This document shows positions 1 to 35,068 of a stretch of 35,068 nt of DNA, piece after piece. Below the pieces are notes generated by a model. The model made no database searches. It saw only the letters and a list, made by a program, of their open reading frames with translations, and had not been told where the DNA came from. The stretch comes from a virus. The stretch lies in the IMG/VR virus record IMGVR_UViG_3300031687_000053, positions 1 through 35,068 of that record; one strand, given 5' to 3'. How positions within the stretch are numbered: the stretch's first letter is position 1; the number at the start of each line of letters is the position of its first letter. The translations under genes were made by a program, and so were the position numbers.

Positions 1-127
1 ACGCAGGTTCATTGCAAACAAGAATTGGTTCAAGCGCGACAGCGTGGAATGCTTGGAAAGCCATCCATGTAGCAGGAAATAATTTAACGGCAGGCACTAT
101 CTCTAGTGGTGCTATTACAAGTACAGG
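1..127. repeat. Terminal overlap block A, identical to 34616-34742
   Basis: All 127 bases equal 34616-34742, in the same fibre reading frame; the match breaks at base 128 (a versus g). The exact length of 127 is also a common assembler k-mer, which fits a contig that begins at a branch point in an assembly graph (inference). It implies a circular or terminally redundant genome of about 34,615 bp. Confidence 0.95.
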
Positions 128-1709
128 AAATATAACAACAACTGGCTCAGCTATCACCGTAGACCCTGCATCTGGCGATGCAATCTTGTCTTTACAGGGA
201 GCATCAGGGGGGCAGACTTTAAGGATTGACCAAAACAGCATCAGAAGCAGTACAAACTCACCTATTAGCTTTTTAACAAACAGCCAACTGTCATTTAGAT
301 TAAACACTGATAGAAGTGTAGAAGTTACTAATGGCGATTTTAAAATTGGCGGCACTACAGTAATATCCGCTAGTAGAAATATAACTATGGGGTCTAGTTT
401 AACTGTCGCGGCTGATGGTGGTAGTAACTACACATCAAACCACATTAGATTTATGTCGCACAATACTGCGCGTGGTGCAGGTCACTTCTTAATGGACGAT
501 GCAGGTGCTAACACTTGGTACACAGGCACAGCTTATTCTGATGCCTTTAATAACTGGGGAGTTCATTATAAGGCGGCTAATGAAGACGAAGAAACTGCAC
601 ATACTCAGCGCAGAGTTTTCAGCGTATCTAAAGTCGGTAATGCCGTTTTTTCAGGCACGATAAATAGTGGAGCTATTACTTCTAGTGGCGATATAAAAAC
701 AAGCGGTACTGCTTTAGGCGTAACTCAGACTGATGGTGATTACTTAGCCAAACTTTATCAAGCGGGTGCAGATGGAATATTAGAGTTATTTACAGGGCAA
801 GCAACACCTCTTTCAAGAATAAAATTACATTCCTATTCTACTAGTTACATTAATCCTGCTTCTGGTGGTCTTGGATTAGGAGTTACAACCGTTGGTTCAG
901 GTCAAAAACTCAATGTTGGCGGTGGCATAGGAATATCTGGCACCACAGTAATAGATGCCAGTAGAAACCTGATAAATTTGGCTAACATAACGCAAACTTC
1001 TGGTTTTTCAATTTACCTAGGAACTAAGACTCGTCTAAGTTCAGACAATAACGGTGAGGTTGGCCTAAATTACGGCACTACTTCAGGTACGGCATCAACT
1101 AGTCTTGCGATTTATAACAACACTACAAAAACAATAAGTTTAAATAGAAATGGCACAATCACTAGTGGGGCTATTACTACTATAGGCAGTTTCCTTGTCG
1201 GGACGCGCGGCAAGATGGGTCAGGCTAACAACGACCTCTTTATTTGCTCAACTACCTCTCAGCACTCAGGTTTACAATTTGCTAACGGTGCAATCCATCC
1301 TACAAATAATACAGGCGCACCATCTGATTCTGCTCAGATAGATTTGGGGTCAAGTAGTTATCGGTTTAGCGATATCTATGCTCGCAACGCCACTATTCTC
1401 ACTTCTGATAGAAACGAAAAACAAGATATTGAGGTTTTATCAGCCGCAGAACAGCGCGTAGCAGTGGCGGCTAAAGGTCTCCTACGGAAATTTAGGTGGA
1501 AAGATGCGGTTTCAGAAAAGGGTGATGGTGCGCGGATTCACTTTGGTATTATTGCTCAAGATTTACAGGCCGCGTTTGTTGCCGAAGGGTTGGATGCAGG
1601 ACGATATGGAATGTTTACAAGCAACACTTGGGACGAGGATGGTGTAGATAAAACTAGAATGGGTGTTCGATACAGTGAATTACTCGCATTTATAATTTCA
1701 GCAATTTAA
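1..1709 (+). CDS. Tail tip/fibre protein, 3' part with C-terminal S74 chaperone (continues from 29509-35068)
   Basis: This is the end of the fibre gene cut by the window edge; reading is open from base 3 and no true start is present. The body is beta-rich repeat sequence with copies of the phrases GTTVIDASRNL and GTISSGAITSSG. The last ~100 codons form an intramolecular chaperone of the peptidase S74 type: TSDRNEKQDI (Ser codon 1404-1406, Lys four residues on) is the usual Ser/Lys self-cleavage site, followed by HFGIIAQDLQ and RYSELLAFII. In the family this domain trimerises the fibre and then cuts itself off. The protein stops right after LAFIISAI, so the usual helical tail is short or absent. 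It should bind the host receptor. Domain call is firm; receptor unknown. Confidence 0.93.
   Translation, partial: AGSLQTRIGSSATAWNAWKAIHVAGNNLTAGTISSGAITSTGNITTTGSAITVDPASGDAILSLQGASGGQTLRIDQNSIRSSTNSPISFLTNSQLSFRLNTDRSVEVTNGDFKIGGTTVISASRNITMGSSLTVAADGGSNYTSNHIRFMSHNTARGAGHFLMDDAGANTWYTGTAYSDAFNNWGVHYKAANEDEETAHTQRRVFSVSKVGNAVFSGTINSGAITSSGDIKTSGTALGVTQTDGDYLAKLYQAGADGILELFTGQATPLSRIKLHSYSTSYINPASGGLGLGVTTVGSGQKLNVGGGIGISGTTVIDASRNLINLANITQTSGFSIYLGTKTRLSSDNNGEVGLNYGTTSGTASTSLAIYNNTTKTISLNRNGTITSGAITTIGSFLVGTRGKMGQANNDLFICSTTSQHSGLQFANGAIHPTNNTGAPSDSAQIDLGSSSYRFSDIYARNATILTSDRNEKQDIEVLSAAEQRVAVAAKGLLRKFRWKDAVSEKGDGARIHFGIIAQDLQAAFVAEGLDAGRYGMFTSNTWDEDGVDKTRMGVRYSELLAFIISAI
128..344. other. 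Fibre variable cassette, allele X (217 bp)
   Basis: Between identical flanks this segment shares no evident similarity with its counterpart at 34743-34956. It encodes about 72 residues including LSLQGASGG, LRIDQNSIRSS and FRLNTDRSVEV, a typical small beta fibre-head style domain. The length differs from the other allele by exactly one codon, so both keep the frame. Confidence 0.85.
345..456. repeat. Terminal overlap block B, identical to 34957-35068
   Basis: The 112 bases equal 34957-35068 up to the last base of the window. The block contains the fibre phrase GGTTVISASRNITMG and the start of the next module. With block A it brackets the variable cassette. Confidence 0.95.
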
Positions 1710-1736
1710 CTTAACTATCTCTAAAGGAGATTTAAC

Positions 1737-2000
1737 ATGGCTATAACTAAAACCGAAGTACTACAAAGATGTGAAACATACCCCGCGCAAGATTCAACAG
1801 CGGCATCAAGCACCAACGAAGGTAATCCAACCTTGATGGTTGTGGTGGAAATTACTTTTGATGACACTGGCGATGCGGAATTGCCTGCAATAAGTAATCA
1901 TGTGACTCACTTGTCGCGTTATGATGCAAGCGGAGACCCCACTGTAATCAGCGGTCAACTACCTTTAGTGCAAGCTATTTGTGGCGCAGTTTGGGCTTAA
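1737..2000 (+). CDS. Small hypothetical protein downstream of the fibre
   Basis: 87 residues, ATG preceded by AAAGGAG at a good distance. No signal peptide or membrane segment. The N-terminal third reads like a short helix (TKTEVLQRCETYP), followed by a beta-rich middle (LMVVVEITFDD) and a C-terminal stretch SRYDASGDPTVISGQLPL. I do not recognise a family. It lies 27 bp after the fibre stop, so it may be a fibre-associated or assembly protein, but that is position only. Confidence 0.7.
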   Translation: MAITKTEVLQRCETYPAQDSTAASSTNEGNPTLMVVVEITFDDTGDAELPAISNHVTHLSRYDASGDPTVISGQLPLVQAICGAVWA

Positions 2001-2006
2001 CAATAA

Positions 2007-2732
2007 ATGCGTTTATTTTTTAAATGTTTCTTATTGTTTGTTTTTTGTTCTTTATGTACAGCGCAAGAAACAGAACCTATGGGCGATACCGATTCTGACA
2101 ACAATCAGGATGGTTCGCTCAACACTAATACTGTAGGTTCGGTTGTAAGCAGTAACAACAATAGTAAAGATGACAGCATAACGAATACATACAATGGTGC
2201 AGGGTCGTCCGGTGATATGCCGGTAGGTTCTGCTATCGCCCCTAGTTATATGTCTAACGGTATGGAAACATGCTTGCAAGGTTCAGGCGGCTCTATCCAA
2301 ACAGGAATTATAGGCGTCACGAAGGGGTCGTATAAAGCTGATGTTGACTGTAACCGCAGGAGAGACGCTAAATTGCTTTCTGACTTAGGAATGAAGGTAG
2401 CGGCAATAGCAAGAATGTGCGAGGATACAAAGGTTTGGCGATCTCTATTCATATCTGCAACGCCATGCCCTGTATTATCAGGAGGGAGGTTAGTAGTTGG
2501 CAAAAGGGCTTTCCTTTTAATGAAGATGCAACCTAGTCTGTATATACCAGATTACGGTGAGGTGCATATGGCAACACATGCCATAATAACCAAACGACCT
2601 GCATATCCAAAATACACAAAAACTCAAGAATGGTACAACGCAATTTTAAGTATAGGTGCAGATGATGAGCAAGAAAATGAAAATGTTTCTGATGAGTCTG
2701 TTTCTGACCAGTTCCGCAGTTCAAGCAACTGA
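2007..2732 (+). CDS. Secreted protein with Asn/Ser/Gly-rich linker, function unknown
   Basis: 241 residues. The N-terminus is a signal peptide: MRLFFKC, a hydrophobic run LLFVFCSL, then CTAQE as a likely signal peptidase I site. The Cys is not in a good lipobox. A low-complexity Asn/Ser/Asp region follows to about residue 70, then a conserved-looking core with cysteine pairs (METCLQGSGGS, DVDCNRRRDAKLLSDLGMKV, ARMCED, ATPCPVL) suited to disulfides in an oxidising compartment. Similar proteins occur in many marine phages as far as I recall, without known function. It overlaps the next gene, also secreted, by 68 bp. Periplasmic location is inferred from the signal peptide. Confidence 0.8.
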   Translation: MRLFFKCFLLFVFCSLCTAQETEPMGDTDSDNNQDGSLNTNTVGSVVSSNNNSKDDSITNTYNGAGSSGDMPVGSAIAPSYMSNGMETCLQGSGGSIQTGIIGVTKGSYKADVDCNRRRDAKLLSDLGMKVAAIARMCEDTKVWRSLFISATPCPVLSGGRLVVGKRAFLLMKMQPSLYIPDYGEVHMATHAIITKRPAYPKYTKTQEWYNAILSIGADDEQENENVSDESVSDQFRSSSN

Positions 2733-3522
2733 GTTAGACACGTTAATCGCAAGCAGTGCGGCTATCATAGATCAAATAAACACTGGCATTTTAATGACAG
2801 GTGCGGCTATGGCCTACTCTAATACTGGCACTGGAATTAGTGAAGGGCAATTAGCAGGTACGGCATATATAACCACAGAACAAGTCAACGCTTACAATCA
2901 GGCTTTATCAGGCATGGTAAATTACTTGCCGTATGGAAGCGCCCAAGAGTATTTGGAAGATCAAGCTGATGCAGAACTTGAGCTTATGGAGGCGGCTATT
3001 GATGATTTTACATCCGTAGTAGTCGATATGCTTGCAGTTCAAGAGGTTGCTGAATTAGCGTCTGAAGCGTCAACTCCAGATGAAGAGGCGGCAGTTCAAG
3101 AATATGTGACTAACAATACAGACGCTTTAACGATAGATCAAAGCGATGCAGATACATACAATCAAAGCCTTGATGACATAGAATCTCACGCGAATGCCGC
3201 AGGAGCTTTCTTAGGTGTTGCCGCAAACTCTGACGCGGTGGCTTTCTTGGATCAAGGGGCGATGGACAATAACACCCGAATCGAAACAAACACTCTTTCT
3301 TATAGCGCATCTACTCAAGCCGTTAGCCTTGCTTGGACTACTGGAAACCCTGCTACTAGCGTGTATGTCAACGGCTCAGATGCCTTTAATATTAATCTGT
3401 ATATGTCTAACCAAGACATTTTAACGGCAGGAGCAAGCAGTGAGCTCTACCTTACTGGCCCAACGTATTTAGGGTATGAATGTTTTATGACTCAGCTTAA
3501 CTGTGAGGAAACAGGAGGATGA
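2665..3522 (+). CDS. Second secreted protein, function unknown
   Basis: About 285 residues from the ATG at 2665; the ATG at 2662 is equally possible. MSKKMKMFLMSLFLTSSAVQA is a clear signal peptide with AVQA before TELD as the cleavage site. The mature part is acidic and helix-rich in the middle (LEDQADAELELMEAAIDD, ASTPDEEAAVQEYV), ending in a Ser/Thr/Asn beta-like section and two late cysteines (YECFMTQLNCEE). It starts inside the preceding secreted gene, so the two are probably translated together. The stop overlaps the next start (ATGA). I recognise no family. A virion-associated or envelope role are both possible. Confidence 0.78.
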   Translation: MSKKMKMFLMSLFLTSSAVQATELDTLIASSAAIIDQINTGILMTGAAMAYSNTGTGISEGQLAGTAYITTEQVNAYNQALSGMVNYLPYGSAQEYLEDQADAELELMEAAIDDFTSVVVDMLAVQEVAELASEASTPDEEAAVQEYVTNNTDALTIDQSDADTYNQSLDDIESHANAAGAFLGVAANSDAVAFLDQGAMDNNTRIETNTLSYSASTQAVSLAWTTGNPATSVYVNGSDAFNINLYMSNQDILTAGASSELYLTGPTYLGYECFMTQLNCEETGG

Positions 3523-4028
3523 GCCTAGCAGAAACAGAATTAACTATTGGCGGCACGAGCTTTAAAGGAGTATATATTGCAATACTTCTTAGCCTTGCAA
3601 CAACATTAGGCGGTGGCGTATGGACTGCAAGCTCATTGTATAGCCGCCTAGAAACGGTTGAGGCTGTAGTAGTCCCTAATATCAGCCCTATAGAAGAGCA
3701 GATGCTACTAGTTGAACAGGAATTAACTGCAAGTATCTTGCTAATCAAACAAGAATTAAAAGATAACGATGTTTCACAGCTTCAAGGTAAATTAGCGACA
3801 TTAGGCGTAAACCTAATTACCATTATGGAACAGCAAGAAAAGCTACTTTTAATTGACGATAATGTTGACGATTTAGAAAAAGACATTGAAACCATGAAAG
3901 CCACAGTTGCTAAAGCTGAATTAATGACAAAATCAATGCAAGAGTTACGGTCAAAAATGAACGTGATTGCTAGAGAAATTGATGATTTATGGAAAGGCAT
4001 GGACTACATTAGCAATCCTTTAAAATAA
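3519..4028 (+). CDS. Membrane-anchored coiled-coil protein
   Basis: 169 residues. One membrane segment near the N-terminus (roughly residues 14-38, GVYIAILLSLATTLGGGVW) is followed by a long amphipathic coiled coil to the C-terminus. Heptad-like Leu/Ile spacing is clear in EEQMLLVEQELTASILLIKQ and LEKDIETMKATVAKAELM. ATG overlaps the previous stop. Position before the lysis group and the topology allow a role in lysis or envelope interaction, for example spanin-like, but there is no lipobox or second partner to support that. Function not assigned. Confidence 0.75.
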   Translation: MSLAETELTIGGTSFKGVYIAILLSLATTLGGGVWTASSLYSRLETVEAVVVPNISPIEEQMLLVEQELTASILLIKQELKDNDVSQLQGKLATLGVNLITIMEQQEKLLLIDDNVDDLEKDIETMKATVAKAELMTKSMQELRSKMNVIAREIDDLWKGMDYISNPLK

Positions 4029-4033
4029 TAAGC

Positions 4034-4039
4034 TATAAT
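4034..4039 (+). promoter_or_regulatory. Perfect -10 box (TATAAT), possible lysis promoter
   Basis: TATAAT stands alone in the short gap before the lysis genes. No good -35 box lies 16-18 bases upstream (the sequence there reads AGCAAT), so it would need an activator or be a chance match in AT-rich DNA. Confidence 0.3.
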
Positions 4040-4068
4040 GAACATTCACAAACTTAGGAGTGTTTAAA

Positions 4069-4293
4069 ATGGGCGATAAAAAAGCAACACCGATATCAAT
4101 AAACGATAAAGATTATATCTTTGAAGAGCTAACACCAGAACAGCAGACTATGATTAATCACGTAAGAGTAGCAGATCAGACCTTAGCGCAAGCAAAATTT
4201 GATGTTGATCACGCTCAAGTAGCTAGAGATGCATTTATGCAAATGCTAACTTTACAGCTAGAATCCGACGTTCTAGTTGACGAGATAAACTAA
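4069..4293 (+). CDS. DUF6447-like small protein
   Basis: 74 residues from ATG 4069, chosen because AGGAG at 4056-4060 sits 8 bases upstream; an in-frame GTG at 4060 lies inside that ribosome site. The pattern is N-terminal ISINDKDYIFEELT, then a helix with regularly spaced Ala/Gln (VADQTLAQAKFDVDHAQVAR) and DAFMQMLTLQL. It matches what I know of the DUF6447 family, common in phages and without known function. It ends one base into the next start and is the first gene of the lysis group. Confidence 0.7.
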   Translation: MGDKKATPISINDKDYIFEELTPEQQTMINHVRVADQTLAQAKFDVDHAQVARDAFMQMLTLQLESDVLVDEIN

Positions 4294-4493
4294 TGGCTAC
4301 AGTCAAAGAAGCGTTATTAAGACTTGAAGCCCACGAAAGGGAATGCGTTGTGCGTCTAGAGTCTATTGATGACAAGTTTAAAAGCATAGAAAAACGCCTT
4401 GATGAGGGTACAGCTAGATTTAAAAAGTCTGAAATGATGCTGTGGGGTATTTACCCCCTCATTATAGGGCTGTTTTTAATAGATAGGCTATAA
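4293..4493 (+). CDS. Coiled-coil protein with C-terminal membrane anchor (XhlA-like)
   Basis: 66 residues. An N-terminal charged coiled coil (LLRLEAHERECVVRLESIDD, FKSIEKRLDEG) leads into one C-terminal membrane helix (LWGIYPLIIGLFLIDRL). This layout matches haemolysin XhlA-type accessory proteins that sit beside holins. It overlaps the previous gene and is followed after one base by the holin gene, so a helper role in lysis is likely. Sequence similarity to XhlA is at layout level only. Confidence 0.72.
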   Translation: MATVKEALLRLEAHERECVVRLESIDDKFKSIEKRLDEGTARFKKSEMMLWGIYPLIIGLFLIDRL

Positions 4494-4494
4494 A

Positions 4495-4869
4495 ATGTTA
4501 GAAGCACTGATTGCACCTGTAGCCAGTTTACTGGATAAATTTATACCTGATGCCGACACTAAACAAAAGATTGCGCATGAAATTGCAACTATGTCAGACC
4601 GCTACGCGCAGGAACTCGCAGTCGCTCAGATTAAGCTCAACACCGCAGAAGCCAAAGGAAGCGCATTCCAAAGAAACTGGCGACCCGCCACAGGATGGGT
4701 CTGCGTCCTTGCCCTTGGAGTCAACTACTTAATATCACCGTTAGCCGCAGGTGCAGGAATAGATATTCCTCAAGCAGACGGTGGCACGCTTATGCCAATT
4801 TTAATGGGTCTTTTAGGTCTTGGCGGCATGAGAAGCTTTGAGAAAAAGAATCAAATACAAGGAAAATAA
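4495..4869 (+). CDS. Holin, 3-TM (GTA-type) family
   Basis: 124 residues. The N-terminal half is an amphipathic helical region (LLDKFIPDADTKQKIAHEIA) and then the family hallmark FQRNWRPATGWVCVLALGVN, a second hydrophobic stretch (LISPLAAGAGI) and a third (LMPILMGLLGLGGM), ending in a basic/polar tail. This is the order seen in holins of the 3-TM type also used by gene transfer agents. It would form membrane lesions that release the endolysin coded 3 bp downstream. Family assignment is by motif and length, and is well supported by the neighbour. Confidence 0.87.
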   Translation: MLEALIAPVASLLDKFIPDADTKQKIAHEIATMSDRYAQELAVAQIKLNTAEAKGSAFQRNWRPATGWVCVLALGVNYLISPLAAGAGIDIPQADGGTLMPILMGLLGLGGMRSFEKKNQIQGK

Positions 4870-4871
4870 TC

Positions 4872-5273
4872 ATGGATAAAACACCAAATAAAATAGAAGA
4901 AAAAAAGAACTTTTTTAGGCCGAAAGAATTAGCCTGTAAATGCGGTTGCGGGACAAGCGGGTTTGATTTAGACTTTTTAGCAACCTTAAATACAATAAGA
5001 GAAGAGTGTGGGTTTAGCTTTCCACTATCATCAGCATACAGGTGTCCTCAACACCCTATAGAAGCGCGTAAAAAATCGCCAGGATCGCATTTCTCAGGAA
5101 AGGCTGTAGATGTGTTATGCAATGGAGAAAAGGCTTTAGAAGTAATTAGGGTAGCTCAAAAGCATGGTATAAAAAGAATTGGCGTTCAGCAAAAAGGTGG
5201 AGGCAGGTTTATCCATTTAGACGGCTGTACAGAAGATGAAGGTTTTACAGTTCCGGCATTTTGGTCATATTAA
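4872..5273 (+). CDS. Endolysin, peptidase M15 family (D,D/L,D-peptidase)
   Basis: 133 residues, a full single M15 domain. Zinc ligands of the family are visible: GSHFSGKAVDV gives His73 and Asp80, and GRFIHLD gives His115. FFRPKELACKCGCG and LSSAYRCP are also typical of the phage/M15_3 branch. It should cut the peptide cross-bridge of host peptidoglycan. No signal peptide is present, so export depends on the holin just upstream. The gene closes the late operon, with a terminator 17 bp after the stop. Confidence 0.92.
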   Translation: MDKTPNKIEEKKNFFRPKELACKCGCGTSGFDLDFLATLNTIREECGFSFPLSSAYRCPQHPIEARKKSPGSHFSGKAVDVLCNGEKALEVIRVAQKHGIKRIGVQQKGGGRFIHLDGCTEDEGFTVPAFWSY

Positions 5274-5289
5274 AATAATCAGTGATTCT

Positions 5290-5315
5290 GCCCCTTTAAT
5301 CAGGGGCTTTTTTTT
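5290..5315 (+). terminator. Rho-independent terminator after the lysis genes
   Basis: Stem GCCCC (5290-5294) and GGGGC (5303-5307) with an 8-base loop, followed directly by eight T. It separates late transcription (tail, fibre, lysis) from the early promoter at 5330. Confidence 0.88.
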
Positions 5316-5329
5316 GTCTCCAGTAAAAT

Positions 5330-5372
5330 AATAAACTAAAAGGTTTACTTTTGCATAAAAAAGGCGCTTAAT
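5330..5372 (+). promoter_or_regulatory. Early promoter 1 with operator overlapping -35
   Basis: Operator-like site 5330-5349: AATAAAC, six bases TAAAAG, GTTTACT (one mismatch in the left arm from the consensus AGTAAAC-N6-GTTTACT). The right arm contains the -35 TTTACT (5344-5349), then 17 bases and CTTAAT (5367-5372) as -10. The same layout recurs at 8010 and 11839. It should drive the recombination operon and be repressed by the XRE protein coded at 7805. Confidence 0.75.
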
Positions 5373-5404
5373 GAAACCTCAATCAACGAAAAAAGGGCTT
5401 TACC

Positions 5405-5566
5405 ATGAAACAGCAAACAATCACTTCAGCATTATTCATCAACTGGGATAGAAGCGAGTTAAACGATTATTACTGGGCTATTTTGGCTAACGACACGCTA
5501 ACAGCTTCACAGCTTAAAATTGTATCTATTATTGACGGCATACTTTTTTCAGGAGTAGCGAAATGA
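5405..5566 (+). CDS. Small early protein, unknown (53 aa)
   Basis: ATG at 5405; reads 53 residues, starting MKQQTITSALFINWDR and ending GILFSGVAK. It is the first gene after early promoter 1 and its TGA overlaps the ATG of the next gene (ATGA), which supports translation. A plausible ribosome site is AAAAAGGGCT upstream, conserved in the leader at 11885-11914. No recognised domain. Confidence 0.65.
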   Translation: MKQQTITSALFINWDRSELNDYYWAILANDTLTASQLKIVSIIDGILFSGVAK

Positions 5567-5844
5567 TCAAATTACACAAAGACACCTCAGATGAGATAGC
5601 AGAACTTATCAATAGCATCGAGGTTGTAAATGACGAAAAAAATCATCTTTCTATTCAGGCTAATTATAAGTGGGATCTGATGAATCTTGAGCAGAAAAAA
5701 AAGAACAATTTACAGCGCGAAAACTTGACGAGGGAATACAACACACTGCTCATTAAACTCTATGACCGTTTTGGTATTGAATTACCTTTGTATAGGTTTA
5801 TTGATCGAGTCGATAATGTAATGAAACTTGAGAAAGCTATTTAA
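5563..5844 (+). CDS. Small coiled-coil early protein, unknown
   Basis: 93 residues, strongly charged and helical (DEIAELINSIEVVNDEKN, LMNLEQKKKNNLQRENL), likely a short coiled coil with a C-terminal LYRFIDRVDNVMKLEKAI. Start overlaps the previous stop and AGGAG lies 8 bases upstream of the ATG. Sits between the first early gene and a stable intercistronic hairpin. No family recognised; no catalytic motif. Confidence 0.65.
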   Translation: MIKLHKDTSDEIAELINSIEVVNDEKNHLSIQANYKWDLMNLEQKKKNNLQRENLTREYNTLLIKLYDRFGIELPLYRFIDRVDNVMKLEKAI

Positions 5845-5850
5845 TCAACC

Positions 5851-5864
5851 GCCCCTTCGGGGGC
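5851..5864 (+). other. Intercistronic UUCG hairpin, copy 1
   Basis: GCCCC-TTCG-GGGGC, a five-pair stem on the extra-stable C(UUCG)G tetraloop, six bases after a stop codon and before the RBS AAGGGGA. No T-run follows, so it is not an ordinary terminator; RNA stability or processing is more likely. An identical copy lies at 12210-12223. Confidence 0.8.
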
Positions 5865-5879
5865 AAATAAGGGGAACGT

Positions 5880-6200
5880 ATGTATTTACATAATGATTTT
5901 AAAAAACACGTTGTTGATCCTATTTTAAATCTTAAAGATTTGGATGAAATGACTGACCATGAGCGGGGGGAGTATGACGCAATTCACGGTCACGATGTAA
6001 AAGATAATGAATCACCCGATTATTACAGCGGTTATGATTCTGAATATTTTGCAGGGTCAAGCGATGAAGAGCGGGGATCAATAGATTGCAAATTAGGATT
6101 CCCACATAAGGCGGGTCAATCATTAAAATATGATGTTGGCTACGCAGAACAGTATGAAAAAGACGAAGCCGCAGGAGGCAGATCAAATGACTCTATCTAA
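5880..6200 (+). CDS. Acidic hypothetical protein
   Basis: 106 residues, rich in Asp/Glu/Tyr/Gly (HERGEYDAIHGHDVKDNESP, YYSGYDSEYFAGSSDEERGS). RBS AAGGGGA upstream of ATG 5880. The composition and lack of hydrophobic core suggest a flexible protein, possibly a DNA-mimic or an inhibitor, but this is only composition-based. The Tyr/Gly-spaced acidic stretch resembles short repeats seen in early phage proteins. Its end overlaps the annealing-protein gene by 14 bp. Confidence 0.65.
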   Translation: MYLHNDFKKHVVDPILNLKDLDEMTDHERGEYDAIHGHDVKDNESPDYYSGYDSEYFAGSSDEERGSIDCKLGFPHKAGQSLKYDVGYAEQYEKDEAAGGRSNDSI

Positions 6201-6816
6201 AGATGTATGGGAAACATTATCAAAAATTGATGTAACAGATCACGTTGAGCTTAAAGGAAAACTTACTTATCTATCTTGGGCTTGGGCTTATGGGATTATG
6301 ATGAAACATTATCCTGATCTCCATTATAGCTTTGAAGAAGATCGATGTGAGGAAACAAGCACAGTAGAGATTAGCTGTACTGTTCACATTCATACAGGCT
6401 CAGATCGGGATCAAGTCATGATGCGTCATATGTGGTTGCCTTGCATGGATAACAAAAATGCCGCGATGGTCAACCCTGATAAATGGGCAATTAACAAATG
6501 CAAAATGAGATGTCTCGTTAAATGTTTTTCCATGTTTGGTTTAGGGCATTACATTTATGCAGGTGAAGACTTGCCAGAAGAGCCAGCTGAATTACCTCGC
6601 ATTAGCGGTATGCAATTATCAGTTATTGAGGCTTATCTTATTTCTACTGGCGTCAGTGAAGAACGGTTTTGTCAGAAGTATGCGGTCAATAAGGTGGAAG
6701 AGTTAAAAGCACTACAATATGACCGCGCAGTGGCGGCTCTTGAGGCTAAAAGTAAAGTAGCTGTAACGGCTGATTATGTTGTTACTGAAGCCGGACTAGA
6801 GATTGCAGGGAAATGA
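6187..6816 (+). CDS. Single-strand annealing protein, DUF1071/Sak type (Rad52-like)
   Basis: 209 residues from ATG 6187, chosen for the strong AGGAGG ten bases upstream; longer in-frame starts lie inside the previous gene. The N-terminal core has the family signature KLTYLSWAWAYGIMM, followed by NPDKWAINKCKMRCLVKC and FGLGHYIYAGEDLP, as in DUF1071 annealing proteins of phages. It should coat ssDNA made by the exonuclease coded next and anneal it to the complement. The C-terminal ~65 residues are a variable helical tail. The exonuclease and SSB-like genes directly downstream support the call; the exact subfamily name is less certain. Confidence 0.82.
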   Translation: MTLSKDVWETLSKIDVTDHVELKGKLTYLSWAWAYGIMMKHYPDLHYSFEEDRCEETSTVEISCTVHIHTGSDRDQVMMRHMWLPCMDNKNAAMVNPDKWAINKCKMRCLVKCFSMFGLGHYIYAGEDLPEEPAELPRISGMQLSVIEAYLISTGVSEERFCQKYAVNKVEELKALQYDRAVAALEAKSKVAVTADYVVTEAGLEIAGK

Positions 6817-7412
6817 TTATACTGGGTATGGAACAGGGGACTCCTGAATGGCATGCTATGAGAAACGGCAAGCCTTCAGCGAGTTGCTTTAACCGCCTTA
6901 TAACTAACGCAGGGAAACCGTCTACTCAGAACATAAATTATATCAATGAGTTGACGGCTGAATTACTAACTGGAAAGTCTCAGCCGTTTTATAAAAACGA
7001 ACACATGGCAAGAGGTAATGAGCTTGAGCCTGAAGCAAGAGATGAGTATGAATTTATAACCGATAACGAAGTAATAGAAGTCGGGTTTGTAGTAGATAAA
7101 AAGTTTGAGTATGGTTGCTCTCCAGATGGATTAATAGGCACACAAGGCGGTTTGGAGATCAAATGCCCTGCTCAAAATACAATGGTCAAATATCAGCTAA
7201 ATGATCAAGAGTTAGTTAAGGCTTATCATCAGCAGGTGCAGGGCTGTATGTATTTAACAGGAGCAATATGGTGGGACGTATTTGCATTCCATCCTGATAT
7301 GGCTCACGTCTTAGTTAGAGTTAAACGAGATGATGAGTTTATTAAAAAACTAGCTGTAGAAATCGATGCGGCTGTAAACGCAATAAAAACCAATCTGGAG
7401 TTATTATCATGA
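6813..7412 (+). CDS. YqaJ/lambda-exonuclease family recombination nuclease
   Basis: 199 residues. MEQGTPEWHAMRNGKPSAS is the usual N-terminus, with GNELEPEARDEYE (Glu72), CSPDGLIG (Asp105) and GLEIKCPA (Glu115, Lys117) giving the PD-(D/E)XK core, then YHQQVQGCMYLTG with the family Gln/His. It degrades one strand of dsDNA 5' to 3' to feed the annealing protein. ATG overlaps the previous TGA, so the two are translationally coupled, as in Red/RecET systems. Confidence 0.92.
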   Translation: MIILGMEQGTPEWHAMRNGKPSASCFNRLITNAGKPSTQNINYINELTAELLTGKSQPFYKNEHMARGNELEPEARDEYEFITDNEVIEVGFVVDKKFEYGCSPDGLIGTQGGLEIKCPAQNTMVKYQLNDQELVKAYHQQVQGCMYLTGAIWWDVFAFHPDMAHVLVRVKRDDEFIKKLAVEIDAAVNAIKTNLELLS

Positions 7413-7717
7413 AAGTAGGAATCTCAGTAAGAATCGATGTTACAAAAATAGACAAGTCACGTTTGTATAAGGGCGCGAAAGGGGTTTATCTTGATCTGAC
7501 AACTTTTATCGACACTGAAACGCAAGATCAGTATGAGAATAACGGATTTATATCTCAATCGATGACGGAAGAAGAGCGTCAATCTAACGCAGAGAAAACG
7601 CCAATATTAGGTAATTGTAAGGTAATTTATACTGACGGTGGAGCTAAAGCCGCACCTAAAGCGATTACCCCTCCTGCAATGAGTATGGAAGAGCTTGAGG
7701 ATGATATTCCGTTCTAG
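7409..7717 (+). CDS. Phage single-stranded DNA-binding protein (SSB-like)
   Basis: 102 residues. The body is beta-rich (VGISVRIDVTKIDKSRLYKG, GVYLDLTTFIDTE, GNCKVIYTDGG), consistent with a single OB fold, followed by an Ala/Pro linker and the acidic tip MEELEDDIPF, which closely copies the C-terminal tip bacterial SSB uses to recruit partners. It overlaps the exonuclease gene by 4 bp. With the two upstream genes it completes an annealing-type recombination set. OB fold is inferred; the tip is seen. Confidence 0.82.
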   Translation: MKVGISVRIDVTKIDKSRLYKGAKGVYLDLTTFIDTETQDQYENNGFISQSMTEEERQSNAEKTPILGNCKVIYTDGGAKAAPKAITPPAMSMEELEDDIPF

Positions 7718-7724
7718 CTAAAAA

Positions 7725-7742
7725 CCCCCCCTCGCGGGGGGG
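7725..7742 (+). other. Perfect C7/G7 hairpin after the SSB gene
   Basis: CCCCCCC (7725-7731), loop TCGC, GGGGGGG (7736-7742), seven pairs of pure G:C. No T-run follows; an AGGAGG site lies a few bases on. It may limit read-through into the regulator gene or protect the upstream mRNA. Confidence 0.75.
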
Positions 7743-7804
7743 AAACCATAGGAGGTTTGCGGATCGGGGAACCCGCTCAATCAATATATCACAAGGCTAA
7801 TACA

Positions 7805-8014
7805 ATGGATATGATAGACGCAGGAAAATGCTTGAAAAAAGCGCAAGCCAGTGTTGGAATGACAAGCCGTGACTTGGCTAACCTTACTAACACTTCCCCT
7901 CAACAAATTATAAGGTGGAAAGCTAATAAAAATATGAAGCTCCATGCAATACAGGTTCTTTCAAGAGCTTTAGGTATTACCGTTAATGACTTCATCGGAT
8001 TTGAGTATAAGTAA
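7805..8014 (+). CDS. Small XRE/Cro-type helix-turn-helix regulator
   Basis: 69 residues from ATG 7805. A TTG at 7757 would add 16 residues but sits one base after AGGAGG, too close to use. The protein is almost only an XRE HTH: MTSRDLANLTNTSPQQIIRW supplies helices 2-3, followed by LHAIQVLSRALGITVNDFIG, the usual fourth/fifth helices. Cro-sized, without a C-terminal dimerisation domain. The operator-like palindrome 8010-8029 overlaps its stop codon, and two matching sites precede operons at 5405 and 11915, so it is the prime candidate to bind all three. Confidence 0.85.
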   Translation: MDMIDAGKCLKKAQASVGMTSRDLANLTNTSPQQIIRWKANKNMKLHAIQVLSRALGITVNDFIGFEYK

Positions 8015-8052
8015 TCTTATTGGTTTACTTTTTAATAGAATTGAAGTTTAAT
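8010..8052 (+). promoter_or_regulatory. Early promoter 2 with operator overlapping -35
   Basis: Operator-like site 8010-8029: AGTAATC, TTATTG, GTTTACT (one mismatch in the left arm). The -35 TTTACT (8024-8029) is followed by exactly 17 bases and TTTAAT (8047-8052). Architecture and spacing equal those at 5330 and 11839. The transcript would start near 8060 and carry a ~295-base leader before the HNH gene. Confidence 0.72.
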
Positions 8053-8356
8053 TGTTACAGTGTTTGGGCTTTAGCAGTTGTGAATTGACACAACCCCGAA
8101 AGGGTGGCGAACTCCTTAGAAAATGCCATAGACGCGGTTGACCCTCCGCACAGAGCCTCACAATTTAATCGGTTTTAAGTTGTGAATAGTTTGGATATAC
8201 GATACAGACACGAATTAACCGCAGAGTCGTTTTGCCCTCTGATCTTAAATTTACAGCTTTTTGTTGTAAAAGGGTTATATGGTCTTTAAGAAAACATTAT
8301 TAAAAAAACTTTATTCACTCAAATAGGCGAGGTTTGCCGAGCCATAGGAAGCTATT
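8053..8356 (+). ncRNA. Hairpin-rich untranslated leader or structured RNA (candidate)
   Basis: No convincing gene in about 300 bases, but a run of stems: GTTGTG/CACAAC (8077-8094), ACCC/GGGT with a CGAAA loop (8093-8105), TGGC/GCCA (8105-8128), GCGG/CCGC (8134-8149), an 11-pair stem 8158-8168 with 8175-8185, CAGAG/CTCTG (8222-8241) and TTTACA/TGTAAA (8250-8270). The first two share edge bases and are alternatives in part. The words AGTTGTGAAT at 8076 and 8178 are repeated. It lies between a promoter and the HNH gene. It could be a regulatory leader, a replication origin or the remnant of an intron. No tRNA or known riboswitch pattern was recognised. Confidence 0.45.
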
Positions 8357-8845
8357 ATGAATGATAAAACATTGTTTATGTTGTGCAGAGAGTCTTTTGA
8401 TTACGTGGAAGGCAATCTAATCTGGAAAGTAATTAAGAGTAGGGTTCGTATTGGACAGATAGCCGGTTCTATCAGCGGTAGGGGTTATGTAAATATAAAG
8501 CTAAATCAGAAGGCTTATCTAGCTCATAGGCTAGTGTACCTTTGGCATCATGGATATTTACCGGCTGTTTTAGATCATATTAACGGTGATCCTCGTGACA
8601 ATAGGATTGAGAATTTAAGAGCCGCAACACCTAGTCAGAATCAACACAATCGAAGCCTAAACCGCAACAATACCTCTGGATATAAGGGTGTATGTTGGAA
8701 CAAGGGAAGTATGAAGTGGCAAGCTAAAGTAAAGAAAAATAATGTCTATAAACATCTTGGATTTTTCGATGATATTTTAGATGCCGCAAAGGTTGTGGCT
8801 GATTATAGAATCAAAATGCATGGTGAGTTTGCAAAACATCAATAG
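8357..8845 (+). CDS. HNH homing-type endonuclease with AP2 DNA-binding domain
   Basis: 162 residues. The HNH core is HRLVYLWHHGYLP then LDHINGDPRDNRIENLR (His74, Asn82/Asn86) and SQNQHNR (His97). The C-terminal part TSGYKGVCWNKGSMKWQAKV, with GFFDDILDAAKVVADYRIK, is an AP2/ERF-like DNA-binding domain, the usual partner in free-standing phage homing endonucleases. RBS ATAGGAAG upstream. It sits beside a hairpin-rich leader and before a replication-protein fragment, so its insertion may have reshaped this locus. Cutting specificity unknown. Confidence 0.9.
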   Translation: MNDKTLFMLCRESFDYVEGNLIWKVIKSRVRIGQIAGSISGRGYVNIKLNQKAYLAHRLVYLWHHGYLPAVLDHINGDPRDNRIENLRAATPSQNQHNRSLNRNNTSGYKGVCWNKGSMKWQAKVKKNNVYKHLGFFDDILDAAKVVADYRIKMHGEFAKHQ

Positions 8846-8854
8846 GGGAAAAAA

Positions 8855-9253
8855 ATGAAACTTTGTACACAAGAAGATTGGTTTCCACCAGAGGATCTGA
8901 TAAGTAAGTGGAAGTCAGCATATCCTAAGGTAGACGTCGAGCAAGAATTAAAGAAGATGGATACTTGGTGCGAATCTAATCCGACTAAAAGAAAAACACC
9001 CAAGGGCATCACTAAGTTCTGCAATTCATGGTTAGGCCGGTGTCAAGACACAGGGGGCGCGTCTCCGTTTGCTTCCGCTAGACCTAAATTAATAAATGGA
9101 GAGATGCGGTTGCGAGATATTCCTGTAGATGCAAAATTAACAGACGTTTCTTGGCTTGAAGATCCTGAAGAAAAGGCGATGATGATTGAATATTATTTGA
9201 AGTTACGCGGTCACTATTTTGACGGAAAGGATCTTAGATATGCCAGCAACTAA
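8855..9253 (+). CDS. DnaT-like replication protein, C-terminal domain only
   Basis: 132 residues, RBS AGGGG before ATG. The first 75 residues carry the pattern found at the C-terminus of DnaT-like and phage initiator proteins: WKSAYPKVDVEQELKKMDTW, then NPTKRKTPKGITKFCNSWLG and RCQD. In those proteins it contacts ssDNA and the helicase loader. Here the usual N-terminal winged-helix part is missing and the domain is coded alone, just after an HNH gene. No helicase or polymerase gene is seen in the genome, so this is probably how host replication proteins are recruited. Overlaps the next gene by 14 bp. Confidence 0.72.
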   Translation: MKLCTQEDWFPPEDLISKWKSAYPKVDVEQELKKMDTWCESNPTKRKTPKGITKFCNSWLGRCQDTGGASPFASARPKLINGEMRLRDIPVDAKLTDVSWLEDPEEKAMMIEYYLKLRGHYFDGKDLRYASN

Positions 9254-9563
9254 TAAGCCTAGATGGGTTGTTTTTAAAGGCAGACATCCTTATTTTGAAG
9301 ATGGAGTTCCATATACATATGCCATGTACAGCGATTGGACGATTGAAAACAACGAAGACGGAGGCGTTATTCGATCAACCATGAAAGGAAGGTTAGGGGC
9401 GGCTTATTACTGTGAACCTAAACACTTAATGAGTGTTAAGACGTTTAAAGAAAAAGCTAAAAAAAGAGCTTTATCTGGATTTTGTAAGAAAAAAGACGAC
9501 AATAAAATCATTGAAATAAAACCTGAATCTTTATCTAGTCAATGGTTGAGGAAAAAACTATGA
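9240..9563 (+). CDS. Hypothetical early protein
   Basis: 107 residues from ATG 9240, with GGAAAGG about 8 bases upstream; a longer TTG start would lie deeper in the previous gene. Sequence is basic at the C-terminus (TFKEKAKKRALSGFCKKKDD) and aromatic-rich at the N-terminus (PRWVVFKGRHPYFEDGVPYT). No family recognised. Tight overlaps on both sides show it belongs to the replication/recombination operon. A nucleic-acid-binding role is only suggested by charge. Confidence 0.65.
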   Translation: MPATNKPRWVVFKGRHPYFEDGVPYTYAMYSDWTIENNEDGGVIRSTMKGRLGAAYYCEPKHLMSVKTFKEKAKKRALSGFCKKKDDNKIIEIKPESLSSQWLRKKL

Positions 9564-10006
9564 CGGAGGGGGATTACGTTTACATACAGTCTAAAGAGGA
9601 CATTCAGAAACGTCTCCCCTCCCTTTTAAAGAGGTTTGAAGAGTGGGATTACTCAAACCCCTTGGCGGTTCGGTTAGAGCAGTATCAGAACCCTAGAAGC
9701 CTAAGTCAAAACAAACTATTCCATGCTTGGTGTGATCAGATGGAACGGCATTTTATAAAGAAAATCCCTACTGCAACCTCTGAGAATTTAAAGATGATGA
9801 TGAAACAGCGTTTTCTCGGAACGTATGATATCAACATAGGAAAGACAACAATAAAAGAACAGGTTAAAGCTACTAGCAAGCTCAAAAAAGGCGAAATGGT
9901 TAATTTTATGGATCAAGTGTATCATTGGGCTAGAGATAATGGGGTTTTGTTAAGCGTTCCAGAGCATAGCGAATACCAACGGTTAAAACAAAAACAGGAT
10001 AGATAG
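9560..10006 (+). CDS. NinB/Orf-like recombination protein
   Basis: 148 residues from ATG 9560, preferred over ATG 9542 because GAGGA at 9548-9552 is 7 bases upstream. NPRSLSQNKLFHAWCDQMER is the core signature of NinB-like proteins (Arg-Ser-x-x-Gln-Asn), and the C-terminal helix FMDQVYHWARDNGVLL fits too. In lambda this protein (Orf) loads recombination functions in place of RecFOR. NinG/Rap is coded 1.4 kb downstream in the same operon, which strengthens the call. Alternative: another short ssDNA-binding accessory. Confidence 0.72.
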   Translation: MTEGDYVYIQSKEDIQKRLPSLLKRFEEWDYSNPLAVRLEQYQNPRSLSQNKLFHAWCDQMERHFIKKIPTATSENLKMMMKQRFLGTYDINIGKTTIKEQVKATSKLKKGEMVNFMDQVYHWARDNGVLLSVPEHSEYQRLKQKQDR

Positions 10007-10007
10007 C

Positions 10008-11186
10008 ATGTCTAAAATTGACCCGAATGTTTTGATAGAATATGCAAAATCAGAAAGACAAAAACAAATTATTGGCGCGGTTATCGAGTGCGGAACGCGC
10101 AAAAAAGCGGCTCAAAAACTTTCGATTCATACAACTAGCGTAGATCGGGCGATGACTAGGGTAGAAGCGTATGCCGCTAAACAAGGAATAGCGCCTCACA
10201 GAGATTTAACACACCAAACCGCAGAAGGGTTTGAGGCTAAAAGAATATCGACAGCTTACAAAGAAGACGGCACAGTTGCTATTCAGTGGGTAATTCAAGA
10301 GCCTGAAAAAAAGAGTTTGCAGGAAAAGCTCAACATGATGATCGAAGGGGTTAAAGACGATCTCAAAGGCTTTAAGAAGCCAATGAAAGAGCCTGCAGGA
10401 GTCGATGCTGATTACCTTTCTATGTATGTAATGGGCGATCATCATTTTGGAATGCTAGCCGATGCAACTACCAAGCTTGATGATGACGATTGGGACGTAA
10501 AGATTGCAACGCAAGTGTTAATAGATGCAACAAACCGCCTCGCTCTTAGAGTGGGTAATTCTGAGATAGGGGTATTGCTAAACGTAGGTGACTTTTTCCA
10601 TGCAGATTCAAGCAAAAATGAAACAACTGCCGGAACAAGGGTTGACGTTGATACTAGGATAGGCAAGACGTTTAAGTTAGCAGGAAGGTTGTTCGCCATG
10701 CTAATAGAGAGAATGCTACAGACACATCAAAAAGTGATAGTGATTAACGCTAGAGGCAATCATGATTCAGATATGGCTTGTCATTTATCTAGCTCTCTGG
10801 AATTGCTGTACAGCAACGAGCCAAGAGTAGAAGTTTTAGAGAATTATTCAAAATTCATACATTTACAATGGCACAACAACCTTTTTGTTTTCCACCACGG
10901 AGACAGAATAAAGCACGAACAGATTTTACAGGCTGTTATTAAGAATCTTGATGAGCAGTGGAGTGAGTCTAAAAACAGATATTGTCACCTTGGGCATATA
11001 CATCATCATACGGCAAGAGAGGTAGGCTCTATGCATTTTGAGCACTGGGGTTCTCTAACTGGTACGGATCAGTGGCATTCCGATTCAGGGTACGGAGCAG
11101 AGCGTTCTATGACCGCCCTAATTTATCATAAAGATCACGGTGAAGACTCAAGAGTTAAAATCACTATCGGAGGTCTGAGTGAGTAA
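10008..11186 (+). CDS. Metallophosphoesterase with N-terminal HTH
   Basis: 392 residues. The first ~60 residues look like a helix-turn-helix (GTRKKAAQKLSIHTTSVDRA). The rest is a calcineurin-type phosphoesterase with all metal motifs: GDHHFG (Asp144, His146), NVGDFFHAD (Asp195), ARGNHDSD (Asn251-His252), FHHGDR (His297) and LGHIHHH (His330, His332). Such two-part proteins are common in phages of Proteobacteria, in replication/recombination operons, where a DNA nuclease or phosphatase role is assumed. It begins 1 bp after the NinB-like gene. Substrate unknown; the HTH suggests DNA. Confidence 0.85.
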   Translation: MSKIDPNVLIEYAKSERQKQIIGAVIECGTRKKAAQKLSIHTTSVDRAMTRVEAYAAKQGIAPHRDLTHQTAEGFEAKRISTAYKEDGTVAIQWVIQEPEKKSLQEKLNMMIEGVKDDLKGFKKPMKEPAGVDADYLSMYVMGDHHFGMLADATTKLDDDDWDVKIATQVLIDATNRLALRVGNSEIGVLLNVGDFFHADSSKNETTAGTRVDVDTRIGKTFKLAGRLFAMLIERMLQTHQKVIVINARGNHDSDMACHLSSSLELLYSNEPRVEVLENYSKFIHLQWHNNLFVFHHGDRIKHEQILQAVIKNLDEQWSESKNRYCHLGHIHHHTAREVGSMHFEHWGSLTGTDQWHSDSGYGAERSMTALIYHKDHGEDSRVKITIGGLSE

Positions 11187-11361
11187 TGTTATCAAATTTC
11201 CAAAAGATGGTGTCAAACTGGAAAGGCTCTACTGTGAAGAATGCTCTAGTCCACTGCAGTATTGGTATTGCCGCGACGATGATATTAGTTATGGTCTTTG
11301 TAGTAGCTGTGATTTACATCATCCTGATGAAGTCACATTATCTAATCACGAAATACATTAA
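11179..11361 (+). CDS. Small zinc-ribbon protein
   Basis: 60 residues from GTG 11179, with GGAGG at 11169-11173. Cysteine pairs Cys19/Cys22 (LYCEECSS) and Cys41/Cys44 (GLCSSCDL) form a zinc ribbon. It overlaps the metallophosphoesterase stop by 8 bp. An alternative frame from ATG 11186 gives a 62-residue protein with one membrane segment, but its ribosome site would be 12 bases away and the Cys pattern is lost, so I prefer the ribbon. Confidence 0.68.
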   Translation: MSNVIKFPKDGVKLERLYCEECSSPLQYWYCRDDDISYGLCSSCDLHHPDEVTLSNHEIH

Positions 11362-11394
11362 TGGCCTTGATTAAAAGGTCGTAAGGGGTTTTTA

Positions 11395-11823
11395 ATGGCA
11401 AAGCGTAAACTACGCACAGTTGCTCAAGAAGTAGATATGGCCGCCAAACTTCTACAACGCTATGTAAGGCTAAAAGCATCCGATGACAACGGTTATTGCC
11501 AGTGCGTTAGTTGCGGAAGGGTAGCACATTACGCGAAGATGGATGGTGGGCATTATTATAGCCGTAGGCATATCAGGTTGAAATGTTTTGAAGAGAACGT
11601 GCATCCCCAGTGCAAGCGGTGCAATATGCTGATGAACGACCCTGTTATCAATGACGCGTACAAGGAATTTATGGTTGATATGTATGGCGAAAGAAGAGTA
11701 AAGGCCATGAAAAAAATAACTTATTTGCCGCCTAAGAAGTTTAACAGGGATGAAGTGATCGAGTTTCAGCGCAATTTGAAGGCTAGAATCAAGCAAGAAG
11801 AGCACAGGGTAGGTGAAATTTAA
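11395..11823 (+). CDS. ninG: NinG (Rap) recombination nuclease
   Basis: 142 residues. The signature is clear: QCVSCGRVAHYAKMDGGHYY, then SRRHIRLKCFEENVHPQCKR and CNMLMNDP, with Cys37/Cys40 and Cys73/Cys76 around the GGHYYSR motif. In lambda this protein (Rap) resolves recombination intermediates such as D-loops and Holliday junctions. Shorter than lambda NinG at the N-terminus but with the whole core. AAGGGG lies before the ATG. It is the last gene before the third early promoter and completes an annealing protein, exonuclease, SSB, NinB, NinG recombination set. Confidence 0.9.
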   Translation: MAKRKLRTVAQEVDMAAKLLQRYVRLKASDDNGYCQCVSCGRVAHYAKMDGGHYYSRRHIRLKCFEENVHPQCKRCNMLMNDPVINDAYKEFMVDMYGERRVKAMKKITYLPPKKFNRDEVIEFQRNLKARIKQEEHRVGEI

Positions 11824-11838
11824 GTTATTTTGTCAGAT

Positions 11839-11881
11839 AGTAAACTAAAAGGTTTACTTTAAGGAATAAAAGGCGCTTAAT
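11839..11881 (+). promoter_or_regulatory. Early promoter 3 with perfect operator palindrome
   Basis: Operator 11839-11858 is a perfect AGTAAAC, TAAAAG, GTTTACT palindrome. The -35 TTTACT (11853-11858), a 17-base spacer and the -10 CTTAAT (11876-11881) match promoter 1, including AGGCGCTTAAT and the downstream words TCAATCAA and AAAGGGCT. It is a duplicate of the promoter/leader at 5330-5404. Confidence 0.78.
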
Positions 11882-11914
11882 TGTATCTCAATCAAAAAAA
11901 CAAAGGGCTACCCC

Positions 11915-12202
11915 ATGAACATCATTAAACACATTACTCACAGAATCGAAGAAACTCGCAAGCATAATAAAGTTCCTTGCAAAAACTATGCTACCGAAGA
12001 AGCCGCAGAAAAAGCAGTTGCAAAAATCGCGGTAATTGTAGGTCAACACCACGATACTAGGGCGGCAGACTATGTTGTTTTTTACAATGAATCGTGGGGT
12101 CGTTGGGTTGCCGCTATCTCTTTAAATGAATTAATACAACGCCATGATTCTTGCGGAGGCTATGTTGGGTTTGCCGCAGATTCGGGATTTTACTGCTTCT
12201 AA
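11915..12202 (+). CDS. Hypothetical early protein
   Basis: 95 residues, first gene of the third early operon. Helical N-terminus with basic residues (IKHITHRIEETRKHNKVPCK), an Ala-rich helix (YATEEAAEKAVAKIAVIV), then a beta section with aromatic residues (DYVVFYNESWGRWVAAISL). The last residues SGFYCF follow a Gly-rich HDSCGGYVGFAAD. No catalytic motif. The leader before it is a near copy of that before the gene at 5405, but the proteins are not evidently related. Function unknown. Confidence 0.68.
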   Translation: MNIIKHITHRIEETRKHNKVPCKNYATEEAAEKAVAKIAVIVGQHHDTRAADYVVFYNESWGRWVAAISLNELIQRHDSCGGYVGFAADSGFYCF

Positions 12203-12209
12203 TCTAATC

Positions 12210-12223
12210 GCCCCTTCGGGGGC
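12210..12223 (+). other. Intercistronic UUCG hairpin, copy 2
   Basis: Same 14 bases as at 5851-5864 (GCCCC-TTCG-GGGGC), again just after a stop codon and before TAAGGGGAA and an ATG. With flanking bases 16 positions are identical. No T-run, so probably an mRNA stability or processing element rather than a terminator. Confidence 0.8.
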
Positions 12224-12248
12224 ATATCAAAAAACTAAGGGGAAACAC

Positions 12249-12482
12249 ATGAAAGAATTTAATGGACACAGAAGTTGGAACGCATGGAACGTATCACTCT
12301 GGTTATCAACTGATGAAGATTTATACAACGCTTGGAACTGGATGCCTGAACACTTCTCGCTGAAAAAAGCCGTAAGCACGTTGTTATTTGTCTTACCCGC
12401 AAAAACTCCAGATGGTGCGGTATATAATCGATTGAGCGTTAAACTAGCCATAGAATTATACTTTGTAGGGGTGCAGTCATGA
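12249..12482 (+). CDS. Small protein of the 'NGW..ATW.V.LW' type (DUF7249-like)
   Basis: 77 residues from ATG 12249, which has AAGGGGAA upstream; the frame is open further up but no better start exists. The motif FNGHRSWNAWNVSLWLSTDE and then LYNAWNW matches a family of short phage and plasmid proteins I associate with DUF7249, function unknown. The second half (AKTPDGAVYNRLSVKLAIEL) is helical. Stop overlaps the next ATG. Confidence 0.68.
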   Translation: MKEFNGHRSWNAWNVSLWLSTDEDLYNAWNWMPEHFSLKKAVSTLLFVLPAKTPDGAVYNRLSVKLAIELYFVGVQS

Positions 12483-12646
12483 GAATTAACGAATGTTATT
12501 TAAGCGAAAGCAGGGCGCGTAAAGCACAATCTGAAAAGCGTACGCAAAACCGCACTGATTGGATTTTAGTAAGCGTTGCCGTAGTGTTGTATTTTGTCGT
12601 TAGCAACATGAGTTATAACGATTGTTTGATTAGGGGGATATGCTAA
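12479..12646 (+). CDS. Small single-pass membrane protein
   Basis: 55 residues starting MRINECYLSESRARK. A charged, basic N-terminus to about residue 27 is followed by one membrane helix (DWILVSVAVVLYFVVSNM) and a short tail ending GIC. The ATG overlaps the previous TGA and its TAA shares a base with the next ATG, so it is locked between two genes, good evidence that it is translated. Positive-inside rule puts the N-terminus in the cytoplasm. Function unknown; host takeover or exclusion are possible for early membrane peptides. Confidence 0.65.
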   Translation: MRINECYLSESRARKAQSEKRTQNRTDWILVSVAVVLYFVVSNMSYNDCLIRGIC

Positions 12647-13023
12647 TGTTACTTTATACGCGAGGCATGCAGGATTTTAAAGAGTTTATGATTGAGCATA
12701 TGTTGCCTGAGATTTATCACAATTATCGCAAGTGGGAAGGTGATTTAATTGATTTAAAAGATTATGACAAAGATGAGATCACTTATGCTTGGTTGCAGAC
12801 GATGCCTAGTTGGGTAGACGATGTTGTCCCTGCTATGATCCATGATTCTGCAAAGTTTATTGAAGATATTTATTTCGATAGAACAAGCAATACAGCGTCT
12901 AAATACAGAGACGCTATTTATTTATATCTTGAGTGTGATTTGCGACAGTTAATTCAGGAGATACACGACAATGAATACAATATACAGCCTGAACCTTTTG
13001 CTGGCTATTTGGGGGGTGAATGA
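12646..13023 (+). CDS. Acidic hypothetical protein
   Basis: 125 residues from ATG 12646, preferred over ATG 12640 because the AGGGGG at 12632-12637 is then 8 bases away. Helical and acidic, with several Trp/Tyr (NYRKWEGDLIDLKDYDKDE, TYAWLQTMPSWVDDVVPAM). Predicted soluble, no signal or catalytic motif. Tight coupling to the membrane peptide upstream. Not recognised. Confidence 0.65.
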   Translation: MLLYTRGMQDFKEFMIEHMLPEIYHNYRKWEGDLIDLKDYDKDEITYAWLQTMPSWVDDVVPAMIHDSAKFIEDIYFDRTSNTASKYRDAIYLYLECDLRQLIQEIHDNEYNIQPEPFAGYLGGE

Positions 13024-13024
13024 C

Positions 13025-13396
13025 ATGATTGACATTATGATTGGATTTATAGCCGTTGTATTAATAATTGTGTTTATATATGGGGGGTATTTGTTGCATG
13101 AGGATTCAGTGCTTTTAACTCCAGAAGAATTAGAATCCGACAGTCAAAGCAGATACGACAAAAAGAAACTACTGCCTGAAACTTGGACAGACAAAGAGCG
13201 TTTTGAGGGTAGAGAATATCATATAGATGGTTTTGTTTGGACAGAAGAATTAGAATCCGACAGTCAAAGCAGAGAACATCATATAGCGCTAACAAACAAA
13301 TGTCGTTTAACTCCAGAAGAATTAGAATCGGTACAAAGGTCGAACTGGGAGCGTCTTAAAAAAGAACATCCCGCCATACTTAAAGAAAAAGATTAA
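13025..13396 (+). CDS. Membrane-anchored protein with internal PEELES repeats
   Basis: 123 residues from ATG 13025; an alternative ATG at 12971 would add 18 residues and overlap the previous gene by 53 bp. One N-terminal membrane helix (IMIGFIAVVLIIVFIYGGYL) is followed by a charged cytoplasmic domain with three copies of the motif EELES: TPEELESDSQSR, TEELESDSQSR and TPEELESVQRS. The first two come from an identical 32-bp DNA repeat (13122-13153 and 13242-13273). No family recognised; the repeats suggest a binding or spacer role. Last gene of the third early operon. Confidence 0.68.
   Translation: MIDIMIGFIAVVLIIVFIYGGYLLHEDSVLLTPEELESDSQSRYDKKKLLPETWTDKERFEGREYHIDGFVWTEELESDSQSREHHIALTNKCRLTPEELESVQRSNWERLKKEHPAILKEKD
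13122..13273. repeat. Internal direct repeats in the membrane-anchored gene
   Basis: A 32-bp unit ending in CCGACAGTCAAAGCAGA occurs at 13122-13153 and again at 13242-13273, exactly 120 bp apart. A second near-repeat, AGAGAAYATCATATAG, occurs at 13211 and 13271, 60 bp apart, and part of the unit (TTAACTCCAGAAGAATTAG) returns near 13307. All spacings are multiples of three. Confidence 0.85.
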
Positions 13397-13429
13397 GGCC
13401 AAGGCTATCTTTTGCCTTTTGAGCCAGAC

Positions 13430-13467
13430 TAGTCCACTGGTGGTCGCAACGGACTATTAATTTTTGT
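13430..13467 (+). terminator. Possible terminator at the end of the early region
   Basis: Stem TAGTCC (13430-13435) and GGACTA (13451-13456) with a 15-base loop, followed by TTAATTTTTGT. The stem is short and the T-run begins three bases late, so it is only a candidate. Confidence 0.4.
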
Positions 13468-13546
13468 TATATATTGTATGTTGTTTTTGCATTCGCAGAT
13501 AACCTAAAAGCTCTATATTATGCCGCCTCTAATTAACCAAGAGGCC

Positions 13547-13618
13547 ATGATGATTTTATATATGATTATTTTTGTAGTAGCAGGGTTGTTTGCTGTTGCT
13601 GTCGATGACCTGACATAG
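13547..13618 (+). CDS. Possible 23-residue membrane micropeptide
   Basis: ATG 13547 (second ATG 13550) reads a 23-residue, almost wholly hydrophobic peptide (MIIFVVAGLFAVAVDDLT at the end). AAGAGG lies just upstream, rather close. The frame is short and the AT-rich region could give this by chance. Listed because position and hydrophobicity are suggestive. Confidence 0.3.
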   Translation: MMILYMIIFVVAGLFAVAVDDLT

Positions 13619-13648
13619 TTTACATTTACGTTAAAAACCCGCTACAAT
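13619..13648 (+). promoter_or_regulatory. Promoter for the DNA-modification/packaging operon
   Basis: TTTACA (13619-13624), 18 bases, TACAAT (13643-13648), close to the sigma-70 consensus at both boxes, 32 bases before the ATG at 13681. It includes only a half operator (GTTTAC), so it is probably not under the same repressor as the three early promoters. Confidence 0.6.
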
Positions 13649-13680
13649 AACCTTCCGCTAACAACAGCAGGGGGCGTCTA

Positions 13681-13944
13681 ATGAAACAACTTCAAATATC
13701 TACATACATAGAAGATTGCTTGGATTGGCATCTAGATGAATTGTTGCTTGAGTTCGACGGCATTATAGAATCAATTATTTATGGTGACGCGCCTAGCAAT
13801 ATGGCTAAGAATGAGCTTGAGCTATGGAGGCACAAAGTTATTATAAAACTTGATGAAATCGCTGACGATGCTTCAGCTCAACTTGAGGCAAAACTACGCA
13901 TAGAAGAAACAATAATCAATAACACTTTTGGAACCGAATCATGA
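13681..13944 (+). CDS. Small acidic protein heading the modification operon
   Basis: 87 residues, strong GGGGG ribosome site. Acidic and helical throughout (ECxx-free; segments YIEDCLDWHLDELLLEFDGI and KVIIKLDEIADDASAQLEAK). No DNA-binding motif visible. The TGA overlaps the ATG of the ParB-like gene. Being first in a run of overlapping modification genes, it could be a partner or regulator of that system, but I recognise no family. Confidence 0.65.
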   Translation: MKQLQISTYIEDCLDWHLDELLLEFDGIIESIIYGDAPSNMAKNELELWRHKVIIKLDEIADDASAQLEAKLRIEETIINNTFGTES

Positions 13945-14564
13945 ATTTGATAATCAAATATATTAAAACAGGGGATTTGATTCCTTATGAAAATAACTCT
14001 AGAACACATAGTAACGCGCAAGTAGATCAGGTAGCCGCAAGCATAGAAGAGTTTGGTTTTACAAACCCTATCTTGATAGATCATGATAACGGTGTAATAG
14101 CGGGTCACGGCAGGCTTTTAGCGGCTGAATTGTTAGAGCTAGATGAAGTTCCAACTATCATGCTCAAAAACCTTACAGACGATCAGAAAAAAGCCTACGT
14201 AATAGCAGATAACAAAATTGCTTTAAACTCAGGTTGGGATGACGCGCTATTAAAGTTAGAGCTTGATGCTTTACTGGAAGTTGACTTTGATCTTGACCTT
14301 TTAGGATGGGACATTTTACCTTCGTTTGAAGAAGAGATTGATTATTCTGTGTTAAATGATGAAACCTCAGTGGATGCAAGCATCACGCAAGAAGTGCAGG
14401 ATATGTCTACTGCGGTAAAACGCGCCATAATGATTGAGTTCGAGAATGATCATTATGAAGAAGCTAGAGAATTAGTTGATTATTGGAGAAAAGCCGGTGC
14501 TGATGTAGGATATATGTTGCTATGTTATTTAAAGGCTGAAAAGTCTAAGCAAGATAATCTATGA
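13941..14564 (+). CDS. ParB-like N-terminal domain protein
   Basis: 207 residues. The first ~100 form a ParB/Srx-type domain: GDLIPYENNSRTHSNAQVDQ, VAASIEEFGFTNPILID and the catalytic-site loop GHGRLLAAELL (Gly55-Arg58). The second half is acidic and helical, not the usual ParB HTH, so it is not a partition protein. Phage ParB-like proteins of this kind often accompany DNA methylases or base-modification genes and may bind, cut or hydrolyse a nucleotide near the site. Here it is coupled by 4-bp overlaps to an unknown small protein and a PLP enzyme. A role in targeting the modification is inference. Confidence 0.85.
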   Translation: MNLIIKYIKTGDLIPYENNSRTHSNAQVDQVAASIEEFGFTNPILIDHDNGVIAGHGRLLAAELLELDEVPTIMLKNLTDDQKKAYVIADNKIALNSGWDDALLKLELDALLEVDFDLDLLGWDILPSFEEEIDYSVLNDETSVDASITQEVQDMSTAVKRAIMIEFENDHYEEARELVDYWRKAGADVGYMLLCYLKAEKSKQDNL

Positions 14565-15568
14565 AGGTAACAGAAAAAACCAAAAATAATACAATATTTG
14601 ACATCACGTCTTTAAGTAGAAATGATGTTAAGTGGGAAGATTACCTTTACAAGCAAACCCCTGTAGAAAAGATAGGAGGCATATATTTTAAAAGAGAAGA
14701 CAAATTTGCCCCCTTAGGATATGGCTCTATAAACGGAGCTAAGTTACGTCAATGTATTTGGCTAGTGAACGATTGGGTAAAGACTAAAGGCATAAGAGGG
14801 GTCGTTTCAGGGTCGGTAGTCGGGTCTCCGCAGCACCCTTTTATCGCGTCTATCTGCAAACATTTTAAAATTGGCTGTTTAATAGCAACTGGTTCTAAGA
14901 ATTATCAAGATCACTTAAACATGGCAATGGCTGAAGAGCTAGGCGCAAAGTTTCATATTGCTAAAATAGGTTACGCCAAAGCGTTGCAAAGTATCTCATT
15001 TAAGCTATCTGAGAGACTGCATAACCATGAAGTGCTTGAAACGAATATAACCGTAGACGAAAGGCTAAATCCTCCGTCTAGGATAGAGGCATTTCACCGC
15101 ATCGGTGCTGAACAGGTTAAGAATATACCTGACGATGTTGAGACAATCATTATTCCATGCGGAAGCTGTAATTCAGTAGTGTCTATATTGTACGGTGTAG
15201 GCCTGTTTAAGCCAAAATCATTAAAGAACATAGTCTTGATGGGGATAGGCAATAACGGCAGTAACAACCTCGATTACATACCTAGAAGGTTAAGCATTAT
15301 TAGCGCGGTTAAGAAGCTCAAACTAACTGAGCTTTTTAGGTTTGATAATGAGTCAGGTAAATACAACATATTTCACTATAATTTGAACGGTTCAGGTTAT
15401 TGTAGTTATTCTGATTTGATGCCTTACAATCACTCTGGCTTAGAGTTTCATCCAAGATATGAGGGGAAATGCATGAATTATATTAACGATAACAAAGAAA
15501 TGTTTTCTCATTTTTGGACAGAAAAAACATTGTTTTGGGTTGTGGGGAATGAACCTACATGGGTTTAA
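14561..15568 (+). CDS. PLP-dependent enzyme, tryptophan-synthase-beta/ACC-deaminase superfamily
   Basis: 335 residues, fold type II PLP enzyme. YFKREDKFAPLGYGSINGAK, then LRQ, holds the likely Schiff-base lysine (Lys61), as in the KxRK site of D-cysteine desulfhydrase/ACC deaminase. SGSVVGSPQHPFIASICKHF is the substrate loop, and IIPCGSCNSVVSILYG the Gly-rich phosphate-binding loop. Metabolic enzymes of this fold do elimination or beta-replacement on amino acids. Inside a DNA-modification operon it more likely makes or attaches an amino-acid-derived group on the activated base, as PLP enzymes are proposed to do in thymidine hypermodification. Overlaps both neighbours. The fold is secure, substrate unknown. 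Confidence 0.85.
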   Translation: MKVTEKTKNNTIFDITSLSRNDVKWEDYLYKQTPVEKIGGIYFKREDKFAPLGYGSINGAKLRQCIWLVNDWVKTKGIRGVVSGSVVGSPQHPFIASICKHFKIGCLIATGSKNYQDHLNMAMAEELGAKFHIAKIGYAKALQSISFKLSERLHNHEVLETNITVDERLNPPSRIEAFHRIGAEQVKNIPDDVETIIIPCGSCNSVVSILYGVGLFKPKSLKNIVLMGIGNNGSNNLDYIPRRLSIISAVKKLKLTELFRFDNESGKYNIFHYNLNGSGYCSYSDLMPYNHSGLEFHPRYEGKCMNYINDNKEMFSHFWTEKTLFWVVGNEPTWV

Positions 15569-16659
15569 GCGAACAAAAAACCGGCAGATATTGTAATATT
15601 CACGGCAAAAAAGAGGTTTCAAACCTTACTAGCGGTATGGATTTTAGGTTGCCGGAGTATCGCAGAGAGGTATTCTTGCGGTTTTATGAATTTAGCCTTA
15701 AATATAACGCTCATGCCGGAGCAGTATATTATGCATTTGAATACCTATTTGAACACCTAAAGCTAACGCAAGAAGAGAAACTTTGGTTTACATACATCAA
15801 CGGTTGCTCTCAGAACGTCATAACCACTTATATGATATTCAAAGAATTTCCATCTTTAGCTGATCTAGATATGCCTAAATTAAGGAAATGGTTTAGGCTA
15901 AATTACAAAAGAATAGGGTGGGATACAGACAGGAGATACCATAAAAACGTATTTGAGGATTGCGTACAGAACTATAAAGACAATCTAAATGGGCGCACTC
16001 AGGTAGAAATGTTTGATTCGTTAGCTAATACTGATGATAAATACATCAACTTTGAAAGGGTCTGGGATTACGTTAAAACCAATTTTTACACGTTTGGACG
16101 GCTATCAACATTCTCATATTTAGAGTATTTGCGTATAGCGGGAGTCAATCTTGACTGCAATAGCCTGTTTATTGATGACATATCAGGCAGTAAATCGCAT
16201 CGGAATGGTCTGTGCAAGGTACTAGGCAGGGATGATTTAGATTGGAAGAAGCAAGATTTAAAATATGCGCCTAACACCCTTGAATGGCTTACTTTTGAGG
16301 CTAAATCTTTATTACAAGACGCTAAAGAGAGAATTAATCACAAAGATGTGTCATATTTTACCCTTGAAACGACACTTTGCTGTTATAAAGGGTGGCATAG
16401 ACCTAATAGGCGCTATCCTAATGTATACAACGATATGTTTAGAGATAGAATTTTAGTCGCAGAAAGAAACTGGAATAAGAAGCTCCCTATATTTTGGGAA
16501 TGCCGTAAAGCCTGTTTACCGTCTTATCTGCGCATAGAAGACAACCCTGAAGACTGCGGTTTAAAGCCTGAAAAACAGAATCATTATAGGAATTATGGGG
16601 AAGTGATTATGATGGATTTAGATTACGATTGTTTTACAAATAGTTACTCGAAAGCATGA
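15559..16659 (+). CDS. Helical-domain base-hypermodification protein (HMUDK-helical / aGPT-PPlase-like)
   Basis: 366 residues, mostly alpha-helical. The recognisable part is C-terminal: YFTLETTLCCYKGWHRPNRR, then YPNVYNDMFRDRILVAE, with INGCSQNVITTYMIFKEFPS nearer the front. This matches my memory of the helical domain associated with 5-hydroxymethyl-dU DNA kinases and the alpha-glutamyl/putrescinyl-thymine pyrophosphorylase group in phages with hypermodified thymidine. Proposed role in those systems: recognising the modified base in DNA and promoting displacement of the activated group. It directly precedes, with a 4-bp overlap, the P-loop kinase that would pair with it. Which of the two families is closer I cannot settle by eye. 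Confidence 0.72.
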   Translation: MGLSEQKTGRYCNIHGKKEVSNLTSGMDFRLPEYRREVFLRFYEFSLKYNAHAGAVYYAFEYLFEHLKLTQEEKLWFTYINGCSQNVITTYMIFKEFPSLADLDMPKLRKWFRLNYKRIGWDTDRRYHKNVFEDCVQNYKDNLNGRTQVEMFDSLANTDDKYINFERVWDYVKTNFYTFGRLSTFSYLEYLRIAGVNLDCNSLFIDDISGSKSHRNGLCKVLGRDDLDWKKQDLKYAPNTLEWLTFEAKSLLQDAKERINHKDVSYFTLETTLCCYKGWHRPNRRYPNVYNDMFRDRILVAERNWNKKLPIFWECRKACLPSYLRIEDNPEDCGLKPEKQNHYRNYGEVIMMDLDYDCFTNSYSKA

Positions 16660-17135
16660 ATATATTGTTGATAGGCGCGTGTGGTTCAGGCAAAACGTGG
16701 GTTATGAAAAGCCTCATTAAAGAACACAAGCTAAATACCCCCGCAAAGGTAGGGATGATTAAGTTTAGGACTAACAAAACTATATCAGTGCTAGGCGTAT
16801 ATGACGGAACGGTATTTGAGGGCAGTGACAAACTTTCTATGGCTGTGATGCGTGATTGTCAGATGTGGGAAGACGTTAGGAAAGAGCATAAAATGATAGG
16901 CGTTTGTGAGGGGGATAGGTTTACAAACAAAACTTTTATCGACACCTGCAAACCTTATATCATAAGAATCACTGATGACGGTCAAGAAGGCAGAGAGAAA
17001 CGCCAATCTAGTCAGTCTGAAAGGCACATAAAAGCAATACAAACTAGAGTCAATAACATAACGCCAGATATAGAAGTTGCTAACAGCAAAGAGGCGCTTG
17101 AAGGAATACAAAGGATTATAACGTGGAAACAATAG
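16656..17135 (+). CDS. P-loop kinase, 5-hydroxymethyl-dU DNA kinase type
   Basis: 159 residues. Walker A GACGSGKTW (Gly7-Thr14) is at the very start. Typical further features of the phage 5-hmdU DNA kinases are VYDGTVFEGSDKLSMAVMRD (substrate/Walker B side), CEGDRFTNKTFI, and a C-terminal basic stretch with EKRQSSQSERHIKAIQTRVN. These enzymes phosphorylate the hydroxymethyl group of 5-hmU in DNA with ATP or GTP, making it a leaving group for later substitution. ATG overlaps the helical-domain gene's stop, and its own end overlaps the dioxygenase gene by 13 bp. Kinase call firm; base specificity from family and neighbours. Confidence 0.82.
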   Translation: MNILLIGACGSGKTWVMKSLIKEHKLNTPAKVGMIKFRTNKTISVLGVYDGTVFEGSDKLSMAVMRDCQMWEDVRKEHKMIGVCEGDRFTNKTFIDTCKPYIIRITDDGQEGREKRQSSQSERHIKAIQTRVNNITPDIEVANSKEALEGIQRIITWKQ

Positions 17136-17926
17136 ATCTAGTCAAGGTTGAGCACAGCCGAAAGATAGGAGAGGTGTGTGAATTCATAGAGCCGAATGTC
17201 ACTAAATCTTGCTATTTAAGAGACGGAGATGAAATAGTTGGGGTGTATTTAGAGGATGCTTCTGAAATGTTCCCTAAACTATCTCAACTAATGGCTATAG
17301 CGAACAAAGAGTTCCTGTCAGATAACGTACCAAAGGCGCTACTCAAACGCGCTGACGTAATACAAAGACGATGGGCAGGAGCAACCAGCAAAGAAGCACT
17401 GGCGGCAGGAACGGTTCAATACAGCACAATCATTGGTAGCGTACCTAAAAGAAAGCTAATGAGGCGCGATTATCACAATAGGAGCAGTGTTCACGCTGTT
17501 AAATCAGCTCAGACGTTCATTAAAGCAATGCTTATGGCTTCTACAGAGATTGATAGCGCAATGCACCAGTTATTGCCGGAACACCGTAAGGCGCATAAAG
17601 AGGCTGTTTCAGGAGTAGATGACGAATGGATGTTTGGAGAGCTTTTTACGAGCAGTATTAGCAATTTTAATATATCTGCGCCATTCCATAGAGATCGGGC
17701 TAATATAAAGCAAACTTTAAACGCGATATACACTCACAGGCATAACTCAGAAGGGGGCTGTTTATACGTCCCTGATTATGATGCTTGTTTCAGCATGCCT
17801 AGCGGTAGCCTTTTGTTCTATCCTGCTTGGAGAAACGTGCATGCAGTAACGCCAATAAAGCCAATACATAAGGGTGGCTATCGTAATAGTTTAGTGTTCT
17901 ACGCAATCGGAGCGTTTTTATCGTGA
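17123..17926 (+). CDS. TET/JBP-family 2-oxoglutarate/Fe(II) DNA base dioxygenase
   Basis: 267 residues, GTG start with AAGGA upstream. The double-stranded beta-helix is C-terminal: FNISAPFHRDRANIKQTLNA gives the HxD iron ligands (His189, Asp191), GGCLYVPDYDACFSMPSGSL a core strand pair, FYPAWRNVHAVTPI the distal iron His240, and GYRNSLVFYAI the 2-oxoglutarate Arg254. The order and spacing fit phage TET/JBP enzymes, which hydroxylate the methyl of 5-methylcytosine or thymine in DNA. No cytosine methylase gene is visible, which favours thymine or a host-made 5mC. It supplies the hydroxymethyl that the kinase coded just before would act on. Its stop overlaps the terminase start (GTGA). Confidence 0.87.
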   Translation: METIDLVKVEHSRKIGEVCEFIEPNVTKSCYLRDGDEIVGVYLEDASEMFPKLSQLMAIANKEFLSDNVPKALLKRADVIQRRWAGATSKEALAAGTVQYSTIIGSVPKRKLMRRDYHNRSSVHAVKSAQTFIKAMLMASTEIDSAMHQLLPEHRKAHKEAVSGVDDEWMFGELFTSSISNFNISAPFHRDRANIKQTLNAIYTHRHNSEGGCLYVPDYDACFSMPSGSLLFYPAWRNVHAVTPIKPIHKGGYRNSLVFYAIGAFLS

Positions 17927-18303
17927 AAAAAGGAAATCAAGGCGAGGGCGGTGGACGTCCTGAAAAGACATTAAGGGCTGATGAAGTAATACAGCTAGAG
18001 GCGCTATCTGCGTATCTTACTAAAAGCCAAATAGCTGATTATTTCTCTATATCTGAAAATACTCTAAGAGCTATCGAAGAGCGTCAACCGGAAGTTTTTG
18101 AGGCTTATAAAAGGGGGAGGGTTCGAGCATTCGCAGGAATGGGTCAAAACCTAATACAATTAGCTAAAGCCGGTAACGTATCAGCGAATATATTTTACTT
18201 AAAGACGCAAGCAGGATGGAAAGAAGAAGCTCCTGAAGTGCAAGATATTCCCGCAATTAACATAGTGATTGACAGCAATGCAATTAACGCTACCGCAGAG
18301 TAA
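17923..18303 (+). CDS. terS: Terminase small subunit
   Basis: 126 residues, GTG start overlapping the dioxygenase stop. N-terminal GNQGEGGGRPEKT and a HTH (LSAYLTKSQIADYFSISENT) are typical of small terminases, followed by a helical oligomerisation section (VRAFAGMGQNLIQLAKAGNV, then FYLKTQAGWKE). It recognises the packaging site and loads the large subunit, coded next with a 26-bp overlap. Being coupled to the modification operon, packaging protein would be made with the modifying enzymes. Recognition site not identified. Confidence 0.85.
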   Translation: MKKGNQGEGGGRPEKTLRADEVIQLEALSAYLTKSQIADYFSISENTLRAIEERQPEVFEAYKRGRVRAFAGMGQNLIQLAKAGNVSANIFYLKTQAGWKEEAPEVQDIPAINIVIDSNAINATAE

Positions 18304-19489
18304 GATATTTATATCTTCGTCACGATTCCGAGTATGTGTCGCAGGTAGGCGATTCGGTAAGACGTTCCTTTCTACAGGAGAGATATTAAAGGCCGCAATA
18401 GGTGCTAAGAATAGGAATTGTTGGTATGTTGCGCCCACGTATGGGGCGGCTAAAGAAATAGCATGGGATATGTTAATTCATACTATCCCTCAAGAATACA
18501 TAGCAAAGACTAACGAAAGCACGCTTACTCTAAGGCTGATTAACGGCTCAGTCATATCGCTTAAAGGAGCAGAGAAGCCAAATAACCTTAGAGGAAGAGC
18601 GTTAGATTTTGTTGTGTTAGATGAGTTTGCTGACATGAAACCGGAAGCATGGTATGAGGTAATCAGGCCAAGTTTGAGTGACCGTCAGGGTTCAGCTGTC
18701 TTCATTGGTACGCCTAAAGGAAGGAATCACTTCTATGACCTGTGGGCTAAAGGCATGGATGGAGCAGACGATTGGGAAAGTTTTCAGTACACAACGCTTG
18801 AGGGGGGTAACGTACCTCACTCTGAAATAGAGGCCGCTAGATCAGACCTTGATGACCGCACGTTTAACCAAGAATATTGCGCGGAGTTCGTAACCTACTC
18901 AGGGTTAATCTATTATGGGTTCAGTAGAGATGAGTCTGTATTGGATATGCCTGATGTTAATGGTACACTCCACATTGGTATGGATTTTAACCTTGATCCC
19001 ATGTCTGCCGTTATCTGCCTACGTAAAGGCGAGAAGCTGTATGCCGTTGACGAGATAGTCATGTATGGATCGAACACAGATGAGATGGTTGAAGAGATAA
19101 AGACTAGATACCCTAATCGTCCTATTATTATTTATCCAGACCCTGCATCACGGCAACGCAAAACAAGTGCCGGTGGTCGAACAGATTTGTCGATCCTACA
19201 GAACGCGGGTTTCATGGTGAAAGCCAAGAACACTCATGCTCTGGTTAGAGATAGAATAAACGCAGTGAACAGCCGGTTGCTGTCAGGTAGTAAGCAACGA
19301 CATTTGTTTGTTAGCCCTAAGTGTAAGCATACGATTAAGAGCTTAGAGAGGCAAACATATAAAGAGGGTACAAGCGTACCTAATAAAGATGGTTTTGACC
19401 ATATGAATGACGCGCTTGGCTATTTAGTAGAATACCTATTCCCTGTGAAAACTGAATACGACACACCACAACCAATCAGGTGGACTTGA
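18278..19489 (+). CDS. terL: Terminase large subunit (ATPase and nuclease)
   Basis: 403 residues from ATG 18278; a TTG nine bases earlier is unlikely. ATPase: Walker A AGRRFGKT (22-29), Walker B FVVLDEFAD (Asp115-Glu116), coupling motif VFIGTPKGRNHFYDLW. RNase-H-like nuclease: HIGMDFNLDP (Asp236), IIYPDPAS (Asp288), FDHMNDALGYL (Asp374/Asp378). All key residues of both activities are intact. It pumps DNA into the prohead and cuts it. The gene ends in a TGATG overlap with the portal. Confidence 0.95.
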   Translation: MQLTLPQSKIFISSSRFRVCVAGRRFGKTFLSTGEILKAAIGAKNRNCWYVAPTYGAAKEIAWDMLIHTIPQEYIAKTNESTLTLRLINGSVISLKGAEKPNNLRGRALDFVVLDEFADMKPEAWYEVIRPSLSDRQGSAVFIGTPKGRNHFYDLWAKGMDGADDWESFQYTTLEGGNVPHSEIEAARSDLDDRTFNQEYCAEFVTYSGLIYYGFSRDESVLDMPDVNGTLHIGMDFNLDPMSAVICLRKGEKLYAVDEIVMYGSNTDEMVEEIKTRYPNRPIIIYPDPASRQRKTSAGGRTDLSILQNAGFMVKAKNTHALVRDRINAVNSRLLSGSKQRHLFVSPKCKHTIKSLERQTYKEGTSVPNKDGFDHMNDALGYLVEYLFPVKTEYDTPQPIRWT

Positions 19490-20889
19490 TGGACTTTGAC
19501 GCAGAGCTAACGCACCCGCAATATGACAAACATTTAACCCGATGGGAGTTCTATTTGCGCTCATATATGGGTGGACAAGATTACATCGACGGTCGATATT
19601 TAACCCGTTATATAAAAGAATCCGATGAAGATTATGACAGAAGGCTTGAGCTTACACCTTTAGATAATCACTGTAAAAACATCGTACACATATACAGCAG
19701 TTTCTTATGGCGCGTACCACCTACTAGAGTGTTTAACTCTTTGACAGATAACGTAGCCCTTGAACCTTTCTTAAATGACTGCGACCTTGACGGAAGAAGT
19801 TTTAATGCGTTTATGCGTGAGGCTCAAGTTTGGTCTAGCGTATATGGTCACGTATGGTTAATGATGGATAAGCCTAAATCGAATGCCGGAACTAAGGCTG
19901 AAGAAATGGCTCAAGAAATCAGACCGTACATGACGATGTTCACACCAGAGAATGTTGCTGATTGGCGGTATGAGCGCACCCCAAGCGGTCGATTTGAGCT
20001 TGCATACCTTAAGGTTATAGAATCTGTTATCGAGCTTGACGATATGGAGGAAGAGGTATATTACAGGGTATGGGATAAAGAATTTATCTCTTTGTGGCAA
20101 GTGTCTGACGGTAAATCTACGCTACTTGAGCAAGAGATTAATCCGTTAGGAGCAATTCCTGCGGTTTTCCTTCCGGCTAATAGGTCGGTCGAAAGGGGGG
20201 TAGGTATAAGCGATTTATCTGATGCGGCTTATATGCAAAAAGCTGTCTATCAGGAGCTATCTGAAATTGAACAGTTGATAAGAATATCTAACCATCCTAC
20301 GTTAGTTAAGACTCACGCAACAGACGCAAGCGCGGGAGCCGGTTCAGTCATTAATATGCCTGATGATATGGATGCTTCATTAAAGCCGTTTCAGATGCAA
20401 CCAAGTGGCGCTAATCTTGACGCTGTACGCAACGCTATTACCGATAAAGTTGAATCGATTAACCGTATGAGTCACATGGGAGCAGTACGCGGCACTCAGG
20501 CTATTACTCAATCGGGCGTAGCCATGCAGACAGAATTTCAAATGCTGAACGCTAAACTGTCAGAGAAAGCAGATATCCTTGAGCTTACAGAAGAGCAACT
20601 TTGGGGTTTATTCTGCGAGTGGCAAGAAATAACGCCAGACGTTGAAGTGTTTTATCCTGATGCGTTTGATCTAAGGGATTACGATAAAGAGCTTACTTTC
20701 TTACAGCAATTAAGGTCTAGTGGGGTGCAATCCATCACGTTAGCGCAAGAGATTGATAAGAAGATAAGCGATCTAATCCTCGATGACGAATTGCTTGCTA
20801 AGGCGCACTTGGAAATAGAGGCTACGACACAAACCCTTGGTCAGTTTGATGATGAAGCAGACGCTGACGAAGAAACAGTTGAAGTCTAA
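19489..20889 (+). CDS. Portal protein
   Basis: 466 residues from ATG 19489 (TGATG overlap with the terminase; a GTG 9 bases earlier is less likely). The N-terminal part with YLTRYIKESDEDYDRRLELT, NIVHIYSSFLWRVPPTR and then a long helical/beta body with MSHMGAVRGTQAITQSGVAM and EEQLWGLFCEWQEITPD fits phage portals, close in style to the DUF4055 group. Gene order (after terminase, before head morphogenesis) also says portal. It forms the ring through which DNA enters and the tail attaches. The C-terminal tail is very acidic. Confidence 0.85.
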   Translation: MDFDAELTHPQYDKHLTRWEFYLRSYMGGQDYIDGRYLTRYIKESDEDYDRRLELTPLDNHCKNIVHIYSSFLWRVPPTRVFNSLTDNVALEPFLNDCDLDGRSFNAFMREAQVWSSVYGHVWLMMDKPKSNAGTKAEEMAQEIRPYMTMFTPENVADWRYERTPSGRFELAYLKVIESVIELDDMEEEVYYRVWDKEFISLWQVSDGKSTLLEQEINPLGAIPAVFLPANRSVERGVGISDLSDAAYMQKAVYQELSEIEQLIRISNHPTLVKTHATDASAGAGSVINMPDDMDASLKPFQMQPSGANLDAVRNAITDKVESINRMSHMGAVRGTQAITQSGVAMQTEFQMLNAKLSEKADILELTEEQLWGLFCEWQEITPDVEVFYPDAFDLRDYDKELTFLQQLRSSGVQSITLAQEIDKKISDLILDDELLAKAHLEIEATTQTLGQFDDEADADEETVEV

Positions 20890-21635
20890 TGGCGGCTGAC
20901 ATAGATCAGCTAAAGAAGCTTGTTGCTCTTGCAGAGACACATCAGGCAAAACTGGCGAAAGCTCTAATTGAGCTTGAAAAGAACATTGCAACCATCATGG
21001 CGTCTGCTCCCCTGAAGGATGGTAGGCTGTTTGATTTGCAGTGGGCTATACAGGCTAGGGTAGTTTTAAGGCAAGCGATTGAAAAAGATTATCTTGTAGC
21101 TATTGATAAGATTATTCGTGAATACAAAGGTGTGGCGGCTAACGCTTTAAGCATGTTGAGCCAATACACTGAGTTTGCTAAATTAGACCCTGCTGTAATC
21201 AGGCAGTTGCAGAGCTTGAGCTTTAAAGGTTTTGAAGATATTGGTCAGCAATACTTAGATGTAATATCTAAAGAGGTATACAACAACACGCTGACAGGCG
21301 TTTCTTTTGCTGAAAGCGTTGCTGTGATTAAAGCTACTATCGACACTGGACTGAAGAAATACGCTAGTCAAGGGTTGCATGACTCCTTAATGCAGTTCGA
21401 CGCTACAATTAATACAAAAATGGCGATTGATGCAGGGGCAAAGACGTTCAAGTATCAAGGACCAGATGATTCAGCGACAAGGCCGTTCTGCGAAAAGCAC
21501 GTAGGAAAGGTTTATACTAAAGAAGAGATTGAAGAAATATGGAACAGCGATACGTGGGCGGGAAAGATCAGCGGTAATCCGTTCGTTGTAAGGGGCGGTT
21601 ATAATTGCCGTCATAGGTTTAGAGGTCAATTTTAA
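20889..21635 (+). CDS. Head morphogenesis protein (SPP1 gp7 / Mu gpF-like)
   Basis: 248 residues. The C-terminal fifth holds the family motif: FKYQGPDDSATRPFCEKHVG, then YTKEEIEEIW and RGGYNCRHRFRGQF, with the Cys/His pattern of the SPP1 gp7 domain. The N-terminal ~180 residues are helical. The protein is a minor head component found next to portal genes, with a role in DNA ejection or prohead assembly. Shares one base with the portal stop (TAATG). Family call is firm. Confidence 0.85.
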   Translation: MAADIDQLKKLVALAETHQAKLAKALIELEKNIATIMASAPLKDGRLFDLQWAIQARVVLRQAIEKDYLVAIDKIIREYKGVAANALSMLSQYTEFAKLDPAVIRQLQSLSFKGFEDIGQQYLDVISKEVYNNTLTGVSFAESVAVIKATIDTGLKKYASQGLHDSLMQFDATINTKMAIDAGAKTFKYQGPDDSATRPFCEKHVGKVYTKEEIEEIWNSDTWAGKISGNPFVVRGGYNCRHRFRGQF

Positions 21636-21646
21636 GAGGAAGCATC

Positions 21647-21706
21647 ATGCCAAAAGGTATCGGATACGGTAAAAAGAAGAAAAAGAAGAAAAAGTCTAAG
21701 AAGTAA
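21647..21706 (+). CDS. 19-residue lysine-rich peptide
   Basis: Reads MPKGIGYGKKKKKKKKSKK with a very good AAGAGGAAG ribosome site eight bases before the ATG. Eleven of 19 residues are Lys. Similar short Lys-rich proteins occur between portal and scaffold genes of other phages as far as I know. It could neutralise DNA or sit on the prohead interior. The strong RBS and clean stop support real translation. Confidence 0.65.
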   Translation: MPKGIGYGKKKKKKKKSKK

Positions 21707-21758
21707 GCAATTATGATACACTGACAATTAACTAACTACTCTTTATGAGGCACGCGAC

Positions 21759-22427
21759 ATGAGCGAAGAAACCATGGGAACAGAAGCTGAGACTGAAACA
21801 GCGGCAATACAAACACAGGAAAAGACGTTTTCACAAGACGAATTAGACAGAATCGTTGCTGATAGAATAGCAAGAGAACAGCGCAAGTTTGAAAAAAAGG
21901 TAGCCGGTATCGATTTAGATGACGCCAGAGACCTAATTGAAAAGCGAGAAGCGGCTGAAATCGAGCGTCAGAAAGAGCGAGGCGAGTTTGATAGCATCTT
22001 AAAGAAGACTGTCGAAAAGAAGGATTTGGAAATACAAGCGTACAAAGGCAAGCTACAGCAAACCCTAGTTGATGGGGCTTTAGTAAATGCGGCAAGCCAA
22101 AACAACGCAGTCAATCCAGATCAAGTGTCAATGTTGCTAAAATCTTTCACTAGGCTGTCTGATGACGGTACAGTTGAAGTGCTTGATGGTAGTGGTTCAC
22201 CTCGATACAATGATAAAGGTGATCTGTTTTCTGTCAACGAGATGGTAACTGAGTTTTTAACAGGGAATCCGCATCATGTTCGCGCCTCACAAGGCGGGTC
22301 TGGATCGCAGGGTAAAACTGGTGGCATTAACGATGTGTCGGGTAAAACCAAAAGTCGTGCAGAATTTGAACAACTTAACCCACTAAAGCGTTCTGAATTT
22401 ATCAGAGGCGGTGGCACAATCACATAA
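21759..22427 (+). CDS. Capsid scaffolding protein
   Basis: 222 residues, acidic and Gln-rich N-terminus (ETETAAIQTQEKTFSQDELD), then a coiled coil (RIAREQRKFEKKVAGIDLDD, LIEKREAAEIERQKERGEFD) and a Gly/Ser-rich C-terminus with a basic NPLKRSEFIRGGGTIT end. This low-complexity, helical build directly before the coat gene is typical of scaffold. No protease gene is present, so it probably leaves whole, as in P22. GAGG ribosome site upstream. Confidence 0.85.
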   Translation: MSEETMGTEAETETAAIQTQEKTFSQDELDRIVADRIAREQRKFEKKVAGIDLDDARDLIEKREAAEIERQKERGEFDSILKKTVEKKDLEIQAYKGKLQQTLVDGALVNAASQNNAVNPDQVSMLLKSFTRLSDDGTVEVLDGSGSPRYNDKGDLFSVNEMVTEFLTGNPHHVRASQGGSGSQGKTGGINDVSGKTKSRAEFEQLNPLKRSEFIRGGGTIT

Positions 22428-22445
22428 TTTTAAGGATTATATAAA

Positions 22446-23600
22446 ATGGCTAACAACATCGCGCAATTAATGCCCGACATTTATGAAGCACTAGATATAG
22501 TTTCACGCGAACTTACTGGAATGATTCCGGCTGTAACAATGAACAGCTCCGCAGAGCGCGCAGGTCTAAACCAAAAGATCCGCGTTGACGTTGAACCCGC
22601 AGGAAACGTGTCTGACATTACTCCTGCTATGACAATTCCAAACCCTACTGACCAGACTTCAGGGTCAACCGATATTGTAATCACTAAATCTCGTGCGGCT
22701 GAGTTTGGATTTATTGGTGACGAGCAGAAGATTCTTGACACTGGCATCGGATACGGAAACGTAAGAGCAAACAAGATCGCTCAAGCTATTCGTTCTGTAA
22801 CCAATGAAGTAGAAATCGATCTGTGTGCCTTGCAAGCGTCTTTCTCTCGTGCGGCAGGTGCTTCTGGTACAACTCCGTTTGGAACAGCGGGAAACTATAC
22901 TGACGCTTCTAACGCGCTGAAGATTCTTAAAGATAACGGTGCTCCTTTAACTGACAACCAACTTGTCATTAATACTACAGCGGGCGTTAATCTTCTTGGC
23001 TTACAAGCTAATGTTGATGCGGCAGGTAGTGCTTCAATCTTGCGTCAAGGTGTATTGTTAGATATTAACGGAATGCCTATTCGTGAATCAGCTCAGATTG
23101 TTGACCAAGCGGCTCAAGCTCAAACCGGCTGTACAGTTACAGGCGCAGAAGCTATTGGCTCAACTTCTATCGGTGTTACTGTCGCAGGTGGTGGAGCTTT
23201 CTCTGCTGATGCAGGTGATATCCTTACTTTCGCAGATGATTCTCGTAAGTATGTTGTAGCTACAGCCGTTGATATTGCGGGAGGAGCAACTGGAACAGTA
23301 GTTATTGCGGCTCCAGGATTGCAACAAGCTCAAAGTGCTACTAAAGCTATAGCGGGAGATGCCGCAGGTTCTAGAAACATGGCGTTTAATCGCTCTGCTC
23401 TAGTGTTGGCGGCTCGTGCTCCTGCGCGTCCGTCTGAAGGCGATATGGCTGAAGATGTGATCGTTATTACTGATCCGCGTTCTGGTCTAAGCATGGAATT
23501 TGCCATGTATAAAGGCTATCGCAAAGTGCGTTATGAAGTTGGTCTAGCTTGGGGTGTTAAAAACATCAAGCCAGAGCATACAGCCCTTTTACTTGGGTAA
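22446..23600 (+). CDS. Major capsid protein, P22-coat-like
   Basis: 384 residues. MANNIAQLMPDIYEALDIVS at the front and the late MAFNRSALVLAARAPARP, with FAMYKGYRKVRYEVGLAWGV near the end, are typical of the P22 gp5 branch of HK97-fold coat proteins. Residues ~225-305 form a Gly/Ala/Thr-rich beta insertion (GSTSIGVTVAGGGAFSADAG) at about the place where P22 coat carries its I-domain. No N-terminal pro-domain to cleave is obvious. Followed by a hairpin terminator. Confidence 0.88.
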   Translation: MANNIAQLMPDIYEALDIVSRELTGMIPAVTMNSSAERAGLNQKIRVDVEPAGNVSDITPAMTIPNPTDQTSGSTDIVITKSRAAEFGFIGDEQKILDTGIGYGNVRANKIAQAIRSVTNEVEIDLCALQASFSRAAGASGTTPFGTAGNYTDASNALKILKDNGAPLTDNQLVINTTAGVNLLGLQANVDAAGSASILRQGVLLDINGMPIRESAQIVDQAAQAQTGCTVTGAEAIGSTSIGVTVAGGGAFSADAGDILTFADDSRKYVVATAVDIAGGATGTVVIAAPGLQQAQSATKAIAGDAAGSRNMAFNRSALVLAARAPARPSEGDMAEDVIVITDPRSGLSMEFAMYKGYRKVRYEVGLAWGVKNIKPEHTALLLG

Positions 23601-23608
23601 TTGAAACT

Positions 23609-23638
23609 AGCCTCATCCTTTCGGGGGTGGGGCTTTTT
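23609..23638 (+). terminator. Hairpin terminator/attenuator after the coat gene
   Basis: Ten-pair stem AGCCTCATCC (23609-23618) with GGGTGGGGCT (23625-23634), including two G:T pairs, loop of six, then TTTT. It ends just before the connector gene, and since no promoter is seen after it, partial read-through would lower tail expression relative to coat. Confidence 0.78.
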
Positions 23639-23651
23639 AATTGAGGTTAAT

Positions 23652-24074
23652 ATGGCATTTTCGTCTGACGCTGATTTAGTAAAATTAGTCCCTGACATAT
23701 TACAGTTAGGTATTACTTCATTTAGTAATGAGCACCCAAAAGCACAGGCTGATATTGAACGCGATTTGCGGATTAAGTGGTGGCCTCGAAAGCGCAGATC
23801 CGGTGACACTGAAGAAATGGATAACAACAAGCTTACGGATGCGCAATTTACACAAGCGGCATCTTTCCTTGTTTTATGGATGTATGTTTTACCAAAGCTA
23901 ACTAATTGGGTCGATAATGACCGATTTTTAGAAATGATTGATTTTTATAAGGCTAGATATGGCGAAGAAATGGAAGCTGTATATGGCGATGGTATTGAAT
24001 ATGATCTGGACGGTGATGGAACGGTCACGGATTTAGAGAAAGAGTTTATTGGCGTTAATAGGTTAAACCGATAA
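23652..24074 (+). CDS. Head-tail connector with C-terminal EF-hand loop
   Basis: 140 residues from ATG 23652 (GAGG upstream). The helical body (LVKLVPDILQLGITSFSNEH, FLVLWMYVLPKLTNWV) and position right after the coat gene fit head-tail adaptors of the gp6/gp15 kind. The C-terminal segment has DLDGDGTVTDLE (118-129), a perfect 12-residue calcium-binding EF/dockerin loop (Asp1, 3, 5, Gly6, Val8, Glu12). Function of a Ca site here is unknown; it could stabilise the joint in calcium-rich water. Family by position, EF loop seen directly. Confidence 0.7.
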   Translation: MAFSSDADLVKLVPDILQLGITSFSNEHPKAQADIERDLRIKWWPRKRRSGDTEEMDNNKLTDAQFTQAASFLVLWMYVLPKLTNWVDNDRFLEMIDFYKARYGEEMEAVYGDGIEYDLDGDGTVTDLEKEFIGVNRLNR

Positions 24075-24496
24075 TGTTAATTAAAATGACTACAAATTTC
24101 GATTCTATTGCGAAGATTGTAGGAAAGAGAGGAAAACAGCTAAAGGCAAGTACCAAGCTCGCTCTCTTAAGAACCGGATTAGCCGGTGTAAATATGATAG
24201 AAGATAGGACGGCAAAGGGTCGTAGCTTCAAAGGCTCTATGTTTAAAAAGTATAACGCGCAATATGCCGCGTTTAGATCGTCTAGAGGTAGAGGAACAAA
24301 GCCAAACCTTGAGTTTACAGGGCGAATGTTAGGCAGTATGAGCGTTGTATCTAACCACAAAGAAGCGGAAATTTTCTTTACAAGAGGAACAGAGGCAAAA
24401 AAGGCCGCAATGAACAATGAAAAAAGGCCGTTCTTTGGGTTTAGTAGAAATGAAAGAAAGAAATTAGTATCAGTTTTTGAAAGGAATTTGAAATGA
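24074..24496 (+). CDS. Tail-completion / virion morphogenesis protein
   Basis: 140 residues, basic. GRSFKGSMFKKYNAQYAAFR and PNLEFTGRMLGSMSV are typical of phage virion morphogenesis proteins (Mu gpG-like / HK97 gp10-like), a small protein that closes the head-to-tail joint. Start overlaps the previous stop by one base (TAATG); ATG 24086 is an alternative. Followed by an overlapping tail terminator gene, the usual order. Confidence 0.72.
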   Translation: MLIKMTTNFDSIAKIVGKRGKQLKASTKLALLRTGLAGVNMIEDRTAKGRSFKGSMFKKYNAQYAAFRSSRGRGTKPNLEFTGRMLGSMSVVSNHKEAEIFFTRGTEAKKAAMNNEKRPFFGFSRNERKKLVSVFERNLK

Positions 24497-24927
24497 GTGT
24501 TAGAGAAAGCATTGCAAACAACATCGTTTCGACGCTTCAGCAGATAACTTCTCCTGTCGCGATAAAGTATGTTACAAGAGAACCTTTCGATTTTAACAAG
24601 CTATCAAACGCTCAATATCCTGCTATTCTAGTAAGAAGCGCAGACGAAACAAGAGAAGACAGTTCGATCGGTGGAGCATTAACTCAGAGAATGGGCACGA
24701 TCAATTATGAGCTAATTTGTTTTGTTAAAGGCGCGTTAATAGATCAAGCAAGAAACAACATTATTGAAGCTATTGAAGAGGGGCTTGACGTTGACAGAGG
24801 TAGGGGTAATTCAGCCCTTGATACTCAGGTTGTCGGTGTTGAGATTGACGAAGGTTCTATTGACCCCATTGGTGGGGTTATTATTACAGTTCGCGTTGTG
24901 TATCAATATACTCGCGGAACAACTTAA
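24493..24927 (+). CDS. Tail terminator (minor tail gpU-like)
   Basis: 144 residues. N-terminal helix RESIANNIVSTLQQI, then a beta sheet with YELICFVKGALID and a C-terminal VIITVRVVYQYTRGTT, the alpha/beta layout of tail terminators. It caps the tail tube and binds the connector. ATG overlaps the previous TGA. Identified mainly by order (before tail tube) and fold pattern. Confidence 0.72.
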   Translation: MSVRESIANNIVSTLQQITSPVAIKYVTREPFDFNKLSNAQYPAILVRSADETREDSSIGGALTQRMGTINYELICFVKGALIDQARNNIIEAIEEGLDVDRGRGNSALDTQVVGVEIDEGSIDPIGGVIITVRVVYQYTRGTT

Positions 24928-24950
24928 CTTAAACATAAGGTAGATAAATC

Positions 24951-25352
24951 ATGGCGACTAAAACAGGCGCATCAGGTGTAGTAAAAATGCAAGTATCGGG
25001 TACGACAGTCGCGGTGGTTGGCGCAGTTCGTTCATTTACTTTTGAAGGTTCAGCAGACACTATTGAAGACTCTGTAATGGGTACGGTTGTTCGTACTTAC
25101 AAGCAAGGCTTAAAAACTAACACTGTATCACTAGATGTATACTGGGATGAGGCTGATGCACAGCAACTAATCCTAGATGAAGGTACGGATATTGATTTCG
25201 AAGTATATCCAACTGGTGCCGGATCTGGCGAGACATTCTTTACTGGTGGCGGTATAGTAACAAGCAGATCAATCACTGGCGCGTTTGACGGTATGGTAGA
25301 AGCTAGTTTTACTATCCAGTGTTCCGGAGCCGTTGTCGAAGCTCAAGTATAA
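24951..25352 (+). CDS. Major tail tube protein
   Basis: 133 residues, almost all beta. GASGVVKMQVSGTTVAVVGA, FTFEGSADTIEDSVMGT, and the C-terminal GAFDGMVEASFTIQCSG fit the siphovirus tail tube fold. RBS AAGG upstream; stands alone between terminator and chaperone genes as expected. It stacks as hexamers around the tape measure. Confidence 0.87.
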   Translation: MATKTGASGVVKMQVSGTTVAVVGAVRSFTFEGSADTIEDSVMGTVVRTYKQGLKTNTVSLDVYWDEADAQQLILDEGTDIDFEVYPTGAGSGETFFTGGGIVTSRSITGAFDGMVEASFTIQCSGAVVEAQV

Positions 25353-25369
25353 TAAAGGGGAATTAAACC

Positions 25370-25717
25370 ATGGGATTAGCTAAAGAGTTAAGAAACAGAA
25401 GAACAGTAGAGTCTAGAGAAGTTTTAGTCCCTGCGTGGGGTGATGAAACTGGAGCGTTTAAGATGTATTGTAGAAGCATTACTTGCTACGATTTAGACGT
25501 ATTACAGAAGAAGCACCCTAATTTTTTGCAAAACACCACTATTGGTGCAATGGTTGATTTGATTGTAATGAAAGCAATCGACGAGAATGATCAGAAGTTA
25601 TTTAATTCTGGTGAAGATCGTATGGATTTGATGGGCGAAGAAACAAACGTCATATCAGAGATTGCTAATCAAATGTTCAGTGACATTGAATCGGTGGAGG
25701 CACACGAAAAAAACTAA
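25370..25717 (+). CDS. Tail assembly chaperone, short form (gpG-like)
   Basis: 115 residues. Helical with MGLAKELRNRRTVESREVLV and ITCYDLDVLQKKHPNFLQ; size and place between tail tube and tape measure match lambda gpG. The last sense codons GAA AAA AAC and the TAA stop form a frameshift site (see next entry). RBS AAAGGGGA. It binds the tape measure during tail assembly and is not in the final virion. Confidence 0.85.
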   Translation: MGLAKELRNRRTVESREVLVPAWGDETGAFKMYCRSITCYDLDVLQKKHPNFLQNTTIGAMVDLIVMKAIDENDQKLFNSGEDRMDLMGEETNVISEIANQMFSDIESVEAHEKN

Positions 25718-25854
25718 AAAGCGATCACTCAAGGATGACAATGTTGTCTTTGGCTGATCGCTTGCACATGAGCATAGAAGAGGCAGAGCAAACGCCTATC
25801 ACTCACTTAAACGAGTGGGTTGCCTATCATAAATTATCTGGTAAAAGTGAATGA
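25370..25854 (+). CDS. Tail assembly chaperone, frameshift form (gpGT-like)
   Basis: A -1 shift at the slippery heptamer A AAA AAC (25708-25714) reads past the TAA to give a 161-residue fusion. The 46 extra residues include SLADRLHMSIEEAEQ and LNEWVAYHKLSGKSE; the EWxxY pattern is the classic ending of T-domain proteins. Six bases after the heptamer a stem GCGATCA (25721-25727) pairs with TGATCGC (25755-25761), a good stimulator. The stop TGA overlaps the tape measure ATG. No separate start serves this frame. Confidence 0.85.
25708..25761 (+). promoter_or_regulatory. Programmed -1 frameshift signal
   Basis: Slippery A AAA AAC at 25708-25714, spacer TAAAAA, then a perfect 7-pair stem (25721-25727 with 25755-25761) whose loop can form a second small stem GACA/TGTC. 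All the parts expected for lambda G/GT-type recoding are present. Confidence 0.85.
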
Positions 25855-27695
25855 TGAAACCTATTGTAATAGCAATCGCGGGACTAGATAATACTGAGGC
25901 AATGTTTGCTAAAGTAAAAGCCAATTTTGCTAAAGTCACTAAAGCCGTTGACAAGCTAAAAAACCGATTCCCTAATTTATCAGCCGCCGCATCTAAAGCG
26001 TTTAATGGTTTAAAAACCGCTATCTCTGGTTTGGCAAAAATGGCGGCAGGGTTTGCCCTTGCTTTTGGTGCGGCATTCCTTGCTATAACCATTAAAACGA
26101 TGAAATCAATCGATTCGCTTGGAAAAATGGCATCGAAGATTGGTACAACCGCAGGGTCACTCTCTAAGCTTCAGTTTGCCGCAGAGCAAACAGGCGTATC
26201 TGCTGAGACGATGGGTATGGCAATGCAACGCTTTACTCGTAGGGCGGCAGAGGCGGCTAGAGGGACAGGCGAAGCTAAAGGCGCGTTAAAAGAGCTGAAT
26301 ATAAATGCCAAAGAACTGCTTAAAATGCCTTTGGAAGATCAGGTGCTTGCTTTATCTAAAGCGTTTGAAAGCGTAGAAACCCCTGCTGATAAAGTTCGAC
26401 TTGCAATGAAGCTGTTCGACTCTGAAGGTGTTGCCCTTGTAAATACGTTGGGTGCAGGGTCGGAAGGTTTGAAAGCAATGTTTAAAGACGCAGAAATGCT
26501 TGGTCTTGTGCTTTCTGAGGACGCTGTAAACGGTGTAGAAGCGGCTAATGATTCAATGAATCGCTTAAAGAAGTTGTTTGTTGGGTTTAGCCGTCAAGCC
26601 GTTGCCGCATTCGCTCCCGCAATAGATCAAATTTCTCAATCATTAGTTGATTTAGGATTAAAAGCGGCTGACGGTGATGTGCAAAACATTGGCGAAGTTA
26701 TTGCAAAATCTATTGTTGGCGGTCTGGTTTCTGTTCTTCAAGTTATACAGCAGATGATGAATGCGTTTGGTGAAATGGCACATGAAATTAGGCAAATATA
26801 CAGAAACTTTTTTCCAACAGATGAAATGGAGGCTGATAAAAAAGCCTTAAACGATTTGTTTAGAACACCGATCGAAGACATTAATCTATTTTCAGATGAT
26901 CAAGCCGCACAATTTGAAGCTGAAATCGCGGCACTACAAAACAAGATTGCAGGTACAGAAGGAAAGTTTATACCTTTCGATTTTTCAGCATTAATTGCAG
27001 AATTGTTAAAAGTAAAAGACACTATTGGTGTAGTCGGTGACGCAGTTAAACCAGTAATCGATGAAATTACTTCATTAGGCGAAAGAAATTGGTTTGATAA
27101 ATTAACATCTAGCGCATTAGATTTTAAAGATAAAGTTGGCGATGCTTTTGGAAAAGTAAAAGACAATGTTTTTGATTTTGACAAGTCAATGGAAGGTTTG
27201 GTCACAGGCTCGATTGATGCGATGACTCAAGGGTTTACTGACATGATTACCGGAGCAAAAAGTTTCGGTACAGCAATGAAAGATATGGCTAAAACTGTCG
27301 TTGACGCTTTGCTTAAAATGTTTATTCAATACATGATTGTTCAGCCTTTATTCGACATGATGTTTCCTGGCGCTAGACCTGTAAGTACTCCGGCTCTTCC
27401 AAAGGCATTAGGTGGCCCAGTGCAAAACAGTCAACCTTATCTTGTAGGAGAGCGTGGTCCTGAGTTGTTCGTACCTAACGCGGGTGGCAACATCATCCCC
27501 AACAATAAGATGGGTGGCGGTGGTGGTGGCGGTGTAACTGTTAATCAAACTATTAACGTAACGACAGGCATACAATCCACTGTAAGGGCTGAGATAGTTC
27601 AGCTAATGCCTCAGATAGCTAATGCCGCTAAAGGTGCTGTTGCTGATGCACGATTGCGCGGTGGTAATTTCTCTAAAGCAATGGGAGGCGCATAA
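25851..27695 (+). CDS. Tail tape measure protein
   Basis: 614 residues. Long helical protein with hydrophobic stretches near the front (GLAKMAAGFALAFGAAFLAI) and middle, and a lambda gpH-like C-terminal part: MTQGFTDMITGAKSFGTAMK, GERGPELFVPNAGGNIIPN and a Gly run followed by VTVNQTINVTT. It sets tail length; at the usual ~0.15 nm per residue the tail would be about 90 nm (inference). ATG overlaps the chaperone stop. Confidence 0.93.
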   Translation: MMKPIVIAIAGLDNTEAMFAKVKANFAKVTKAVDKLKNRFPNLSAAASKAFNGLKTAISGLAKMAAGFALAFGAAFLAITIKTMKSIDSLGKMASKIGTTAGSLSKLQFAAEQTGVSAETMGMAMQRFTRRAAEAARGTGEAKGALKELNINAKELLKMPLEDQVLALSKAFESVETPADKVRLAMKLFDSEGVALVNTLGAGSEGLKAMFKDAEMLGLVLSEDAVNGVEAANDSMNRLKKLFVGFSRQAVAAFAPAIDQISQSLVDLGLKAADGDVQNIGEVIAKSIVGGLVSVLQVIQQMMNAFGEMAHEIRQIYRNFFPTDEMEADKKALNDLFRTPIEDINLFSDDQAAQFEAEIAALQNKIAGTEGKFIPFDFSALIAELLKVKDTIGVVGDAVKPVIDEITSLGERNWFDKLTSSALDFKDKVGDAFGKVKDNVFDFDKSMEGLVTGSIDAMTQGFTDMITGAKSFGTAMKDMAKTVVDALLKMFIQYMIVQPLFDMMFPGARPVSTPALPKALGGPVQNSQPYLVGERGPELFVPNAGGNIIPNNKMGGGGGGGVTVNQTINVTTGIQSTVRAEIVQLMPQIANAAKGAVADARLRGGNFSKAMGGA

Positions 27696-28255
27696 TGCCT
27701 TTAGCTTTTCCAAATGTTGGAATACAGAATATGTCTATGCGGCTTAAAAGAGTCGTGGCTGTAGTAGAATCTCCTTTTACTTTAGACACTCAGGTATACG
27801 CTCATCAAGGGGCGAGGTGGGAAGCTGAAGTTAGTCTGCCGCCATTGAGTCCTGCTGAGTCACGATCTGTACAAGGTTTTATAGTCGGTTTGAAGGGGCG
27901 CGAAGGCACGTTTACATTCGGCAACCCGATAGAGACAAGTACGCTTTCTAATAACACCGTAAGTAGTGCGGCTATTAGGTCAGAATCATTTACGTTAGGT
28001 TCAGGCACAGCGGCAGTAGCGGCAGGAACATATTTTGAGTTAAATAGTTATTTGTATTGCGTTACATCAGACAAGGCCGCAGGTGCAACCACACTAAATT
28101 TTCAACCCCCATTGCGATCAGCAGTGACCTCATCTAGAGCAGTTAAATACAATCTTCCAAAAAGCATTTGGCGAATGTCATCTAATGACGTAGGTTGGTC
28201 AATTAATGAAGCTAGTATTTATGGGTTTTCTTTTTCTTGCGAGGAAGCGTTATGA
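27695..28255 (+). CDS. Minor/distal tail protein
   Basis: 186 residues, beta-rich. RWEAEVSLPPLSPAESRSVQ and GFIVGLKGREGTFTFGNP, then FELNSYLYCVTSDKAAGATT and NEASIYGFSFSCEEAL, fit the small distal tail proteins found after the tape measure in many marine siphophages. Shares one base with the tape measure stop. It probably forms the ring joining tube and tip. No enzymatic motif. Confidence 0.75.
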   Translation: MPLAFPNVGIQNMSMRLKRVVAVVESPFTLDTQVYAHQGARWEAEVSLPPLSPAESRSVQGFIVGLKGREGTFTFGNPIETSTLSNNTVSSAAIRSESFTLGSGTAAVAAGTYFELNSYLYCVTSDKAAGATTLNFQPPLRSAVTSSRAVKYNLPKSIWRMSSNDVGWSINEASIYGFSFSCEEAL

Positions 28256-29043
28256 GTAGAACTTTAAGCACTGCCATGCGGAACGAAACCTTAGCGGCAG
28301 TTGTTCGCCCCGCCTATTTTGTTCGCATGACATTCGACGTTAATATTACAGCGGGTAATTTTATAATAGGACACTTTTACCGAATATCTAGTATTGGCGG
28401 TACTAATTTTACAGCTATTGGAGCAAGTGCAAACACAGTTGGGGTAGATTTTACGGCAACAGGCACAGGTGCTAATAATGGAAATGGCACTGCTAGTGAA
28501 AGCCCAAGCGAGTTAAACATTTGGAACGGTATCGGTGATCTTGCTTTTGGAGGTAACACATACACAGGCACAGGCGACCTCTTATCAATAAGCGCAATAA
28601 CAGAAACTTCAGACATTCAAGCGACAGGTATTGATGTAAATTTAACAGGCATTAAATCGTCTTTTATTTCTATTGCTAAAAATCACGAATATCAAGGAAG
28701 GCCATTAACTGTTTCACTAGGGGCGTTTAATGCTTCAGGAAGTTTAATTGCTGATCCTGTGATTGTCTTTTCTGGATTTATGGATACAATGACTATTGCA
28801 GAAAGCGGCAATCATTCAAGCATTTCAGTATCCGTTGAGAATAAATTGGTATCTTTTGAAAGGGCAAGAGTGAGGCGTTACACTGCAGAAGATCAAAAAA
28901 TAGATCATGCAACCGACAAAGGTTTTGAGTTTGTTACAGCTATCGTTCAAAAAGAAATAATATGGGGACGCCCTACTCCTGCAACTGGTGGTAGCAGTGG
29001 TAGTTCGGGTGATAATGGAGGCGCTCCAAGATACGATTATTAA
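28252..29043 (+). CDS. Tail hub protein (DUF2163-like) with inserted beta module
   Basis: 263 residues from ATG 28252 (overlaps the previous TGA). The host domain reads MRNETLAAVVRPAYFVRMTF, then LNIWNGIGDLAFGGNTYTGT and QGRPLTVSLGAF, as in DUF2163-type tail hub proteins. Between FD and LNIW, where relatives continue directly, sits a ~45-residue insertion (nt ~28345-28500) with HFYRISSIGGTNFTAIGASA and FTATGTG. A similar module occurs in the tail tip gene at ~31117-31245. A Gly/Ser linker and RYDY close the protein. Confidence 0.8.
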   Translation: MSRTLSTAMRNETLAAVVRPAYFVRMTFDVNITAGNFIIGHFYRISSIGGTNFTAIGASANTVGVDFTATGTGANNGNGTASESPSELNIWNGIGDLAFGGNTYTGTGDLLSISAITETSDIQATGIDVNLTGIKSSFISIAKNHEYQGRPLTVSLGAFNASGSLIADPVIVFSGFMDTMTIAESGNHSSISVSVENKLVSFERARVRRYTAEDQKIDHATDKGFEFVTAIVQKEIIWGRPTPATGGSSGSSGDNGGAPRYDY

Positions 29044-29052
29044 GGGGAATAT

Positions 29053-29505
29053 ATGAAAATCGCGCATGAATGTTTGGCGTCAGTAAAAGAAGATATAAAA
29101 CCATTAATTGAAAAGCACTGGGAAATGGTTGCTTTAAATCAGGGAAAAATCAAACTAAATCCAAACTGGGAAGAATACGCAAGACTCGATGCGGCAGGAA
29201 TTTTAAGAGTATTTACTGCAAGAGCAGAAGGTCATTTAGTTGGCTATTGCGTTCTTGTTGTCAGCCGCAGTATTCACTATCAAGATCATATCTTTGCAAA
29301 CAATGATGTTACTTTTGTGCTACCTGAATACAGGGAAGGCGCTACAGGTTATTATCTGCTAAAATTTGCAGAAGATTACTGTCAAGAAAATGACATATCT
29401 TTGATGAACATTAACACTAAAGTACATATACCTTTTGACAACTTATTATTAGGCATGGGATTCGATCTTATAGAAAGGATTTATTCCAAATGCTTTAAGG
29501 ATTAA
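29053..29505 (+). CDS. GNAT-family acetyltransferase in the tail operon
   Basis: 150 residues. LRVFTARAEGHLVGYCVLVV and NDVTFVLPEYREGATGYYLL, then FAEDYCQENDISLMNINTKV and LLLGMGFDLIERIYSKCF, follow the GNAT core with the acetyl-CoA loop (YREGATG). The place between hub and tail tip is where lambda codes its K/I assembly proteins; a GNAT here is known from other phages as far as I recall, target unknown. It might act on a virion protein or on an amino-group added to DNA, given the modification operon. RBS AAGGGGA. Confidence 0.8.
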   Translation: MKIAHECLASVKEDIKPLIEKHWEMVALNQGKIKLNPNWEEYARLDAAGILRVFTARAEGHLVGYCVLVVSRSIHYQDHIFANNDVTFVLPEYREGATGYYLLKFAEDYCQENDISLMNINTKVHIPFDNLLLGMGFDLIERIYSKCFKD

Positions 29506-29508
29506 AAA

Positions 29509-32500
29509 ATGGCAATTACGTTAATAGCAGGGTTGGCGGCCGCAGGTTCAGCTTGGGCGGCCGCAGGATTCGCGTTAAGTTTAGGCGCGGCATTTGGAGC
29601 GTTTGCTATTGGCGCAGGTTTATCTTTAGTGTCTCGCGCATTAATGCCGAAGCCTGATCTGGGCGCTCAAATGGGCGGTCAATCTGTAATGACTAGAGAA
29701 GCGGCTAGTTCTCGTAAGATTGTTTATGGTCGTGCGCGTATAGGCGGCAATGTTGTTTACCTAGAATCAACTGGTTCTGATAATAAATATCTTTATCTAG
29801 TCATGGCGGTTGCAGGACATGAAATCGATGCCTATGAGGAAGTTTGGTTTAACGACAAAAAAGTATGGGATGGTGGCGTTTATCAATCTGGATGGGCAAC
29901 TGCAGGAAACTCAAGCACTTCACCTTATGTAGATATACAGTTTTATAAAGGCGATCAAACTGCCGCAGACAGTGGATTGGTTGCCGCATCTAACAAGTGG
30001 ACAACCGATCACAAGCTACTTGATACAGCCTATATGGTTATTAGGCTGACGCATGACGTTGACCAATTCGCTCAAGGTCTTCCAAATATATCTACTCTTA
30101 TTCGCGGTAAAAAGGTTCTGAACCCCGATGGGGGCGCTGTTGCATGGTCGCAAAACCCTGCTCTTTGTATTTACGATTATTTGCGAGATACTAAATATGG
30201 TCTAGGCGAAGAAGTTGCTAACATTTTAACGGCTTCTGTAAATACCGCAAAAGCAGTTTGTGATGAAAGCGTGCCTATTTCAGGCGGCAATCAACCTAGA
30301 TATACTATAGATGGAGTAGTTAATTCGGCTAACTCTATAAAATCCAATATAGAATTAATGATTGGCTCAATGGCGGGGCGGTTAGTTTATTCTGGAGGCA
30401 AGTTTGAAGTTCATGCGGGTGAATATGTTGCTCCTGCATATACTGTCGATGAATCTCAAATTATTGGCGAGATTACCGTTCAGACTAAACAGTCCAGACG
30501 GAACGCTTATAATGGCGTGAAAGGGGTTTTTCTTTCAGAAGAGGATAACTACATTCTCGCAGACTACCCTGCCCAAATATCATCTAGCTTTGCTTTACAA
30601 GATGGAGACCCAATATATCTTGATATGGCGCTACCGTTTACTACAAACAATATACGCGCTCAGAGGCTTGCTAAACTCGCTCTGTTCCGTTCTAGGCAAC
30701 AAGAAGCCATAACCATACCATGCAACCTAAGTGCGCTTAGATTTAAGATAGGCGACAATATCAACGTCACCAATACAAGACTTGGTTATAATCAAAAAAT
30801 CTTTGAAGTCGTTGGTTATTCAATGGACTTCCGTTCAGACGGTCAAATTTTAGTCAATGTTGATGCAATAGAAACAGCCGCGTCTATCTGGGCTTGGCAA
30901 GCATCTGATCAAGAAGTGTTTTTAGGCGCGGGAGAAGTCGCTTTATATACTGGAACGGTAGCTACACCACCTGCGACAGTTGCAGTTTCTGGCGATACAT
31001 TTATTGCCTCTGACGGCACAACTAGTTCGTTTTTTAACGTAACTTGGCCTACCTCTGTTGACGCTTTTGTTGATAGATATGTTGTTGAATGGGCTGTAAC
31101 TGAAGCCGCAGGTTCGCTTGTAGTTGGTAAAAGCTATGAGATTCTAACAAAAGGTAATACTGCTTGGACAGGTATTGGCGCATCGTCAAACACTAATGGC
31201 GTTATATTTATAGCAACTGGTGTTGGAGCAGGAACAGGCATAGCAGTAAGAAGCGATAACTATTCATCGCAAGAAACAAGATTATCACCATTTATAATTA
31301 CTAATGTTGAAAGTTTAAAAGTTTATTATGTAAAAGTTAAGGCAATTAATGAGCTTGGCGTTTCAAGCGTATATAAAGCCGCACAACAAACAGCCGCGAT
31401 TGATACAACGCCTCCTAGTGTTCCCACTAATCCTTTAGCGAAAGGCGAATACCGACAGATTACGGTGTCATGGACTCCACCAACACAAACAGATTTGCTA
31501 GGTGTTGAGGTATTTAGATCTCCCACCGGACTAGTTAATAGCTTTTTCTATGTAGGTAGTGGCGACACTTCATTTATTGACACTGATTTAGATACTCCTA
31601 GAGAGTATTTTTACAGAATAAGATCGTATGATCGGACGTTTAATAAATCAGATTACGCGGCTATTGTTAGCGCAACATCTAAAAACGTCAATATTACAGC
31701 GCCCGATAATCCTAACGTAACCATATACGATGGTGAGTCTGGGTTAGCTCCCTCAATCACAAGTGCTAGAGCAACGGTTGATACAAACACAAGTACGTTT
31801 TATCTAAAGCAAGATTACAAAGAATCGTTAAAGCTCCACCTGTCTTATCCAGTAGGGGCATTAACATCTGGTTCTGTATCAGGTCAGACTAATGCCATTA
31901 ACTCAACAATGGCAGCTTTTAAATTCCAAGTCTTTTATGCACCGACGAGCAACGCATCTAACTTTACACAACTAGGCGCAGATATAATTTCTGTTAGAAG
32001 AACAACGACAGGCCAATTAATTAGCAATTACTTTGTTAAAACAACTGATTTAGGCAGTGGAAACTTTAGGGCTGATTTACAGACTCAATCTCAAGTGCAA
32101 GGCTTGTTTAACAGTTTGGATGGTTCTAGTTTAGGCATTATTGATGATAACTATAACCTAAGAGAAACCCTAGTCGCTTATGATTTCCCTGCCGGTGAAT
32201 ACGTTTTTAAGGTTGTTGTTACAGTCACTAATGGTTCGGCATCAAGCTACCCATCAACCGGTAGTCCAGCGGCTACCTTAAAAAGATCGGTTGATGCTGT
32301 TGGCTATGAGCAATTCAAAAAAACTGGGTTTACCTTTGCCTTAAAGCCGTTGTATCAGCCAATAACCATTTTTAGAGAAGCAGGAAGCAATGAAATAGTC
32401 AGGCTGAGTGAGGGCGCAGACACTCTTGAGCTTTCGGCAATTAACAGCAGTGGCGTTCCTGTTCAAGCGTTTATTGGTGGAGGCGGTTCATCTGCAACAT

Positions 32501-35068
32501 CTTGGGGTGCAAGAATACAGTTTGATGATGATTTAGATACATATACCAACGGTGGTATTGGTCAATATCAGATAGGCATAAACAAATCAGGAAGTCATTT
32601 ATCTTTAGGCACAGCACCTAGTGGCGGTGGATACCCAAGAGGATTAAATCCAAGTCTTTCAGAGTTAAGAATATCTAGTGGTAGAACCGATATTAAAGGC
32701 TCGTTGTATCTGAATGGCGTAGCCGTAGGCACTGGCTCGGGAAGCATCTCTAATGTAATAGCAGGGACTAATCTAAACGGTGGAGGCACTAGCGGAGCAG
32801 TAACTCTAAACCTTGATAGCACTATTTCGGGCGAACATACGTTTAGCAGTAATTTAATTATTGGCGGCAACCTTACTGTAAACGGCACAACCACAACCGT
32901 TGATACTGATAATCTAAACGTCAAAGATAAGAACATTACGTTAAATTATTCTACTGGTAATTCATCATCTACTGCTAACGGTGCAGGAATAACCATTCAG
33001 GACGCGGTTGATGCTTCAAATAACGCTACTATTTTATGGAACACCACTGGCGATAAGTTTGATTTCAGCCACAAAGTAAATGCGCCTAGCCTTAATGTAG
33101 GTGGAAACATTGCCGTAACTGGAACCGTAGATGGGGTAGATATAGCCTCAAGAAATTCAGTCTTAACGACTACAACCAACACAGCTAATGCCGCATTGCC
33201 TAAATCGGGTGGAACGATGACAGGTAACCTTGATGTAGGTGGAGCTATAGAATTTAACTCTTTATCTGGAACTGGCTCAATATCTATTACTGACATACTA
33301 GACCAAGATAATATGTCTAGTAACAGCGCGACAGCACTGGCAACTCAGCAATCAATTAAAGCCTATGTTCTTGCAAACATAAATACAGGCTCATTTTTGC
33401 CTCTTAGTGGTGGGTCGCTTACAGGCACTCTTTCCAGTAATAGCAATATTGAAACTACCCTTGATATGAAAGCTAGGATACTTTATAGCAAGGTAACTAA
33501 TAACAGTTATCTTGATCTTAATTCATCTAACAATGTCGGTCTAAACGCATCTGGCGCTGTTAATCTTACGGTTGGCGGTGCAACAAAGTTTCAAGCTAGG
33601 TCTACTGGTGCGCTTGTCTACGCAGGTAGTTTGATGATGGGTAGCAACGCTACTGTAGTTATTGATGCTAGTAGGAACCTAACCAACATCGGCACTATCT
33701 CTAGCGGTGCTATTACTTCATCAGGTGGAGTATCTGGAACAACTGCAACATTTACTAACTCTGTAACATTAAGCGGTTCAGGCATTGTTAATATCACCAA
33801 AGGTTTAGGCTTATATGTTTCAGCTAATTTAAGTGTTAGTGGACTCATTTTTAAGAATGGAGGTGGTGATGTTGAGGTATCAGGTAATCTAAGAATCAAC
33901 TCTGGTGGTTTGAAAATAGGAACCACCACAGTAATAGATGCTAGTAGAAACCTGACCAACATCGGCACAATAGCCATTGGAACGGCTAGCCCTCAAAATT
34001 CAGCTAAAGTAGACATATTTAGCTCAGTGACAAGTGGACATTTTAATGGTCTACAGATTAGGAGACCTAACTCTTCTGGAATTACTTCCGCTATGCAGTT
34101 CACTTTGGCTAACAACATAATGGTTGGGAAAATACAACATGATTATGTAGCGAGCAATCACAATGATATGTCTTTCCATCTTAGGCTGTCAGGCGGTGGC
34201 AACCAAGAAGTTATGCGATTTTACGCAGGGCCAATTAATGGGACGCGAGTCGGTATAGGCACAACACAACCAGAAGAAAAGCTAACCGTAAGCGGAAACA
34301 TTAGGGCGTCTGGGTCTTATTTAGTTGGCGGCACCACAGTAATAAATGCTAGTAGAGCCTTAACCAACATCGCTTCATACAACGGTTACCTTCCTACAGC
34401 ATCATCTTCATCAACTAACAGTGTAGTAAGTCTGGACAGCCGATCAGTAAATAGTAGCCCCTCTGCAAGAAACAGTGGCTTGTATGTGGATTTTAAGAAT
34501 CAATCTACTATTGGCTTAACTGGAAGTGGAACTTATGCTGGGGTATTAACCTTTAGAGCGTATGGTGGCGGTACGGATTTGTCAGGTGGCTATCCAATAC
34601 AAATAGCTTACGATCACGCAGGTTCATTGCAAACAAGAATTGGTTCAAGCGCGACAGCGTGGAATGCTTGGAAAGCCATCCATGTAGCAGGAAATAATTT
34701 AACGGCAGGCACTATCTCTAGTGGTGCTATTACAAGTACAGGGATTATAAAATCAGATAATTCCAATGGGCTTGGTTCTTTACAGCTTAATTCTAACGGA
34801 AACAAAGCCATTGTTGGTTTAGAGCCGTCTGTAGGTGGAGGCTCTGTTAATGATTTAAGTATTTACTCACGTTCGGGAGCTGTGCGATTTTGGGCGAGTG
34901 GCGTTCAGAAAATGACATTGACTTCATCGGGTTTAAATTTAGTTAATGGTCTTCTTATTGGCGGCACTACAGTAATATCCGCTAGTAGAAATATAACTAT
35001 GGGGTCTAGTTTAACTGTCGCGGCTGATGGTGGTAGTAACTACACATCAAACCACATTAGATTTATGT
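29509..35068 (+). CDS. Tail tip protein (lambda J-like) fused to repeat fibre, 5' part; ends at window edge
   Basis: Starts at ATG 29509 (TAAGG 8 bases upstream) and stays open to the end; with 1-1709 it gives 2271 codons. N-terminal Ala/Gly hydrophobic segment (residues ~1-46), then J-type tip with ASSRKIVYGRARIGGNVVYL and VWFNDKKVWDGG. Two fibronectin III domains follow (~30960-31400, split by a beta module, and ~31399-31690). From ~32700 a fibre of repeats: LPKSGGTMTGNLDVGG and copies of DASRNLTNI at 33661, 33921, 34340 and 34970. The C-terminus is the S74 chaperone at the window start. It attaches to the tape measure at one end and binds the host at the other. Ends in the second fibre allele. 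Confidence 0.92.
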   Translation, partial: MAITLIAGLAAAGSAWAAAGFALSLGAAFGAFAIGAGLSLVSRALMPKPDLGAQMGGQSVMTREAASSRKIVYGRARIGGNVVYLESTGSDNKYLYLVMAVAGHEIDAYEEVWFNDKKVWDGGVYQSGWATAGNSSTSPYVDIQFYKGDQTAADSGLVAASNKWTTDHKLLDTAYMVIRLTHDVDQFAQGLPNISTLIRGKKVLNPDGGAVAWSQNPALCIYDYLRDTKYGLGEEVANILTASVNTAKAVCDESVPISGGNQPRYTIDGVVNSANSIKSNIELMIGSMAGRLVYSGGKFEVHAGEYVAPAYTVDESQIIGEITVQTKQSRRNAYNGVKGVFLSEEDNYILADYPAQISSSFALQDGDPIYLDMALPFTTNNIRAQRLAKLALFRSRQQEAITIPCNLSALRFKIGDNINVTNTRLGYNQKIFEVVGYSMDFRSDGQILVNVDAIETAASIWAWQASDQEVFLGAGEVALYTGTVATPPATVAVSGDTFIASDGTTSSFFNVTWPTSVDAFVDRYVVEWAVTEAAGSLVVGKSYEILTKGNTAWTGIGASSNTNGVIFIATGVGAGTGIAVRSDNYSSQETRLSPFIITNVESLKVYYVKVKAINELGVSSVYKAAQQTAAIDTTPPSVPTNPLAKGEYRQITVSWTPPTQTDLLGVEVFRSPTGLVNSFFYVGSGDTSFIDTDLDTPREYFYRIRSYDRTFNKSDYAAIVSATSKNVNITAPDNPNVTIYDGESGLAPSITSARATVDTNTSTFYLKQDYKESLKLHLSYPVGALTSGSVSGQTNAINSTMAAFKFQVFYAPTSNASNFTQLGADIISVRRTTTGQLISNYFVKTTDLGSGNFRADLQTQSQVQGLFNSLDGSSLGIIDDNYNLRETLVAYDFPAGEYVFKVVVTVTNGSASSYPSTGSPAATLKRSVDAVGYEQFKKTGFTFALKPLYQPITIFREAGSNEIVRLSEGADTLELSAINSSGVPVQAFIGGGGSSATSWGARIQFDDDLDTYTNGGIGQYQIGINKSGSHLSLGTAPSGGGYPRGLNPSLSELRISSGRTDIKGSLYLNGVAVGTGSGSISNVIAGTNLNGGGTSGAVTLNLDSTISGEHTFSSNLIIGGNLTVNGTTTTVDTDNLNVKDKNITLNYSTGNSSSTANGAGITIQDAVDASNNATILWNTTGDKFDFSHKVNAPSLNVGGNIAVTGTVDGVDIASRNSVLTTTTNTANAALPKSGGTMTGNLDVGGAIEFNSLSGTGSISITDILDQDNMSSNSATALATQQSIKAYVLANINTGSFLPLSGGSLTGTLSSNSNIETTLDMKARILYSKVTNNSYLDLNSSNNVGLNASGAVNLTVGGATKFQARSTGALVYAGSLMMGSNATVVIDASRNLTNIGTISSGAITSSGGVSGTTATFTNSVTLSGSGIVNITKGLGLYVSANLSVSGLIFKNGGGDVEVSGNLRINSGGLKIGTTTVIDASRNLTNIGTIAIGTASPQNSAKVDIFSSVTSGHFNGLQIRRPNSSGITSAMQFTLANNIMVGKIQHDYVASNHNDMSFHLRLSGGGNQEVMRFYAGPINGTRVGIGTTQPEEKLTVSGNIRASGSYLVGGTTVINASRALTNIASYNGYLPTASSSSTNSVVSLDSRSVNSSPSARNSGLYVDFKNQSTIGLTGSGTYAGVLTFRAYGGGTDLSGGYPIQIAYDHAGSLQTRIGSSATAWNAWKAIHVAGNNLTAGTISSGAITSTGIIKSDNSNGLGSLQLNSNGNKAIVGLEPSVGGGSVNDLSIYSRSGAVRFWASGVQKMTLTSSGLNLVNGLLIGGTTVISASRNITMGSSLTVAADGGSNYTSNHIRFM
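31117..31245 (+). other. Beta module inserted into a fibronectin III domain of the tail tip
   Basis: SYEILTKGNTAWTGIGASSN and then FIATGVGAGTGIA interrupt the FN3 domain between RYVVEWAV and YYVKVKAINELG. The same pattern (Y-I-x3-G-x-T-x2-T-IGASxNT-G-x-F-ATG-x-G) is inserted in the hub protein at ~28345-28500. Confidence 0.75.
33655..34380. repeat. Fibre repeat phrases (DASRNLTNI / GTISSGAIT)
   Basis: Short DNA and protein repeats: IDASRNLTNI with GTISSGAIT at 33661-33723, TTVIDASRNLTNIGT at 33921-33970, and TTVINASRALTNI at 34330-34373. Further copies at 34961, 349 and 940, and GTISSGAIT at 91/34706. They give 20-50 bp of homology between modules, a ready substrate for swapping. Confidence 0.8.
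34616..34742. repeat. Terminal overlap block A, second copy
   Basis: Identical to 1-127. The sequence upstream of it (GYPIQIAYDHAGSLQ) reads smoothly into the block, so this copy has the true left flank. Confidence 0.95.
34743..34956. other. Fibre variable cassette, allele Y (214 bp)
   Basis: Encodes NSNGLGSLQLNSNGNKAIVG, then SIYSRSGAVRFWASGVQKM, unrelated to allele X but of the same beta style. Flanked by blocks identical to those around allele X, same frame. Confidence 0.85.
34957..35068. repeat. Terminal overlap block B, second copy
   Basis: Identical to 345-456 and runs to the window edge, so the right flank of allele Y beyond this is not seen here. Confidence 0.95.

Follow-up and report, generated by a model that had tools for sequence, protein, structure and literature searches.

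The record very probably holds a complete circular genome of 34,615 bp followed by an over-run into the branch of a second strain, with two segments, x and y, as alternative cassettes of one slot in the tail-fibre gene J. The window analyzed here is the whole 35,068-nt stretch of the IMG/VR record, whose two ends fail to match as a plain terminal repeat. Each end instead contains the same pair of flanks, A and B, around a different segment.

Anatomy of the contig ends

The features at the ends of the window, obtained by comparing one end with the other and by matching the reading frames to protein families, are as follows.

1 to 127, + strand: flank A, contig-start copy, identical to 34616-34742
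128 to 344, + strand: cassette x, 217 nt, NITTTGSAITVDPASGDAILSLQ...TNGDFK, the version assigned to the closed ring
345 to 456, + strand: flank B, ring copy, identical to 34957-35068
34616 to 34742, + strand: flank A, contig-end copy, 127 nt, read as the ring-closing overlap of the assembler and of a length common among ring overlaps in the collection
34743 to 34956, + strand: cassette y, 214 nt, IIKSDNSNGLGSLQL...LVNGLL, the version assigned to the over-run branch
34957 to 35068, + strand: flank B after y, 112 nt, not long enough for the branch to merge again if k = 127
29509 to 35067, + strand: open frame of the 5' part of J, with 1853 N-terminal codons in the assembled form, cut off by the contig end
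3 to 1709, + strand: open frame of the 3' part of J, which resumes at the contig start and has an S74 chaperone at its end
1404 to 1589, + strand: S74 intramolecular chaperone domain at the fibre end (PF13884, residues 468-529 of P0002)

An earlier note on this DNA had described shared ends of 127 and 112 bp around unrelated segments of 217 and 214 bp, and sequence comparison confirmed this exactly. The match across flank A is maximal on its right side, and the match across flank B is limited only by the contig end. A 127-mer match has a chance expectation of about 1e-66, which excludes coincidence, and the next longest exact direct repeat in the window is 32 nt, leaving no other of the size of A or B. 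BLAST detected no similarity between x and y or between either one and any other part of the window. The sole match between small x and y profiles in hhalign was their common right flank, and the AlphaFold2 models (pLDDT of 78 for x, with beta strands, and 61 for y) are too weak for comparing folds.

The gene interrupted by the contig ends encodes a very long lambda J-like tail-tip protein that terminates in an S74 chaperone. Its N-terminus matches PHROG 5616 (tail fiber, 2.7e-86) and phrog_31 (central tail fiber J, 3.7e-59), and its C-terminus matches PF13884 (Peptidase_S74, 2.5e-10). When J is joined across the contig ends the frame is stop-free with either cassette and encodes 2271 aa when it contains x and 2270 aa when it contains y, in agreement with the earlier claim that both alleles keep the frame and differ by one codon. 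Homologous J frames closed by a stop codon in relatives range from 846 to 3231 aa, which marks the C-terminal part as extremely variable.

Tail-fibre genes are common targets of programmed switches, and x and y could in principle be the two states of an invertible segment or the products of a diversity-generating retroelement; the flanks could also be true physical terminal repeats. These explanations are extremely improbable. A search of the 35,068-nt window found x and y once each and neither of them in inverted form, and reverse transcriptase and invertase families are absent among the proteins scanned. Neither a template/variable repeat pair nor a third copy was detected, and x and y are unrelated whereas a retroelement would give mutated copies. 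Physical terminal repeats are at odds with a contig that ends in the middle of a gene, and in the relative G008 the ends fall at another position in J.

Probable ring closure and over-run branch

The ring would consist of bases 1-34615, closed by the assembler through the 127-nt overlap at 34616-34742. After closure, the contig would continue for 326 nt (34743-35068) into the branch of another strain, on which y would stand in place of x. We infer that x is the ring form and y the branch form, and y is probably the rarer of the two. If the graph was built with k = 127, a common value, a branch that shares 127 bases again would merge, and a shared tail of fewer than 127 bases is therefore expected. 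The tail of the window is 112 bases long.

A set of 122 Gokushovirinae contigs, which represent circular genomes from the same collection as the window, served as the control. Clean end overlaps were present in 57 of them, the commonest lengths being 123 nt (11/57) and 127 nt (7/57), and 23/122 over-ran beyond the end overlap, mostly into variants with 90-99% identity. In contigs L368, L224, L186 and L351, an overlap of 126-127 nt precedes one variant base and a shared tail of 11-118 bases, always fewer than 127. Their shape is that of the window with a single base replacing the cassette. Relatives of the present phage behave likewise, G017 over-running into a 97% variant and G015 into a 93% variant, and two others close with an exact 123-nt overlap (G008, inside J, and G016). 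G015 and G017 and, in the Gokushovirinae, L156, L209, L211, L224, L368 and others are rings of this kind, complete and with a strain variant caught at the end.

The genes on the two sides of the joint are also neighbors elsewhere. The J C-terminus is followed across the joint by an 87-aa gene (1737-2000), an order kept in L006, L007, L008 and G008, and the same small genes precede J in G008 and G010. The window therefore shows the features of an over-run: its start recurs as an exact 127-nt overlap near the contig end, the tail beyond this overlap departs from the ring as a variant and then shares sequence with the ring again for less than 127 bases, and the genes flanking the joint adjoin one another in relatives. 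End patterns of this type are an established sign of strain variation in assemblies. The Gokushovirinae controls, the two over-running relatives and the conserved gene order at the joint all support the proposal of the earlier note that the contig went round a circular map and took the other branch. Chen et al. (PMC7111523) report overlaps close to the largest k in length, and a genome that either of two small variants could circularize. Their case one resembles the window in that the ring is closed through a k-sized overlap and the contig stops at a non-unique region for which two variants exist. Their variants are not described as fibre cassettes, whereas the window has a fully replaced in-frame segment with both versions in the contig.

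The same ends would also be produced if A-y-B and A-x-B stood in tandem in one gene, with the A and B repeats collapsed and the middle lying beyond the contig end. Unequal flanks of 127 and 112 nt are the expectation for two exact repeats assembled at a smaller k, and a distant fibre gene, L015:3616-5502, contains two near-identical copies of about 330 nt at a spacing of 1530 nt, with an exact 132-nt stretch and a y-like cassette in each copy. In-gene duplication thus occurs in such proteins, which counts against the ring. A tandem arrangement is nonetheless improbable, because A would equal a common overlap length by coincidence, ends of the same shape are common in single-copy circular genomes, and two stretches would have been duplicated unchanged while the piece between them was wholly replaced. 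Among the close relatives checked, J contains no comparable exact repeat, and no exact repeat in those loci exceeds 35 nt.

A concentration of assembly breaks in J was considered as evidence and dropped. Contigs with a J start end inside J in 38/75 cases, and ends within 2 kb are found in 22/75 of these contigs versus 12/79 of those with a terminase. The excess exists only at that distance; beyond 3 kb terminase contigs end about as often, and the break count was not used for this reason.

A virus record whose ends do not match can conceal a complete ring together with sampled variation from within the population. Scanning existing collections for contigs whose start recurs inside their end and then diverges would yield complete genomes as well as strain variants.

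Linkers and probable cassette exchange in J

Cassettes x and y both lie between TISSGAITSTG on the left and IGGTTVI.ASRN on the right. Both linkers recur in J, and a further cassette lies between copies of them.

34708 to 34733, + strand: left linker TISSGAIT (TISSGAITSTG), also at 33691-33716 (96%) and 1152-1177 (88%)
345 to 384, + strand: right linker IGGTTVI[SDN]ASRN, with variants at 33651, 33924, 34332 and 941
33692 to 33923, + strand: another J cassette, bounded by the two linkers of x and y, 97% identical to L006 over 232 nt with unrelated neighbors

Both cassettes join their flanks at these linkers, at distances of 15-23 nt from where the motifs start. In relatives, J is represented by isolated blocks of 75-97% identity that terminate at linkers, with unrelated sequence between blocks (33416-33707 is 92% identical to L007, and 338-632 is 82% identical to L008). 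The right linker has 80-93% DNA matches in several relatives, where it adjoins unrelated cassettes. Within the linker-bearing part of J, 13 of 22 block edges are 30 nt or less from a linker versus 4.5 expected. The median distance from edge to linker is 23 nt versus 76 nt expected, with a p value of 2e-4 that is a guide only, since the edges are partly non-independent and BLAST alignments are prone to run on through conserved linkers. The closely related pair L306 and L307 illustrates the process too: downstream they agree at 97% over 4.4 kb, but their fibre segments are replaced around a 248-nt block of 97% identity.

The position of block edges in relatives, together with the borders of x and y, makes cassette exchange at repeated linkers in J a well-supported reading of these sequences. 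The earlier suggestion of exchange between repeat phrases on both sides is borne out by the isolated blocks of relatives, which end at the linkers. The fibre would evolve through swaps of cassettes of about 70 residues by homologous recombination at the linkers, and each swap would be expected to alter the host-facing surface.

The linkers also bear on whether y was joined in error from the DNA of another organism. Such a chimera would account for a change confined to one contig end, and amplified viromes contain chimeras. Both joints are in frame and at the linkers that bound cassettes in relatives, and y is homologous to a fibre module; a random chimera would ignore frame and linkers, which leaves an artefact very unlikely.

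A different question is whether the y branch belongs to another phage lineage that shares only this fibre stretch, in which case a transferred module would be present in two viruses. Cassettes do move between different phages, as the 232-nt block in L006 with its unrelated neighbors indicates. Relatives of x alone, at 44-65% aa identity, occur in otherwise unrelated phage fibres, including large ones; the relative of y, at 58% aa identity, is in the L015 fibre, where it occurs twice. The y molecule is, moreover, known only from A onward. Against a second lineage, B is 112/112 identical after y, compared with 75-90% in relatives, which bounds divergence at about 3% and favors the same population. 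The identity of A has less weight, because a fork in the graph requires identity there. A separate lineage is accordingly an unlikely origin of y. L016, a sibling recovered from a different sample, is 99.99% identical over 12670-26905 and stops short of the fibre; its existence means that the virus recurs. The earlier note had proposed looking for more alleles in metagenomes, and such a search met with no success in viral_contigs: no entry has x or y at high identity, and a search for a second contig with x, y or A gave best matches of 65% (x) and 58% (y).

Cassette variation of this type is a known kind of host-recognition variation and a known mode of receptor-binding evolution. The metaviromic or genomic islands of marine phages, as described in PMC6487183 (citing Mizuno et al. 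2014), likewise hold alternative host-recognition content within a population and hamper de Bruijn assembly. The largest islands covered there span kilobases and can hold several genes, whereas the window has a single in-frame cassette of 217/214 nt in one gene. Alteromonas phage fibres (PMC10579305) and E. coli tailspike modules (PMC10408124) are similar in that modular tail proteins exchange their host-binding parts. The exchanges demonstrated there are between named isolates, whereas the window has two forms of one gene in one assembly.

Recombination genes and other features of the window

The window encodes homologs of phage recombination proteins.

6130 to 6816, + strand: Sak-like single-strand annealing protein, a possible driver of exchange (phrog_8492, 7.1e-38)
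6813 to 7412, + strand: RecE-like recombination exonuclease (phrog_149, 2.4e-40; phrog_434, 3e-17)
9542 to 10006, + strand: NinB/Orf recombination mediator (phrog_72, 1.8e-24)
11395 to 11823, + strand: NinG/Rap junction endonuclease (phrog_5034, 7.7e-22)

In other systems, Rad52-like phage recombinases, with orf and rap as accessory functions, promote mosaicism through exchange across short, diverged homology (PMC3945230). The relaxed recombination described for these enzymes (PMC3945230; PMC2327257) is matched here by the Sak-like, RecE-like, Orf/NinB and NinG/Rap homologs and by short diverged homology flanking the cassettes; for the window, gene content suggests such a link. The Sak, RecE, Orf and NinG proteins of the phage itself would carry out the exchange, which is plausible and the less certain step of the mechanism. 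A broader model, put forward tentatively and with some doubt, is that J is a set of ~70-80-residue cassettes between two linkers that act as landing sites for the annealing system of the phage, and that the population continually reshuffles cassettes, including some from unrelated phages, while the gene stays unbroken. Should reads bear out linker-bounded exchange, the family of this phage would lend itself well to measurements of the frequency at which receptor-binding modules are swapped.

Named phages gave no nucleotide match for 10000-34900, and the nearest terminases, at about 55%, are those of Pelagibacter phages. Adjoining the terminase genes, the region 14561-17926 encodes a PLP-enzyme-like protein (PF00291, below the cut-off), a phrog_3271 protein and a Tet/JBP-type oxygenase (PF12851, above the cut-off). 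By its family matches, this cluster looks like a DNA base hypermodification set.

Two intergenic stretches, 5323-5397 and 11832-11906, are 77% identical over 75 nt and have an exact 19-mer, AAACTAAAAGGTTTACTTT, in common. The 19-mer was found nowhere else in the window, where 0.03 occurrences are expected with up to 3 mismatches. Its 15-base core was present in 0/392 fetched loci, and the two stretches had no Rfam match. The pair is possibly a regulatory element. An in-gene repeat is located at 13114-13329, with exact copies of 32 nt (13122/13242) and 24 nt (13114/13306).
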